From positions 1 through 64,000 of the forward strand of contig MHBF01000077.1 in the NCBI GenBank assembly GCA_001803225.1: DNA of 64,000 bases, in the 5' to 3' direction. Each line of letters opens with the position of its first letter. Within the stretch, counting starts at the first letter, position 1. Position numbers and translations under genes: made by a program. This stretch comes from Lentisphaerae bacterium GWF2_44_16. Its GTDB lineage: Bacteria > Verrucomicrobiota > Lentisphaeria > Victivallales > GWF2-45-14. The notes beneath the pieces were generated by a model. The model made no database searches. It saw only the letters and a program-made list of their open reading frames with translations, and was not told where the DNA came from. Shown here piece after piece: positions 1 through 64,000 of this stretch.

Positions 1-378
1 TGCCCTCTTGAAATCCAAATGGCCGCTTAAAACGAGTGAACCCATGAAAAAATATCTCCGCAAAAACAACCGCTAATTCGTTTTCCCTGCGTCCAGAGAC
101 TTTTGGCGGTGGCGTCGATATAGTGCTTCCTTTCATGAAAACATAAACATGAGTGACTTTTGTTGCATATTTTCCTGTAGTATGCCATGCTACCTTATTC
201 AATGAGAAGCGACCACATAGAAAAGAATGGAATATTAACACCCTGTTAATTTGAGGAGATTTACTTCAATCAGTTCATAAGTGATTGAAGATGAATCAAA
301 GTAGCTTAAAAATGGAAATTGGACAGCACTTGGAACTGTTCTAAAATTGATTTTGCGGTATAAATTGGCGGAGTAAAA

Positions 379-1346
379 ATGACGGTCAATTCCGATTATG
401 CAATTTGTGAACGGCTGAAAGAGCAGGTGGACGCATTACGCCCTTTTCCCCAGAAAACCTTGGACTCGCTGAAGGAATATTATCGGGTTGGACTGACCTA
501 CTCAAGCAATGCGTTAGAGGGAAACAGTCTGACAGAGTTGGAAACGAAAATCGTCATCGAAGACAGCCTGACCGTCGATGGGAAACCGTTGTCTCATGTG
601 TACGAAGCGCTGGGCCATGCGGACGCCTATGACTTTATCTATATACTCTGGTGAAACATCGAAACGTCACTCTGGATGATGTCCTGAAAATCCACAATCT
701 GTTTTATCGCCGAACCAATTTCGAGCAGGCCGGAAAAATCCGAACTGGACAGGTTTTCATCAGTGGAAACCGTTACAAACTGCCGAAACCAGCTGATCTT
801 CCGAAACAGTTGACGAACTTCATCGATTGGTTTCAAAGGTCGGAACGTCTTCTGCATCCGGTCGAATTCGCGGCGCTGGTTCACCAGAAATTTGTATTTA
901 TCCATCCGTTTGTCGACGGCAACGGGCGGGTGGCGCGTCTCCTGATGAACCTGGCCCTGTTGCGCGCCGGATACCCGATCGCCATCATTCCGCCAGTCCT
1001 CCGTCGGGAATATATCGCCGCACTCGAGACGGCCCATCGCTCGACGAAAGACTTTTGTACTTTTATCGCGCAACGGGTGATTGAGACGGAAAAGGATTTA
1101 CTTCGCCTTTTCGACGTCAAGCCGGATATTGGCGGTGTAAATACTGAGATCAGACTACTGGATTACATCAGGGCCAATCCAGGATGCAATACGCCCAAAA
1201 TCATCTCGGATCTGAATCTTGCGACTCGGACGGCTCAACGCTATCTGAAAAAGTTGACCGATGAGAAGAAAATTGAATTCCGAGGCGCACCGAAAAACGG
1301 CGGGTTCTATGAACGCCGGAATAATCCGGTCTCCCGACCAGTCTGA
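379..1346 (+). pseudogene. Fic/DOC-family protein split over two frames (379-654 with SSNALEGN inhibitory-type motif; 651-1346 with catalytic HPFVDGNGRVAR and C-terminal winged-helix-like region)
   Basis: ORF 379-654 and ORF 651-1346 read as consecutive parts of one Fic protein; stop TGA (652-654) overlaps a GTG start (651-653) in a different frame. Confidence 0.8.
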
Positions 1347-1449
1347 AGCATGAAAGACAAGTTCCTGACCGGGGGTGACTATCGGGGGAAAACTGCGTTC
1401 AAATTGGAAATTCCACTTTGATTGTTGAAAAAGTTGTTCTCATATCAAT

Positions 1450-1539
1450 TGGCGGAGAGGCAGGGATTCGAACCCTGGGTCAGATTGCTCCGACAATGGT
1501 TTTCGAGACCACCCCGTTCGACCGCTCCGGCACCTCTCC
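1450..1539 (-). tRNA. tRNA-Ser (anticodon CGA), CCA encoded
   Basis: Reverse complement GGAGAGG...GGTCTCGAAAACC...long variable arm...GGGTTCGAATCCC...CCTCTCCGCCA; 7-bp acceptor stem, CTCGAAA anticodon loop, GTTCGAATC T-loop. Confidence 0.95.
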
Positions 1540-1686
1540 GCAAAAAACGTTTTTTAAATAGATGGCAGAAAGGAAAAGTGCTTCAAAAAATGATTTTTTA
1601 AAGCATAATCTCAAAAAAAAATTTAAAATTCTGGGAATATGGACATATTGTTATAGGAACTCATGAAATAAACAAAGGTTTTGACT

Positions 1687-3096
1687 ATGCCGTTATATTT
1701 TTTCAATACTATGAACAGAAGCCGTGAGGAATTCAGACCTCTCAAGGAAAATGAGGCAGGGATGTATACTTGCGGGCCTACTGTTTACAACTTTGCCCAT
1801 ATAGGGAATTTCCGGGCGTATATATTTGAGGACCTTTTGAGGAGAACGCTCAAATATTTCGGGTACAAGGTAATTCAGGTGATGAACCTGACGGACGTGG
1901 ATGACAAAACTATACGCGATTCACAGAAAGCGGGGATTTCCCTGAACGAATATACCGCAAAATACAAAAAGGCATTTTTTGAGGATTTGGCTTTTCTCAA
2001 TGTCGAGCCCGCCGAACATTATCCCGCTGCCACTGACCATATACCTGAAATGATAAAGCTTATTCAGATGCTCCAGGAAAAGGGCTTTGCCTATAAGGCG
2101 GAGGACGGCTCGATTTATTATTCCATCGCAAAGTTCCCGGAATATGGAAAGCTCGCTAAAATAGATATGGAAAACCAGAAATCAGGCGTAAGGGTTAAAA
2201 CCGATGAATATGCCAAGGACGCTGTAGCCGATTTCGCGCTCTGGAAGGCCTGGGATGAAAAAGACGGCGATGTCGCATGGGAAAGCCCCTGGGGCAAGGG
2301 ACGTCCCGGATGGCATATCGAATGCAGCGCCATGAGCATGAAATATCTGGGAAACACCTTTGACATTCATACGGGCGGCATTGACAATATGTTTCCGCAC
2401 CATGAGGATGAAATAGCGCAGAGCGAAGCCGCGAACGGATGCAGATACGTAAATTACTGGCTTCATTGCGCGCACCTCATAGTCAACGGCGAAAAAATGT
2501 CCAAATCGCTGGGCAATTTTTTTACTCTGAAAGATCTGAAGGAAAAAAACTTTACGGGGCCGGAAATACGTTGGATACTTTTGAGTGCGCATTACAGGAA
2601 AAAGTTGAATTTTACTTTTGAAGACTGTGAAAAGGCAAAGGCGCTTCTGAAGAAATTCGCCGATTTTTTCCTCCGTCTCAAAACTGTGGAAAAGGCCGGA
2701 AAGATATCTGACAAAATGTCTGAAATTGTAAAATCCGCGCAGAACTCTTTTAAGGACGCTATAGGCGATGACTTGAACATTTCAGAGGCTGTTGCCGCGC
2801 TTTTCGGACTTGAGCGCGAAGCCAACAAGCTTATGGATTCCGGAGAAATCACAAAAGAAGAAGCCTCATTGATACTTGAACAGTTCAAGGATTTCGACAA
2901 GGTGCTGGGGGTATTGAACGTTGATGGTCAGGAAGAAAAAATTCCAGAGGAGATAGAGGAACTTGCCGGAAGACGTCAGGCCGCGAGGAAAAGCAAAAAC
3001 TTTGCGGAAGCCGACGCCATCAGGGATGAACTGAAAAGGAAAGGCTGGGTACTTGAAGATACAGCCAAAGGCCCAAGGTTGAAAAAGATAAGTTAA
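1687..3096 (+). CDS. cysS: Cysteinyl-tRNA synthetase
   Basis: CGPTVYNFAHIGNFRAYIFEDLLRR, GWHIECSAMS, KMSKSLGNF motifs. Confidence 0.97.
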   Translation: MPLYFFNTMNRSREEFRPLKENEAGMYTCGPTVYNFAHIGNFRAYIFEDLLRRTLKYFGYKVIQVMNLTDVDDKTIRDSQKAGISLNEYTAKYKKAFFEDLAFLNVEPAEHYPAATDHIPEMIKLIQMLQEKGFAYKAEDGSIYYSIAKFPEYGKLAKIDMENQKSGVRVKTDEYAKDAVADFALWKAWDEKDGDVAWESPWGKGRPGWHIECSAMSMKYLGNTFDIHTGGIDNMFPHHEDEIAQSEAANGCRYVNYWLHCAHLIVNGEKMSKSLGNFFTLKDLKEKNFTGPEIRWILLSAHYRKKLNFTFEDCEKAKALLKKFADFFLRLKTVEKAGKISDKMSEIVKSAQNSFKDAIGDDLNISEAVAALFGLEREANKLMDSGEITKEEASLILEQFKDFDKVLGVLNVDGQEEKIPEEIEELAGRRQAARKSKNFAEADAIRDELKRKGWVLEDTAKGPRLKKIS

Positions 3097-3128
3097 TGGC
3101 TTGTGTGGAAATGTTTTTTCACATCAGT

Positions 3129-4280
3129 CTATTTCTGTATGATGGGATCAGGAGAAGTCTTGCAGATGGAGCAAGATGCTCTTTCGATTAAGTTTGTTTC
3201 CAGCAACTGGCAGGCTGGTGTCGATATTTCCTTTAATATGATTTTATTTAATAATTCAACTGTTTTAAATCCCAAGTCAAACCTGGGGTGATCGACCGTT
3301 GTCAATGGCGGTTCAGACAGCGTTGATTCTTTAATATTATCAAACCCGATAATTGAAATATCATCCGGTATCTTCAGGCCTTGTTCTTTAATAGCTTGCA
3401 TTGCGCCCAGCGCCCTCATGTCGTTTGCAGAAAAGATAGCTGTAATATCTTTTCTTGCGGCTAATAAAGTTTTAGTTGCCATTTTTGCGCTTTCAGCAGA
3501 ACCGTCAATGCACTCTATCAGCATGTCCCGGGAAAAATCAATGCCGTTGGCATCCAGAGCGTCACGATATCCATTGAGCCTGAGTTGAAATGTCAATAAA
3601 TCAAGGGGGCCGCTGATAAAAGCTATTTTTCTATGCCCCAGGGCAATAAGCTTATTGACTGCATTTTTAACACCATTTTGGGTGTCGGGAGCGACAAAAT
3701 TAACTTTTATATTGCGGAAATGTCCCATCGCTATAACAGACGGAATACTGTTTTTTTCGAAATGGGTACATGTAAATTCGTCATCTTTAGAATATCCCAG
3801 GAATATGACCCCTTTTGCGCTGTTTTTTTTAACTTCATTGATATAGGCGTCGAAAGAAAGCTGGGAAAAACCGGGGAGTTTTTCAATAATATGCGTCTGA
3901 TATCCGAAAATTTCACATCCTCTCGCCACCCCCCTCAACATATCGAAAAAGACAAATGTGCTTAAAGGATCACGTTCTAAATCCTCCGCTTTCGGTATGA
4001 AAATAATGACAAGTTCTTTTCGTGAAAAATTATGGTCAGCAGAAAGGGCGGGAGACGCGGCAAATGTACCTTTTCCCGGTATCCGCTGGATAAGTTTGTC
4101 ATGTTCAAGTTCTTCGAAAGCCTTTCTTACAGTTCCACGACTGATTTTAAAAAGCTGACAAATTTCTTTTTCAGTAGGCAAAGGAGCATCCGACTTGTCA
4201 TGGTTTGCAAGTATTTCGCGGATTTCATCCCGGACTTTTTTATATAGTATTTCTCTTCTTTTCATAAATATTTTTACCAA
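3129..4280 (-). CDS. GntR-HTH / LacI-type sugar-binding transcriptional regulator
   Basis: N-terminal wHTH (PLPTEKEICQLFKISRGTVRKAFEELEHDKLIQRIPGKGTF), C-terminal periplasmic-binding-like sensor (GHRKIAFISGP, DISIIGFDN). Confidence 0.9.
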   Translation of the reverse strand: MVKIFMKRREILYKKVRDEIREILANHDKSDAPLPTEKEICQLFKISRGTVRKAFEELEHDKLIQRIPGKGTFAASPALSADHNFSRKELVIIFIPKAEDLERDPLSTFVFFDMLRGVARGCEIFGYQTHIIEKLPGFSQLSFDAYINEVKKNSAKGVIFLGYSKDDEFTCTHFEKNSIPSVIAMGHFRNIKVNFVAPDTQNGVKNAVNKLIALGHRKIAFISGPLDLLTFQLRLNGYRDALDANGIDFSRDMLIECIDGSAESAKMATKTLLAARKDITAIFSANDMRALGAMQAIKEQGLKIPDDISIIGFDNIKESTLSEPPLTTVDHPRFDLGFKTVELLNKIILKEISTPACQLLETNLIERASCSICKTSPDPIIQK

Positions 4281-4284
4281 ACCC

Positions 4285-4313
4285 TTGACAAATGTTCATA
4301 TGTACACTATAAT
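4285..4313 (+). promoter_or_regulatory. Sigma70-type promoter TTGACA-17-TATAAT with ATGTA-N12-TACAT inverted repeat over the -10
   Basis: TTGACA 4285-4290, TATAAT 4308-4313, 17-bp spacer, located between the divergent regulator and the glycan cassette. Confidence 0.75.
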
Positions 4314-4369
4314 ATATACATTATGTTTTCTTATTTGTCAATGGGTAATTCTATTACGAAGGAGTATTT

Positions 4370-7207
4370 ATGTCAAATTTTTCTCTTAAAATTCAAATTT
4401 TTCTAATTAATATCTTCTTATCCGCCATATTAACTGCAAGCAGTTTAGTTAAAAACGGCAGTTTTGAAGAAGAGCAGGACAATAAAGAAAATATATCCGG
4501 CTGGAAGACGGCAGGGAGTACTGAAGGAGCAAAGGTATCGCGTTGCTCTGATACAGCAAAGAGCGGAAATTTCTCAGTCCTTATTGAGAATAACAAGGTA
4601 AATTTGAATAAAGTAGTCAATGTGGGCATTTCAACAAATGAATTTCCCTCTCCGCCCGCTCTTTCCAAAATCAACATTTCAGCCTGGCTGAAAGCTGAAA
4701 ATGTCAGGCAGGGGCAGGCGTCTTATCATAAATTAAGGCTAACGGTGTATGCTTTGGATGAAAACAAGAATAAAATATCACATCATGAAATTGTATGTAC
4801 AGACGGCTCTTTTGATTGGAAAATTTTTTCCGGCACAATGTGTGTTCCCAAAGGGACGGATTTACTTAAAGTAGGATGCTGGCTTACTAACAGCACCGGC
4901 AAAGTCTGGGTAGATGATGTTCAGGTTACAGTCAGCGAGCTTCCGCCATCCGCCAGTAAGATGCTGAGGGGTAATTTTGAAATTGATGAACCAGTAATAA
5001 TACCAAATCCATGGAAACGTATAAAAGGAGAGGGGAACATTGTTTTTAAGGATGTTGCCGTCAGTTTTTCGAATCTCAATAAGGACATATCTGAAAATGT
5101 AAAAGATTTTTTTAAGAGCAAAAATATAAGTTGCAGTATGGCAAATGAAAAAAAGAACGAAAGTCTGAACATATATTTCATCAAAGGCGCTACTTCTGAC
5201 ACGAACCACAACAAAATTAAAAGCATTTTTCCATCTCTTTCACTTAAGGATTTAGGAGAAGAAGGATATTTTTTAATTACTGATGAGAAGGGAGACGGAG
5301 ACAAAAACATATATTTAACGGCAAATACAGACCGCGGCTTGTTCTATGCTTTTCAGACATTGAAACAGATTATTTTATTTGACGATAAAAATAAAACTTA
5401 TCATATCCCCCAATTGCAGATAGCTGATAAACCGACCCTGTCTCTTCGCGGTATGGTCATGGGTATATGGCTCAGGCAGGGAAAAGCTCTTGAGCTCATA
5501 AAATATTGTGAAAAATACAAATTAAATTTTCTTTATATTGGAGGAACGTGCCTGGATAATAAACTTGGAGGTAATCCGAAATTTGGAACAAATTGGAGAA
5601 AACCATTCTCTGAGAATGAAATTATGCAGCTTAAAAGCATTTTGGAAGAAGCCGGTAAACGCTTTATTGATGTCCCTGTAACATTTTCACCTAGAGGGTG
5701 CCCGGCAACCTGTTATTCTTCCGATGAGGATATTGATATAATCGTCAACAAAATGAATTCTCTTTATAAACTGGGATTTCGAACTTTAGGAATCAATTTT
5801 GACGACTTGTCAAACTCAGGAAGTGAAGGTATGTCGAACCCTAAAGACATTGAGTTGTTTGGCAATGATATTGGGAAAGCGCATTCTTATTTTACAGAAG
5901 AAATTTATAAACGCCTTGCTAAGATTACAGGCAAAGCAGACTTTACATTTTATTTTCTGCCTATGGCCTACGGCCGTTTCCAGTATATGAATGACAAAGA
6001 TAAAAATTATTTGGAGAAAGTATCTGATTTAAATCAGAAAATCAAATTCATAGCTTGTGTCAATGGGAATGATTTAATTTCCGGGAAGTATAATGATTTC
6101 ATTAAAAGAAAAGCTGTTATATGGGACAATTTTTTTGCCGGATGGGAGAGAGTAGGCGCTCCTGCTTTTATTCCTCCGTTTGATGGAGATAATAGACTTA
6201 GCGATGAGAATATATCAGGCTATATGATTTTACCTCTTCCGCCCCGTTCAGAAGACGCGTCACAAGTAAGCAGGATAACTGCCGCGGATTATCTCTGGTC
6301 TCCAGAACGATATAATCCTGAAGCTTCTTTTAAGAGGGCAGTATTGCAGATGCTGGGAAACAGGGATAATATCCGTAAATTGGCTGACTATATAGACAGG
6401 GCCGAACGTATAGCTCTCTTTGATTTTCCATCCGGCAATACCCGAAAAGAAAAAGTGAATATTATTCAAGCTGAAAAAGATTTTCTGAATAACCCTGATT
6501 TAAGACAGACTCTTAAAAGCATACTTCCTGAACGTCTTTTGAAGCAGGAACTTTCAAGAATCGATAACAATCTTAAAGACTTGAACATGATTATTGAAGA
6601 CTTGCAACAAAGGGAATTTCCTGTATATGTAAAAAGAAAGACGGGGGAAATAACAATTGATGGAAAACTTGATGAACCCGATTGGAAAGAATGTACAGTC
6701 CTTGACAAATTTATAAACATAAAAACCAATGCTCAGGCAACTGTACAAACTTCAGGAAAACTGATGTATGATGACGATAATGTTTATATCGCTGTTATTT
6801 GCCATGAACCGGATGTCAAAAATATAAAAGCAAAACATACTAAGCCTGACGCTCAGGTTTATGAAGATGATTCTCTGGAACTTTTCCTGGATACCAGGCA
6901 GGATAAAAAAAATTATTTTCATATTGTAGTCAATACTATCGGAAATTTCTATGATGCCAAGACTTATCATAAAAATTGGGATGGCAATTATTCTATAAAA
7001 ACGAAGATAAATGATGATTCATGGGTTCTTGAAATGAAAATCCCGGTCAAACAATTTGATATTGATAAAATCAAGTCTGGAGATTGCTGGAATTTTAATA
7101 TATGCCGGGATAAGCATACAAAACCTGAAGAATTCAGCAGTTATTCTATGCTTATTCGGAAAGCATTTCATTATCCTGTGCGCTTCTCAACACTGGAGTT
7201 TAAATAG
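4370..7207 (+). CDS. Secreted beta-N-acetylglucosaminidase-like (GH84-like) protein with N-terminal CBM-like and C-terminal CBM9-like domains
   Basis: Signal peptide; LVKNGSFEE CBM-like start; GlcNAcase-N-like region (NIYLTANTDRGLFYAFQTLKQI); RGMVMG...INFDDLSNSG Asp-Asp pair; ITIDGKLDEPDWKEC...YEDDSLELFLDT CBM9-like C terminus. Confidence 0.75.
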   Translation: MSNFSLKIQIFLINIFLSAILTASSLVKNGSFEEEQDNKENISGWKTAGSTEGAKVSRCSDTAKSGNFSVLIENNKVNLNKVVNVGISTNEFPSPPALSKINISAWLKAENVRQGQASYHKLRLTVYALDENKNKISHHEIVCTDGSFDWKIFSGTMCVPKGTDLLKVGCWLTNSTGKVWVDDVQVTVSELPPSASKMLRGNFEIDEPVIIPNPWKRIKGEGNIVFKDVAVSFSNLNKDISENVKDFFKSKNISCSMANEKKNESLNIYFIKGATSDTNHNKIKSIFPSLSLKDLGEEGYFLITDEKGDGDKNIYLTANTDRGLFYAFQTLKQIILFDDKNKTYHIPQLQIADKPTLSLRGMVMGIWLRQGKALELIKYCEKYKLNFLYIGGTCLDNKLGGNPKFGTNWRKPFSENEIMQLKSILEEAGKRFIDVPVTFSPRGCPATCYSSDEDIDIIVNKMNSLYKLGFRTLGINFDDLSNSGSEGMSNPKDIELFGNDIGKAHSYFTEEIYKRLAKITGKADFTFYFLPMAYGRFQYMNDKDKNYLEKVSDLNQKIKFIACVNGNDLISGKYNDFIKRKAVIWDNFFAGWERVGAPAFIPPFDGDNRLSDENISGYMILPLPPRSEDASQVSRITAADYLWSPERYNPEASFKRAVLQMLGNRDNIRKLADYIDRAERIALFDFPSGNTRKEKVNIIQAEKDFLNNPDLRQTLKSILPERLLKQELSRIDNNLKDLNMIIEDLQQREFPVYVKRKTGEITIDGKLDEPDWKECTVLDKFINIKTNAQATVQTSGKLMYDDDNVYIAVICHEPDVKNIKAKHTKPDAQVYEDDSLELFLDTRQDKKNYFHIVVNTIGNFYDAKTYHKNWDGNYSIKTKINDDSWVLEMKIPVKQFDIDKIKSGDCWNFNICRDKHTKPEEFSSYSMLIRKAFHYPVRFSTLEFK

Positions 7208-7209
7208 TT

Positions 7210-7896
7210 ATGATCAGCAATACTGAAAAGAAAACTTTTATGAGCAGGCTATGGTATTTTACTTTAGTCGAACTTCTAATAGTTATTGCTGTAATAGCGA
7301 TTCTTGCCGGCCTTTTACTGCCGGCCCTGAGAAGCGTAAAGCTCAAAGCCGGAGAAATAGCATGCCTCGGCAATCTGAAACAATTAGGTATCGCCAACAT
7401 GAGTTATGTCTCTGATGCTTCCGAATACCTTCCATATAGCGTAACGGATTATCAATTATGGGATTATTTGCTTATGCCGTATATGGATTATCCTCAGGAT
7501 AGCGCCGCGGCCGGGGGAAAAAGCGGATACAGTATATTTCATTGCCCCTCGGGGATGCCCACTACTCAAGTAGCTTCAAAATTCAGAAGTCGCGGGTATT
7601 CTTACAATCACAATCTTACGTATTCAACAGCATCCAAGTTAAATAATATCAGTTCTACCAGTAAAAAACTAATTATTGCGGATTCTGCCGGAAGCCTTAA
7701 CGACCTTGAATATTGGACCTTTTGCAAACCCACTCATGCAGCTATGGTAGATCGTTACGGTTATCTGAAAAATCTGATATACCGTCATAATGATAAAACA
7801 AATGTCCTGTTTGCAGATGGTCATGGGAAAAATGTGTCAAGAGCGTTTTATGATACAAGTTATATTGAATGGGTTCCCGAGGATGTAGAATGGTAA
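7210..7896 (+). CDS. Prepilin-type N-terminal domain protein with C-terminal H-x(n)-DGH motif
   Basis: YFTLVELLIVIAVIAILAGLLLPAL; RHNDKTNVLFADGH. Confidence 0.92.
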   Translation: MISNTEKKTFMSRLWYFTLVELLIVIAVIAILAGLLLPALRSVKLKAGEIACLGNLKQLGIANMSYVSDASEYLPYSVTDYQLWDYLLMPYMDYPQDSAAAGGKSGYSIFHCPSGMPTTQVASKFRSRGYSYNHNLTYSTASKLNNISSTSKKLIIADSAGSLNDLEYWTFCKPTHAAMVDRYGYLKNLIYRHNDKTNVLFADGHGKNVSRAFYDTSYIEWVPEDVEW

Positions 7897-7924
7897 CTGA
7901 GTATATGCAGGATTTAATAAAATT

Positions 7925-8698
7925 ATGAAAAAGAAATGTTTAATTATAGCGTACTCACGGTCAGGTTCTCTTATTTGTCAACAGACAATCCTGGTAAAGG
8001 AGATGAAAAGGGGGAGATTTTTCACGCTCATCGAATTGCTCATAGTGATTTCCATAATAGTAATCCTTGCGGGTCTACTTTTACCGGCTTTGCAGAGAGC
8101 GAAAGACTCTGCCAAAAAGACATTGTGTACCGGAAACTTGAAACAGATAAAGATAGGATTTGAAGAATATGCTGTTGATTTTAACAGTAATTATCCCGCC
8201 CCTCTCCTCTCTGAAACCGGAAATTACTGGAGCAATATCATCTACAGTTTATATTTAAGCAATAAGGGACTTGTCACTCTGGGAACTGATCCCTGGGGAT
8301 ATGTCACTTATCGAAACTATATCGATTACGGCCGGGGAGAAAATGGTACTCCATTACTGTGCCCTATTAAGCCTGAATATTCCGGCGCCTGGAAACTTTC
8401 ATATGTCATGAGCCAGCAACTATGCAGTTCGGCAGGAACTTATGACTCAACATATACTGATTATAAAAATCTCAGCAGAATCATATACCCTTCTGAAGCA
8501 ATGCTTGTTATGGATGCTCCAGGAGAAGGACCATTTATGAGACGTTATAACTATGAAGATGTCGGCATGTCAACACAGCTTCACAATCAAGGGAAAAATG
8601 TTCTCTTCTCTGATGGACATATTAGATGGTATAGCGCTTTGAAAATACCAGATATAACACTGGGAAAAGGACGTTTTTGGACAGGTACTGATCTATAA
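7925..8698 (+). CDS. Prepilin-type N-terminal domain protein with C-terminal H-x(n)-DGH motif (true start may be ATG within MKRGRFFTLIELL)
   Basis: FFTLIELLIVISIIVILAGLLLPALQ; LHNQGKNVLFSDGH. Confidence 0.92.
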   Translation: MKKKCLIIAYSRSGSLICQQTILVKEMKRGRFFTLIELLIVISIIVILAGLLLPALQRAKDSAKKTLCTGNLKQIKIGFEEYAVDFNSNYPAPLLSETGNYWSNIIYSLYLSNKGLVTLGTDPWGYVTYRNYIDYGRGENGTPLLCPIKPEYSGAWKLSYVMSQQLCSSAGTYDSTYTDYKNLSRIIYPSEAMLVMDAPGEGPFMRRYNYEDVGMSTQLHNQGKNVLFSDGHIRWYSALKIPDITLGKGRFWTGTDL

Positions 8699-8710
8699 AC
8701 GGAGGGAATT

Positions 8711-11700
8711 ATGTTTAATAAAAAAATATTGGCGGTCATGTTCTTTGCGGTTTCATTCATTTGTGCTTACTGCGAGGAAAAATCTGAAAAGGCAAATCTT
8801 TCATTTCTTAGAGGTATGCCCGATGAACCGTGGTGGAGAAATGAATATGAAAATAGAATTCCCATTTTGATAACGGAGACGGCCGGGCTGAAGCGGTATG
8901 CTGACCCGATATGCATTGATCTGGAATTTCCTGTCAATACTAATCCGAACTCTATCCGGGTACTGACAGTTTCCGGGAAAGAATTGCCATCGCAGATAAA
9001 TGTTAAAAAGGAAAACGGAGTGGAAATTTCTTTTTCCATTACCCTTGAGAAACATGAGAATGTCCCGCTTTTCATATATTTCAGCAAAAATACGGAAATT
9101 AAACCGGCCGTTTATGAAACTGACCTTTCCATCAGGGATAAAAAAGAATACTATGAAATAAGCAATAATTTTCTGAAAGTGGAAATACTGAAAAAACCGG
9201 GAGAAAAACATTGGCCCAGGCAAGGCCCTTCATTTATAAAAAGAATTCATATTATGGGTTCGGCTGTTGATAATGAGTTATGTCCGAGGGAGCCGGACAG
9301 GGCATGGGCCGGCCATGTGCTTAAAAATCTTACTTTCGATACGGCAGAATTAATTGAAGACGGGCCTGTCAAAAAAACAATTCTATTTAAAAGTAATTCT
9401 GTTCTGCTGAGTTATACCCTTTATAATCAATCAAACAGACTTGATTACAAAATAAAACCCCTCGCGGAAACAACACAGGTAAATACGCATACGGGTTGGG
9501 CCCCTTATGGAGACTTGAAGAACGATATTGTTTTATATGAGGACTCCAAGGGGCTTAAGTCGCTTCCGGGATGTACAGGCGAGGTTACGGGAAGTACAAG
9601 CTCTTATCCGGAATACAGTAATTTGCGTCCCTCCCTTACTGAAGGATGGATAGCCTTATCTGATAAAAGAGGCGAAACTGTCGGAGAATTTTTCAGCCTG
9701 GAAAAATGTTTTAAATGTTCTGTCTGGATACACCACCTGCTCGGAGGGGGGAATGTACATTTGACTTTTAAATCCTCATCTCCGATAACAGGCGCGTTGT
9801 CGGCAATTATTGGAAATGGAGAAGCATTTCGTGATAATTACTTGTCATGGAGGCATCCTCCGGTTATAAGCGTTGCTGCCGTCCAGAAAAACAACGGAAA
9901 AACTTTTAAAGCCCCTCGTTATGATATTGACAATGTCAGAGAAATTCTCATTGATACTACCAGGCGCGGCGCCCGTGAAAACAGCAAAACGGCTGAGGCA
10001 TGGGTGGACAAAATGCAAAGCATGGGGGCGAATTCAATAAAACTTGGAATCCATGAAATCGTCTGGCCGACATCGCATGAAGCCGCCATGAAAGATCCGG
10101 GCAGGACAGATTATCTGGTTGAATTTACCGATGCCGCCCACAAACGGGGAGTAGCTGTCCGCTTATGGGGAAATTACCTGAAAAAATATAAAGAAAAAGG
10201 TGTTCTGGAGAGTTTCTGCGACCAGAAAATAAAACAGCGGATTATAGAAGATTTCATAGAGATGGCAAAAGCCGGCATTGACATGGTTTATCTGAAAACA
10301 GGGGATGAAAATCATCATCTTATGCGTATGCAACTTATCAAAGAATTCCGGGAAGGGTTTAAAAATACATATGGCATAGAATTCCCTGAAATAAAAAGCA
10401 AAAAACAAGATTTTGAAATGAGGACAAAAGGAGCTCCTGATTGTTACCCGTTTCTATATATGGAAATCCAATATAATCAGTTTACAAAAGAATTATCAGA
10501 AGCAATCAGGACAGCCGTACCTAATGTCCCTCTAGGTATTCTCTGCAGTGGTTCAGGGGCGTTGAAAAGAGACGTTGACATTGAAGAAAAAGCCCGGTAC
10601 TTGGATACAATTGATACTGAGCTCGTTTTAAATGACGAAGCTCCTGATCTGGCGCATTTGAAATATGGCATCAGGTTCCCATTGGGCGCGCTCGGTAACA
10701 GAGGGAAATCAGTTCAACATCATTTTTATTTTGAAAAACCATCAGAGAGAATGAAAACAGTCGAAATGGAACTTCCCTTAATCTTTGGTATAAAATCCTT
10801 TTGCCATGAGACGATCGATTATGAATTGATGGACCCGAAATTCTTTGAAGGTACACAAGCTTTTTATAAGTTTTTGAATTTTACCGGGATTGACAAGTTT
10901 TTACAGGGCGCTGCCCCGTTGAAATTTACGGCAGTGTTCAGAGACAGAAATGCTTATTTGGATGATATCGTAAAGGGAAATATCGAAGCTGGCATGAGTA
11001 TCCATGAATACAGGGCCAGAGGACTTATGGGTATCCGCAATATCCCAATGGACATAATAGTCAATCGTTTTTTCTCTCCACAGGAATTGAAAAAATACAA
11101 ACTTTTGATAATTCCGAATGATCAGTGCCTTTCTGAAAAATCGGCTGCCGCTGTAGACGAATATGTAAAAGAAGGCGGTATCCTTTTGACAGAAGGTGAA
11201 ACCATAAATAATCATGTGATAGCGGATATTGCCGGAGTGAAAAAAACGGGAGAAGTGAAAAAAAAGGGAATAATTAAAACATCTTCTGTTTTAGCTTCCG
11301 GCATTACACAAATAGAAGCAGAAAAAAGGGTTTCAGTTGTCCCCATGAAACCTGTCGAAATCCTCGCAACAGATCAGAAAAATAATCCGGCTCTGCTTTT
11401 AAGTAAATACGGAAAAGGAAAAGTATTATATTCCCCGTTTATTCTTACTGACGGAATACCATCTTTAGGCAATAAAACAAAATTCATGGAGAAAATTATA
11501 GGGTTTTTGTCTGAACCCCTTCCCATGCAAATAGCTGACGGACAGGAAATTGAATCAAGCATACTCAAAAACGGAAATGAATATCTGCTTGGCGTTTATA
11601 ACCCGTCACAAAAAGAAACTGATTTTGTTCTCAAACTTTCTATCCCAGTGACGGACAGTTATAAAATTTTGGCTTTTGATAACGGAAACGTGATAGATTT

Positions 11701-11827
11701 TACAGATAGGCTTTCTATAACTTTAAAGCCGATGCAGGTAAAATTATATCTTATAACGCCGGAAGCTTTATTGAAAATGCCACAAGCAACAGCATGTCCC
11801 AATAAGACAGGTTATTCCTGTCCATAA
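8711..11827 (+). CDS. Large secreted putative glycoside hydrolase: N-terminal beta-sandwich-like region, TIM-barrel-like region, C-terminal GATase-like domain
   Basis: Signal peptide; TIM-barrel-like middle (MGANSIKLGIHEIVWPT...GVAVRLWGNY...GIDMVYLKTGDEN); beta-galactosidase-trimerisation-like LLIIPNDQCLSEKSAAAVDEYVKEGGILLTEGE. Confidence 0.6.
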   Translation: MFNKKILAVMFFAVSFICAYCEEKSEKANLSFLRGMPDEPWWRNEYENRIPILITETAGLKRYADPICIDLEFPVNTNPNSIRVLTVSGKELPSQINVKKENGVEISFSITLEKHENVPLFIYFSKNTEIKPAVYETDLSIRDKKEYYEISNNFLKVEILKKPGEKHWPRQGPSFIKRIHIMGSAVDNELCPREPDRAWAGHVLKNLTFDTAELIEDGPVKKTILFKSNSVLLSYTLYNQSNRLDYKIKPLAETTQVNTHTGWAPYGDLKNDIVLYEDSKGLKSLPGCTGEVTGSTSSYPEYSNLRPSLTEGWIALSDKRGETVGEFFSLEKCFKCSVWIHHLLGGGNVHLTFKSSSPITGALSAIIGNGEAFRDNYLSWRHPPVISVAAVQKNNGKTFKAPRYDIDNVREILIDTTRRGARENSKTAEAWVDKMQSMGANSIKLGIHEIVWPTSHEAAMKDPGRTDYLVEFTDAAHKRGVAVRLWGNYLKKYKEKGVLESFCDQKIKQRIIEDFIEMAKAGIDMVYLKTGDENHHLMRMQLIKEFREGFKNTYGIEFPEIKSKKQDFEMRTKGAPDCYPFLYMEIQYNQFTKELSEAIRTAVPNVPLGILCSGSGALKRDVDIEEKARYLDTIDTELVLNDEAPDLAHLKYGIRFPLGALGNRGKSVQHHFYFEKPSERMKTVEMELPLIFGIKSFCHETIDYELMDPKFFEGTQAFYKFLNFTGIDKFLQGAAPLKFTAVFRDRNAYLDDIVKGNIEAGMSIHEYRARGLMGIRNIPMDIIVNRFFSPQELKKYKLLIIPNDQCLSEKSAAAVDEYVKEGGILLTEGETINNHVIADIAGVKKTGEVKKKGIIKTSSVLASGITQIEAEKRVSVVPMKPVEILATDQKNNPALLLSKYGKGKVLYSPFILTDGIPSLGNKTKFMEKIIGFLSEPLPMQIADGQEIESSILKNGNEYLLGVYNPSQKETDFVLKLSIPVTDSYKILAFDNGNVIDFTDRLSITLKPMQVKLYLITPEALLKMPQATACPNKTGYSCP

Positions 11828-11852
11828 ATAATAATAATCCTATATAGAAAAA

Positions 11853-13184
11853 ATGCAGAAATTAACCACAAAATTAATTGTTGTCCGGCCGCTTGAAACA
11901 AATAAAGTGTTAATCAATCCGGGCATGGGATTTACTACGTTCAATCGCTTTAATGGAGACATCAATCCTTGTGAGCTGGTTATCAAATCGCCTGATCCTG
12001 AATCCAATGGCGTTATAGCTGAGAATAAGGATTATCCGCTTAGTTCCCTGGCATATTTTCGTACTTATTGGCGTTTTATTGAACCTTCTCCCAAAAAATA
12101 CAATTGGGAATTGATTGATTACCTTTTGGAAACAGCGAAATTTCGTAAACAGTCACTGGTATTGAGAATACCCGGCAGAAATAAACGCGTCTATGAGTAT
12201 CCTGACTGGTATCTGGAAAAGGTAGGAGGTTGGGAAAAACTTACAAAAAAATATCCCATCCCTACAGAAGATCCGTGCTATGTAAAATATTACGGTAATA
12301 TGATTAGGGCGCTTGGCGAACGTTATGATGGACACCCGTATCTGGATAGCGTTGATCTTTCAATTTCGGGGAGTTGCGGAGAGGGCGGCGGAGCGGCTGA
12401 TCTTAGCGGGAAAGCTCGTGAAACATTACTTGACAGTTATCTTAATTCATTTGTAAAAACCCCTTTGCTCATGTTATGTTCTGATGAAAAAACCACAAGT
12501 TACAGTATGTCAAAAAATGCGGCCGGCTGGCGCGCTGATTGCTTGGGGGATATGGGCGGATGGGATGACGATTACAGCCATATGTTGGATTATTATCCAA
12601 GGGCCATTATTAAATATGGTCTTCAGAATGCATGGAAAAAAGCGCCCGTTCATTTTGAAGCGGCTTGGAATATGAAACACTGGCTGGAAAAAAAATGGGA
12701 CATCGACTATATAATAGAGCAGTCATTGAAGTGGCATATATCGGCATTCAACAACAAATCTTCGCCAATTCCGGGAAAATATTGGACAAAAGTAAATAAA
12801 TGGCTGAAAAAAATGGGATATCGTTTTGTCCTCAGAAAATTGAGTTATCCCGGAAATGTTATTTCAGGTAAAAAATTTTTAATCGAAACATGGTGGGAAA
12901 ATAAAGGAGTCGCTCCAATATACCGTAACTATGTCTTAGCGTTCAGATTAAAAAATCAGAATTCAAGTTATATTATTAAAACAGACGCAGATATAAGAAA
13001 TTGGTTGCCCGGTGATATTATTTACGATACAGAACTTTTTATCTCTGACAGTATTCCCAAAGAAAAATATAATATTCAGATAGGCATAATTGACAAGGAT
13101 ACAGAAAGGCCAATGGTAAAACTCGCAATAACTGGCAAAATCAACAGTGGGTGGTATGAAATGGGAGAAGTAACTGTAAATTAA
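11853..13184 (+). CDS. DUF4832-like protein (beta-barrel glycosidase-like)
   Basis: LINPGMGFTTFNRFNGD start, SLAYFRTYWRFIEPSPKKYNWELID, C-terminal beta-rich ENKGVAPIYRNYVLAFRL. Confidence 0.6.
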   Translation: MQKLTTKLIVVRPLETNKVLINPGMGFTTFNRFNGDINPCELVIKSPDPESNGVIAENKDYPLSSLAYFRTYWRFIEPSPKKYNWELIDYLLETAKFRKQSLVLRIPGRNKRVYEYPDWYLEKVGGWEKLTKKYPIPTEDPCYVKYYGNMIRALGERYDGHPYLDSVDLSISGSCGEGGGAADLSGKARETLLDSYLNSFVKTPLLMLCSDEKTTSYSMSKNAAGWRADCLGDMGGWDDDYSHMLDYYPRAIIKYGLQNAWKKAPVHFEAAWNMKHWLEKKWDIDYIIEQSLKWHISAFNNKSSPIPGKYWTKVNKWLKKMGYRFVLRKLSYPGNVISGKKFLIETWWENKGVAPIYRNYVLAFRLKNQNSSYIIKTDADIRNWLPGDIIYDTELFISDSIPKEKYNIQIGIIDKDTERPMVKLAITGKINSGWYEMGEVTVN

Positions 13185-13260
13185 AGACGCTCTCGAAGAA
13201 TAAGGGGAATTTAAGATATTATTTCAATTGGCAGTAAAATAACAGGGCTTGATAAAATGT

Positions 13261-14640
13261 ATGAAAAAGAAACGGTTTATTATTTTGGGAGATACCCATT
13301 TCTGTACTCATGATATCCGTGGCGGATATAAGGGAAATTCTTCCCTGGCTGAACTTCCGGATTACGTAAGATATGCCGATATGGTTGAAAGCGTACTCAA
13401 ACCCATGTTCTCAAGAATAAGGTCGTTTAAGCCGGATTTTGTCATATCGACAGGCGATTTTGTTGAAGGCGGCATGAAAGATAAGAATAAGACATACCGC
13501 GAAATGAAAGAAGGCTGGAGGCTCATAAAATCCCTCAAATGCCCTGTTATAATTGCAAAAGGGACGCATGAAGGTTCTGGAACTTCCATCGGAGCGGAGG
13601 CTTACCGGAAAACAGTCATGCCTGAAATATCCGGATTGAAAGGTGTAGAAGGACAGAAAGAATATTTTATTTTCAGAAAAAATAACTGCGTTTTTTTCAT
13701 TCTTGATTACCTTGATTATCATCTGGGCAATGAACAGGACATTTGGCTCGAGGCAGAGCTCAGAAAAGCTTCGGGAAAGGCGGAACGCATTTTCATAGTT
13801 GCTCATCCGCCTCTCTATAACTGGGGCCGTCATTTTTTCAACGAGCCGGAATTCATCAGACGTATAACGCGACTTTGCCGCAAATACCCGGTTGACGCAT
13901 ATCTCTGCGGACATACCCACAATCAGGTTTTGAGTTATCATGAAACCGGAAAAGGAAAAGGGTTCATGCAGGTAACGGGTTCATCCGTAGGCTATCCCAA
14001 TATGGACTTGAGAGCGCTTGACGAATTTCACGTACCCGCCAGGTTTACAGTGAAAGATAAATTGATATGGGGAATACATGAAGACAGTTCGCCGGGATTT
14101 CATCTCATAGAAATAAATAATAACGACAGGATGAACATTGAATGGCATTCATTCAAGAGTGATAAAGCTTCTGTTGTCATAGAGACGAGACGTTCGCGGC
14201 CTTCTGAAATCACAGCGCCGGAATACAGAAGATATGAAAAGAAAATGAGCGATATCGATATGAGACAGATAAAATCGGGTATCCTCTATATTTATGGTTC
14301 TTATCAAAATAAGAATACTGAAATTTCTGTCAACGACATTTCATTAGGGGAACTGCCTCCGAATACCACTTATGCGGCCAGGCGTTTTATTACATTTACA
14401 CCTGAGGTGTTAAAAACGATTTCGAAGGAAAACAAAATAAGAGTAAAACTCCCTGAAAAAGGAGATTTCACGTTTGGAAGCCTTTCTCTTGAATTTTTAC
14501 TTCTTGATAACAGAATAATCCATTCCGCTGTTTCACCGGAACTGTTTGTATGTGGTGAAAGGTGGAAGGAATTTCAAAAACCGCGTTCTCTTGTGAAAGT
14601 AAAAAATGAACAAACAGTCTCTCTGACAATTAAGGTTTAA
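13261..14640 (+). CDS. Calcineurin-like metallophosphoesterase
   Basis: GDTHFCTHD, STGDFVEGG, KGTHEG, VAHPPLY, CGHTHNQ motifs. Confidence 0.9.
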   Translation: MKKKRFIILGDTHFCTHDIRGGYKGNSSLAELPDYVRYADMVESVLKPMFSRIRSFKPDFVISTGDFVEGGMKDKNKTYREMKEGWRLIKSLKCPVIIAKGTHEGSGTSIGAEAYRKTVMPEISGLKGVEGQKEYFIFRKNNCVFFILDYLDYHLGNEQDIWLEAELRKASGKAERIFIVAHPPLYNWGRHFFNEPEFIRRITRLCRKYPVDAYLCGHTHNQVLSYHETGKGKGFMQVTGSSVGYPNMDLRALDEFHVPARFTVKDKLIWGIHEDSSPGFHLIEINNNDRMNIEWHSFKSDKASVVIETRRSRPSEITAPEYRRYEKKMSDIDMRQIKSGILYIYGSYQNKNTEISVNDISLGELPPNTTYAARRFITFTPEVLKTISKENKIRVKLPEKGDFTFGSLSLEFLLLDNRIIHSAVSPELFVCGERWKEFQKPRSLVKVKNEQTVSLTIKV

Positions 14641-14646
14641 TTTATT

Positions 14647-15378
14647 ATGCGGGAGCTTATAGATTTAATAAAAGAATCGAAATATTTCGTGGCGTTTACG
14701 GGGGCGGGAATTTCCACGCTTTCAGGAATTAAGGACTTCAGGGGTAAAAACGGGCTTTACAACAGTAAAGATATTGACGCGGACAAGATATTTTCGCTGT
14801 CTTACTTCATGAAAGATCCGTCATATTTTTATACGAATTCAAAAAATTTCATTTATGATATTGATTCAAAGGGGCCCAATATAATTCATAAAGAACTTGC
14901 CAGGCTTGAAAAGAAAGGCATTCTTAAAGCATTAATCACACAGAACATTGACATGCTTCATGAGAAGGCAGGTTCTGAAAATGTCATAGAGGTGCACGGT
15001 TCGGCCTCCAGTCATAAATGCCTTTCCTGCGGGAAAAAATACGGGTTTGACGAAGTATCGGTAATCGTCAATGATGATAAAGTTCCGCGCTGTGAAAACT
15101 GCGGAGGAATAATCAAGCCTGAGATAATATTTTTTGAAGAGCCGTTAAATGCGACATCGATAGAGATGGCTGTTCATGAGGCTTCAAGGGCTGATTTGAT
15201 GCTGGTGCTTGGTTCTTCTCTGCAGGTGCAGCCCGCCGCCTCTATTCCGCTTCATACGCTTGACAACCGTGGAAAGCTGATAATAATCAACGATATGGAA
15301 ACCCCTCTGGACAGGTATGCCGAATTAAAATATGAAAACCTGGAAAAATGCTTTTCGGGAATAGCCTCAGCTTTCTGA
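14647..15378 (+). CDS. Sir2-family NAD-dependent protein deacylase
   Basis: FTGAGISTLSGIKDFRGKNGLY, TQNIDMLHEKAGSENVIEVHGS, zinc-binding CLSC...CENC, VLGSSLQVQPA. Confidence 0.95.
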   Translation: MRELIDLIKESKYFVAFTGAGISTLSGIKDFRGKNGLYNSKDIDADKIFSLSYFMKDPSYFYTNSKNFIYDIDSKGPNIIHKELARLEKKGILKALITQNIDMLHEKAGSENVIEVHGSASSHKCLSCGKKYGFDEVSVIVNDDKVPRCENCGGIIKPEIIFFEEPLNATSIEMAVHEASRADLMLVLGSSLQVQPAASIPLHTLDNRGKLIIINDMETPLDRYAELKYENLEKCFSGIASAF

Positions 15379-15387
15379 TTTTATAAG

Positions 15388-15420
15388 AAAAAACGCCGGC
15401 GGAAAAGTTTCCGTCAGCGT
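15388..15420 (-). terminator. Rho-independent terminator for the 15447-15809 lipoprotein gene
   Basis: Minus strand ACGCTGACGGAAA-loop-TTTCCGCCGGCGT followed by T-run. Confidence 0.75.
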
Positions 15421-15446
15421 CTGAATTAAAACTTAACGCGGATATG

Positions 15447-15809
15447 TCAGCGTTTGCCCTTTATTTTGCCTGCTTCGCCGCTGCTGGTTGTATAAGTTCC
15501 TTCAAAGGAATTTTCGCCGTCAAGTTTAAGATTTGCCATGAAAGTCCTGTTAGTCTCGGGACATACTCCGTTCAGGACAACAAGTTCGCCCTTTACGTTG
15601 CCGTTGAGATTAAATCTGCCTTCGGCGTCATTGGCTGTGCCTGTCAGTTTGAAGCCTTCCTGATAAAGCTTCATGGAACCGGTTTTATTCTGCTTGCTGT
15701 ATTTATAAGTCCACTGTCCGGTGAGGTTGTTACTTTCAGGAACGCTTGTGCATCCCGAAACAAGACCTAAAAACATAGCGGTTACTGCGAGAAGTAAAAT
15801 TTTTTTCAT
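15447..15809 (-). CDS. Small lipoprotein of unknown function
   Basis: Lipobox LVSGC after signal peptide; beta-rich repeat-like body. Confidence 0.75.
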   Translation of the reverse strand: MKKILLLAVTAMFLGLVSGCTSVPESNNLTGQWTYKYSKQNKTGSMKLYQEGFKLTGTANDAEGRFNLNGNVKGELVVLNGVCPETNRTFMANLKLDGENSFEGTYTTSSGEAGKIKGKR

Positions 15810-15915
15810 TTGCGCACCTTTTTAATTGTTTGAGGTTTATCGCCGGGAATATATTATATATACCGTAACAAGGCAATTATTGACCGTTGAAATTTTGAAA
15901 TTTTTGTTCTCTGTT

Positions 15916-16860
15916 TCAATCTGCTGAAACTTTATGGGCCGTTTCTTTTTTCCTGTATCCCGTGAGCATGACCCCGCCTATCACAAGTATAATGCCCAGT
16001 GTATTGAAAAGCGTAATTTTCTCGCCCAGGAAAAACCAGGCCAGGAATATGGTCGATACCGGAGTGAGATACTGCATGACATTAAGCAGGGAAAGCTCTA
16101 TTTTGTCCATTGCTTCGAACCACGCGAAAAACGCCACTGCCGTCGGAAAAACCGCGAGATAAAGAACAATAGACCATGCGGAAAATGTAACAGGCATTGT
16201 ATGCGCCACAGGCAATATCAGAAGCAGTATGAGCAATTCAAAAGCGCCGAGCAGCATTGTCCAGGTAGTGGCGGCATAGCCTCCGACTCTTTTCACTACC
16301 GACTTGCCGAAGACCGAATATATCGCCCAGCAGCAGGCAGAGGCAAAAACAAGCAGATCTCCGGCAAGATGATTCATCTCATAGGCAAAGCCTTTCATCG
16401 TTATTACGTCAACCACAAAGAGACAGCCGAAAAGACTTATGAGTATGCCCGTAATCTGAAGAATGGAAATTCTTTCTCCTATAAAAACACCGAGAAAAAA
16501 TATGATTACCGGATTTATCTGCATGATGAGCGAACTGTTTATGGCGCTCGTCGAACGCTGTCCCAGAAAAAGCAGCGCGCTCATCCCGGTAACTCCGAAA
16601 AGCGCCAGGACGCCCATCTGCAAAATGTCCTTTACCTTTACCGCGAAAAGCTGTTTGCGCATGAAGATATATCCGTAGAGCATGAGTATGGCGCCGCCTA
16701 TGATGAAACGTACAAAGGAAAGACTGACAGGGTCTATCTGATTATTGCTTATGAGAAAGCGTCCGCTTACAAATGTCGTGCTCCATAGGAAAGCGCTGAC
16801 AAAAGACCAGAAGACGCCGACTGCGTAATCAGATTTTGAATGTGTAACAGGATTTTCCAC
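15916..16860 (-). CDS. EamA/DMT-superfamily transporter
   Basis: Ten hydrophobic segments, FVRFIIGGAIL and LNVMQYLTPVSTIFLAWFFLGE motifs. Confidence 0.92.
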   Translation of the reverse strand: MENPVTHSKSDYAVGVFWSFVSAFLWSTTFVSGRFLISNNQIDPVSLSFVRFIIGGAILMLYGYIFMRKQLFAVKVKDILQMGVLALFGVTGMSALLFLGQRSTSAINSSLIMQINPVIIFFLGVFIGERISILQITGILISLFGCLFVVDVITMKGFAYEMNHLAGDLLVFASACCWAIYSVFGKSVVKRVGGYAATTWTMLLGAFELLILLLILPVAHTMPVTFSAWSIVLYLAVFPTAVAFFAWFEAMDKIELSLLNVMQYLTPVSTIFLAWFFLGEKITLFNTLGIILVIGGVMLTGYRKKETAHKVSAD

Positions 16861-16939
16861 TTCTGCGTTTTTTCCGGGTAAAATTTGTGAGGGACTAATA
16901 TATCACCTGCAGGAATATTTCCAAAGGGAAACAGATTGT

Positions 16940-18241
16940 TCAGTCGTTTCTTCTTTCGATGAAGCCGCTGATGACCTTGTCAAGGTCCTGATGTTTTCCG
17001 TCCGGCATGTTGAAGCGTTCGCATATTTCCCTTATTATTCTCACGGTATGCACGGTGGCGCCGCTGGCGAGGTCGGCGGCAGTGCGTTGAATCTTCAGTT
17101 TTATTTCCGGTATAAGGCAGACATAATCGGATTTGCCGGAACGTCCCTTTTCCTGAATTTCGGGATAGGCCCCGTCAAGCGAGACATTTTCAACCCCGCT
17201 AAGCATGAACTTGATGGTGAAAAGTTCATCATAGTATCCGAGTTCCGAATAGAACTGCCCGAGAAAATAAACGGCTTCGGAAATGAATTTTATGATGTCT
17301 TCATAGTCGATGGCGTCGCCTTTCTTTTTCATAAGCCTCAGAAAGTAGAAAAGGCCTGACTGAAAAGCCTGCCAGAATTTTTCCTCTTCTTCAGTGTATG
17401 AACGCAGCGCGACATTTGTAAAGAAGCTGTCCGTTATATCGGCGTGGTTCAAAAAATATGAATCATCAAAAGTGTAAATTGAATTTTCCACAGCCCGTTT
17501 TATCTCGGAAAGGCTGAACTTTTCCTGCTCAAATTCTGAGGGGAAAACAGCGATTTCCCAGAGTACACCTTTTGCGAGAACGGATTTTTTAGTTTTCTTG
17601 ACGTAGAGTTGTTTTGAATGATTGATTTGTTCGATAAAGTAATTTTCAGCGCCCGGTTCAGGGGATTGTTTTCCCTCGTAAAGTACGCCCCTGAGCATAC
17701 GGCCCAGGAATTCGCGCTGATTTCTGAGGGCCCTCTGGACAATGCCGTGGATTTCAGATGCCCTGTAGGCCGGGCGGCTGGAAGCGTCCGCCGTTCGTAT
17801 ATAAAAAACACCCTGCTGAAGTTCATTTTCGCAACTGTAGCCGCATACATGCGGAAGAGATGAAAAACGCCTTATGACGAAAACAACGTATCTTTTTCTG
17901 TCAACCACGGGTTTTTCTATATCAAAATCGACCTCCGGGTCTGAATATCTGTTGATGAAATTGCCGACATCGGTAGGGTCAAATGATTTAGCTTCTTTTT
18001 CAGTAAGGCCTGTATATAAACGGGGACGCCCGGCTTTGTCTTCTCCCACCCCGACTACGAGGTAGCCTCCTTTTGTATTGGCCATGGCCATGCAGTGACG
18101 GGCGAATTTAGCCTTTTCCGCCCTCTTGAGCCTTCCCCAGTTCTGCGCCGCTTTATAATCAAGTTCTTCAGATTCTATTTCGCGGTAAATTATTGACCGC
18201 CAGTCAACGGGGATTCTGTTTATTACATTTTTTTCCCGCAT
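16940..18241 (-). CDS. AlbA_2 (Schlafen-like) domain protein
   Basis: EELDYKAAQNW...FARHCMAMANTKGGYLVVGVGED. Confidence 0.8.
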   Translation of the reverse strand: MREKNVINRIPVDWRSIIYREIESEELDYKAAQNWGRLKRAEKAKFARHCMAMANTKGGYLVVGVGEDKAGRPRLYTGLTEKEAKSFDPTDVGNFINRYSDPEVDFDIEKPVVDRKRYVVFVIRRFSSLPHVCGYSCENELQQGVFYIRTADASSRPAYRASEIHGIVQRALRNQREFLGRMLRGVLYEGKQSPEPGAENYFIEQINHSKQLYVKKTKKSVLAKGVLWEIAVFPSEFEQEKFSLSEIKRAVENSIYTFDDSYFLNHADITDSFFTNVALRSYTEEEEKFWQAFQSGLFYFLRLMKKKGDAIDYEDIIKFISEAVYFLGQFYSELGYYDELFTIKFMLSGVENVSLDGAYPEIQEKGRSGKSDYVCLIPEIKLKIQRTAADLASGATVHTVRIIREICERFNMPDGKHQDLDKVISGFIERRND

Positions 18242-18328
18242 TTCAAGCCTCCCGTTAAAAAGCTTACTCCCTAAGCTAATGCCATCATCGGATTAATGCA
18301 AGAAAGTGAAAAAAATACAAACAGCGTA

Positions 18329-18391
18329 TTGACAGTTTCATTTGGATGATATATAATATTGTACAATGTAAAATATTTAACAATGTAAAAT
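18329..18391 (+). promoter_or_regulatory. Promoter (TTGACA-17-TATAAT) plus ATTGTACAAT palindrome and two ACAATGTAAAAT direct repeats
   Basis: TTGACA 18329-18334, TATAAT 18352-18357, ATTGTACAAT 18358-18367, ACAATGTAAAAT at 18363-18374 and 18380-18391. Confidence 0.75.
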
Positions 18392-18392
18392 T

Positions 18393-19175
18393 ATGACAAA
18401 GACAATACAGGTAATAGAGAGAGCTTTTGATATAATGGAGCATCTTGCTCCCGACCGTGAAGTTTCCCTTGACGCGCTGACTGCCGCCACCGGATTGAAT
18501 AAGGGCACTCTCTGCAATATACTTAAAACTCTCGTAGCGCTGGGCTATGTTGAGAAAAACGGGCCGGGGAATTACCGCCTGAGCTCAAAATTCATGAAGT
18601 TCGGCGAAACCTCATCCCGTGAAAAACGCATAACTGAGACAGCTGAACTTTATGCGAAACTTCTTGCCGATGAAACCGGGGAATCGGGCGTTGTATGTAC
18701 CTTGCGCGCGGGCCGTGTACACATTATAGCGCAGGCGCAATTTCAGCGTTCGCTGATGATAAATCCTTTTTCAGTTTATAAGGATATCTCCCTTTACCAC
18801 AGTGTTTCAGGACGTATCCTGACGGCATTTCTCTCTGCCGGGCAACTGGAAAAAATCGTTGAAGTCTCGGGCTTTCCTGGAAGCGAATGGGATAAGATAA
18901 ATGATCTGAAAAGTTTTGAAAAAAGCTGTGCCGGAATTTGCTCAAAAGGTATTTCAGTAATGAGCAATATTGAAAAGGAAATAAAGGCTTTCGCCGTACC
19001 TGTTTTTGATAATGAAAAGCGCCTCTGCGCATCGCTTGGCCTGACCATACCGCTCTCCCGCTCCAATGCCAATACTGATAAGAAAATAATAGCTTCTCTA
19101 AAGAAAAATTCCGCAAAAATGGAAAAGGCATTTTCGCGGGAAAAACTTTCGCAGGAGGATTTCATTAAACTATAA
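18393..19175 (+). CDS. IclR-family transcriptional regulator
   Basis: IQVIERAFDIMEHLAPDREVSLDALTAATGLNKGTLCNILKTLVALGYVEK wHTH; C-terminal IclR effector domain. Confidence 0.93.
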   Translation: MTKTIQVIERAFDIMEHLAPDREVSLDALTAATGLNKGTLCNILKTLVALGYVEKNGPGNYRLSSKFMKFGETSSREKRITETAELYAKLLADETGESGVVCTLRAGRVHIIAQAQFQRSLMINPFSVYKDISLYHSVSGRILTAFLSAGQLEKIVEVSGFPGSEWDKINDLKSFEKSCAGICSKGISVMSNIEKEIKAFAVPVFDNEKRLCASLGLTIPLSRSNANTDKKIIASLKKNSAKMEKAFSREKLSQEDFIKL

Positions 19176-19187
19176 AAAGGAAAACTT

Positions 19188-19967
19188 ATGAACATCAGCA
19201 ATCTGGACAAATTCAAATTCAAAATCAATTCAGGAAAAGTCTGTATAGGCACTGTCATAACGCTTTCAGACCCCACGGTAAGCGAACTTGCCGGCGACGC
19301 CGGATTTGACTTCACATGGATAGACATGGAACACGCGCCGCACACACATGAAACGGCAATAAACCACATAAGAGCTTTAAGAGGTACTGATGCCGCTCCA
19401 TTCGTCAGGGTGCCGTGGAATGAACACGGGATAATCAAGCCTGTGCTGGACATGGCCCCGGCGGCCGTTATCATCCCTATGGTAAATACGAAAGAAGCGG
19501 CCGAAGCGGCTGTAGCCGCCTGCCGTTATCCGCCGACCGGCAACAGAGGATGCGGTGTCAGGCGCGGCAATCGTTACGGCGCGACGCCTTTTCTGGAATA
19601 TCTGAAAATTTCAGAAGATGAACCAATGGTGATTGTCCAGATAGAACATGTCGATGCGGTGAAAAATCTTGACAAAATCCTGAAGGTCCCGGGCATAGGT
19701 AGTATATGCGTGGGGCCGACTGATCTTTCCGGTTCCATGGGCAAACTCAACCAGCTTAACGACCCGGAAGTTTGCCGTGTTATAGATGAAATCTGCGGAA
19801 AAACCCGCCGTGCCGGTCTGGTGCTCGGCACCGCGAGCGGTCCTCTTGATATATGGGTCGCACGAGGTATTCAATGGATAGCGCTTACCAGTGATTGCGG
19901 CTCGATTTTCGGCAAGGCAAAGGAAATCCTTGATAATGCTTCAAAATTCAAACAGAAAGATTTTTAA
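19188..19967 (+). CDS. HpcH/HpaI-family aldolase
   Basis: FTWIDMEHAPHTHE, VRVPWNEHGIIKPVLDMAPAAVIIPMV, VGPTDLSGSMG. Confidence 0.93.
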   Translation: MNISNLDKFKFKINSGKVCIGTVITLSDPTVSELAGDAGFDFTWIDMEHAPHTHETAINHIRALRGTDAAPFVRVPWNEHGIIKPVLDMAPAAVIIPMVNTKEAAEAAVAACRYPPTGNRGCGVRRGNRYGATPFLEYLKISEDEPMVIVQIEHVDAVKNLDKILKVPGIGSICVGPTDLSGSMGKLNQLNDPEVCRVIDEICGKTRRAGLVLGTASGPLDIWVARGIQWIALTSDCGSIFGKAKEILDNASKFKQKDF

Positions 19968-21244
19968 TGAAAATAAAAATTTTAACCGCAATACTTTTAA
20001 TAACCTCGACAGGACAAAATATGATGGCAAAAAATAGTGCTGATTTATCAGTTAAAGTTGAAAATACTTGCAGCGAAACGATTCTGAAATGCGGAAAAAC
20101 GGCGGAATTCAGCGTCGAAATCAGAAAAGACGGAGAGCTTCTCAAAAAAGGCGAATGCAATGTCGCCCTTTCAAATGACGGGGGAACTCTGTTGAAAGAA
20201 TACAAGTACAATCTCGCCGACGGCAATCCGTTTAAAGTTACAGGAACGATGAACACCCCGAGCTTTTTCAAATGCCAGGTTGATATGGACAAAGCCTCAG
20301 ATGCCTCATCTGCCGCTTTTGAGCCTGAGAAAATCGTTCCCGGCCTTCCCTGTCCCGATGATTTCGATAAGTTCTGGGCGGACAGCGTAAAACGTCAGGA
20401 GGCCGTGCCGAATCCAGTCAGGTTGATTCCAATGCCGCAATCCGGCAATAAAAAATGCGAAGCGTTCAAAATAGAAGTTTCGACTCCGGACAATGAAAAA
20501 ATCTACGGATATATGACAGTGCCGCGCAAAGACGGAAAGTTTCCGGTAATCGTGAATGTTCCCGGCGCCAGCAAACTGGTGAACGCTCCTATTTTCCGTC
20601 CTGAAGGAAGCATTATCTACGTGGTGATGAATGTACACAGGCTGGACCCCTCAACTGATCCGAAAGAATGGCAGGCGCAGAAAAAAGCCATCAGGCCCCT
20701 GCGTTACGCCGGTTTGCCCGACCGTGAAAAATACTATTACCGCAATTCGATACTTGCGGTAAACGCCGTTATAAATTATATGACGTCATATCCGCGATGG
20801 GATGGAAAACACCTTGTTTTCGACGGAGCGAGTCAGGGCGGCGGCTTCGCGCTTTTCATGGGAGGCATCAATAAACATCTGACGGCAGTGGTGTCCAGAA
20901 TAAGCGCCATGTGCGATCACGGCGGCTGTCTGGCCGGACGGAGTTCCGGCTGGCCGTTGCTTTACATGCAGGCTGCCGCGGACGATAAGGAGCAAAAAGA
21001 TAAAATTCTGAAGATGTCCGCTTATTTCGACGGAGTCAATTTTGCCGGACGCATCAAAGTGCCTGCTCTGGTAGCTGTCGGATTCAAGGACATCACATGT
21101 TCGCCGGGTTCTGTTTATGCCGCTTATAATTCCATAAACTCGGAAAAGAAAATCATCACCGATGTGCAGGCCGGACACGGTATCTCAAGAGAATATTCGA
21201 AACAGATTGACGAATGGCTTAAACCCAGGCTGGGATTGGAATAA
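19967..21244 (+). CDS. Acetylxylan esterase / cephalosporin-C deacetylase family secreted esterase
   Basis: PGLPCPDDFDKFWADSV, YGYMTVPRKDGKFPVIVNVPGA, DGASQGGGFALF nucleophile motif. Confidence 0.88.
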   Translation: MKIKILTAILLITSTGQNMMAKNSADLSVKVENTCSETILKCGKTAEFSVEIRKDGELLKKGECNVALSNDGGTLLKEYKYNLADGNPFKVTGTMNTPSFFKCQVDMDKASDASSAAFEPEKIVPGLPCPDDFDKFWADSVKRQEAVPNPVRLIPMPQSGNKKCEAFKIEVSTPDNEKIYGYMTVPRKDGKFPVIVNVPGASKLVNAPIFRPEGSIIYVVMNVHRLDPSTDPKEWQAQKKAIRPLRYAGLPDREKYYYRNSILAVNAVINYMTSYPRWDGKHLVFDGASQGGGFALFMGGINKHLTAVVSRISAMCDHGGCLAGRSSGWPLLYMQAAADDKEQKDKILKMSAYFDGVNFAGRIKVPALVAVGFKDITCSPGSVYAAYNSINSEKKIITDVQAGHGISREYSKQIDEWLKPRLGLE

Positions 21245-21269
21245 AAATAAAATAAAGGATTTTAGTGTT

Positions 21270-22220
21270 ATGAAAAAAATCAAGACACTCATAAGCATGA
21301 TAGAGCCGCGTCCTGAAATAATGAAACTTCTCTCGGAAATAGAGGATTACGCTGATATCAGCTTCCTCGGAGATGGAGAAAATATCGGCGAGAGGCTTGA
21401 GGGAGTGGAGGTGCTCTACGGTTCAATTCCCGAAAAGGATTTTGAAAAGGCCTCCAGCGTCCGCTGGATACAGACCAATTCAACAGGAGTGGAACACATG
21501 ATGTATCCGGCCTTCAAAAACAGCGATATCATTCTGACCAATGCCGGGCCGTCCATTACCACAATCGTGGCCGAACATGCCCTTGCGATGCTCTTTGCCC
21601 TGGCGCGCAACCTGCATATACAGAGAGACTACATGCATGAACACAAATGGGAAATAGACTGCGGCGTCGAGATAGGCGGCCTTTCCCTGGGAATACTCGG
21701 TTTCGGGAGGATAGGCATGGCCATGGCGGTACGTGCCGCGGCATTCGTAAAGGAACTTCACGTGCTTGACGTAAAAGTGCCGGAAAAACCTGATTACGTC
21801 AAAAAAGTCTATAGTTTCGATGAACTCCCTGTTCTTCTAAAAAACTGTAATGCCGTAATATGCTCTCTGCCATTGACCCAGCAGACAAAAAATATGATAA
21901 GCGATAATGAAATGGCGATGATGCCGGACCGTTCATATATTGTGAACATAAGCAGGGGAGGAGTAGTTGACGAAGCCGCTCTCATCAGGGCGCTTCGGAA
22001 AGGCAAACTTGCCGGTGCCGGACTTGATGTTACGGAACAGGAACCGTATCCCGCGGACGGGCCCTTGTGGGACGCTCCCAGGCTTCTTCTTACCCCCCAC
22101 AGTGCCGGGTACTGCGAACGCCTGAAGGAGAGAAAAATAATTCAGTTCATCAAAAACTTCAAGGCATACGTGAAGGACGGCAAAGTCCCCGGAAGCCTTG
22201 ATAAAAACAGGGGCTGGTAA
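21270..22220 (+). CDS. D-isomer-specific 2-hydroxyacid dehydrogenase
   Basis: LGILGFGRIGMAMA, YIVNISRGGVVDEAALIRALRKGKLAGAGLDVTEQEP. Confidence 0.93.
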   Translation: MKKIKTLISMIEPRPEIMKLLSEIEDYADISFLGDGENIGERLEGVEVLYGSIPEKDFEKASSVRWIQTNSTGVEHMMYPAFKNSDIILTNAGPSITTIVAEHALAMLFALARNLHIQRDYMHEHKWEIDCGVEIGGLSLGILGFGRIGMAMAVRAAAFVKELHVLDVKVPEKPDYVKKVYSFDELPVLLKNCNAVICSLPLTQQTKNMISDNEMAMMPDRSYIVNISRGGVVDEAALIRALRKGKLAGAGLDVTEQEPYPADGPLWDAPRLLLTPHSAGYCERLKERKIIQFIKNFKAYVKDGKVPGSLDKNRGW

Positions 22221-24512
22221 TCAGAATATTTTGCTGAGGACGTAGAGAGCGAGGAGGGCTTCTTCACAGGTGGTCTTTTCCTCCTCAAATTTTCTATATC
22301 TCAAAATAGCGAGAAGCCATAGCGAATAATTGAGCGTATGGTTTTCATTGAGAAGTTTGTCATCGGCGGCCCTGTTGAAATCATCGTAAGTCCAGTCATA
22401 AATATTGACGCATTTCATTTTGTCATATTTGATTTCAGGACAATAATACTTGAACCCCAGATTGAAACATATTCTGATAAACTCGTCATAATCGGCTTCG
22501 TCAAATTCATTGAGGAGATCTTCAAGGATTTTTATGTCTTCGCTTTTATCGGGAAGCTTCTTTCTTATTCTTTCCACAAATATTTCAGAGATGGAACCCG
22601 GCTGTTTTTTTTCTCTGAGGAGAAAATTATAGAATTCGCCGACAGTACCGACCACATTGGCGAGGGCTACGCAGAACTGCATTCTTATGGATGGCTTCAT
22701 TATTTCCCTGAACTTGGGCAATATAAGGGTAATGACGGAAATATCATCGAATTTGCCGAGCGCGTCAGCTATCGCGGCAAGCAGAAAAAGATTTTGCTCT
22801 TTTGTAAAAGCGTTCTTCAATTCGTTCAGTGTTTCAATGGCTTTTATTTCCCCGAGCGCGAAAGCGGCGCCGCCCCTCAATCCTTTTTCCTGTGAATTAA
22901 GCGCTTTCAGCAGGGATGGTATTGCTTTTACGCTTTTCAGGCGTCCCAGTGAATAAGCGGCCCCGGTGGCGAGCCCGCTCTCTTCGTCTTCAAGTTTTTC
23001 CATCAGGGCTTTTTCACTGTCTGGGTGTTTGATGAAGCCGAGACTGTTTACCGCGCTGTAACGTACCGGAGGGGCCGGGTCGTCCAGGGCTTCAATTACT
23101 TCCGGCAGAAAAAGGCTGCTTCTGTTTCTCGATATGAAGTTGAGCCTGTCCTGAAACGACATTTTTCCCGTTACATCCACAAGTCTGAAAAATGTCCGGA
23201 GAGGGTTTCCCTCAAGAAAAGTCGTTACCGTACTCCAAGCCGAGCCTTCGGGACCTGCTCTGTACGGGGTAAGCAGCAGCGCGCAGACAGGCATGCTCAG
23301 CGCGCTTATCATGATTATGAAATGGTAAGCGCTGAACTTGACGCCGGGAAGCTCTATCTGGGAATTTGCGAAAAAGTCCATGCAGACGCCTGAAAACAAG
23401 GCCCCGAGAAAACCGGCGAGGCCCGCGATACTGAAAAAAAGAGCCATGAAAACGGAACGGTTTTTCTGCGGAGTTTCAGCGGTGAGTATGGCAAAGACCG
23501 CCGTAATAAGCCCGGCATTGAGAAAGCCTCCGTAAATGAAAACAAAAACCGGCATCCACAGGGGTGTGCTTTCCCTTATGAAAAGAAAACCTGTAAACTC
23601 GAAAGTTTTCAGCAGTGTGGTTATGATTATCACCGGCTTGTTGCCTTTCTGCGCGGCTATGGCGGACCAGAAATAACTGCCGAGAAAGGAAGCCAGCGAT
23701 GAAAAAACAGCGTATATCTGTATAAGCGTGTTGGAGTAGCCCAGGTTTTTCAGGAGATATATATAAAAGAACGCTATGAAAAAAGAACAGATAAAGGTGA
23801 AAAAGCTGTAATAGCTGATAAAGCTTCTGAAATTGTAATCGGAAAGAGCTTCCCTTATCATCCTGAACGGCCTGATTTTTTCTCCTGTAATTTCCGCTTC
23901 CATCTTAGGAATGCCGAAATAAAAAAATATCTCGGCCAGAGACATGAGCGCTCCCGCAAAGAGAAGCACACTGATGACAAAACTTCCGTTTCTGCCGATA
24001 TCCAGACTGAAACCTATAAAGAGACTGACGAATATGGCGGCTATGAACGTTATGGCGTTTCTTTTGCCCCAGAAACCCGCATTTTCCCTTTGCGGAACTA
24101 AATCACCTATCCAGCTGAACCATACAGGTACGCTCAATGAGGAAAACAGATGTGTGATGAAAAAAAGGATTATGAAAATCGTGTTAATCAGAGAGTTTGC
24201 GCCGCCTGTTTTCATGATTATTATAAATCCGAGTAGAAAGAGAAGCGAACGCGAAAGCAGGGCCGCTGATATGTAAATCCCCTTTCGTCTGCCCCAGTAA
24301 ACGGCAAGGAAAGCTGAAATCAGCTGGAACGGCAGGACTATATTGGGTATCGAATTGACCAGGCCTATCTGAAAGTTGCTCAAATCCAGAAATATGCAGA
24401 GCACCGAGAGGAAAAGACCACAGCAGATAAGGTTTGAATAAAGCACCGGAAGCGCCCCGGTATAAATCACCGTCGCGCTTATCCTGCGTATTTGTCTTGC
24501 GCTTAAAAACAT
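22221..24512 (-). CDS. MFS-type transporter fused to C-terminal HEAT-repeat domain
   Basis: About 12 hydrophobic segments, then HEAT repeats (LFLPEVIEALDDPAPPVRYSAVNSLGFIKHPDSEKALMEKLEDEESGLATGAAYSLGRLKS...). Confidence 0.88.
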   Translation of the reverse strand: MFLSARQIRRISATVIYTGALPVLYSNLICCGLFLSVLCIFLDLSNFQIGLVNSIPNIVLPFQLISAFLAVYWGRRKGIYISAALLSRSLLFLLGFIIIMKTGGANSLINTIFIILFFITHLFSSLSVPVWFSWIGDLVPQRENAGFWGKRNAITFIAAIFVSLFIGFSLDIGRNGSFVISVLLFAGALMSLAEIFFYFGIPKMEAEITGEKIRPFRMIREALSDYNFRSFISYYSFFTFICSFFIAFFYIYLLKNLGYSNTLIQIYAVFSSLASFLGSYFWSAIAAQKGNKPVIIITTLLKTFEFTGFLFIRESTPLWMPVFVFIYGGFLNAGLITAVFAILTAETPQKNRSVFMALFFSIAGLAGFLGALFSGVCMDFFANSQIELPGVKFSAYHFIIMISALSMPVCALLLTPYRAGPEGSAWSTVTTFLEGNPLRTFFRLVDVTGKMSFQDRLNFISRNRSSLFLPEVIEALDDPAPPVRYSAVNSLGFIKHPDSEKALMEKLEDEESGLATGAAYSLGRLKSVKAIPSLLKALNSQEKGLRGGAAFALGEIKAIETLNELKNAFTKEQNLFLLAAIADALGKFDDISVITLILPKFREIMKPSIRMQFCVALANVVGTVGEFYNFLLREKKQPGSISEIFVERIRKKLPDKSEDIKILEDLLNEFDEADYDEFIRICFNLGFKYYCPEIKYDKMKCVNIYDWTYDDFNRAADDKLLNENHTLNYSLWLLAILRYRKFEEEKTTCEEALLALYVLSKIF

Positions 24513-24544
24513 TGTAAACCTTGTATATTATCTGGGCCCCATTC

Positions 24545-24638
24545 CCTTCGCAAACGAAGTTGAGCGAAGATAATAAATAGGACTCCGTCCTCCTTTGCAA
24601 ACAAAGTTGAGCGAAGACAATCAACGGGACTCCATCCC
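24545..24638. repeat. Two tandem 47-bp units, each containing a hairpin with compensatory changes
   Basis: Unit 1 CCTTCGCAAACGAAGTTGAGCGAAGATAATAAATAGGACTCCGTCCT; unit 2 CCTTTGCAAACAAAGTTGAGCGAAGACAATCAACGGGACTCCATCCC. Confidence 0.9.
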
Positions 24639-24718
24639 ATTGATTTTATATCTTAAGGATGTATTTTCATAGAGTAAATTGCTATTTTCTTATAAAAATT
24701 AACCCCGGAGCATCTGAA

Positions 24719-25438
24719 ATGGGAAAAAAATTCATATATAAACGCGTTCTCCTGAAAATAAGCGGAGAAGCCCTCAAAGGCAAACAGGAACACGGCTACA
24801 ACGCAGAAGCCGTAAGCACTGTGGTTGACAGAATAAAAGCGGCGATGGACAATAAAATCCAGATGGCGCTGGTAGTCGGCGCTGGAAATGTCTGGCGCGG
24901 AGTCAACGGGAAAAACTGGGGCATGGACAGGGTAAGCGCCGATTACATGGGCATGCTTGCCACTGTCATGAACGCGCTTTGTCTGAGAGACGCTCTTAAT
25001 TCAAAAGGAGTGCAGGCCGTAGTGCAGACTTCCATCCCGATGTCCCCGATAGCGGAACCCTTTGACCGCCTGAAAGCCATAAAACATCTCGAAAAAGGCA
25101 GGGTGGTTATTTTCGCGGGGGGAACCGGAAGCCCGTATTTTACGACAGATACGACAGCATCGCTCCGTGCGCTGGAAACAAACTGCGAAGCAGTCCTCAA
25201 AGCCACCAAGGTTGACGGCATTTATACCGCCGACCCCATGAAAAACCCGGACGCGAAACGTTATGAAAAACTTTCTTTCGATGAAGCTATTTCAAAAAAA
25301 CTGGCGGTGATGGACCTGACGGCTTTTTCAATGTGCAGCGAGAACAAACTTCCCATAATAGTCTTCAACTTTTCTGACCCCGGAAGTCTCACGAAAGTAC
25401 TCGGCGGGGATTTGAGCATAGCTACTGTAGTGGAATAA
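24719..25438 (+). CDS. pyrH: UMP kinase
   Basis: YKRVLLKISGEALKG, VVGAGNVWRG, FAGGTGSPYFTTDTTASLRA, DGIYTADP. Confidence 0.97.
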   Translation: MGKKFIYKRVLLKISGEALKGKQEHGYNAEAVSTVVDRIKAAMDNKIQMALVVGAGNVWRGVNGKNWGMDRVSADYMGMLATVMNALCLRDALNSKGVQAVVQTSIPMSPIAEPFDRLKAIKHLEKGRVVIFAGGTGSPYFTTDTTASLRALETNCEAVLKATKVDGIYTADPMKNPDAKRYEKLSFDEAISKKLAVMDLTAFSMCSENKLPIIVFNFSDPGSLTKVLGGDLSIATVVE

Positions 25439-25441
25439 TTC

Positions 25442-26197
25442 TTATCTGCGGATTATACGGCCTACCGCCTGTATTTCCTGGGAATTTTCAGGATCGGCGG
25501 AAACCGTCCACTGAAGTGTTACAGAGCTTCCGTCCGGCAGTTTCAACTGATGTTCATGAACGGCGTCCGAACCGCTCTGCGCAAGGGAAATCAGACTGTC
25601 CAGAAGCCGCGTCCTTTCATTATCCGGCAGTCCTGAGAGAAAAGCTTTGCCTATGAGTTCATCTTTTGTTTTGTTTTTAAATATGGAATATGCCCGGTTT
25701 ACGAATGTCAGAATGCCGTCGGTCTGAAAACGGCATACCAGTTCGGTCTGGCTTTCAATTATTTTTCTGAAGAGGGATTCGTTTTTTTCGATCTTTATCT
25801 CAAGTTCTCTGTGTTCGATTTCCCTGGCCTTGTTATCAAGGCTTTGCTTTACAATCCTTCTTATTTCAGGGAGCAGGAGGGGTTTTCTCAGGAGCCTGCT
25901 TACGCCCATGTCGTAACAGCGTATTATTTCTTCATCGTTTGCGTGGACGGTAACGGCGATTATCTCAAATTCGTCATCAGGCTGCGGCTGAACTTCCCAG
26001 AGAAATTCAAAACCGTCCATTATCGGCATGAACAAGTCAAGTATTACTACTTTGGGCCTGTGCTTATTGAAAAGCTCCAGTCCGTCCCTGCCGTTTTTAG
26101 CGGAGTATATTTCATAGCTCTCGTTTTTAAGGGCCCTTTCGAGGATAAACCTTATAGATTCCTCATCATCTATTATCAATATTACGGGCTTGGTCAT
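25442..26197 (-). CDS. Response regulator receiver domain with C-terminal PAS domain
   Basis: ILIIDDEESIRFILERAL...VVILDLFMPIMDGFEF; PAS-like LFRKIIESQTELVCRFQTDGILTFVNRAY. Confidence 0.92.
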   Translation of the reverse strand: MTKPVILIIDDEESIRFILERALKNESYEIYSAKNGRDGLELFNKHRPKVVILDLFMPIMDGFEFLWEVQPQPDDEFEIIAVTVHANDEEIIRCYDMGVSRLLRKPLLLPEIRRIVKQSLDNKAREIEHRELEIKIEKNESLFRKIIESQTELVCRFQTDGILTFVNRAYSIFKNKTKDELIGKAFLSGLPDNERTRLLDSLISLAQSGSDAVHEHQLKLPDGSSVTLQWTVSADPENSQEIQAVGRIIRR

Positions 26198-26261
26198 ATA
26201 TTCCGTCTGTTTCTATTCGCATATTTTATCAGTTTTATCTTCATAAGGCAGATAAATCCGC

Positions 26262-27044
26262 TCAGTAATTAATAACTTTTACAGGTATGTTGTCGTTTTC
26301 ATATTTGACACCTTTGTCCAAAGGGGCTTTGTTCAGGACCATGACAAACTGCCTGGCCCACTCTTCCATGATATCCTTCAAATTGCCATAGGCCCTGAAA
26401 TCGTCAAGATTAAAAAACGCGGTTTCCTGCTTTTTTCTGTCCTTAAACATGGCTATTACTTTACCGGTCGCGCCGTCGCGGATGCGGCCTTCGATTGCGA
26501 CAGAGGACTCCATCGGGCTTTCGGTATTGGCCTGTTTAGTCATTTTGATTGGCACGAGGATGAAGCCTATTGGCGTGAGATTTGATAAATTCTTCAATGT
26601 GCCTATTGCGGGTTTCCCCGGGACTATTTTTACGAGGGCCAGTTCCAATACCAGAACGCCGGGGCCGGGTTTGTCAACCAGTTTGAATCGGTTGTTTTTA
26701 TTCTCTTTCAGCGCGGTTTTGAAAGCGTCTTCGGTGTATTTTGCGAAATCGGCGGTATCCTGGTCTTCCACGTCGAGCCAGGTCCTCATATTATTTCTTT
26801 CAAGCCATGATTTCGGAAGCTGTTTTTTCGTATATACCGGCATAATCATGATCTTATCATAATTGGCGTTTTTAAAACTCGGATCTTTCCATACCTCATG
26901 GATAGGCAGAAGATCACAGTGTTTCATCATTTGCGGGTGTTCCAAGAAGCCTGAATCCGGAACGGGTTTAGCGGGGTTGGAACATCCTCCGGCCAAAATC
27001 AAAGCAGAGACTGCCGCACAGATAAACTTCAATTTATTTTTCAT
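26262..27044 (-). CDS. DUF3313-like lipoprotein
   Basis: Lipobox LAGGC; SGFLEHPQMM...MRTWLDVED...VAIEGRIRDGATGKVIAMFKDRK. Confidence 0.7.
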   Translation of the reverse strand: MKNKLKFICAAVSALILAGGCSNPAKPVPDSGFLEHPQMMKHCDLLPIHEVWKDPSFKNANYDKIMIMPVYTKKQLPKSWLERNNMRTWLDVEDQDTADFAKYTEDAFKTALKENKNNRFKLVDKPGPGVLVLELALVKIVPGKPAIGTLKNLSNLTPIGFILVPIKMTKQANTESPMESSVAIEGRIRDGATGKVIAMFKDRKKQETAFFNLDDFRAYGNLKDIMEEWARQFVMVLNKAPLDKGVKYENDNIPVKVINY

Positions 27045-27093
27045 TCTGTTTCTCTCCTTTTTGAAGACTCTAATTTATAAGACTCAAAGGTTT

Positions 27094-27639
27094 TTATTCA
27101 GGCTGATCCAATTTGCCTTCTCTGACAACTTTATATTTTCCGGTATCGGTGTCAAGGTCATAGATGTTGAAATTAGAGAGACTGTCAAAACCGTCATAAT
27201 GTGTCGCGAAATTCAGGGAGACGGAACCTGTTTTGTCGCAACTCTGTACGCGGTGGAAAACATTGCAGGGCCAACTGAGCATCGCGGGGCCTTCAAAAAT
27301 GAGTTTTCCATTCTTCTTTATCAGGTGAGGAGTAACAGTAAAACTTTCGACAGTTCCATTTTTTGAGGTATATATCTCTATATATCTTATTCCGTGAACG
27401 ACAAGCAGATTGTCATCCTGAAACGGGTGCATGTACCAGGGCCTGTCAACGTTCGGCATGGGCGCGGGAGAGACGGCACCGCTCCCGTGTATGACCCTGT
27501 GTATGGAATCAATCCGGGGAATTGCATTCACCGGGATTGTATCAAACGCCACATTGGGAGTTCTTCTCATCGGGTTAAGGGCGATAATTTTATAAAGCCC
27601 CTTTACTTCATCTATGACATGAACGTTGTTTTTGACCAT
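27094..27639 (-). CDS. Conserved-looking hypothetical, possible cupin-like fold
   Basis: Intact 181-aa ORF; beta-rich, HPFQDDNLLVVHGIRYIEIYT...FHRVQSC. Confidence 0.6.
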   Translation of the reverse strand: MVKNNVHVIDEVKGLYKIIALNPMRRTPNVAFDTIPVNAIPRIDSIHRVIHGSGAVSPAPMPNVDRPWYMHPFQDDNLLVVHGIRYIEIYTSKNGTVESFTVTPHLIKKNGKLIFEGPAMLSWPCNVFHRVQSCDKTGSVSLNFATHYDGFDSLSNFNIYDLDTDTGKYKVVREGKLDQPE

Positions 27640-27737
27640 CTTTTAAGACCTCTCTGTATTTATACAGTAATTTCCCATATATTCCCTCCAATTGCAACTG
27701 TGAATCCATTTACTTTTTCAAGTTTGTAACAGCAATA

Positions 27738-28013
27738 TTATTTTATATCGAATTCCTGAAGCTTATCATCAAGGGCAAGTTCTTCTACTGTAATATCTTC
27801 TACGTGCGCGAAGCGCGGGCCTTTTTTAAACCAGTCAAGCATCAGACTGACTTCGTCCGCATCGCCCTGCAAAAGGGCTTCGACTTCTCCATAACCCACA
27901 TTCCGCACATATCCTTTCAAGCCAGGATATTTTTCCGCTTCCTGCAGGGCGCCGTAGCGGAAACCCACTCCGGTAACACGGCCCGATACTTTTATAAGAT
28001 ATGCTTTTTTCAT
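27738..28013 (-). CDS. Acylphosphatase
   Basis: KVSGRVTGVGFRYGALQEAEKYPGLKGYVRNVGYGEVEALLQGD. Confidence 0.95.
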   Translation of the reverse strand: MKKAYLIKVSGRVTGVGFRYGALQEAEKYPGLKGYVRNVGYGEVEALLQGDADEVSLMLDWFKKGPRFAHVEDITVEELALDDKLQEFDIK

Positions 28014-28104
28014 AAGAGGGGCTTTAAGTTTTGTTTTTCCTTTTACATTAGACTCTTTCAGGGCTATTTTAAAATGAAAAACTTAATCATCCGGGAAATT
28101 CGTC

Positions 28105-28995
28105 ATGGAAAAGGCGCTTGAACATTTTACAGGTTTTCTCACTCTGGAGAAAGGGCTCAGTGAAAATACCCTCATCGCGTATCGTACAGACCTCTTCGAT
28201 TTCATAGATTTTCTCAGGAAAACAGGCATCGCGGGTTTCGAGCATGTATGCCGCAACAATATTCTGGACTATCTGGGCAACTGCAAGGACAGAGGCATGG
28301 AAACCGCGACCCTTGCCAGGCGGCTCGTTTCGGTGAAAGTTCTTTTCAGGTATCTTTTTCAGGAAAAGCTTATTCCGGCGGACATAACAGATGTCATGGA
28401 TTCCCCGAAGCTCTGGCGGCTCCTGCCGGATTTTCTTTCAACACAGGAAGTCGAAAGCCTCCTCAACGCGTTTGAAAAAACAGGCAAAGACCCTCTGATT
28501 TTCCGCAACAGAACGATTCTTGAACTGATGTACGCGTGCGGGCTGCGTGTTTCAGAAACAGCCACCCTGAAACTCGGTTCAATCAATATTCCCGAAGGAA
28601 TAATAAGGGTAATCGGCAAAGGAGACAAAGAAAGAATTGTTCCTGCCGGAAAACCCGCCCTTAACCTTGTCGGCAGATATATAAGCGAAATAAGGCCTCA
28701 ACTGCTTGCCGGTGAAGAAAACACCCTCTTTCTTTCCCGCACCGGAAAGCCCCTGGACAGAGAACGGATATGGGCCATTGTCAAAGACGCGGCCAGAATA
28801 GCCGGGATACATAAAAACATTCACCCTCACACCCTGCGCCATTCCTTTGCCAGCCATCTTCTCGAAAACGGCGCGGACCTGAGAATAATACAGGAAATGC
28901 TCGGCCACGCCGATATAAGTACCACTCAGATATATACTCACATAGACCAGCAGAAACTTTTAAATGTTCACAGGCGCTTTCACCCGAGGGCCTGA
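28105..28995 (+). CDS. XerC/XerD-type tyrosine recombinase
   Basis: SAM-like N-domain; ELMYACGLRVSE, HTLRHSFASHLLENGADLRIIQEMLGHADISTTQIYTH. Confidence 0.95.
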   Translation: MEKALEHFTGFLTLEKGLSENTLIAYRTDLFDFIDFLRKTGIAGFEHVCRNNILDYLGNCKDRGMETATLARRLVSVKVLFRYLFQEKLIPADITDVMDSPKLWRLLPDFLSTQEVESLLNAFEKTGKDPLIFRNRTILELMYACGLRVSETATLKLGSINIPEGIIRVIGKGDKERIVPAGKPALNLVGRYISEIRPQLLAGEENTLFLSRTGKPLDRERIWAIVKDAARIAGIHKNIHPHTLRHSFASHLLENGADLRIIQEMLGHADISTTQIYTHIDQQKLLNVHRRFHPRA

Positions 28996-29015
28996 AAAAA
29001 AGAAAGATTATCTTT

Positions 29016-30080
29016 ATGAATGGGAAAAAATATAAAGTAAAAAAACTCTCCTTACCGCAGCTTGCCATACCTCTGACGCTGTTTATTATAACATTTGCCT
29101 CCTGGTTCTACATATCATTTGTCTATAAAATTCCCGCAAAGGTACAACGGACTTATCCGGTAATGGGGACGATGGCGGAGCTTACCCTGTACGGCGCTAA
29201 GGCAGATGCCGAAAAAGCCGCCGACATAGTGCAGGATACATTTCTGGAAGTTGAAAAAGTATGCAATATTTTTAATCCCGACAGCGAAATATCCATGCTC
29301 AATAAAACCGCTTACGAAAAACCCTTCAAATGCGGAGAACTCCTCTGGGATCTCCTTATGCAGTCAAAAAGGTTTTATACTTTATCGGGAGGCTCTTTTG
29401 ATATCACCGTCAAGCCGCTTATGGAGCTCTGGGGCTTTTACAGAAAGGCCGGCAAACTTCCCTCTGAAAAGGAAATTTCCGAAACCCTTGAAAAAGTAGG
29501 ACTGGACAAGGTAATTTTTGACGAAAAACTCCATACCGTCAAATTCACCCGCCCCGGCCTTTCCTTTGATCTCGGAGGAATCGCCAAAGGCTATGCCGTT
29601 GACAAAGCCGCGGAAGCCGTGAAAAAACTCGGCATCAAATCAGGCATCATAAACCTTGCCGGCAACATGTATTGCTTTCCCGTCCCCCCTCCCGGCAAAA
29701 AAGAATTTACCATAGGAATAAGGAACCCTCTCAAAAAAGAAGAAATCTGCGGTAAAATAGATTTGCTTGGTACATCAATATCCACCAGCGGAAACTATGA
29801 GCGCTATGTCATAATCGACGGCATCCGTTATACCCATATCATGGATGTTAAAAAGGGAAAGCCCGTAAGCGATATTCTTTCTGTTACCGTAATTACTCCG
29901 CTTGCTCTTGACGCGGATGTCATTTCAACATCCGTTTTTATCAACGGTGAAAGCTTTGCCCGGGAAATATGCTCCAGATACCCGGCGACAAGCATTCTGA
30001 TAATCAGGCATCCTCCCGGAAAAATGGAAGGGACTGAAATAATCAAAATCGGCGGAGTATGGGGCGATATTAAACTTTAA
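29016..30080 (+). CDS. apbE: FAD:protein FMN transferase (ApbE)
   Basis: YPVMGTMAELTLYG, DLGGIAKGYAVDKAAE, NLAGNM, THIMDVKKGKPV. Confidence 0.93.
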   Translation: MNGKKYKVKKLSLPQLAIPLTLFIITFASWFYISFVYKIPAKVQRTYPVMGTMAELTLYGAKADAEKAADIVQDTFLEVEKVCNIFNPDSEISMLNKTAYEKPFKCGELLWDLLMQSKRFYTLSGGSFDITVKPLMELWGFYRKAGKLPSEKEISETLEKVGLDKVIFDEKLHTVKFTRPGLSFDLGGIAKGYAVDKAAEAVKKLGIKSGIINLAGNMYCFPVPPPGKKEFTIGIRNPLKKEEICGKIDLLGTSISTSGNYERYVIIDGIRYTHIMDVKKGKPVSDILSVTVITPLALDADVISTSVFINGESFAREICSRYPATSILIIRHPPGKMEGTEIIKIGGVWGDIKL

Positions 30081-30200
30081 ATCCTTGCCGGTCAACGATA
30101 TATTGCGGAAAATCATCTGCTGACTTAATCATAAAGTCTTTCTCTCAATATTAAATCATCTTTTTTAATAAAATACATACAAAATAATCACTTGGAGCTA

Positions 30201-30228
30201 TTGACTTAGTCAGGATTTGTGATATAAT
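30201..30228 (+). promoter_or_regulatory. Candidate promoter TTGACT-16-TATAAT
   Basis: TTGACT 30201-30206, TATAAT 30223-30228. Confidence 0.6.
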
Positions 30229-30259
30229 AAATTTAAATGGATGAAAAGGGATTTTGGAG

Positions 30260-31606
30260 ATGAAAAAAGACAAAATATCAATAGTCCGTTCTTATATCCT
30301 GGAACAGATTGAAAACGGTTCTTTCAGGAAAGGTGAGAAGATTACCGGCGCTCGCGAAATAGCATCACTCATAGATGTATCTTTCCTGAAAGTTCAGCAG
30401 GGCACTGAAACCCTTGTGAGGGATGGAATACTTGAAAGCGCCGGACGCGTCGGTACCTTTGTATCAAAAGAATGGCAAAATACCATTCCCAGAGATTCCA
30501 TTAAAACTATCTATTCAAAGTATCCATGGTATTCAGAGTTCAAGGAATTACTGGAGTCTGAAATGCCCAAATGTCTTATCTGCAACGAATTGACGCATGG
30601 TGTTTTTGAAATAAATACCACTATAAATGCCCAAAGCAGGCAAAATGAATATATGGACCTCAGCCGGATATTTGATACGATTTATCCTGACAAATCAGAC
30701 TTCTTCATGCAACCTTTTCGCAGTTTTTATTCGGGGAACAAGCTTTTCGGCATACCTTTTATTTTTTCGCCGCGTGTCATGTTTTACAACAGGGAACTTT
30801 TATCAGAAGGCGGCTGTGAAGAACCGTCAGACGCCTGGACATGGGATGATTTTATAAACAGCATAAGAATACTGAAAAAGACATTTCCCCCTGAAAAGAT
30901 ATTCAACTGGACAGTTCAGGGATGGGGCAATTTCATATTTATGTCCGGAGGCTCTCTCATGCGTCCTTTGGAAAAAGACCCTGTCAGGATTGACAGCCCC
31001 GAAACAATAGACGGTCTCATGAAATATGCAGCCTTGAAAAAGGAAATGGAAATAAAAGATATCGCTAAAATATCGGACTTTGCCTATGACAGAGAACGCT
31101 TTGTTAAAGGTGAGATGGTTTTTCACATAGCGCCCAGGCAGATTATGACGTTTCTCAAAAATTCGGACTTCAGGAAATGGGGCAACGTCCCGATGCCCGG
31201 AAGAAAATTCACCAGTCAGGCCACTGACGTGATATGTGTAAGAAAATCTCTTGCCGATTTTCAGACGGCCTCGGATTTTGTAAGACTAATGCTGTCTCAG
31301 GAAATGCAGGACTTCATGGCGTCCAGATTTTATGCGATACCGGTACGCAAATCTTCCGCTTTCAAAAGCATCGATTTCGATCATCCCGGCGACACTATAT
31401 TCCTTGATGAAATACCTTATATGACCGCCGACTACAATCTGGCTTCCCCTGAAATATCTGAAATGTTGCGTTGCGGCCTTGAAGGCATATTCGAAACAGA
31501 TTGCGACATAGAAAAAGCCGTCCGTGAAGCGGCCGCCGCACTGCGGACTGTTCTACGTTTTAAAAATAATAATGGAAACTCCCTTAAATATCAGGAGGCT
31601 GTATGA
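30260..31606 (+). CDS. GntR-type HTH fused to extracellular-solute-binding-protein-like (SBP family 1) domain
   Basis: N-term [51 protein letters not shown]-term [43 protein letters not shown]. Confidence 0.85.
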
Positions 31607-32259
31607 AAAAAAGAAAAGGCAGGAAATATAAATTTACGCTTATCGAGCTCCTCGTTGTGATAGCGATTATAGCAATTTTAGCGGCAATGCTCCTGCCGTC
31701 TTTGCAGAAAGCGAGAGATACTGTCAAGCAGACCGCATGCAAAAACAACATGAAGCAATTCGGGGTGGCGCTTTTCCAATACACAGGCGAAAGCGCAGAT
31801 ATAATGCCGCTGGGCAATGTATATCCTCAGATACTTCTGCTCCCGGTAATATATCCGGATAAACGCATTGACAATTTTGAAATCAAAACCCTGTTCTGGT
31901 GTCCATCGGCGAAAGCGGACGAATATGCCGCAACGGTTACGGGGGCTCAGATGCAGCAGACTTGTATAGACTATCAGGCGAAACTTACCAATACTTATTC
32001 TTTTTGCCAGTCCCCTTCTGAACTAGGTCCTGTAAAAATAACCATGTTCAGCAAGCCTTCCAAATTTATATATGCCGCGGATGGCAAGGGCTCATTCAGA
32101 TTCTCCCAGTTTGATTTCGACGGACATGTCTTTTACAGGCATCCTTCCAATTCCCTCAGTGCTCTTTTCCTTGACGGGCATGTGGATGGGAAAAAATATA
32201 AACCCACAGTAACTGGGGCCCTCACTCAAAGTGGAATGCTCTCCGGTGAATTCAACTGA
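31603..32259 (+). CDS. Prepilin-type N-terminal domain protein with H-x(n)-DGH motif
   Basis: [46 protein letters not shown]; 4-bp ATGA overlap with upstream gene. Confidence 0.95.
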
Positions 32260-32289
32260 TAATAATTTTACAAATTAAAAAGGAGATAG

Positions 32290-35200
32290 TTGATGAGAAA
32301 ATTACTAAGCGGCCTTTTCGTTTCCTCACTCTGTATTTTGACTATTAACGCTGAAACTGTTCCGCTGACTTTGCAGAACCCTTCAAAGACTGAATACAAA
32401 AACTGGCCCCTTACTTTTGGTGTTCCCTTCGCAAAGGACGCCGTAAGTTCCGGTGATAAATTCATCCTCAAAGACTCATCTGGAAAAGAAATTCCGATAC
32501 AGACTGAAATTACTTCAACATGGAGTCTCAATGGTCCCGCCCGCTGGCTTTTGATTGATTTTCCAGCTGACCTGAACGGCTCTGAAAAACAAAACTACAC
32601 CTTTGAATACGGGAAAGATTTAAAAAACATTACTCCCGGTAAATCTATAACTGTAAAAAATATCGAACAGCCTTTTTCAGGTTACGAAATTCAGAACGAT
32701 TTTTTGAAACTGACAGTACGCAAAGACGCCTTCAACCTCTTTGATAGCGTTACGGCAAACGGCAAAGTGCTGGTCAAGGAAGCGAAGGATTCAGGCCCCT
32801 ATATTATTGACGCTTCGGGCAAGACATACATGGCGGCATGGGGCCAGCCTGACGAAGTGAAGATTGAAGAGGCCGGGCCTCTGCGTGTTGTTGTCTGCGC
32901 CAAAGGTTGGTATTATGCCAAAGACGGCGAGAAATTCTGCCGTTACCTTGTCAGGACTCATATTTTCGCCGACCAGCCGTTTGTCAAAGTCCTTTACACT
33001 TTCATAATAAGCGGCGATACCGACCGCGCCAAATTCAAGGACATAGGATTAAGCGTCCCGGTGGAAAGCGCGAAAGCCGTTTTCGGCGGGCTTGAAGGAA
33101 AAGCGTATCAGTCCTCTGGCAAATCGCAATATCTCCTCCAGTACGACTGCGACAAATTTGCCGTGCGCAAAGACGGAGAAACTCTTGAATGGGACAAAAA
33201 TCCCGATGGGAAAAAAGCCCCCGGCTGGATAAAGGTTTCGGGAAACAACGGTTCAGTTCTGATGTCTGTAAGGGATTTCTGGCAGCAGTTCCCGAAGGAG
33301 CTGGAATTCACGGATAAGTCACTTGTTTTTCACGCCTGGCCCTCGCACGGAATAGCAAAGACCGACAGAAAAATCGAAGACGCGATGATCCAGTATCTCT
33401 GGTTTGTTCACGAAGGAAAAGTCCTGGATTTCAAAGTCCCTGAAAGCTATATAAAGCACAAGGAGGGCCATTCTGAATATGAATACAGATATCTGGCTTC
33501 TGGCGCAAAGGCCAACTGCATGGGATTGGCGAAAACCCATGAACTGCTTTTTGCCTTTGAGAGCGCAGACAGCAAAAAAGATGATAAGATACTTGCGCTG
33601 TGGGACAGGACGCCTTCGTGCCTGGCATCTCCCGAATACATGTGTTCGACGGGTGTTTTTGGAAAGCTTCATCCTTATGACATCCAGAAATTCCCTGAAG
33701 TCGAAAAGGGCCTTTCAAGGGCGTTCGACTGCGAAAGGAGATTGGAAGACCACACAAGGGATTACGGGATGTTCAACTATGGTGACGGGCATACCGGATG
33801 GGACTTCAAGAGAAACAGGTGGTCGGACGTTTATCGCTGCTGGAGAGCGTTTCATCACGGCGCTCCGAGGGTGCCTTGGATATTGTACGTCCGCTCCGGC
33901 GACAGAAAATATCTTGATTTCGGCATACGCAGTGCCAGGCATCTCATGGATATAGATGTCTGCAATTATACAATACCTGAATTGGAAAAGAAGCCCTATC
34001 CTGACGGAAAAATTCTTGGCGCTTTGAATGATTACAAAGGTATTGTGCACTGGCATTCAGGCTCAAGGCTCTTCGATTATAATACACTGACCGATTTCAT
34101 GCTCTATTATTATTATCTGACAGGCGACAAAAAGGGTCTGGAAGCCGCAGTACAATGGGGAGAATCTGTAAAGAAAAGATACAACAAACCTTTTGGTCAC
34201 AGGGAAGGCGCCGGGACTACTTCGTCTCTTATAGATCTCTATCAGGCAACCTGGGATGAGGGATACAAAAAAATCATAGACAAACAAATGGAATACATGC
34301 TGTCCACGCAAAATATGGAAGAGAAAAACCAGAACGCAACAGCGCCGAAACAGAATTCTGATAACAAGGCTTTAAGCAACAGCGAACTTCCCTACGGCGC
34401 ATTTCCCCAGTGGGAAAACTATGCCCCGTGGATAGAGAAATACTGGCTTCTGACGGGTGATGAAAAAACAGGACAGAGAATTGTCGCATGGGCTGACGCG
34501 TACATCGCCGGATGGGGCGATTCATGTTCGCAGTACGGCGGAATACAGGTCAATATCCCGGCATACGCGTACTTTGTCAGCAAAGATCCGAAGTATCTTT
34601 CATACGGGATGAAACTGATGAATAATTTTATCAGCAGTATAGAGAATTCACCGGGATCGCTGATGGACGGTTTTGCACACAGTGGTCAAGTATCTCTCGG
34701 ATATGGTTATATGGCCCAGAGGCTTCCGTATTTACTGCAGGCTCTTTCCGAAGCAAAGGAACCGATAAAGGAAGATTGGAGCACATCTGATAAATTCTCT
34801 TTGCCTTTCAGTCTTATTTTCTCAAATAAGAATAAAACTCAGAACATTGATTTTATCCTGTTTGATGAAAAAGATGCTGATTTTAAAATTATCCTTGGCG
34901 GAATTGTAACTTATACAGATAAAAGTCCAATAAAAGTAACGGTGGTATCTCCTTCGGGGAAAAAAGTGGCGGAAAAGGACTTTACTCCTGGTAAAGGTTC
35001 CTTCGATCTTTCTCTGGCAGTCGCTCCTGACGGCGAAAAAGGCGCATACAAAGTGACTGTTTCGCGCAAAGGAAGTTACTGGTATCTTGCTAATCCAGTA
35101 AAAACAGAACCCGTTCTTAAAGCGGTTTTTCCTGTAACAAATAAAGTCTTTGTCACAAAGAATGGAAGCGGGGCTGGTTTTTATTTCATGGTCCCGGAGA

Positions 35201-35469
35201 AAGTGAAATCTTTTACTGTTAAAACCGTATCGAATGGTTATTTCGCTGTCTTTACCCCGGACGGTCAGTTGGCTGCAAAGGTAACATCGACGCCTGGAAA
35301 GGAAACCATCACTGAGGTAAAAACGAAACCGGATCAAACTGGAAAACTTTGGGGGCTGAGAGGCGATTTTGAAGGTTGTACTATGGAATTCTCAAGCAAA
35401 GACGCGGAGATACCGCCTTATTTCGCGACAAATCCTGAATTATTTTTTACACCAAAATCAAATAAATAA
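32290..35469 (+). CDS. Secreted PcRGLX/YetA-like (PL26-type exo-rhamnogalacturonan lyase-like) protein
   Basis: Signal peptide; VPLTLQNPSKTEYKNWPLTFGVPFAKDAV...IPIQTEITSTWSLNGPARWLLIDFPADL RIFT-barrel-like start; alpha/alpha-barrel-like middle (HHGAPRVPWILYVRSGDRKYLDFG). Confidence 0.75.
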   Translation: MMRKLLSGLFVSSLCILTINAETVPLTLQNPSKTEYKNWPLTFGVPFAKDAVSSGDKFILKDSSGKEIPIQTEITSTWSLNGPARWLLIDFPADLNGSEKQNYTFEYGKDLKNITPGKSITVKNIEQPFSGYEIQNDFLKLTVRKDAFNLFDSVTANGKVLVKEAKDSGPYIIDASGKTYMAAWGQPDEVKIEEAGPLRVVVCAKGWYYAKDGEKFCRYLVRTHIFADQPFVKVLYTFIISGDTDRAKFKDIGLSVPVESAKAVFGGLEGKAYQSSGKSQYLLQYDCDKFAVRKDGETLEWDKNPDGKKAPGWIKVSGNNGSVLMSVRDFWQQFPKELEFTDKSLVFHAWPSHGIAKTDRKIEDAMIQYLWFVHEGKVLDFKVPESYIKHKEGHSEYEYRYLASGAKANCMGLAKTHELLFAFESADSKKDDKILALWDRTPSCLASPEYMCSTGVFGKLHPYDIQKFPEVEKGLSRAFDCERRLEDHTRDYGMFNYGDGHTGWDFKRNRWSDVYRCWRAFHHGAPRVPWILYVRSGDRKYLDFGIRSARHLMDIDVCNYTIPELEKKPYPDGKILGALNDYKGIVHWHSGSRLFDYNTLTDFMLYYYYLTGDKKGLEAAVQWGESVKKRYNKPFGHREGAGTTSSLIDLYQATWDEGYKKIIDKQMEYMLSTQNMEEKNQNATAPKQNSDNKALSNSELPYGAFPQWENYAPWIEKYWLLTGDEKTGQRIVAWADAYIAGWGDSCSQYGGIQVNIPAYAYFVSKDPKYLSYGMKLMNNFISSIENSPGSLMDGFAHSGQVSLGYGYMAQRLPYLLQALSEAKEPIKEDWSTSDKFSLPFSLIFSNKNKTQNIDFILFDEKDADFKIILGGIVTYTDKSPIKVTVVSPSGKKVAEKDFTPGKGSFDLSLAVAPDGEKGAYKVTVSRKGSYWYLANPVKTEPVLKAVFPVTNKVFVTKNGSGAGFYFMVPEKVKSFTVKTVSNGYFAVFTPDGQLAAKVTSTPGKETITEVKTKPDQTGKLWGLRGDFEGCTMEFSSKDAEIPPYFATNPELFFTPKSNK

Positions 35470-35487
35470 AAAAGGAAAAAGGTAGAA

Positions 35488-36021
35488 ATGAGAACAAAGA
35501 TTTTAGTATTGGCAATAACGTCTCTCCTCTGGATGACGGCGTACAGTCAGGATCTCAGTATTTTTGAGGCGGCGCAGAAAAATAATCTGAACAAGGTCAG
35601 AGAATATAGCGGCAATGTGAACACTCCGGCGCAGGATGGAAGGGGCTGGACACCTCTGATAGCGGCGGCGTTCGCGGGACATGCCGACATGGTTAAGCTG
35701 CTCATAGAAAAAGACGCTGACGTCAACGCTAAAAGCAGCGGCAAGGGAGAGACCGCCTTAATGAGAGCAGTCGCATACCCCGAAATAGTAAAAATACTCC
35801 TCGATAAAAAAGCCGATATAAATATAGCAAACACCAGTACCGGATCTACAGCGTTGATGTTGGCAGCGGCGGCAGGCCATAAGGAAACAGTGAAAATACT
35901 GCTTGAGCACAAGCCTGATTTAAAAGTAAAAAATAAAGGCGGAAAAACGGCCCTGCAATGTGCCGCAAATGCTGAAATAACGGAGTTAATCAAAAATGCC
36001 GAAAGCATAAGTAATCAGTAG
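35488..36021 (+). CDS. Secreted ankyrin-repeat protein
   Basis: Signal peptide; repeats DGRGWTPLIAAAFAGHADMVKLLIEKDADVNAKS, GSTALMLAAAAGHKETVKILLEHKPDL. Confidence 0.92.
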   Translation: MRTKILVLAITSLLWMTAYSQDLSIFEAAQKNNLNKVREYSGNVNTPAQDGRGWTPLIAAAFAGHADMVKLLIEKDADVNAKSSGKGETALMRAVAYPEIVKILLDKKADINIANTSTGSTALMLAAAAGHKETVKILLEHKPDLKVKNKGGKTALQCAANAEITELIKNAESISNQ

Positions 36022-36046
36022 TTTTTTTAAAAAAGGATGATAATAG

Positions 36047-37615
36047 ATGAAGGCCTCCCCTGTATTTTCTTTCGCCCAAAAATTATATGAAAAAGAAATT
36101 GAAGCCGATATAAGGAATGATGCTTCGGATTGGTACGAGTTTTCAGTAGCGCCCGATGGAAAACTTGACGTAAAGGCCGGAACGGAAAGAGCTGTTCTTT
36201 ATGCGGTGTATGATGCTCTGGACGGAAAAAAATCGGGGAATGAAAAACCTGAATTTTCAATCCGCGGCCTTAACCCCTGCGAAAGCCTGAAAAGGCATAC
36301 AAAGGAACAGATAATAAAGCTGATTGACCGGATGGGCAGGTGGCGGATGAACACTATTATTATCCACTCAAACTACGGTTTTGTGAACCACAAAAATACA
36401 ATCGTGGAGGAATGCGCAAAAAGAGGGATTGAAATGACGCATTACACATATTCAAACCTTTCCTTCATGCGCGGTATTGAAAATACACACTTCGCGAAAG
36501 ACGAAAACGGAAAGCCCCTTTATGATAATCTGGAATGTGAAACAAGGCTCTGCGTAAACGACAAAGACGCTTTGAATAAATATGCTGAAGGCGTTAAAAA
36601 ATATCTCGGCGAACATTCTGATTACGAACGGATGCTCTTTGCCACGGCGGACGGACGCTCCCTTTGTCTGTGCCCGGCTTGCAGAAATAAAAACGCGATA
36701 GAACAATGGCAACCTGTATTCGATGTGTTTTTCGATACCGCTTACGGCAAACGCAAACTCGAAATGATATCCTATGTACAGCGTTTCAGCGTTCCTGCCG
36801 ATACATCAAGAATCAGCAAACTCGACAGTGTGATGTTTGATACACATATCCGCTATCCGAGAACTCCACTCGGGGTTTTTCATGAATTCATGAAAGAAGG
36901 TTATGATGTTGAAGTAAAAATGGACTCCCGGGCGGCACGGCCGGTAAATCTTTATCTGCTTGACAGGATTAAAGACTGGAGAAAGTCTTTCAGCGGTAAA
37001 CTTTATATCTTTGAAAATCTCATGATACAAGGCATTCTCGGCTGTCCCAGGCCCAATACTTCCGTTTACCTTGAGGATCTGAAAACTTTCAGGAAAGCTG
37101 GAGTTGACGGAGTGGTTTATGAATGTTTTGAACCTGGAATAAAGCCGTTTTTGAAATGTTTCGATAAAATAGCCGCCGCAATGTGGAACGTCAATGCCGT
37201 GTATGAAAAAGACAATTTTGAAAAAGCATATCTGGAGGATGGTGCTTCAGATACAGATCCCTGGGCAGTCTGGCCCGGATGCGAAAAATGGGACGGGGTG
37301 AGAAGCGATTATCCTATGTCCGAACTCTCTGTACTCTACTATAAGGTCATCAGATCTCCTGACAAGGATAATATTTTCAATATGATGGATTATGTCATGG
37401 AGCATGAAAACCGTGAGGACTTTGACTGGCTCTACATTTTATTTACAGGCATGAAAAAAGCCTTCAATATGGGATTCATCAGCCCTGAAAGTGAAAAGGA
37501 AAAACAGTTCCTCTGCATGAGAAAGCTCTGGGACTTTCAGGAATTGCGCCAAAATCCGCGGCAGGAGACTATAAATATTATCAAGTCTCTAATGGAGAAA
37601 GAACGTTCCAGCTGA
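36047..37615 (+). CDS. DUF4838/GH20-like TIM-barrel putative glycosidase without obvious signal peptide
   Basis: RAVLYAVYDALDG GlcNAcase-N-like; RMGRWRMNTIIIHSNYG; FATADGRSLCLCPACRN. Confidence 0.6.
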   Translation: MKASPVFSFAQKLYEKEIEADIRNDASDWYEFSVAPDGKLDVKAGTERAVLYAVYDALDGKKSGNEKPEFSIRGLNPCESLKRHTKEQIIKLIDRMGRWRMNTIIIHSNYGFVNHKNTIVEECAKRGIEMTHYTYSNLSFMRGIENTHFAKDENGKPLYDNLECETRLCVNDKDALNKYAEGVKKYLGEHSDYERMLFATADGRSLCLCPACRNKNAIEQWQPVFDVFFDTAYGKRKLEMISYVQRFSVPADTSRISKLDSVMFDTHIRYPRTPLGVFHEFMKEGYDVEVKMDSRAARPVNLYLLDRIKDWRKSFSGKLYIFENLMIQGILGCPRPNTSVYLEDLKTFRKAGVDGVVYECFEPGIKPFLKCFDKIAAAMWNVNAVYEKDNFEKAYLEDGASDTDPWAVWPGCEKWDGVRSDYPMSELSVLYYKVIRSPDKDNIFNMMDYVMEHENREDFDWLYILFTGMKKAFNMGFISPESEKEKQFLCMRKLWDFQELRQNPRQETINIIKSLMEKERSS

Positions 37616-37668
37616 AATTTTTCAAGTTCAGAATAATGTAACAAAGGACCTTTTTTTAATTTTCTCTG

Positions 37669-37697
37669 TTGACATTGTTCATAATATAGTATAAAAT
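37669..37697 (+). promoter_or_regulatory. Promoter TTGACA-17-TAAAAT upstream of cobalamin riboswitch
   Basis: TTGACA 37669-37674, TAAAAT 37692-37697, 17-bp spacer. Confidence 0.75.
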
Positions 37698-37710
37698 TAA
37701 AAGATAATTT

Positions 37711-37835
37711 GCTTTATAGAGAATTTCCGTGTAAACCGGAAGCGGTCGCGCCACTGTGAATGGGACAGTCCCATGAGCCAGACCTCTGTTAAGCTGATTG
37801 CGGTATGTCTCCGCGCAAGGGACGAACGTGACAGT
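37711..37835 (+). ncRNA. Cobalamin (B12) riboswitch
   Basis: TTTCCGTGTAAACCGGAAGCGGTCGCGCCACTGTGAATGGGACAGTCCCATGAGCCAGACCTCTG matches the cobalamin aptamer core; cbiZ lies downstream. Confidence 0.9.
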
Positions 37836-37851
37836 GATTTTATATAAACAA

Positions 37852-37894
37852 CTGCCGATGTTCTTCGTGAGGAGCGCATCGGCAGATTTTTTTT
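37852..37894 (+). terminator. Rho-independent terminator forming the likely expression platform of the riboswitch
   Basis: CTGCCGATG (37852-37860) / CATCGGCAG (37877-37885) followed by ATTTTTTTT. Confidence 0.9.
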
Positions 37895-37960
37895 GAGCCG
37901 TTTTCGGGTTCCCGTCTGCCTTGTGCCGTTCCGCAATCTATACGCAAAAGGCTTGTGATT

Positions 37961-38689
37961 ATGCTTATTTATAAGGACGGGACGTATCTGGTTGAAAAAA
38001 CAGACGGGCATGTGCATGTCTGTTTCAGTTCTCCAAGGCTGACGTTGAGTTCCGCCGTACTGAACGGCGGGGTCTGCCGTGCTTCACATCTCGTGAATAT
38101 GAAAGTTGACCAAAATTTTAACGGCGTGCGTACGGAATGCGGCCCTCCCGAAGAAGCATTGCTTGACTACATCAGACGCAACGGCTGGCAGGGCACTGCC
38201 GTGGGTATGATGACATCGACATTCATGGCGTCTTTCAGAATGACGCTTTCGAATGAACAGGATATTCATACAGCCGTTATATGCACCTCGGGACTGGCCA
38301 ACGCTAAACGGGCGGGAGACAGCGCCGAATACAGGTTTATGGCCCAGGAGGAAGATTACGCGCCCGCCGCCGGCACTATAAACCTCATCGCGATTACAGA
38401 TGCCAAACTTTCCCCGTCCGCCATGACCGAGGCTGTAATGATTATCACCGAAGCCAAGACTGCCGCCATGCAGGAGCTGGATGTCAAAAGTTATTCCAGC
38501 GGAAAAATTGCCACAGGCACCGGCACAGACAGCATAGCTGTGATAACAGGGGAAGGCCGGAATGTGAAGTATTGCGGAAAACATGTGATTTTTGGCGAAA
38601 TGCTCGCTAAAATGATTATTTCGACTATAAGAGATTCCGTATTGAAAAATGGTTCCGACTCCAATTTTCAGGAATTCAGAATAAACTAG
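37961..38689 (+). CDS. cbiZ: Adenosylcobinamide amidohydrolase
   Basis: SSAVLNGGVCRASHLVNMKV, VGMMTSTFMASF, CTSGLANAKRAGD, GTINLIAITDAKLSPSAMTEAVMIITEAKTAAMQELDV, TGTGTDSIAV. Confidence 0.92.
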   Translation: MLIYKDGTYLVEKTDGHVHVCFSSPRLTLSSAVLNGGVCRASHLVNMKVDQNFNGVRTECGPPEEALLDYIRRNGWQGTAVGMMTSTFMASFRMTLSNEQDIHTAVICTSGLANAKRAGDSAEYRFMAQEEDYAPAAGTINLIAITDAKLSPSAMTEAVMIITEAKTAAMQELDVKSYSSGKIATGTGTDSIAVITGEGRNVKYCGKHVIFGEMLAKMIISTIRDSVLKNGSDSNFQEFRIN

Positions 38690-38708
38690 TTAAAAGAAGG
38701 GATTGATA

Positions 38709-39560
38709 ATGTTTTCAAGGAAAAAGGCAGGAAGTATTTTCAGAGTTATGTTTTTTACGATTGTCGAGCTCCTGGTTGTGATAGGCATAATAGTGATACT
38801 GGCAGGAATTCTGCTGCCGGCACTGGTAAAGTCCAAAGACAAAGGGAAAAGCGCCAGTTGTATGTCAAACCTCAAACAGCTGGCCTTGGCGAATACTCAG
38901 TACTCAAATGATTTCAGCACTTATGTCTCATACAACCCCGGCCCTGTCGGTGGCAATGACGCCAGATGGCATGGGGTAAGAAAGGACAGCGGTTCTGATT
39001 TTGACCCTTCAAAAGGCCCTCTTGTTTCCTATCTTGGGGAAAGCGGCAAGGTTAAAGCCTGTCCCGGGATGCAGGATTTTGCCAGCGGTTTTGAAGCCGG
39101 ATGCGGGGGATACGGCTATAACGAGGCAGGCGTTGGTTCAACAAAATACCTCATAGGCTTTTCATGGCCTGATTATTCTCTGGTAACAGGCATGAAACCC
39201 GAAAAAATCGAAAACCCCGCATCAACTGTAATGTTCGCGGATGCCGCATACCTGAATTCGGGAGTTTTAATAGAATATTCTTCCGTTGAAGCCCCTTTTG
39301 CGCTTTGGGGGGCAACGACCGATAAGCTAAGGACCAAAAAGCCTACTTCCAGTTATTCTACTGCCACTGTACATTTCCGTCACGGGCGTTCAGCCAATAT
39401 TTCCTGGGTTGACGGACATGCCGACAGCCGCAAAATGACTTTTTCTCATACTTCCGGTATTTCCACCATCGCGGAACTCGAAAATGTCAATATAGGGAAT
39501 TTCGGTCCTGAGGATAATTCGCTTTATGATCCGTGGAACGACAATATACCTGAAAGCTGA
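38709..39560 (+). CDS. Prepilin-type N-terminal domain protein with H-x(n)-DGH motif
   Basis: FFTIVELLVVIGIIVILAGILLPALVKSKD; HFRHGRSANISWVDGH. Confidence 0.92.
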   Translation: MFSRKKAGSIFRVMFFTIVELLVVIGIIVILAGILLPALVKSKDKGKSASCMSNLKQLALANTQYSNDFSTYVSYNPGPVGGNDARWHGVRKDSGSDFDPSKGPLVSYLGESGKVKACPGMQDFASGFEAGCGGYGYNEAGVGSTKYLIGFSWPDYSLVTGMKPEKIENPASTVMFADAAYLNSGVLIEYSSVEAPFALWGATTDKLRTKKPTSSYSTATVHFRHGRSANISWVDGHADSRKMTFSHTSGISTIAELENVNIGNFGPEDNSLYDPWNDNIPES

Positions 39561-39575
39561 GAAAGGAGACTTTTT

Positions 39576-40112
39576 ATGCAGAATCTCAGAAAGACTTTCG
39601 TTAATTTAGGCGAAATGGTTATGGAAAAAAAGCTGGAATTTCGGAGAAAGCGCGAAAAAACCAGGCAGATAAAACGTTATTCGAAATCAGTGGTAAATAC
39701 AGTTGTTTTTCTGGCTGTATTCAGCGGCATGGGTTTTGTCTCATATAAAGTTTTCCACGATGAGAACAGGCGTCCGCCCGCTGTTTATACGGCACTTGAA
39801 GACCAGACTGAAATAAAAAAGATTTCAGCCTGTATTGAAGTGACTTTGAAAGACTATGTTTCCGGAGGTAAAAAATTCAGTCCGGAGAAACTTTCAGGAA
39901 TATCCCCTCAGATAACCGCGATATGGAACAGTCTTTTTCAGGATATCGCCAATCCCGGAACTGCCGTGGTACTGAACGTAAAGTCTATTTCCGGACATGA
40001 GAGTATTTTAAAGGCGGAGTGTGTCGCCGGTGAAAACGGTCGTTTTGTTTTTACCCTGCGCCGTGCGGGGAATAAGTTTTCGGTAATAGGCATAGACCGT
40101 CTCAGAAGCTGA
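39576..40112 (+). CDS. Hypothetical single-pass membrane protein
   Basis: Intact ORF 16 nt after pseudopilin-like gene; basic N-terminus then VVNTVVFLAVFSGMGFVSYKVF. Confidence 0.7.
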   Translation: MQNLRKTFVNLGEMVMEKKLEFRRKREKTRQIKRYSKSVVNTVVFLAVFSGMGFVSYKVFHDENRRPPAVYTALEDQTEIKKISACIEVTLKDYVSGGKKFSPEKLSGISPQITAIWNSLFQDIANPGTAVVLNVKSISGHESILKAECVAGENGRFVFTLRRAGNKFSVIGIDRLRS

Positions 40113-40133
40113 ACCGAGTTCAGTTTCAGTTTT
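40109..40133 (+). terminator. Likely intrinsic terminator at the end of the cbiZ unit
   Basis: CTGAAC-CGA-GTTCAG hairpin overlapping the stop codon followed by TTTCAGTTTTTC. Confidence 0.55.
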
Positions 40134-40247
40134 TCTTTGGATTTTTTTTGGTGGTAAATTTGCAAAGCGGCAGAAAAGGGATATACTACTTTTTGCTGTT
40201 TTGATTTTGCTTATATTCTAACAGAAACAAGGAATACTAAAACGATT

Positions 40248-40511
40248 ATGGACAAAGTAAAGAAAAGCGAAGTAATAAAGAAATACGCTCGCAAGGAAGG
40301 CGACACAGGTTCGCCTGAAGTACAGATAGCTGTGCTTACTAAGAGGATTACAGAACTTACAGCGCACTTGCAGACCAATAAAAAAGACCAGAGCACCAGA
40401 CATGGTTTGCTTGCTATGGTCAGTCGCAGGCGCCGTCTTCTCAGTTACCTGAAAAAAACAAATCACGAGCGTTATCTTTCCCTTACACAGGAACTTGATA
40501 TACGTAAGTAG
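40248..40511 (+). CDS. rpsO: 30S ribosomal protein S15
   Basis: [53 protein letters not shown]. Confidence 0.97.
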
Positions 40512-40524
40512 TATCGGTTTAGAG

Positions 40525-40550
40525 GAAAACCGCGGCTTGTCGCGGTTTTC
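40525..40550 (+). terminator. Strong stem-loop after rpsO (attenuator/terminator-like, no long U-tract)
   Basis: GAAAACCGCG-GCTTGT-CGCGGTTTTC, 10-bp stem. Confidence 0.6.
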
Positions 40551-40603
40551 ATAAAATAATAAAATAATATCAGGATTTAGAGGTAAGAAGGCGAAAACTT
40601 GAG

Positions 40604-40673
40604 CTTCAGTGGAATTCGGTCGGTATCAGTATCTGAAAAAATGTTCGGGGATTGATACCGCTATTCCGCGAAG
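40604..40673 (+). promoter_or_regulatory. Long stem-loop in rpsO-pnp intergenic region (candidate RNase III / PNPase autoregulation site)
   Basis: CTTC..GGAAT..CGGTATCA (40621-40628) pairs with TGATACCG (40653-40660)..ATTCC..GAAG. Confidence 0.65.
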
Positions 40674-40793
40674 TAAGAATTTCTGCTTGATTTTACCATA
40701 CAAAATTCATATTATTCCGTGAACAATGCGCGAAGATGTATTCTCTAATTACGAAAAACGCGCGAAATGACTTTTTTTAACAAAGGAATGAAA

Positions 40794-42902
40794 ATGTCAG
40801 AAACAAAAATAAGTTTCGAAATCGACAATGGCCGCAGTATTGAAATCTCAACAGGAAAAATGGCAAAGCTTGCCAACGGTTCGTGCCTGGTACGCCAGGG
40901 CGACACGATTGTGCTGGCGGCTGCCTGTTCCGGCCCTGCAAGGAAAGGGGCTGACTTTTTCCCGCTTCAGGTTGATTACAGGGAAAGATACAGCGCGGTA
41001 GGCCGTTTCCCCGGAGGATATATCAAGAGGGAAGGTCGCCCGAATGACAAGGAAATCCTCACATGCAGAGTTACAGACCGCCCGATAAGGCCTCTTTTTC
41101 CGGATGGATATTATGACGAAGTGCTTATACAGGCGCTTCTTATGAGTGCCGATGGCGAAAATGAGCCCGATGTATTGTGTATGCTTGGCGCGTCAGTCGC
41201 GCTTTGCCTTTCAGATCTGCCCTTTCAGGGACCTATCGGTGCTGTGAGAATCGCTTATATTGACGGCAAGTTCGTGGCCAACCCCACAAACTCGGAAATC
41301 AAAAAAAGTTCAATAGAGCTGATTTACGCGGGTATCGCCGACAAGGTCATAATGATTGAGGGCGAAGCACATGAATGTCCGGATCAGCTTCTTAAAGACG
41401 CTATGGTTTTTGCAAATGAAATAATTAAGAAACAGATTGCGGTACAGTTGGACCTGATGGCAAAGGCCGGGAAACAGAAAAAAGCCCCTGCTTTGCAGCT
41501 TGTTCCTGAAAACATAAAAACAGCTGTCGTTAACTTCTCCAAGGATAAACTTGAAAAAGTTTCTTCCATACACGGCAAAGAAGAAAGAAATGCCGCTCTC
41601 GACGCTCTCTGCAAGGAAGCGATACAGATACTGGCGTATGAAAATCCCAAGGATAATCAGGAAGAACTTGAGATAAATGTAAAGAGAACATTTGATGACC
41701 TCGTGAAAAAATCTGTAAGGGACGCGATACTCAACAAGGGCTTGCGTCCTGATGGGCGTTCGGTAAAGGATTTGAGGCCGATAAGCGCTGAAGTCGCTGT
41801 CCTGCCGATTGTGCACGGAAGCGGTCTCTTCTCACGCGGAGAAACTCAGGCCCTCGTCCTGACAACCCTCGGCGGCCCTAAAGACACACAGGAAAACGAT
41901 GCCATAACAGGCGGAGAAAACGAAAAGAAATTTTATCTGCATTACAACTTTCCTAATTTCAGCGTTGGTGAAGCAGGAAGAATAACCGGTCCCGGAAGGC
42001 GTGAAATAGGTCATGGAAACTTGGCCGAACGTTCAGTGGCCCAAGTAATACCGGAGGATTTCCCGTACACCGTCCGTTGCGTTTCAGAAGTGCTTGCCTC
42101 CAATGGCTCAACCTCCATGGCCAGCGTTTGCGGAGCTATCCTGTCCCTCATGGACGCGGGCGTTCCGATAAAAGCGCCTGTCGCGGGGATTTCATGCGGG
42201 CTTGTAACTGATGAAAACAAGTCTGTTATACTTACTGACATACTTGGAGCGGAAGACCATTTCGGCGATATGGATTTCAAAGTATGCGGTACACGTGCCG
42301 GAATTACAGGATTTCAGCTTGATCTGAAACTCCCCGGAATTCCAATAGACCTGCTCTGCGCCGCTATGGACCAGAACCTTGTAGCGCGTAATCAGATTCT
42401 CGATATAATCGAAGCCTGTATGCCCGCGCCGAGACCTGAAATAAGCAAAAACGCCCCTCAGATGGATACTATGAAAATCAATCCGGCCAAGATAGGCGCG
42501 CTGATTGGTCCCGGAGGGAAGAAGATAAAGGAAATTACCGAGGCGACCGGCGCTTCAATTGACATTGAAGATGACGGTACTGTCAAGATATTCGCCAAGG
42601 ACAGGGCTGCCCTTGATTACGCGAGAGAGAGAATAGAAGGCGTAACAGCTGAAGCTGAGATAGGCAAAGTCTATCGCGGCAAGGTTGTCAACGTCAGGGA
42701 TTTCGGCGCTTTCGTCGAGATAATGCCCGGACAGGAAGGTCTCCTGCATATTTCCGAAATGGCGAACTACAGGGTCGCTCAGGTTACAGATATATGCAAG
42801 GAAGGCGATTTCGTCTCAGTCAAGGTCATTGACATTGACAATTCCGGCAAGATACGTCTCAGCAGAAAAGCCGCTCTTGAAGAGATGGATAAAAAGAAAT
42901 AA
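40794..42902 (+). CDS. pnp: Polyribonucleotide nucleotidyltransferase (PNPase)
   Basis: Two RNase PH domains, KH (IGALIGPGGKKIKEITEATGASIDIEDDG) and S1 (GKVYRGKVVNVRDFGAFVEIMPGQEGLLHISE). Confidence 0.98.
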   Translation: MSETKISFEIDNGRSIEISTGKMAKLANGSCLVRQGDTIVLAAACSGPARKGADFFPLQVDYRERYSAVGRFPGGYIKREGRPNDKEILTCRVTDRPIRPLFPDGYYDEVLIQALLMSADGENEPDVLCMLGASVALCLSDLPFQGPIGAVRIAYIDGKFVANPTNSEIKKSSIELIYAGIADKVIMIEGEAHECPDQLLKDAMVFANEIIKKQIAVQLDLMAKAGKQKKAPALQLVPENIKTAVVNFSKDKLEKVSSIHGKEERNAALDALCKEAIQILAYENPKDNQEELEINVKRTFDDLVKKSVRDAILNKGLRPDGRSVKDLRPISAEVAVLPIVHGSGLFSRGETQALVLTTLGGPKDTQENDAITGGENEKKFYLHYNFPNFSVGEAGRITGPGRREIGHGNLAERSVAQVIPEDFPYTVRCVSEVLASNGSTSMASVCGAILSLMDAGVPIKAPVAGISCGLVTDENKSVILTDILGAEDHFGDMDFKVCGTRAGITGFQLDLKLPGIPIDLLCAAMDQNLVARNQILDIIEACMPAPRPEISKNAPQMDTMKINPAKIGALIGPGGKKIKEITEATGASIDIEDDGTVKIFAKDRAALDYARERIEGVTAEAEIGKVYRGKVVNVRDFGAFVEIMPGQEGLLHISEMANYRVAQVTDICKEGDFVSVKVIDIDNSGKIRLSRKAALEEMDKKK

Positions 42903-42921
42903 TCGGGTACCCTTAAATTTA

Positions 42922-42952
42922 AAGGCCGTATGAAAATACGGCCTTATTTTTA
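42922..42952 (+). terminator. Rho-independent terminator after pnp
   Basis: AAGGCCGTAT-GAAA-ATACGGCCTT followed by ATTTTT. Confidence 0.88.
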
Positions 42953-42991
42953 ATGCGGGCAAGGTTTTTTTCCTCTAATCTAATTTGAGAA

Positions 42992-44746
42992 TTGCCAATG
43001 CCGGACGCGATATCAACTACAGAAAATAAAAATAAAGTTCTTAAGTTTGTTTTATTTCCTCTGATAATCTGCGCGGTTTACGCCTTTCTCTGTCTCTATG
43101 GCATTTCAACGGGCCTTCCCTCTGATGAAAGACTCAATGTTTCTCTCGGCGGCATATCCAGCGTTGAGAAAAATAGAGAAAAAATCAGTCAGCTCATTTC
43201 TTCCGGCATAGCCGAACGATCGGAATTCATACAGAAAGAAGACAAGCCTCAGATGGCCCTGCTTTCTCCATATCTCGACATGCTGAGGACTTATCATCCC
43301 GATGAACAGTATATCCTGAAAGTAATTGCCCGGATGGTCAGGGAAAAGGATATAAATCCCGGTTCCTATATCTATGGCCCTTTCTTTTTTTATCAGGTCG
43401 GCGCGGGACTTTGCGCGGGGAAAATTCTCGGGCTTATCCCGTCCGGGCAGGACGCGCTTTATTACATGGAACATCCTTCGGAATTTGCTCCGGTATATCT
43501 TAACGCCAGACTGGTATGTGCCTTTTTCGGGATAATGACGCTTATTGTCACCTACCTGACAGGCATGAAAATTGGCGGTCTCCGGATTGCCGTTACCGCG
43601 TCAGGCATCCTGGCGCTCATGCCCCTCATGAACATGGCGGGGAAATTCATAAAGCCGGACACTCCGGCCGCTTTTTGGACTGTCGCCGCTCTGTTCTTCG
43701 CTGTTTCTGCGATATCACGGGCAAAATGGAGCGACTATATTCTCAGCGGCATATGCACGGGGCTTGCCGCAGGGAGCAAATACCCTGCCGTCCTTGCCGG
43801 GAGCTTTATCCTCGTCTATCACATCATACGTCGCGTGAAAGAGAAAAAAGGCATTATATGTCCTGAAGATTTGATGCTGATTACGGCGGGGCTTGCCTCA
43901 TTAATGAGCTTTATTATTACAAATCCGGCGTTCCTTGTACATAATGGTATTTTCATGCAGGATGTGAAGTGGATATCCGGGGTACTGCGCGAAGGTTCCT
44001 TTCTGAACAATTTATGGGATTCGGCGGTGTGTTATACTCAGGACGCTTTTCTTTTTGACATCGGCCCTGCCGCTTCAATAGCCATAGTCGCCGGTTTGTT
44101 TGTAATATTGAAAAAACCGTCTGCGGAATTCGCTGGAATGCTTCCGGCGATAGCGGCTTTTATGTTTTTCGCGTGCCGCGGCAGGCCGGGTTCGGACGCG
44201 TATATGCTGCCTGTGTATCCGGCGCTTGCTCTTATAGGGGCAAAGGCTTTTGAAAGCATTTCAAATAAATATCTCAGATACGGACTTTTCGCAGCGCTTG
44301 CTGTTGTAACCTTCAGTTATTCCCTGGCATACAGCAGGGTTGCGGCGGCTGAAAACGTGAGGCTCAGCGCGGCGCGCTGGTTCAATGAACATGCTCCCGC
44401 GGGGGCAAGTGTCGCGTCTCTCCAGTATCCCGTCGGCTACAGAGTACCCATGGTCAGCCCGGAACGCTATATTCTCAAAAGTTCCGACTTTGACAAAGAC
44501 GCCTTGAAATGTGATTATTATTTTGACTCGTCTTTTGAATGGAAATACTCAAATTGGCAGGACCGTTTTGCGGGGAGAACTGTCGAGAATCCGCCTCCAT
44601 CCTCTGATTATGAAGTCATTATAAGGATGGAGAATGTGCCCCGCGCTCTCTTCGGGCTTCTGCCTTTAAAGAGAAAAAATATGCTTTCCCCCTATATTGA
44701 AACAATTGCCCCGTGTATAGTAATATATAAAAGAAAGGGCATCTGA
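42992..44746 (+). CDS. GT39/ArnT-like membrane glycosyltransferase
   Basis: Multi-pass; HPDEQYILKVIARM near N-terminus, FIKPDTPAAFWTVAALFFA. Confidence 0.75.
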   Translation: MPMPDAISTTENKNKVLKFVLFPLIICAVYAFLCLYGISTGLPSDERLNVSLGGISSVEKNREKISQLISSGIAERSEFIQKEDKPQMALLSPYLDMLRTYHPDEQYILKVIARMVREKDINPGSYIYGPFFFYQVGAGLCAGKILGLIPSGQDALYYMEHPSEFAPVYLNARLVCAFFGIMTLIVTYLTGMKIGGLRIAVTASGILALMPLMNMAGKFIKPDTPAAFWTVAALFFAVSAISRAKWSDYILSGICTGLAAGSKYPAVLAGSFILVYHIIRRVKEKKGIICPEDLMLITAGLASLMSFIITNPAFLVHNGIFMQDVKWISGVLREGSFLNNLWDSAVCYTQDAFLFDIGPAASIAIVAGLFVILKKPSAEFAGMLPAIAAFMFFACRGRPGSDAYMLPVYPALALIGAKAFESISNKYLRYGLFAALAVVTFSYSLAYSRVAAAENVRLSAARWFNEHAPAGASVASLQYPVGYRVPMVSPERYILKSSDFDKDALKCDYYFDSSFEWKYSNWQDRFAGRTVENPPPSSDYEVIIRMENVPRALFGLLPLKRKNMLSPYIETIAPCIVIYKRKGI

Positions 44747-44749
44747 AAA

Positions 44750-45493
44750 TTGTATAACGGTGAAAAAGTATCGGTGATTTTTCCGACATACAACGAAAAA
44801 GATTCCATGAAGGAATCGATTGAGGATTTTTTCTCAAGCGGCATTATCGATGAGATAATAGTGGTAAACAACAACGCGGTATCCGGCACCAGCGAAGAAA
44901 TCGCGAAGACTAAAGCAATTGAACTGATTGAGAAAAAACAAGGCTACGGTCATGCCCTCATCAGCGGCATGGCCGCGGCAAAGGGAGATATAATCATACT
45001 TTCCGAGCCGGACGGCACTTTCTGCGGAAAAGACGTGAAAAAACTGCTGGCTTATTCCGAGGACAAGGATGTTGTTTTCGGTACCCGCACCAGCAGCGCG
45101 TTCATACTGGAAGGCGCCAATATGGGGCTTTTCCTGAAATGGGGCAATTATGCGGTAGGCAAGTTGGTGGAGTTTCTTTTCAACACCACGATATTGACGG
45201 ATGTCGGATGTACCATGAGACTGCTCAGACGCCGGGTTTACGAGGAAATAAAGAATGATTTCCGGGTAGGCGGAAGCCATTTCGGTCCGCACCTGATGCT
45301 GCTTGTGATAACGCGCGGAATACCTTTTGTCGAAATACCCGTAAATTACCGCAAACGCATCGGAGAGAGTATGGTTACAGGTAGTTTCCTAAAGGCCTTC
45401 AGACTTGGAATTATCATGATTATACTGGTGCTTTACGCGAGATTCATGAGTATTTTCTGTCCCGGAAGCATATATTATCATCCGAAAAAATGA
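44750..45493 (+). CDS. GT2-family glycosyltransferase (DPM1-like)
   Basis: VSVIFPTYNEKDSMKESIEDFF...SEPDGTFCGKDVKKLLAY...FVEIPVNYRKRIGESMVTG. Confidence 0.9.
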   Translation: MYNGEKVSVIFPTYNEKDSMKESIEDFFSSGIIDEIIVVNNNAVSGTSEEIAKTKAIELIEKKQGYGHALISGMAAAKGDIIILSEPDGTFCGKDVKKLLAYSEDKDVVFGTRTSSAFILEGANMGLFLKWGNYAVGKLVEFLFNTTILTDVGCTMRLLRRRVYEEIKNDFRVGGSHFGPHLMLLVITRGIPFVEIPVNYRKRIGESMVTGSFLKAFRLGIIMIILVLYARFMSIFCPGSIYYHPKK

Positions 45494-45509
45494 AAGCGGC
45501 AAAAAATTT

Positions 45510-47627
45510 ATGCCCGGTGAAACTGAAAAGACTTTATCGGTAATCATTCCCGTTTACAACGAGGAAAAAACCCTCCTGACAATGCTGCGGAAAGTCAGGG
45601 ACGCGCGGCTTTCACTCAAAAAGGAAGTCATCATCGTCAATGACGGTTCAACAGATACTTCTCCTGAGATAATCAGAAAATGGCTGGAGGAGCATCCGCC
45701 GACCGAAAGAGTCAATTTTAAATTTTTTTCAAAGGAAAACGGAGGAAAAGGTTCCGCGGTAAAAGAAGGATTGAAGCATTCAAGCGGCGATATAGTAATC
45801 ATACAGGATGCCGATCTCGAATATGATCCCGAAGACTATCAGGCCTGCGTGGACCCGATATTGAAAGGCGAATGCAAGGTTGTTTACGGTTCAAGAGAGC
45901 TTCAGAAAGAGCGGCGCGAATACTCCTATCTTTCCTTTTTTCTCGGCGGGCTGATGGTCAGTACTTTCATGAATCTTCTCTATGGCTCGGAACTCAGCGA
46001 TGAGCCGACATGTTATAAGACTTTTGACGGCAACCTGATAAGGGCGCTTCTTTTCAAAGGCAACGGCTTTGAATGGGAACCCGAAATAACTTCAAAGCTT
46101 CTGAGACTGGGTTATGAAATCAGGGAAGTACCGATAAGTTACAAGCCCAGAAAAATAAACGAGGGCAAAAAAATAAATTGGAAAGACGGCATTAAAGCGC
46201 TCTGGACAGCGTTGCTCTGGCGCTTCAGGCCTATGAGAAAGGAAAAAAGGAAACTTGACGCTTTTCCTTCCGAAAAAACTTTTATTTCCTTGAGGGCCGT
46301 CGAAAGACAGACATTCCTTCTGATAGTTTTTCTCTGTCTCTCAGTCAGACTGCTCATAATTATACCCGGCATGGTAGACCCTGAAAACTCATTTGTCAGG
46401 CCGGACTCCGAATCTTATGTTCTGCCGGCCATGTCTCTTGCGCTGAACGGCGATTACAACAAATCGCCGGTATCTGAGGAACCCGCGACGTTGAGGCCTC
46501 CGGGCTTTTCAATATTTCTCGCGTCGATTTTCGCGTTGAATGATTGCGGGTTGAAACTGCCCGTGCTGATATTTTGTTTTCTGGGTGCTGCCATACTTAT
46601 TCCGGTTTATTATACTGGCAGACTGTTCGGGGGGTTTGCGACGGGTTCTCTTGCGGCGTTGCTTTTCGGTCTCAACATAACAGGTATAGCGCTTACTCCG
46701 CTTTATCTTTCAGATACGCTTTTTACTTTTTTCTCGGCGATGCAGCTGTATTTTTTCGCGAGGTTTTATTTCAGGCCCTGTTTAATATATCCGTGTATTT
46801 CAATACTTTTCGCCGGGGCGGCGGTATTGATAAGGCCAGTGGGGCTTCTATGGATAGTTCCCTGTGTTTTCCTTATAATGATTCACGGAGGGATTTCGTT
46901 CAGGAGCAAATTCGCGGTGTCAGCCGTCTGCGTCTTTATATTTCTTGGCATAATATTTCCGTGGATGTACAGGAACGAATGTGTCGGAGCGGGTTTTGCC
47001 ATAGACACGAATTCCGGGAATATGCTTTATCATAACGGAGCTGTACTTCTGGGAAAAGCCGAAAATAAATCCCCCGAGGAAATAAGACAACAGATGATGA
47101 AGGAAAGCGAAGAGGAGTTCGCGGCTAACCCCGGAAAATATTCTAATGAGGCGGACAAGGAAAAATACAAGCTTGGAAAGCTGAAAGCGCTGATATTGAA
47201 ACATCCTCTGCTTTATCTGAGACTGCATTTCAGGCCGTCAATACTGATCCCGGACCTTGCCACTTTCTGCGAGCTCTGCGGATTTACTAAAACAGGACAG
47301 GGAACTTTTGACGTACTCAACAGACAAGGAATTATTGCCGCCGTGAAACATTATTTTTCAGGCCAGTTATGGCTTCTGTTCCTGCTTTCTCCGGCGCTCC
47401 TGATTGTGCTTGTCACTTACATCGGATGCCTCTGGGAATTTCTCTTGTGGCTTATTAAGGGAAAATGGTATCTGGTATTTTTCTTTCTCGCTTTTGTGGA
47501 ATATTATCTTTTGCTGCCGGGCCCGGTTACGATGCCGCGTTACCATCTTCCGGCGCTTCCCTTTATATGTGTTGCCGCCGCGCTTGTTTTGTCAAAATAT
47601 TCAAAGCGGCTTTTCAGAAAAAGTTGA
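45510..47627 (+). CDS. GT2 glycosyltransferase fused to GT39-like multi-pass membrane domain
   Basis: LSVIIPVYNEEKTL...VNDGSTDTSPEI...IIQDADLEYDPED; then hydrophobic C-terminal half with FVRPDSESYVLPAMSLALNGDY. Confidence 0.88.
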   Translation: MPGETEKTLSVIIPVYNEEKTLLTMLRKVRDARLSLKKEVIIVNDGSTDTSPEIIRKWLEEHPPTERVNFKFFSKENGGKGSAVKEGLKHSSGDIVIIQDADLEYDPEDYQACVDPILKGECKVVYGSRELQKERREYSYLSFFLGGLMVSTFMNLLYGSELSDEPTCYKTFDGNLIRALLFKGNGFEWEPEITSKLLRLGYEIREVPISYKPRKINEGKKINWKDGIKALWTALLWRFRPMRKEKRKLDAFPSEKTFISLRAVERQTFLLIVFLCLSVRLLIIIPGMVDPENSFVRPDSESYVLPAMSLALNGDYNKSPVSEEPATLRPPGFSIFLASIFALNDCGLKLPVLIFCFLGAAILIPVYYTGRLFGGFATGSLAALLFGLNITGIALTPLYLSDTLFTFFSAMQLYFFARFYFRPCLIYPCISILFAGAAVLIRPVGLLWIVPCVFLIMIHGGISFRSKFAVSAVCVFIFLGIIFPWMYRNECVGAGFAIDTNSGNMLYHNGAVLLGKAENKSPEEIRQQMMKESEEEFAANPGKYSNEADKEKYKLGKLKALILKHPLLYLRLHFRPSILIPDLATFCELCGFTKTGQGTFDVLNRQGIIAAVKHYFSGQLWLLFLLSPALLIVLVTYIGCLWEFLLWLIKGKWYLVFFFLAFVEYYLLLPGPVTMPRYHLPALPFICVAAALVLSKYSKRLFRKS

Positions 47628-47653
47628 AGCTTTAATATTCGAGGGCCTTAATT

Positions 47654-48346
47654 ATGCACAGTTTTTATTGCGGAACGATACCGGAGGAAAATAATTTAGC
47701 GGAGCTTGAAGAACGAGACCGCAAGCATCTCTTCAAAACTCTGCGGGCGAAACCCGGAGAGAAGATCGCCCTGATGGACGGTCTCGGCATTACCGCGGAG
47801 GCGGTCGTTGAAGAAGGAACTATTTTAAGAGTGCTTTCGAGGCGTGTTTTCACTAAGCCTGCCTCCGGGATACATCTTTTTATTTCACCGCCGCGCAAAA
47901 ATAAGATGGATGACCTGCTCAAACAGTGTGCCGAAATTGGCTTCAGCAGCATAAATCCGATTATAGCGGAAAGAACAGTCTCGGAACCTGACAGGAATTC
48001 CATTGAAAACAGATGGAAAACCCTGCTCATCGAGGGCTGCAAGCAATCAGGCAATCCGTTTCTCCCTGAATTGCGGATGCCTTTGCCTTTGCGTGAAGCG
48101 GTTTCCTTCATCGTGTCCCGGGGGATGAAGGCATACTTCGGTTCTGTCCGTGAGACCTGCCATGAAATCAGCGGCGGACATGAAACAGCATGGATTGTGG
48201 GCCCGGAAGGAGGCTTTACGCAGGAGGAGGAAAAACTCATGAAGGATAATTCTTTCACCGCAATTAAAATAGGACAATGGACATTGCGCATAGAAACAGC
48301 CGCGATCTGCGGGGCCGCCGTTTTACTTTCCGCAATTAAAGGGTGA
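47654..48346 (+). CDS. rsmE: 16S rRNA (uracil1498-N3)-methyltransferase
   Basis: RDRKHLFKTLRAKPGEKIALMDG, CKQSGNPFLPEL, WIVGPEGGFTQEE, LRIETAAICGAAVL. Confidence 0.93.
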   Translation: MHSFYCGTIPEENNLAELEERDRKHLFKTLRAKPGEKIALMDGLGITAEAVVEEGTILRVLSRRVFTKPASGIHLFISPPRKNKMDDLLKQCAEIGFSSINPIIAERTVSEPDRNSIENRWKTLLIEGCKQSGNPFLPELRMPLPLREAVSFIVSRGMKAYFGSVRETCHEISGGHETAWIVGPEGGFTQEEEKLMKDNSFTAIKIGQWTLRIETAAICGAAVLLSAIKG

Positions 48347-48397
48347 ATCTTCGCAAAATGGACTTATATTATATTTTCATTTCAAGAGGAGAATTAA

Positions 48398-49108
48398 ATG
48401 CCGTTTAGAATAATCGCAACTGTGTTTCTGTCATTTGCCGCTCTCCTGTTATTGTGTTCCTGTGACGGGCAGGTCAATGAACGGAGCCATCCTCTTTTCG
48501 TTAAAGCTCAAAATCTTCGCAATCAGGACAACTATGCGGATGCCGTTAAATATTACGAGGAATATCTCTTGATAAATCCGAAGTCGGCACGTACCCACAG
48601 CGAGTTGGCCACCCTCTACGATGATCAAATGGATGATCCTCTGATGGCGGTTTACCACTATCGCCAGTACTTAAAATATGAGCCGGAAAGTTCCGAAGTC
48701 GAAACAATCGGCAAATGGCTCAAAGCCGCGGAAAAAAAATATTACCTCAAGCTTAAAGAGTCTTATCAGAACAGTAAAGTTGAAGACTTCACGACACATC
48801 GCCGGGAAAAAGCCGTCGCGTCCGCGCCCGTGAAAGAGCAGACGTCTGAAGCCGTTTCCGACACGCCGCCGCCTGAACCCTCAAAAGAGGAGAAAACTGT
48901 TTCAATGGATGTTCAGCCGAAAAGCAAAATCAATATGAAGTTTTACATAGTAAAAGAACGTGATACATTACAGAGAATTGCCTCTGTAATTTACGGCAAT
49001 TCCAAATATTATAAACTTATATATAAGGCAAATGAGGATATACTTCCTTCTGAAACGAGGCTTATTCCGGGTCAGAAATTGCGTATTCCTCCGTTGCCTT
49101 CCGAATAA
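48398..49108 (+). CDS. TPR + LysM lipoprotein
   Basis: Lipobox LLLCSC; TPR-like NYADAVKYYEEYLLINPKSARTHSELATLYDD; LysM KFYIVKERDTLQRIASVIYGNSKYYKLIYKANEDIL. Confidence 0.88.
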   Translation: MPFRIIATVFLSFAALLLLCSCDGQVNERSHPLFVKAQNLRNQDNYADAVKYYEEYLLINPKSARTHSELATLYDDQMDDPLMAVYHYRQYLKYEPESSEVETIGKWLKAAEKKYYLKLKESYQNSKVEDFTTHRREKAVASAPVKEQTSEAVSDTPPPEPSKEEKTVSMDVQPKSKINMKFYIVKERDTLQRIASVIYGNSKYYKLIYKANEDILPSETRLIPGQKLRIPPLPSE

Positions 49109-49122
49109 AGGAGGTTTTGTTT

Positions 49123-49794
49123 ATGCTTAAAACATGTTTTATGACAGTGTTGTCCGCGTTGATGTTGCTTTCAGTGGCAGGATGTCTTTTAAGTTCGGCC
49201 CCGTACAGAAACGTAAATTACTACGATATAGGGAAGCCTGTTCCGGTGTCGCTTGAAGGAATAGACTTGAAAGTAGAGCCCTTTGTTATGGATGCTCCGT
49301 CAATGTGCAAGATGCTTTACCGTTCTGAGAAATGTAGAATATTTGTGGATGATTACAATAAATGGATACAGTCGCCATCCCTCATGCTGAGTGTTTTTGT
49401 GGAAAACGCGTTCAATGAAAACATAAAAACAGATATTTCCGGCGGACTGTGTTTTACTCTTGACGGCAAAATCACAGTATTTGAGATTGATATGGATTCC
49501 AGCGAGTCAAAGTTGGGAGTGGACTATAAAATCCTGCGCACTCAAGACAAGAAAGTTTTATTGCAGAAAAGCAGTATATTCTCTCATAAGTTCGATAAGA
49601 TATCAGCTGAAGTTTTTGCCGCCGCGATGTCCGTCGCCGCCTCCGGATTTGTGGAGGAACTGAAAAGTGAACTTCTGGTGCTCAGGGCCGGCGAACTTAA
49701 AAACGCGAAGAAAAAAGCAGATATAGCCTCAAGTCCCGGCGAGAAAGGCCTGAAAAATGAAAAAACTCAAACCGGAACAGCTGATAAGCGCTAG
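49123..49794 (+). CDS. ABC-type transport auxiliary-like lipoprotein (PqiC-like)
   Basis: Lipobox SVAGC; NVNYYDIGKPVPVSLEGIDLKVEPF. Confidence 0.6.
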   Translation: MLKTCFMTVLSALMLLSVAGCLLSSAPYRNVNYYDIGKPVPVSLEGIDLKVEPFVMDAPSMCKMLYRSEKCRIFVDDYNKWIQSPSLMLSVFVENAFNENIKTDISGGLCFTLDGKITVFEIDMDSSESKLGVDYKILRTQDKKVLLQKSSIFSHKFDKISAEVFAAAMSVAASGFVEELKSELLVLRAGELKNAKKKADIASSPGEKGLKNEKTQTGTADKR

Positions 49795-50284
49795 GAAAAT
49801 CTCCGGCAGGGTCGGAAGCCTCGGCAGAAAAATCTCAGAAGATTATGAAGGCCGTGAACTGACATTGATAGCAGTTTCAAAAGGCGCTCTTGTTTTCGCG
49901 GTGGAGCTATTGAAAAAAATTTCCATCCCCCTTAAATTCGATATAATCTCAGCCAGTTCCTATCGCGGTACAAAAAAAAGCTCAGACTTCAAAATCAATT
50001 TTCATCCTGCTCACGAACTTATCAGGGGGCGTCATATTATTATTGTCGATGACATTCTCGACACTGGAAAAACGCTTTCGGCCCTCGGGTATTTTATTAT
50101 GGGCCTTTCGCCGGAAAGCGTTGAAATGTGTGTACTGCTGGACAAATCCTCTGAGAGAACAGTGGATGTCAAGTGCAGGTATTGGGGTTTCAAAATTCCC
50201 GATGAATTTGTAGTCGGCTATGGACTTGATTTTGATGAATACTTCCGGAACCTCCCGTACATAGGGGTAATCCGGGAAAAGTAG
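49757..50284 (+). CDS. hpt: Hypoxanthine phosphoribosyltransferase
   Basis: LIAVSKGALVFAVELLKKI, RHIIIVDDILDTGKTLSAL, FVVGYGLDFDEYFRNLPYIGVI. Confidence 0.93.
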   Translation: MKKLKPEQLISARKISGRVGSLGRKISEDYEGRELTLIAVSKGALVFAVELLKKISIPLKFDIISASSYRGTKKSSDFKINFHPAHELIRGRHIIIVDDILDTGKTLSALGYFIMGLSPESVEMCVLLDKSSERTVDVKCRYWGFKIPDEFVVGYGLDFDEYFRNLPYIGVIREK

Positions 50285-50288
50285 AAAT

Positions 50289-51092
50289 TCAGTTTTTCAG
50301 TTTCTGTATTTTGGCGCTGATTATTTCGGCGAGTTCACGGGCCTGATCTTCGGGTTTGCCCTCGATTTTTTTAAGTTTACGGGTCATTTCGGGTATGGAT
50401 GTTTTTACCACTCTGGTAGGCGAGCCCTTGAGCCCGACCGATGATTTGTCCATGCCCAAGTCCTGCTGTCCGTGCTTCTGTATCCCTTTTCTGAAGTAAT
50501 TAATCCTGCCTTTCAAGGTGCCGAATCTGGGTTCGCAGGCTTCTTTAAGCACCATTATAACGGCAGGCAGAGGGACTCTCAGTTCATCGTGTCCGTTTTC
50601 GAAAAGACGGGTAAGTCTGATTTCGGAAGGATTTTTTTCGGAAGGTATTTCGATGTGATTAACAGAGGCGGCCTGCGCCCATCCGAGATGCGCGGCTATC
50701 GCGGGACCGACTTGCGCCGTGTCACCGTCTATTGCCTGTTTGCCGCAGAAAACAATATCAAAGGGGCCGTACTTCCGTAAAGCTTCCGAAAGTATAAGAG
50801 AGGTTGACCATGTGTCGCTTCCCGCGAAGCAAACGTCAGATAGAAGGATGCCTTCATCTGCTCCCATCGCGATTGCCCTCGCCAGGATTTCTTCTGCCCT
50901 TGGCGGGCCCATCGAAAAGACAGTAACACGCGCCCCGTTGCCGTCTTTGAAACGCAATGCCGTTTCTATCGGAAATTCGTCAAGAGGGTTCAATACGGCG
51001 CCGGCGCTTTTCCTCTGCAATGTATGTGTTTCCGGATCTATCGACACTATGCCGCTGTCCGGGACCTGTTTTACGCATACCGCTATCTTCAT
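50289..51092 (-). CDS. etfB: Electron transfer flavoprotein beta subunit
   Basis: MKIAVCVKQVPDSG, NPLDEFPIETALRFKD, FCGKQAIDGDTAQVGPAIAAHLGWAQ. Confidence 0.95.
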   Translation of the reverse strand: MKIAVCVKQVPDSGIVSIDPETHTLQRKSAGAVLNPLDEFPIETALRFKDGNGARVTVFSMGPPRAEEILARAIAMGADEGILLSDVCFAGSDTWSTSLILSEALRKYGPFDIVFCGKQAIDGDTAQVGPAIAAHLGWAQAASVNHIEIPSEKNPSEIRLTRLFENGHDELRVPLPAVIMVLKEACEPRFGTLKGRINYFRKGIQKHGQQDLGMDKSSVGLKGSPTRVVKTSIPEMTRKLKKIEGKPEDQARELAEIISAKIQKLKN

Positions 51093-51222
51093 CTTTAAAC
51101 CATTCATTTTAGAATAGCAAAATCTATATCCTGCGGCATGGCATTGCCAGGGTTTTAATTGAAAAAGCCTTTCTAAAGAATGGAAAAAGCGCCGATATCA
51201 GGCTAGATTCAGAGAAAATGAA

Positions 51223-53319
51223 ATGCATGAGGTGTTGAATATGACTGCTGGCTTATCCCTCCTTTCCCTTATTACGGCTATAATTTCCCTTCTTTTCGCG
51301 GCGGCTGTTGCGGCGATGGCATTCAAGCGTTTTAAATTTCCTTATACTATAGGGCTGGTCATTTTAGGAATTATTCTAGCGGCGCTGGCTTACAATTTTG
51401 AGTTTTTTGAACCTCTTCGACAGTTCACCCTGACCCCTCAGCTTATATTATATATTCTGCTGCCGACATTGATTTTTGAAGCATCCCTTAACATAGACAG
51501 CCGCCTGCTCATCAAAAATATAGTGCCTGTTCTGATGCTCGCGGCCCCCGGCCTTGTGATATCCACGTTCATAGTGGGGATAATGGTTAAATTCATGACC
51601 CCGCTCGGGCTTGGTGGCGCAATGCTTTTCGGCGCGCTTATTTCAGCGACAGACCCTGTTGCCGTGATAACCCTTTTTAAAGACGTAGGCGCGCCTAAAC
51701 GTCTGACAATGCTGGTTGACGGCGAAAGCCTTTTCAATGATGCCACCGCCATAGTGATGTTCAATATTGTCATGGGCATGATAGTTTCAGGGGCGGCTTT
51801 CAGCATGGGGACTTTTTTCAAGGGCTCATGCGATTTTGCCCTTATCTTTCTGGGAGGTGTTTTCATCGGAGCGCTTATAGGATGTATCATGATACAGATA
51901 ATGAAATTTACCAAAGATGATCCTATGCTGGAACTGGCGTTTTCCGTTATTGCGGCCTATACATCATTTATAGTCGCTGACCGTTGCTTTGGAGTTTCCG
52001 GTGTCATGTCTTCCATGGGCGCGGGTATTGTCTTCAGCTGGTACGGGACAACGCGTTTTACCGCCGAGGTAAGGGAATATCTCAAAAAATTCTGGGAATT
52101 TGCCGTATTTGTCGCGAACACCTTTATTTTCCTGCTTCTGGGACTGACCGAAAAAGTAATGTTTTTCGACATCGGAAAAAGCAAAGGGATTTTTCTTTAT
52201 ATACTTTTTGCCATTATAGCGGTGCTTGTTTCCAGGATTGTCGTAGTTTTCGGATTGTGTCCACTGATAGGGATGATGAAAAACCAGAAAAAGATAAGCA
52301 TTCAGTACCAGACAGTACTTTTCTGGGGAGGGCTCCGTGGAGGAGTGCCGCTTGCTCTTGTCCTCAGCATTCCGGTTTCATTCGCGAACCGCGATATGCT
52401 GATAGGGCTTACGCTCGGAATAGTTCTTTTCACTCTGCTTATACAGGGAACCAGCATGAATTTTCTGATAAGGCTGCTCAAGCTGGACAAACCGGGAACT
52501 TTTGAAAAAATGCTGAGTCTCCAAGCCGTCATTTCGTCAAAGCGCAAAGTAATGGAAGTTATTTCCAATCTTGAAAAGACAGGGCATTTTTCAGACGATA
52601 CCGTCAGCGTTGTGCGCGATAAATACGCCGCGGAAATTTTAGATTCCCTCAAGGAGCTTGAGGACTTAAGGGATAACCCTGAAAATGCCTCCACTGTAAG
52701 GCAGATAATATGGTCCGAAACCCTGAACGTCAAACGCAACACATATCATGGTCTTTTTGACAGAGGCATTATTCAGGAAACGGTTTTCCGCGAACTTGAA
52801 CACAGCCTTAATTCACAGCAGGAAAGCATTACCGCAAACAATATCCCTCCCAAAGTCATCATTGAGCTTATCCCTCCGGAAGTGAAGTTTGAGAAGTTTA
52901 TATTAAAGTTGCTGAAGTTGGTTTTTCCAGAGGGAAAACTGCTTCGCCTGCATTATGCCAAAGCACTGATTATAAACCTTGAAGAAGCCATAGCGCTGGT
53001 TATAGCGGTAAAGGACATCAATGCCCTGCTGGATGATGTTTCCAGGTTATACAGGGAACACTCTGTCGCGCTCAATGAATGCAGGGATTTCTACAAGGAC
53101 GTTCACGACAAATCCATAGCGCATATTGAAAAGATTGAGAAATCATATCCGGAATATGCCGACCAGGTCAAGACCAGAGTTCTGAGGCAAGTCGGCTTCG
53201 ACACCGAACTTAAAACCATGAAGGAAATGGTTGAAAAAGGAAAGTTGCCGGAAAGCGTCTGCTCCGAAATGGAAGCCGAATACGAGCGTAAAATTATTGA
53301 AAACAGAAAAGCTGTGTGA
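51223..53319 (+). CDS. CPA1-family Na+/H+ antiporter with long C-terminal cytosolic domain
   Basis: FGALISATDPVAVITLFKDVGAPKRLTMLVDGESLFNDATAIVMF; WGGLRGGVPLALVLSIP. Confidence 0.93.
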   Translation: MHEVLNMTAGLSLLSLITAIISLLFAAAVAAMAFKRFKFPYTIGLVILGIILAALAYNFEFFEPLRQFTLTPQLILYILLPTLIFEASLNIDSRLLIKNIVPVLMLAAPGLVISTFIVGIMVKFMTPLGLGGAMLFGALISATDPVAVITLFKDVGAPKRLTMLVDGESLFNDATAIVMFNIVMGMIVSGAAFSMGTFFKGSCDFALIFLGGVFIGALIGCIMIQIMKFTKDDPMLELAFSVIAAYTSFIVADRCFGVSGVMSSMGAGIVFSWYGTTRFTAEVREYLKKFWEFAVFVANTFIFLLLGLTEKVMFFDIGKSKGIFLYILFAIIAVLVSRIVVVFGLCPLIGMMKNQKKISIQYQTVLFWGGLRGGVPLALVLSIPVSFANRDMLIGLTLGIVLFTLLIQGTSMNFLIRLLKLDKPGTFEKMLSLQAVISSKRKVMEVISNLEKTGHFSDDTVSVVRDKYAAEILDSLKELEDLRDNPENASTVRQIIWSETLNVKRNTYHGLFDRGIIQETVFRELEHSLNSQQESITANNIPPKVIIELIPPEVKFEKFILKLLKLVFPEGKLLRLHYAKALIINLEEAIALVIAVKDINALLDDVSRLYREHSVALNECRDFYKDVHDKSIAHIEKIEKSYPEYADQVKTRVLRQVGFDTELKTMKEMVEKGKLPESVCSEMEAEYERKIIENRKAV

Positions 53320-53324
53320 CTGAT

Positions 53325-55049
53325 TTATTCCGGTATTCGGCATAAAAGCATATTCAGACCGAGAAATTTGGCTTTAGGAAAGGAAACGGCCCTCTCGGAA
53401 AGTACAGTTACTTTATCAAGGCTTTTTATAAGGTCTTCATTTCTGATTGCCCTGTAATTTTTTGAAAGTATCAGAGCGAAGGATTTCACTTTTCTGTCTT
53501 TCAGCAGTTTCACAAGCCCTTCAAGATTTTTTCCGGGATTCACCATGAGTATTTTCTTCCTGAAAAATATGGAAGAAAGCTCTTCCGGCAGCCAGAAAAC
53601 ATCAGTAACTATTACTTCGCTGTCCAGAGAATTTACAGAAGCGAGTATTTTTTCCGAACAATCCTTTTTGTAGAAAAGATCGCGTATTCCGCAAAATTGT
53701 ACAGCACAACTCAACATGAGAAGCCAGATACAGACGGATATGAAAAACACCCTCTCCCTTCTGTCAATGAAAAACGCCGCTGTTTCTTTTGCCGCATAAA
53801 GGCAGAGCGGGATAAGCAGAGGATAGAGAAAAAGAAAATGCCTCGGCCCCCATATTATCCCTATGTCTTTCTGATTCACCAGAAGGCATGTAATGACAGA
53901 AAAAAACAGGCAAATTATGGAAAGCATTTTAAGCGGCATTTTATCGGAGTACAGGAACGCGCCCGCCGAAACGGCGGCGATGAGAATAAAGGGCGTTGAC
54001 GGTATCAGGGATTGCGTGAACAGCGTATCAAAGACAGGATTGGAACTCCTGTAGAGAAATATTGTCAGAAATGTTCCTCCAGCGCAGGACAGGGAAAGAA
54101 ACAGGGATTTTGTTTTCAGCCCTGACTTGAAGTCCCTGAATGCCATGCCGGAGATACAGCACAGCGCGAACGGCAACGCCGTAATCAGTGCCATATACGG
54201 ATTGACGCCGCCAGGACTGAAACGGAAAATATAAACATAGAAATTACTGAGTTTGTTCAGAAAAAATTCTATAAAAGGGGCCCCGCCGCCTTCCATTGAA
54301 ATATAGACGGCTGAATGAATGCCCATAAAATATCCGTATATATCTTTCTGTATCATCCACAGCGGCAGCATCACAAACAGCCAGCCCGCGGCATACAGGG
54401 ATGTTTTTTCCTTGTTGCGGGTGCAGATGAAATACGCGCAGGCAATGGAGAAAAACATTATGTATGCCTCTTCCCTGAACACTGCCGAAAGCCCCGTAAG
54501 AATACCGGCAAACAGAATATATTTTTTCTGAGCTCGCAGGAGAAGCAGTATTCCGGCAGTACAGAGAAAAACGCTTAAAGTATGTTCCCAGAAAGTAAAT
54601 GCATAAAAGAAAAGAGGAGTGCAGAATGCCGCCGCCGCAAGTCCGCAGAGGAAAAGTTTTTCGATGTCCAGTTTTTTTGTGAGCATGAAGAGCAGGATGA
54701 AAATCCCGATTGCCGAGATAAGCGGTATGAAATATATTCCGGCAGTCCCCGCCGCCTTGTAAAAAAATGAGGATATGTATGGCAAATAAAAAGGATAAAA
54801 CGAATAGACGCCATTGTCCAGTTTTTTGAAATGATGTCCGCAGTAAGGGAAATATTTATATTCAGGGTCAATATCTTCCGCCGGATAATTTATGCGTATT
54901 TCATTGAAGGAGCTTATATTCTGCGTCTGTATGAATTTATTCCCCTCGTCGCTTGTCCAGAAAACATCCTTGGGCAGACAGCATTGTACCAAAAGGTATA
55001 GCGAGGCCGTTATCGCGATGAGTAAATATATTACTGTCTGATTTTTCAT
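53325..55049 (-). CDS. Multi-pass membrane protein, possibly GT39-like glycosyltransferase
   Basis: Multiple hydrophobic segments; WTSDEGNKFIQTQNI near N-terminus; FREEAYIMFFSIACAYF. Confidence 0.6.
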   Translation of the reverse strand: MKNQTVIYLLIAITASLYLLVQCCLPKDVFWTSDEGNKFIQTQNISSFNEIRINYPAEDIDPEYKYFPYCGHHFKKLDNGVYSFYPFYLPYISSFFYKAAGTAGIYFIPLISAIGIFILLFMLTKKLDIEKLFLCGLAAAAFCTPLFFYAFTFWEHTLSVFLCTAGILLLLRAQKKYILFAGILTGLSAVFREEAYIMFFSIACAYFICTRNKEKTSLYAAGWLFVMLPLWMIQKDIYGYFMGIHSAVYISMEGGGAPFIEFFLNKLSNFYVYIFRFSPGGVNPYMALITALPFALCCISGMAFRDFKSGLKTKSLFLSLSCAGGTFLTIFLYRSSNPVFDTLFTQSLIPSTPFILIAAVSAGAFLYSDKMPLKMLSIICLFFSVITCLLVNQKDIGIIWGPRHFLFLYPLLIPLCLYAAKETAAFFIDRRERVFFISVCIWLLMLSCAVQFCGIRDLFYKKDCSEKILASVNSLDSEVIVTDVFWLPEELSSIFFRKKILMVNPGKNLEGLVKLLKDRKVKSFALILSKNYRAIRNEDLIKSLDKVTVLSERAVSFPKAKFLGLNMLLCRIPE

Positions 55050-55185
55050 TGCCTGTCTCCCTCTGAGAATCTAAGATGGATTTACTTTTTTTCAAACAAG
55101 AACGTGAACGCAAAGGCGCAAAGTGCGCATATGAAAAACCTGAAAAGGAATTCCATAAATGATGCCACTGCGTCAGATTCTATTT

Positions 55186-55371
55186 CTACAGATACTTTTT
55201 ATAAGGGCATTTCCGGCAGAGATAGTTTTGCATGTTTTTCTTTTCATCCCGGTATACGGCTTCCTGAAGCAGGCCCATTATTTTCGTGTGTATGGAGATG
55301 GTCGCTCCCTGTTCATCCATACGGTGTTCAAGTTTTTCAAACCTTTCTTCAATCCTGTTCAATGTGCTCAA
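55186..55371 (-). CDS. Small charged protein of unknown function, possibly the 3' part of a frameshifted or coupled gene
   Basis: MSTLNRIEERFEKLEHRMDEQGATISIHTKIMGLLQEAVYRDEKKNMQNYLCRKCPYKKYL; TTG start overlaps TGA of a preceding 13-codon ORF MSKEKKSLTLRDH that has a good Shine-Dalgarno. Confidence 0.4.
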   Translation of the reverse strand: MSTLNRIEERFEKLEHRMDEQGATISIHTKIMGLLQEAVYRDEKKNMQNYLCRKCPYKKYL

Positions 55372-55466
55372 TGATCCCGGAGCGTAAGTGATTTCTTTTC
55401 TTTGCTCATGCCTGCTGTTCTCCTCATTTCGTTGTTAACATTCCCGGAGAACGCCCCATAAAAAAA

Positions 55467-55591
55467 GGCGTGCCCCAATCGCACTCGATTCGAGGTAGTA
55501 GCATACCTGATAAAGGAATACGGCGAGACACGCCAATTCTGACGTGCCAGAGACATGTTTCCTTTATCAGAAAGCGCTACTTTTCGAATCG
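55467..55591 (-). other. Large structured element: 33-nt imperfect inverted repeat interleaved with a terminator-like stem
   Basis: Arms 55486-55518 and 55559-55591 (CGATTCGA...CTGATAAAGGAA); GGCGTG 55467-55472 pairs with CACGCC 55529-55534; on the minus strand this stem is followed by T7. Confidence 0.7.
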
Positions 55592-55693
55592 AAACATTTT
55601 GCCAATGGCAAGAAAATCTAAAAATTTTTAAAACCCGTTTTTAATCTATAAAAACCTCTTTTGTTTGATCTTAATATAACGCCCTAAAGTCTG

Positions 55694-55713
55694 TTTTACA
55701 GACCTCTGTAAAA
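55694..55713. other. Inverted repeat TTTTACAGA-CC-TCTGTAAAA just downstream of the 55730-56302 gene
   Basis: 9-bp perfect arms, 2-nt centre. Confidence 0.7.
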
Positions 55714-55729
55714 TTATCTTCTCTTTGCG

Positions 55730-56302
55730 TTACCGCAGATATTTTCCAACATCTGTAATATCAATCCTGTTCTTCTCGTAGTCATAAGTCTGCCCTTCTT
55801 TCTTGTACCATTCCTTCCACTGATTGATTATTGACTGCTGCGCGTCTTTCGGAGCTATGAAAACCATACAGGTAGACATATGCGTCATGAAAAACGGTAT
55901 TACTCTCTCCGTCTCATCATCAAGATAAAGATGTCCTCTGCGCCGTTCGTCAGTTATTTTTCTCTTTGTCGGCGCGAAAAAATTTTTACCGGTCAGATGC
56001 CGTAAGCTCCGTATGCAGACTATAACATGATAAGTGTCCGGTTTTGATTTGGGCTCTTCTATGGATCCTCCATCATATCTTTTATCATTTACCACATGCA
56101 ATTCCTGAATTAATAATTCTACGGCAAATTTGGGATTTTTATACAGAATTTTCATTTCATCCATGAATTCGTCAAGATATCCGCTTTTAGTCATGAGTAT
56201 TTTGATTGTATTTTTAATATCATTGTTGACCGAGTCTTCTGTATACCCGACTACAGACAGTAAAATAAATAAAACTAATAATAAAGAATGCTTTGCTCTC
56301 AT
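55730..56302 (-). CDS. Exported protein of unknown function; candidate periplasmic immunity protein
   Basis: N-terminal signal peptide MRAKHSLLLVLFILLSVVGYTEDS; ATGA overlap with upstream gene. Confidence 0.65.
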   Translation of the reverse strand: MRAKHSLLLVLFILLSVVGYTEDSVNNDIKNTIKILMTKSGYLDEFMDEMKILYKNPKFAVELLIQELHVVNDKRYDGGSIEEPKSKPDTYHVIVCIRSLRHLTGKNFFAPTKRKITDERRRGHLYLDDETERVIPFFMTHMSTCMVFIAPKDAQQSIINQWKEWYKKEGQTYDYEKNRIDITDVGKYLR

Positions 56303-57351
56303 GGTTTATTTTCCTTTTTGTAGATCTTTATTTGAATTCTGCTTCCTTTCCCCGAATCGCTTTTTGGGGAAGTATTAATAAATGGACCAAATACTTTGGT
56401 TGGTTGAGCACTTTCCGGCACCGTTCCCACTGGATTTATCGGTTGCGGTATAGGTTTTCTGTCCGGATTGTAAAAGTAATAATGCTTTTCCTTTTCACTT
56501 GTCGAATTCCCCATTTTCCAGGCGGCATCCTGGCTTTCTTTCCATGCTTTCTTCGAAATAGGGTCATCAGGAATTGGCTGGGTTTTATAGGTTTTTTCGC
56601 CGCGTTCCGATATTTCCCCTATGGCGGCACGGGCTTTTTGCAACTCCTTTACCGAGGCAGGATCGGGTTTTCCATCCCTTCCCTTCTGCGGACGCAGGCT
56701 CGCGCTTTCGGAATAAATCACATGGGCGGCATTGTCGACGCGCGTCTCAATCGCGGTTTTCTGTTTTTTCAGTGCTTCATTTTCCCTTCTGTATTTTGCG
56801 GCATTTTCCGGGGACGTGCTTTTATCTTTTATGAGGGCTTCATTTTTCCTGATTTTTGCAAGGACATTGTCGTATTGTTTTCTCATGGAAGAATTTCCCG
56901 ACGCAGATGTTTTCGGAGCGGGAGCTCCATAACTGATATTATTTATAATGCCATGTTTCATCATGGCTTCTACCTTTTCCTTCTTTCTTGCCTCTTTTCG
57001 TCTGCGGGAAGCTGCCTCAAGCTGCTCATCCGTTTTGTCGGGGTGTTCGCCATAATAGAAACCAAAGCGGCATTTTTTCAGCGGATGTCTTTCGTAATCC
57101 CTGAAGGGAACAGGCATACAGCCGCAAACCGGCATGATTTCATTTTTCAGACAATTCTGCATGAGAGCCTTGATATCCATTCCCATTTGAGAGGCTACCT
57201 CGAAAACAGCCGCGCTCTTTTCCATACATTCCGCTTTACCGCAACGTTCACCGGGATAAAGCTTTGCGATGCCGCTTTCAATTTTCTGTTTTTTGCTGTC
57301 TGCTGAAAGTTTCGCTATGAAACCGTCCACATTCAATTCATTTCCATTCAT
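56299..57351 (-). CDS. Putative effector with SleB-like cell-wall-hydrolase C-terminus
   Basis: No signal peptide; Cys-rich MPVCGCMPVPF segment, coiled coil, DNAAHVIYSESASLRP...ARAAIGEISERGE...HYYFYNPDRKP...VFGPFINTSP...IQIKIYKK resembling SleB-type hydrolases. Confidence 0.5.
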   Translation of the reverse strand: MNGNELNVDGFIAKLSADSKKQKIESGIAKLYPGERCGKAECMEKSAAVFEVASQMGMDIKALMQNCLKNEIMPVCGCMPVPFRDYERHPLKKCRFGFYYGEHPDKTDEQLEAASRRRKEARKKEKVEAMMKHGIINNISYGAPAPKTSASGNSSMRKQYDNVLAKIRKNEALIKDKSTSPENAAKYRRENEALKKQKTAIETRVDNAAHVIYSESASLRPQKGRDGKPDPASVKELQKARAAIGEISERGEKTYKTQPIPDDPISKKAWKESQDAAWKMGNSTSEKEKHYYFYNPDRKPIPQPINPVGTVPESAQPTKVFGPFINTSPKSDSGKGSRIQIKIYKKENKP

Positions 57352-57364
57352 AATAAAGACCTTT

Positions 57365-57400
57365 CTTTTTGTTATGCGCATCATGCGCATTTAACAAAAG
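57365..57400. promoter_or_regulatory. Palindromic element around ATGCGCAT-C-ATGCGCAT upstream of the effector-like gene
   Basis: CTTTTTGTTATGCGCATCATGCGCATTTAACAAAAG; two self-complementary octamers within near-palindromic flanks. Confidence 0.6.
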
Positions 57401-57593
57401 AAAAAGCGTCAAAGGGTGACGAAGCCCCGTTTGTTAATATAATCTAAAATATGATAGTGTATTGTATTAAGAAAAGCAAGTAAAAACGGCATAAAAAAGT
57501 GTGATAAATTCAGTAAAGAATGAAATATTTCCTTAAGCTTTTTTTATGTAAAAATTAAAATAATACTTGCTTAATTTCAAAGATTTATATATA

Positions 57594-57605
57594 ATTGTAT
57601 ACAAT
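57594..57605. promoter_or_regulatory. Perfect palindrome ATTGTATACAAT, candidate GntR operator
   Basis: 12-bp perfect palindrome upstream of SGNH hydrolase + GntR pair. Confidence 0.65.
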
Positions 57606-57637
57606 ATACAAATTTATCTGAAAGGAATTTGATTAAG

Positions 57638-58348
57638 ATGAATGAGCATCCGTTGACGCTTGCGGTGAAGGCAAGGTTTAAGGCATTACAGAAAACAAGA
57701 GTGCTTGCGTTCGGCTCATCGAATACAGAACATTTTCAGACGGGAATGCACTGGTTTGACATATTCGAGATGGGCATAAGAAATACCCACGGAAGAATAC
57801 ATCATTTCATAAACACGGGGATATCTGGGAACACCACGGCGAACCTGCTTGAACGTTTCGAGGATGACGCGGCGTTTTATAAGCCTCATATCGTTCTTAT
57901 AACAATCGGCGGAAACGACTGCAATCCTGATAAAAATATATCGGAAGAAGAATTTGTAAAGAATCTTCAGGTACTTTATCGCCGTTTTGCCAATATGGGT
58001 ACCGCGGTATTTTTTCAGACTTACTATTCACCTGATCCTGACCTGATTGAGACGGTGAGGCTGAAAAATTTTTACCGTTATACCGACATCGTAAGAAATA
58101 CGGCTTCGGCCCTGAATGTCGGACTCATAGATCATCTGGCGCGCTGGGAGCTTCTGCGCAAGGCGCATCCCGAACTTTATAAGCCTCTCATGCGCGACGG
58201 CTTTCACCTGAACAGCAAAGGGAACATGGTGGTAGGAATAGATATATGCAAATTTTTTGATCTGAAACCTGACGCGGACGAGCCGGAGTTCTGGAAAAAC
58301 GGGCTTGAAATAAGTAATCTGATGGATACTCTTATGTCCGGCAAATAG
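57638..58348 (+). CDS. SGNH/GDSL-type hydrolase
   Basis: LAFGSSNTEHFQ, NTGISGNT, ITIGGNDCN, RDGFHLNSKGN. Confidence 0.88.
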   Translation: MNEHPLTLAVKARFKALQKTRVLAFGSSNTEHFQTGMHWFDIFEMGIRNTHGRIHHFINTGISGNTTANLLERFEDDAAFYKPHIVLITIGGNDCNPDKNISEEEFVKNLQVLYRRFANMGTAVFFQTYYSPDPDLIETVRLKNFYRYTDIVRNTASALNVGLIDHLARWELLRKAHPELYKPLMRDGFHLNSKGNMVVGIDICKFFDLKPDADEPEFWKNGLEISNLMDTLMSGK

Positions 58349-58361
58349 AGGAAGTTTCATT

Positions 58362-59024
58362 ATGTCAGGAATAAAGCATCTCTCACTGAGCGAAGAAGTT
58401 TACAGCCGCCTGATGAGAAAAATACTTGACGGTAATTTCACAGAGGGAAGCAGACTCCGCGAAGAAATTCTCTGCCGTGAACTAGGCGTCAGCCGCACTC
58501 CTGTAAGGGAGGCACTTATCCGTCTTGCCAGAGAGGGCGTTCTCGAACAGATACCAAGGCGCGGATGTGTGCTGAGAAAGCTTCCGCCTGAAGAAATAGA
58601 AGAGCTTCTCAGATACCGCTGTCTGCTTGAGTGCCTTGTTCTGAGAGAATATTTTGATCTGATAGACCGGGAAAAATGCCGCGCGCTGGACGCTAAACTG
58701 GATAAGGCCGTAAAAAAGGGAGAAAAGGAATTGCGCGGCGTTCTGCTTTCCGCAGATGAGGAACTGCATGAACTTATAACATTGTCCTGTCACAATTCCT
58801 TTCTTGCCAAAGAGCTTAAACGGGTTCAGCTTTTATGCCGTCCGTACAGGGTGTTGCGTTGCGCGGAAGCGGAGAATACCTCATCTATTCTGAAAGAACG
58901 GCAGCATATCATAAAGGCTGTTCTTTCAGGTGATGCCGGAAAAGCGGAAACTGCTCTTTCAACGCATTTTGAGAAAAGCAGACGTTATTATCTGAGAGAT
59001 AAAGGAACAAAAATTACTTCATGA
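58362..59024 (+). CDS. GntR-family regulator, FCD (FadR-like) type
   Basis: HLSLSEEVYSRLMRKILDGNFTEGSRLREEILCRELGVSRTPVREALIRLAREGVLEQIPRRGCVL; helical FCD-like C-terminus. Confidence 0.93.
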   Translation: MSGIKHLSLSEEVYSRLMRKILDGNFTEGSRLREEILCRELGVSRTPVREALIRLAREGVLEQIPRRGCVLRKLPPEEIEELLRYRCLLECLVLREYFDLIDREKCRALDAKLDKAVKKGEKELRGVLLSADEELHELITLSCHNSFLAKELKRVQLLCRPYRVLRCAEAENTSSILKERQHIIKAVLSGDAGKAETALSTHFEKSRRYYLRDKGTKITS

Positions 59025-61362
59025 ATTCATCATCAATGATTATTTTTCTGGCGTCATTGAAATCATGTTCAAGCGCATGAAGCATGGAGCGGGCTTTTTC
59101 CAATTCTCCGGCTTCGCAGTTTTTTTCCAGTTCAAAGGCTGTCTCCGCGAATTTTTTCATTGCCAGGTTTCTGCCGGAGCCTTTGAGTGTATGAGCTATG
59201 CGTTCAGAGGAGACGAGATCTTGTTTTTCTAGTTCTCCTGTCAATTCTTTTATCATTTCAGGAGTGCTGGTTAGGAAATATTCCAGAAGCTCTTTCAGGA
59301 GAGATTCACTGTTATCCATAAAAGCAAAAGCTTTTTTTCTGTCAAAAATTCCAAGGATATCCGCCGGGGATGAAAGAATTTCCGTTTCCGGTATGATTTC
59401 TTCCGTTTCATCTTTTTCAAGAATGTGCCCTAGATATTTTGTAAGAATTGAGAAGAGGGCTTTTCTATCAATGGGTTTTGTCAGGAAATCGTCCATGCCG
59501 GCTTCTTCGCTTTTGGTTTTTCCAGTATCCATGGCGTTGGCGGTAAGGGTTATGATTGGGACGCGGGTTTTCTTTTCCAGTTTGCGTATGACCCGCACGG
59601 CTTCAAGGCCGTCCATAACTGGCATTTGCATATCCATAAATATTATATCATAGCTTTTATCTTTGAATTTATTTGATGCCTCAAGGCCGTTTTCCGCGCA
59701 GTCAACATTGCATCCAAATGAATTGAGGAAATTTGCCGCGATTTTGCGGTTTATCTGGTTATCTTCGGCGAGAAGGACTTCAGGGGGCCTTTTCCATGCG
59801 CTGAGAATGCCGTTTTCATGCTCAACCATATTTTTTTCAGGTATTTCAAGAGGCAGGGTAAAAGAGAATGTAATTCCCTGACCACCTTCTCTGCTTTTGA
59901 CATATATTTTTCCACCCATCCGTTCCACAAGCATTTTACATATAGCCAAGCCCAGTCCCGTGCCGCCGAATTTGCGGGTAATGGTAATGTCGGTCTGTGA
60001 AAACTTTTCAAAAAGGAGTGGAATTTTTTCTTCCGGAATTCCTATTCCGGTATCGTTGACGTTGAAAAGAATCAGGTTCGTATCGGAGGTCTCCTCGATG
60101 AGCTCAAGGGAGAGTTCTATTTTTCCCTTGAGAGTGAATTTTATGGAATTGGAGATGAGGTTCATGAGCACCTGCCGTACTCTGAAGATATCTCCGACAA
60201 CGAAATCAGGGATGTTTTCCGGGATTATCAGTTCCAGTTCCAGACCTTTGTTTTTAGCTTTGTATTTCATGACATTACAGAGGCCGGAGAGCATGTTTTT
60301 CAGTTGAAACGGCTTGAATTCAAACTCAAGTTTGCCTGCTTCTATTTTGGAAAGGTCCAGCACGTTATTTACGAGTGACATGAGCATGTCGCTCGAATAG
60401 TTGAGGTCTGTTATATATTCTTTCTGAATGTCGCTGAGATCTGTTTTTGAGAGGAGCTCTATAATACCGATGACCCCGTTAAGGGGAGTTCTTATTTCAT
60501 GGCTCATATTGGCGAGAAAATCGGATTTTGCGGCGGTGGCGGCGCTGGCTTCCATGGCGGCGTCCTCGGCTTCTTTTTTTGCTGTTTCCAATTCTATTCG
60601 CGTTTTTTCCCTGATAAGCGCGCCGGCTATGGCGCTTCCCAGCGCGGCAAGTATTGATATCTCGTTATTGTTCCATGCCCTTTCATTATGGCAGTCGTCA
60701 ACTCCTATGAAGCCCCAGAAGCGTCCGTGGAGAAATATGGGAGCGATAAGGAGTGAAATGATATTGTGTTCTCCGAAAAGTTTCTGTTCCTCAAGGGGAA
60801 ATTCCTTGAGCAGGCCGTTGATGGAGTTACCCGCGGATATTTCTTTGTACCAGCGCGGAAACAATTTATCGCAGGAAACATTTTGGAATTTACTTATATC
60901 CATGTCTGATTTAACAGCTTCGCTTGACCATTGGTAACGATGGCTCATCAGATGTTCACCGGTTTCGGAAGCATCATCATGAGTTTCAAAAATATATACT
61001 CTGTCAACCTTGAAAGTGTCGCCGGTGATTTTCAACGCCTTTGAAACAGCGCTGGAACTGTTTTCCGAAGAGGCCAGCAGTGATATGGCTATTTCGGATG
61101 AAGTAGCCAAAAGGCGATCCCTCTTACGGAGGTTTTCAGCTGTATCAATGAGTTCGGCGGTTTTGGCAATAACAATATTCTGCAAGTTGTTCTTCAGGGA
61201 TTCGAGTTCTTCATTTTTCTGACTCAATTCTTTCAGCAGTTCGGAATATCTTATCGAGTTATCCTCGCTTTCCTTCCGCATCAGCTGAAGCTCGTTCTGC
61301 ATCTGCTTATATCTTATCTGGAGTTTGGAATACTCCCTGCTGATGTCCTGTCCTTCGCTCAT
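59014..61362 (-). CDS. Soluble hybrid sensor histidine kinase (coiled coil, GAF, HisKA, HATPase, REC, Hpt)
   Basis: FLANMSHEIRTPLNGVIGIIELL; GTGLGLAICKMLVERMGG; IIFMDMQMPVMDGLEAVR; IAHTLKGSGRNLAM. Confidence 0.95.
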   Translation of the reverse strand: MSEGQDISREYSKLQIRYKQMQNELQLMRKESEDNSIRYSELLKELSQKNEELESLKNNLQNIVIAKTAELIDTAENLRKRDRLLATSSEIAISLLASSENSSSAVSKALKITGDTFKVDRVYIFETHDDASETGEHLMSHRYQWSSEAVKSDMDISKFQNVSCDKLFPRWYKEISAGNSINGLLKEFPLEEQKLFGEHNIISLLIAPIFLHGRFWGFIGVDDCHNERAWNNNEISILAALGSAIAGALIREKTRIELETAKKEAEDAAMEASAATAAKSDFLANMSHEIRTPLNGVIGIIELLSKTDLSDIQKEYITDLNYSSDMLMSLVNNVLDLSKIEAGKLEFEFKPFQLKNMLSGLCNVMKYKAKNKGLELELIIPENIPDFVVGDIFRVRQVLMNLISNSIKFTLKGKIELSLELIEETSDTNLILFNVNDTGIGIPEEKIPLLFEKFSQTDITITRKFGGTGLGLAICKMLVERMGGKIYVKSREGGQGITFSFTLPLEIPEKNMVEHENGILSAWKRPPEVLLAEDNQINRKIAANFLNSFGCNVDCAENGLEASNKFKDKSYDIIFMDMQMPVMDGLEAVRVIRKLEKKTRVPIITLTANAMDTGKTKSEEAGMDDFLTKPIDRKALFSILTKYLGHILEKDETEEIIPETEILSSPADILGIFDRKKAFAFMDNSESLLKELLEYFLTSTPEMIKELTGELEKQDLVSSERIAHTLKGSGRNLAMKKFAETAFELEKNCEAGELEKARSMLHALEHDFNDARKIIIDDEFMK

Positions 61363-62252
61363 GGATACAGCTCCCCGGCGTTTTCCATTCTTTCCAGTTC
61401 CGTCTGGACGTCTTCAAAAATTATTTCAACATTGTCGCGTTCCAGTTTAAGATTTGAGAGACAGCTGAGATAGTTTTCGCTTTGTGTTTCGGAAGAGCCT
61501 TCGAAGCCGAGCCCGTTTATGTTACAGATGTGTTCGGCGATGGATATTGTCATGGTAAGTTTTGCAAAATCAGGATTTACTCCAAGAGGACGGTGGTGAA
61601 AGGCTATGGCTTTGGTCATTTCTTCTGGAAGCTTCCATGAAAGCGTCAAGTCTCTTCCCACATCAGTGTGATCATAACCGGCCAGCGCCTTTTCACGTTC
61701 GATGAAAAGCGACTTGCTTTCGGCTGTTTCAAGCATCAGTTCCTGAAAAAATTCCGGCATGAACTGTTCCTCCGCCATTATGCCTATGTCATGAAGAAGT
61801 GCCGCGGAATAGATGTCATCGCCATGTTCCCTGAATTCCTTCCGGTAAATATTCTTGCCGCAGAGCGCGACCGCCAGTGAGTGTTTCCAGAGTTTTTTTC
61901 TCGAATAGCTTCCTATTTCCTTTTCATCTTCAAAGAGTTTTCCCACTTTCAGGCTCAGGGTCATTTCGCGGATGTTGTTAAAGCCTATCATCACGATGGC
62001 TTCCTGTATTGCCGAAACCCTTCTTTTGAGCCCGTAATAAGCAGAATTCGCCCTGCGGAGTATTTTTGCGCAGAGAGGGGGGTCTATTTCTATAAGCGCT
62101 TTCAGTTCAAGCGCGCTGGAATTAGGGTTTCTTATCAGCTGCATTATTCTGTTGACTACCGAACCGATGGAAGCCAGTTCCGATTGTCCCGCCTTTCTGA
62201 CAAGGTTTTCCAGACTCAGTAATTTTTTCTTTTCATTTTTTATAGCTCGCAC
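61359..62252 (-). CDS. HDOD-domain protein
   Basis: LASIGSVVNRIMQLIRNPNSSALELKALIEIDPPLCAKILRRANSAYYG; AALLHDIGIMAEEQF. Confidence 0.92.
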   Translation of the reverse strand: MRAIKNEKKKLLSLENLVRKAGQSELASIGSVVNRIMQLIRNPNSSALELKALIEIDPPLCAKILRRANSAYYGLKRRVSAIQEAIVMIGFNNIREMTLSLKVGKLFEDEKEIGSYSRKKLWKHSLAVALCGKNIYRKEFREHGDDIYSAALLHDIGIMAEEQFMPEFFQELMLETAESKSLFIEREKALAGYDHTDVGRDLTLSWKLPEEMTKAIAFHHRPLGVNPDFAKLTMTISIAEHICNINGLGFEGSSETQSENYLSCLSNLKLERDNVEIIFEDVQTELERMENAGELYP

Positions 62253-62339
62253 TTGTTGTCCTCTGTGTGCGGTTAATTATGTTTGCTGAATATAAATAAA
62301 ATTCTATTCAAGTCAAGCGGGAAAAAAAGCTGCGCCTTT

Positions 62340-63614
62340 TCAGAAATCATTTTTTCGCATCCAGTTGAGCAGAAGAGTTTTTTGGGAAAGATGCTCTTCA
62401 TCCAGATTCACGCCGTTGGATCTGAATAATTCCCTGAAAGCCGGAATAATTTCCAGCGCGGGATATTTTTCCGGCTCGGCGCGTTCACAGAAATGAATGA
62501 ATTTCAAAGTTCTGAAAGCGTCAAACCAGGTATTGAAAGCATCATGCAGTTTTTTTAAATCACGGGGTGTATTCCGGCATATTTTTTTCCAGTCTTCACG
62601 GAAGTTGAGGGAATTCAGGAATTTCGTAAAATCGGAGAGAAGAGATTTTTCAAAAATGGAATAAAGAAATGGAAATTCATCAAGTCCCGTTTCTGAAACC
62701 AACTGCAATGTCTGCTTCATCAGATTGAAAATTAAAGGATTATAAAGTTTTATTTTTTTCCCGTCCAGAATCTCCCTGATTTTAGGTCCGGTGCCGAAAG
62801 AAACCCTGTTTGACGGTCTGGAAGAGGGGAAAACACATGCGCCGGAAATTTGAATCAGCGGCCCCAGCTTTCTCAGGGCCTGAAGAAAATAAAAATCTTC
62901 TCCTCCATTTTTTTCCCTCATTCCTCCTGCCTTTATATATGCTTCCGCAGTGCAGACCATGGCCGAACCGAGGGCATGATAGGCATAAGGTGATCCTGCG
63001 AACCGGAGCCCGGCAAGATAATATCTCATGAAGAGCTCATAATCAATTATCGCGGAATTTTCGGCGTCTGAAGCTCCCGGCTGATGCTCAAAACTGAAAA
63101 TCCCGCCCGGCGCGTTTTTTTCAGCGTTGAAACTTTTCAGTGCCGCCGCAATGTAATCCGCGCTTACAAGGGTATCTGCGTCGAGGCAGAAAAGCAAGGG
63201 ATTTTCTTCCATATCAAGATATCTGAGCGCTATATCCATTCCAAGTTTTCTGGCGCTTCCCACGCCTCCCCCCGAAGAAAGTTCAAGCCCCTTTGAAGAA
63301 GCGTCTATCAGAAAAAGATTCATTTTTTTCTGAAATCCGAAGGAATCCGTTCTTAAATATGAAAGGAGTTCCTGATTGTCATTGATTTTTTCCGCTTCGG
63401 CATCAGGCGGATTGTTTACGACTGCCAGAACAAGTGTGTCGAACAGCATTTCAGGTGGATGCAGTGCTATTCCGGCAAGGGTTGCCGGAAGGTACTCCGC
63501 TTCCGCGTATGCCGGGATTACAATAGCCCGCCTGAAAAGCCTTCCGGAAATAATGGGTTCCAGTTCGTGCGAAACTGGATTTTTCCGTAAATATTTTTCC
63601 AATGGCTTATTCAT
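62340..63614 (-). CDS. GT2-family glycosyltransferase
   Basis: RRAIVIPAYAEAEYLPATLAGIALHPPE...LLFCLDADTLVSADYIAAALKSF...GGEDFYFLQALRKLG. Confidence 0.85.
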   Translation of the reverse strand: MNKPLEKYLRKNPVSHELEPIISGRLFRRAIVIPAYAEAEYLPATLAGIALHPPEMLFDTLVLAVVNNPPDAEAEKINDNQELLSYLRTDSFGFQKKMNLFLIDASSKGLELSSGGGVGSARKLGMDIALRYLDMEENPLLFCLDADTLVSADYIAAALKSFNAEKNAPGGIFSFEHQPGASDAENSAIIDYELFMRYYLAGLRFAGSPYAYHALGSAMVCTAEAYIKAGGMREKNGGEDFYFLQALRKLGPLIQISGACVFPSSRPSNRVSFGTGPKIREILDGKKIKLYNPLIFNLMKQTLQLVSETGLDEFPFLYSIFEKSLLSDFTKFLNSLNFREDWKKICRNTPRDLKKLHDAFNTWFDAFRTLKFIHFCERAEPEKYPALEIIPAFRELFRSNGVNLDEEHLSQKTLLLNWMRKNDF

Positions 63615-63999
63615 TTGTATTCAGATACAGAGTATCCGCAAATTCCAGAAATTTATTTACTCCGACAACGCCGGGGCGCGCGTCGGGACTGATACCCTGA
63701 GACGCAAAAGCATCTATTGTTTTTTCTTTTCCGAAAAGCGCGGCAATTGCTTTGAACATTTTTTTGCGTCTGTGGGCAAATGCAAGTTTCAGGACGCATG
63801 AAAGCTGTTTTCTGCGTTTCAGGTCGGGTATTTGCGCCTTTCTGGTGAAATGCAGTATAGCCGAATCGACATTGGGACGGGGAAAAAATACCTGAGGGGG
63901 CACAATGCGCAATATTTCCACGTCATAAACAGTTTGCGTCCTGACGGAAAGTGACCCGTAACTTCCGGTATCCGGTTCCGAGGCGAGGCGCTGTCCCAT
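63607..63999 (-). CDS. rsmA: 16S rRNA dimethyladenosine transferase, C-terminal part (truncated by window end)
   Basis: SYGSLSVRTQTVYDVEILRIVPPQVFFPRPNVDSAILHFTRK. Confidence 0.92.
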   Translation of the reverse strand: MGQRLASEPDTGSYGSLSVRTQTVYDVEILRIVPPQVFFPRPNVDSAILHFTRKAQIPDLKRRKQLSCVLKLAFAHRRKKMFKAIAALFGKEKTIDAFASQGISPDARPGVVGVNKFLEFADTLYLNTNE

Positions 64000-64000
64000 T

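Follow-up and report, generated by a model that had tools for sequence, protein, structure and literature searches.

What does a type II pseudopilin do when its gene lies between that of a putative sugar sensor and that of a predicted secreted glycan lyase? The locus that raises this question is part of a 64,000-nucleotide stretch of the Lentisphaerae bacterium GWF2_44_16 genome (the window), in which five genes on the forward strand follow one another closely: a regulator (30260..31606), a type II pseudopilin (31603..32259), a secreted PcRGLX/PL26-like protein with a Sec-type signal peptide (32293..35469), a secreted ankyrin-repeat protein (35488..36021; PF12796, 111.7 bits) after an 18-bp gap and, after a further 25 bp, a 522-aa protein with weak, below-cut-off similarity to DUF4838 (36047..37615). 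The first three ORFs and the ATGA overlap between the regulator TGA and the pilin ATG (31603-31606) lie where a preliminary description had placed them; its spacing of 31 bp between pilin and enzyme also stands (30-33 bp), with the enzyme start better moved from TTG 32290 to ATG 32293, which is preceded by AAGGAG. An AGGAGG Shine-Dalgarno site serving the pilin itself lies inside the 3' end of the regulator gene. Judged from this layout, regulator, pilin, and enzyme are the head of one predicted operon, which probably extends through the ankyrin-repeat gene and the weakly DUF4838-like gene, its probable last member, to 37615; the following 11/12 sigma-70 promoter starts at 37669, past the end of that gene. 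No SusC/SusD pair was found by Pfam among the operon genes (30260-37615).

Elsewhere in the window, the 4370-11827 cassette had been proposed as a second local case of regulator, pseudopilin, and enzyme, which we do not uphold: a NAGidase/GH84-like enzyme with CBM9 (4370-7207) comes first, two pilins come next, then a GH42M-domain protein, and the GntR-PBP regulator (3129-4265) is divergent from the cassette. A third pilin in the window, at 38709, lies between a CbiZ gene on its 5' side and, on its 3' side, a gene for a 178-aa protein with no Pfam match; this group (37961-40112) lies behind the 37669 promoter, and its pilin has neither regulator nor enzyme.

The regulator carries an N-terminal GntR winged HTH (about aa 9-68; 28.8 bits against a Pfam cut-off of 27, with which the fold model agrees) joined to an SBP_bac_8/SBP_bac_1-like sugar-binding domain, also over cut-off. 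Its AF2 model (pLDDT 84.8) matches the fold of maltose/oligosaccharide-binding proteins (Foldseek E 1e-16), and because the protein has no signal peptide, the SBP-like domain should be cytoplasmic. SgrR-type transcription factors link a DNA-binding domain to a solute-binding-protein-like sensor. The regulator at 30260 resembles them in this pairing and differs in its components, a GntR HTH and an SBP_bac_8/1 domain. Further fusions of a GntR HTH to an ABC-type sugar-binding protein occur on contigs C68 (a paralogue, 47% identical), C105, C114, C81, C93, C187, C74, and C63, and the sequence regions examined around pilins hold 13 long GntR proteins with an SBP-type domain. Members of this fusion group probably serve as cytoplasmic sensors.

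The product of 31603..32259 has the N terminus of a pseudopilin, with the F1/E5 hydrophobic helix (TIGR02532, 21.9 bits; cut-off 16.3), an N_methyl Pfam match slightly above cut-off, and F11 aligned by profile with residue 1 of mature solved pilins. Its leader has Lys instead of Gly at position -1 (window 31630-31635). The GspG major pseudopilin equivalog TIGR01710 was not reached (32 bits against 88.85), and a weak DUF1559 match (PF07596, 24.7 against 23.3 bits) covers only positions 1-28 of 268. Across 96 paralogues, the F1/E5 features are invariant or nearly so, and the tails vary greatly but share a conserved H/D patch at the C terminus; the H/DG spacing is 10, and the pilin falls short of TIGR04294. 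The C-terminal half of the pilin is poorly modeled, and the best fold match of the model is a type IV pilus (E 0.17); the fold search matched the pilin helix and found no glycan-binding (lectin-like) fold.

For the adjacent enzyme, three PcRGLX models are over cut-off (PF21345, 75.5 bits; PF21346, 30.8; PF19501, 25.7), giving the three-domain PcRGLX architecture with the toroid domain partly covered, and no PDB sequence match was found. We predict that it is a PcRGLX/PL26-like rhamnogalacturonan lyase. In this genome, four of the seven PcRGLX genes directly follow a pilin and two more are one gene away. At 15 PcRGLX-homologue loci in other genomes, profile search found no adjacent pilin, a search that very diverged pilins could escape, and the regulator profile was likewise without a match near distant PcRGLX genes of other genomes.

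To place the locus in its genomic context, we took the pilin total from a DNA motif for the prepilin N terminus, which gave 171 matches in the 5.16-Mb genome and 0 in a reversed control, and took neighbor rates from 1.6-1.8 Mb around pilins, with other genes of the same regions as controls. Skipping tandem pilins and counting GntR, LacI, ROK, and AraC types, we observed an HTH regulator directly upstream on the same strand for 62 of 133 pilins, as against 50 of 720 other genes (Fisher P about 6e-27). Of the 61 regulator-pilin pairs, 24 have an exact -4 (ATGA-type) junction, against 52 of 845 other same-strand neighbors (P about 2e-12), and at least 39 of the genome's 100 GntR HTHs are directly followed by a pilin. 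In total, 97 of 162 pilins belong to an operon that has a regulator 5' of them, 19 more adjoin a divergent regulator, and 25 pilin operon starts have none. The regions around pilins contain 61 regulator-pilin-gene triads, bearing out the recurrence that the preliminary description had suspected from the window: the regulator-pilin-enzyme module recurs far above chance. We found no description of such triads in the literature searched, subscription papers lying outside that search. Among side observations, contig C168 carries four tandem pilin genes (22219-25139), and C2 is a small contig with foreign-looking gene content and possible contamination (binning figure 3.8%).

The genes downstream of pilins encode products with a median length of 817 aa, and 82 of 131 have a predicted signal peptide, compared with 259 of 888 others (by a crude heuristic predictor); the same heuristic detects none in the downstream gene of about one triad in three. 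Pfam matches among 57 triad downstream genes include DUF4838 (9), LamG_3 (8), CBM9 (8), GH42 (4), GH2 (4), GH20b (3), and PcRGLX (2).

Upstream of the regulator, the sigma-70 promoter TTGACT-16-TATAAT (30201..30228, forward strand) has 11/12 consensus positions, and its -35 box is overlapped by the palindrome TGACTTAGTCA (30202-30212), a candidate operator. A 10/11 repeat of this palindrome 81 bp away, TGACTTAATCA (30121..30131, unstranded), is a candidate upstream operator. Both fit TGACTTARTCA and are the sole two intergenic matches to this motif in 1.83 Mb. The -35 of the paralogous regulator gene on C68 carries TGACATGGTCA in the corresponding position of the promoter, with TGACATGGTTA 54 bp upstream. 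These elements suggest autoregulation of the 30260 regulator, for which the support is good yet circumstantial. Promoters of at least 11/12 precede 30 of the 49 pilin-operon lead regulators with enough upstream DNA for scoring, versus 29 of 390 other genes; the enrichment before other regulators is weaker (21/65). Promoter scores 5' of the enzymes were not above chance and equaled those of shuffled DNA, consistent with a single transcript beginning 5' of the regulator. Genome-wide, perfect 12/12 sigma-70 promoters are unusually frequent directly 5' of GntR/LacI-type regulators.

How far does this arrangement extend? Among 145 genomes of the phylum, prepilin motifs per genome have a median of 36.5 and reach 258 in the window's class, compared with a median of 7 and a maximum of 34 outside it. 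In three same-order genomes, a regulator is directly upstream of 20/30 pilins (controls, 5/94), whereas in two class-mates outside the order this holds for 2/32 pilins although pilins are numerous; one of these class-mates, G083, has tandem pilin arrays and few regulators. The expansion of pilins thus reaches beyond the regulator-pilin rule, and the rule itself appears to be a feature of the order.

Machinery that such pilins might share is encoded on other contigs. C84 carries a complete-looking T2SS operon (GspD, E, F, G, H, J, and more; assigned by sequence, gene order, and Pfam matches for the ATPase and secretin), C4 has PilB/PilT/PilC genes with ATPases that include the PilT type, and the one prepilin peptidase (PilD) detected in the genome is normal-looking (C118:7672-8514). 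Gly directly precedes the mature Phe in 7 of the genome's 171 prepilin motifs, and this scarcity is class-wide: 153/3150 motifs (4.9%) in the window's class have Gly(-1), as against 601/812 (74%) in the rest of the phylum. We found no description of this near-absence in the literature searched. The core T2SS pseudopilins on C84 also lack Gly(-1), having Ile, Phe, or Ala, which makes cleavage at non-Gly sites probable in this lineage. We considered Gly(-1) loss as a sign of unprocessed pilins and rejected it, since the core GspG/GspH/GspJ homologues on C84 are without Gly too; at the sequence level, the missing residue does not separate the expanded pilins from the core pseudopilins of the genome.

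Is each pilin dedicated to the enzyme beside it, as had been proposed? We compared the C-terminal parts of pilins across 124 pilin-gene units, with permutations as reference. Beside close enzyme paralogues, pilin similarity averages 79 bits versus 18 in permutations, which is expected because whole cassettes duplicate. Beside distant enzyme homologues the effect is small (23.1 versus 18.6 bits, P=0.02), and pilin similarity is weakly tied to regulator similarity (P=0.026). Several of the top pilin pairs adjoin unrelated genes (for example, C172/C98, 258 bits; C114/C143, 217 bits), and the pilin next to the closest paralogue of the 32293 enzyme (C105, 828 bits) is unrelated to the 31603 product (26 bits). 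On this test, in which like pilins stand beside unlike enzymes, we rejected strict pilin-enzyme coevolution, and one-enzyme-one-pilin pairing, strictly taken, is unlikely. The similar pilins beside unrelated enzymes, together with the PcRGLX loci without a pilin, indicate that pilins accompany inducible glycan operons, not a given enzyme family. Of the modular system put forward in the preliminary description, the recurrence (genome-wide and in same-order genomes) and the downstream signal peptides and carbohydrate-active domains stand; the dedication of each pseudopilin to its adjacent enzyme fails on the pairing test, the C105 paralogue with its unrelated pilin, and the 15 PcRGLX loci without one.

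We favor, at about even confidence, a reading in which the locus is a glycan-degradation operon, autoregulated and inducible by its substrate, whose co-expressed pilin would serve shared T2SS/T4P machinery as an exchangeable subunit. A cytoplasmic GntR repressor would block the strong promoter at 30201-30228 and sense an imported oligosaccharide through a domain that descends from the sugar-binding protein of an ABC transporter. Induction would then yield one transcript for the regulator, the pseudopilin, the secreted PcRGLX-like lyase, and probably two further proteins. The pseudopilin would enter the inner membrane, be processed by the sole detected prepilin peptidase, and become one of the exchangeable minor subunits of a shared structure, the T2SS pseudopilus or the T4P; there, at the cell surface, it may help to handle the glycan or the enzymes that act on it. 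Sequence lends good support to the predicted operon logic and co-expression, and co-induction of regulator, pilin, and enzyme is strongly suggested. From homology, we infer that the pilin may insert into the shared T2SS/T4P machine; the ligand of the regulator, and repression instead of activation, are likewise presumed, and the exact task of the pilin at the surface is a guess.

Bacteroidota SusCD-type PULs unite a sensor, a surface protein, and secreted enzymes in one inducible unit. The 30260-37615 operon similarly joins a sensor, a surface-type protein, and secreted enzymes, but it lacks SusC/SusD, and a pseudopilin occupies their place. We entertain, as a tentative extension, a pilin-based PUL counterpart, in which inducible operons would re-tool one shared T2SS/T4P with substrate-specific pilins, from a repertoire of about 170, according to diet.

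Somewhat doubtful, though a possibility, is glycan capture by an induced pilin that is built into a retractable T4P and binds the inducing polysaccharide through its variable C-terminal domain. The PilT-type ATPase, the diverse tails with their conserved H/D patch, and the sensor gene immediately followed by the pilin agree with it, whereas the pilin model lacks a lectin-like fold and pilin similarity tracks regulator similarity weakly. We consider it unlikely that T2SS export of each enzyme requires the adjacent pilin as a cargo-specific adaptor: a large, often secreted protein does directly follow the pilin in most cases, and close enzyme paralogues keep similar pilins, but like pilins adjoin unrelated enzymes, the same enzyme type occurs with unrelated pilins, homologous enzymes in other genomes have no adjacent pilin, and the products of some downstream genes look cytoplasmic. 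Least probable is a passenger role, in which duplication would carry the pilin along as a readily copied piece of the cassette that has little operon-specific function, as the isolated or tandem pilins (four in a row on C168; window 38709) and the G083 arrays might suggest, because the tight regulator-pilin-enzyme order with overlapping stop and start codons is repeated in sequence-diverged units and the layout is kept in three same-order genomes.

Two described pseudopilin expansions can be set beside the inducible operon with an exchangeable pilin that we propose. In Verruconatronum alginivorum, a pulG-like pseudopilin of the alginate-degradation cluster has 67 homologues, and a pseudopilin is overexpressed on alginate; these pseudopilins spread by gene transfer and duplication, and the T2SS is proposed as alginase exporter (PMC13274419). 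The expansion of PulG-like pseudopilins and their association with glycan clusters are alike, whereas the parts of that report considered here describe no recurrent regulator-pilin-enzyme unit, and the organism belongs to a different class and has fewer copies. DUF1559/H-X9-DG pilin-like families of Planctomycetes number 74 in R. baltica (PMC2754498) and 68 in P. limnophila (PMC10632474). They too are large with an unexplained role, and the 31603 pilin gives a weak DUF1559 match confined to the N-terminal part; by contrast, the H/DG spacing here is 10, and the portions of those reports drawn on here describe no link to regulators or glycan enzymes.

The near-loss of Gly(-1) in the class challenges the standard prepilin-processing rule. 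The operon rule links the pseudopilin families of the PVC group (Lentisphaeria, Planctomycetes, and some Verrucomicrobiota) to sugar-responsive regulators and glycan enzymes, and it renders the function of these large families testable.
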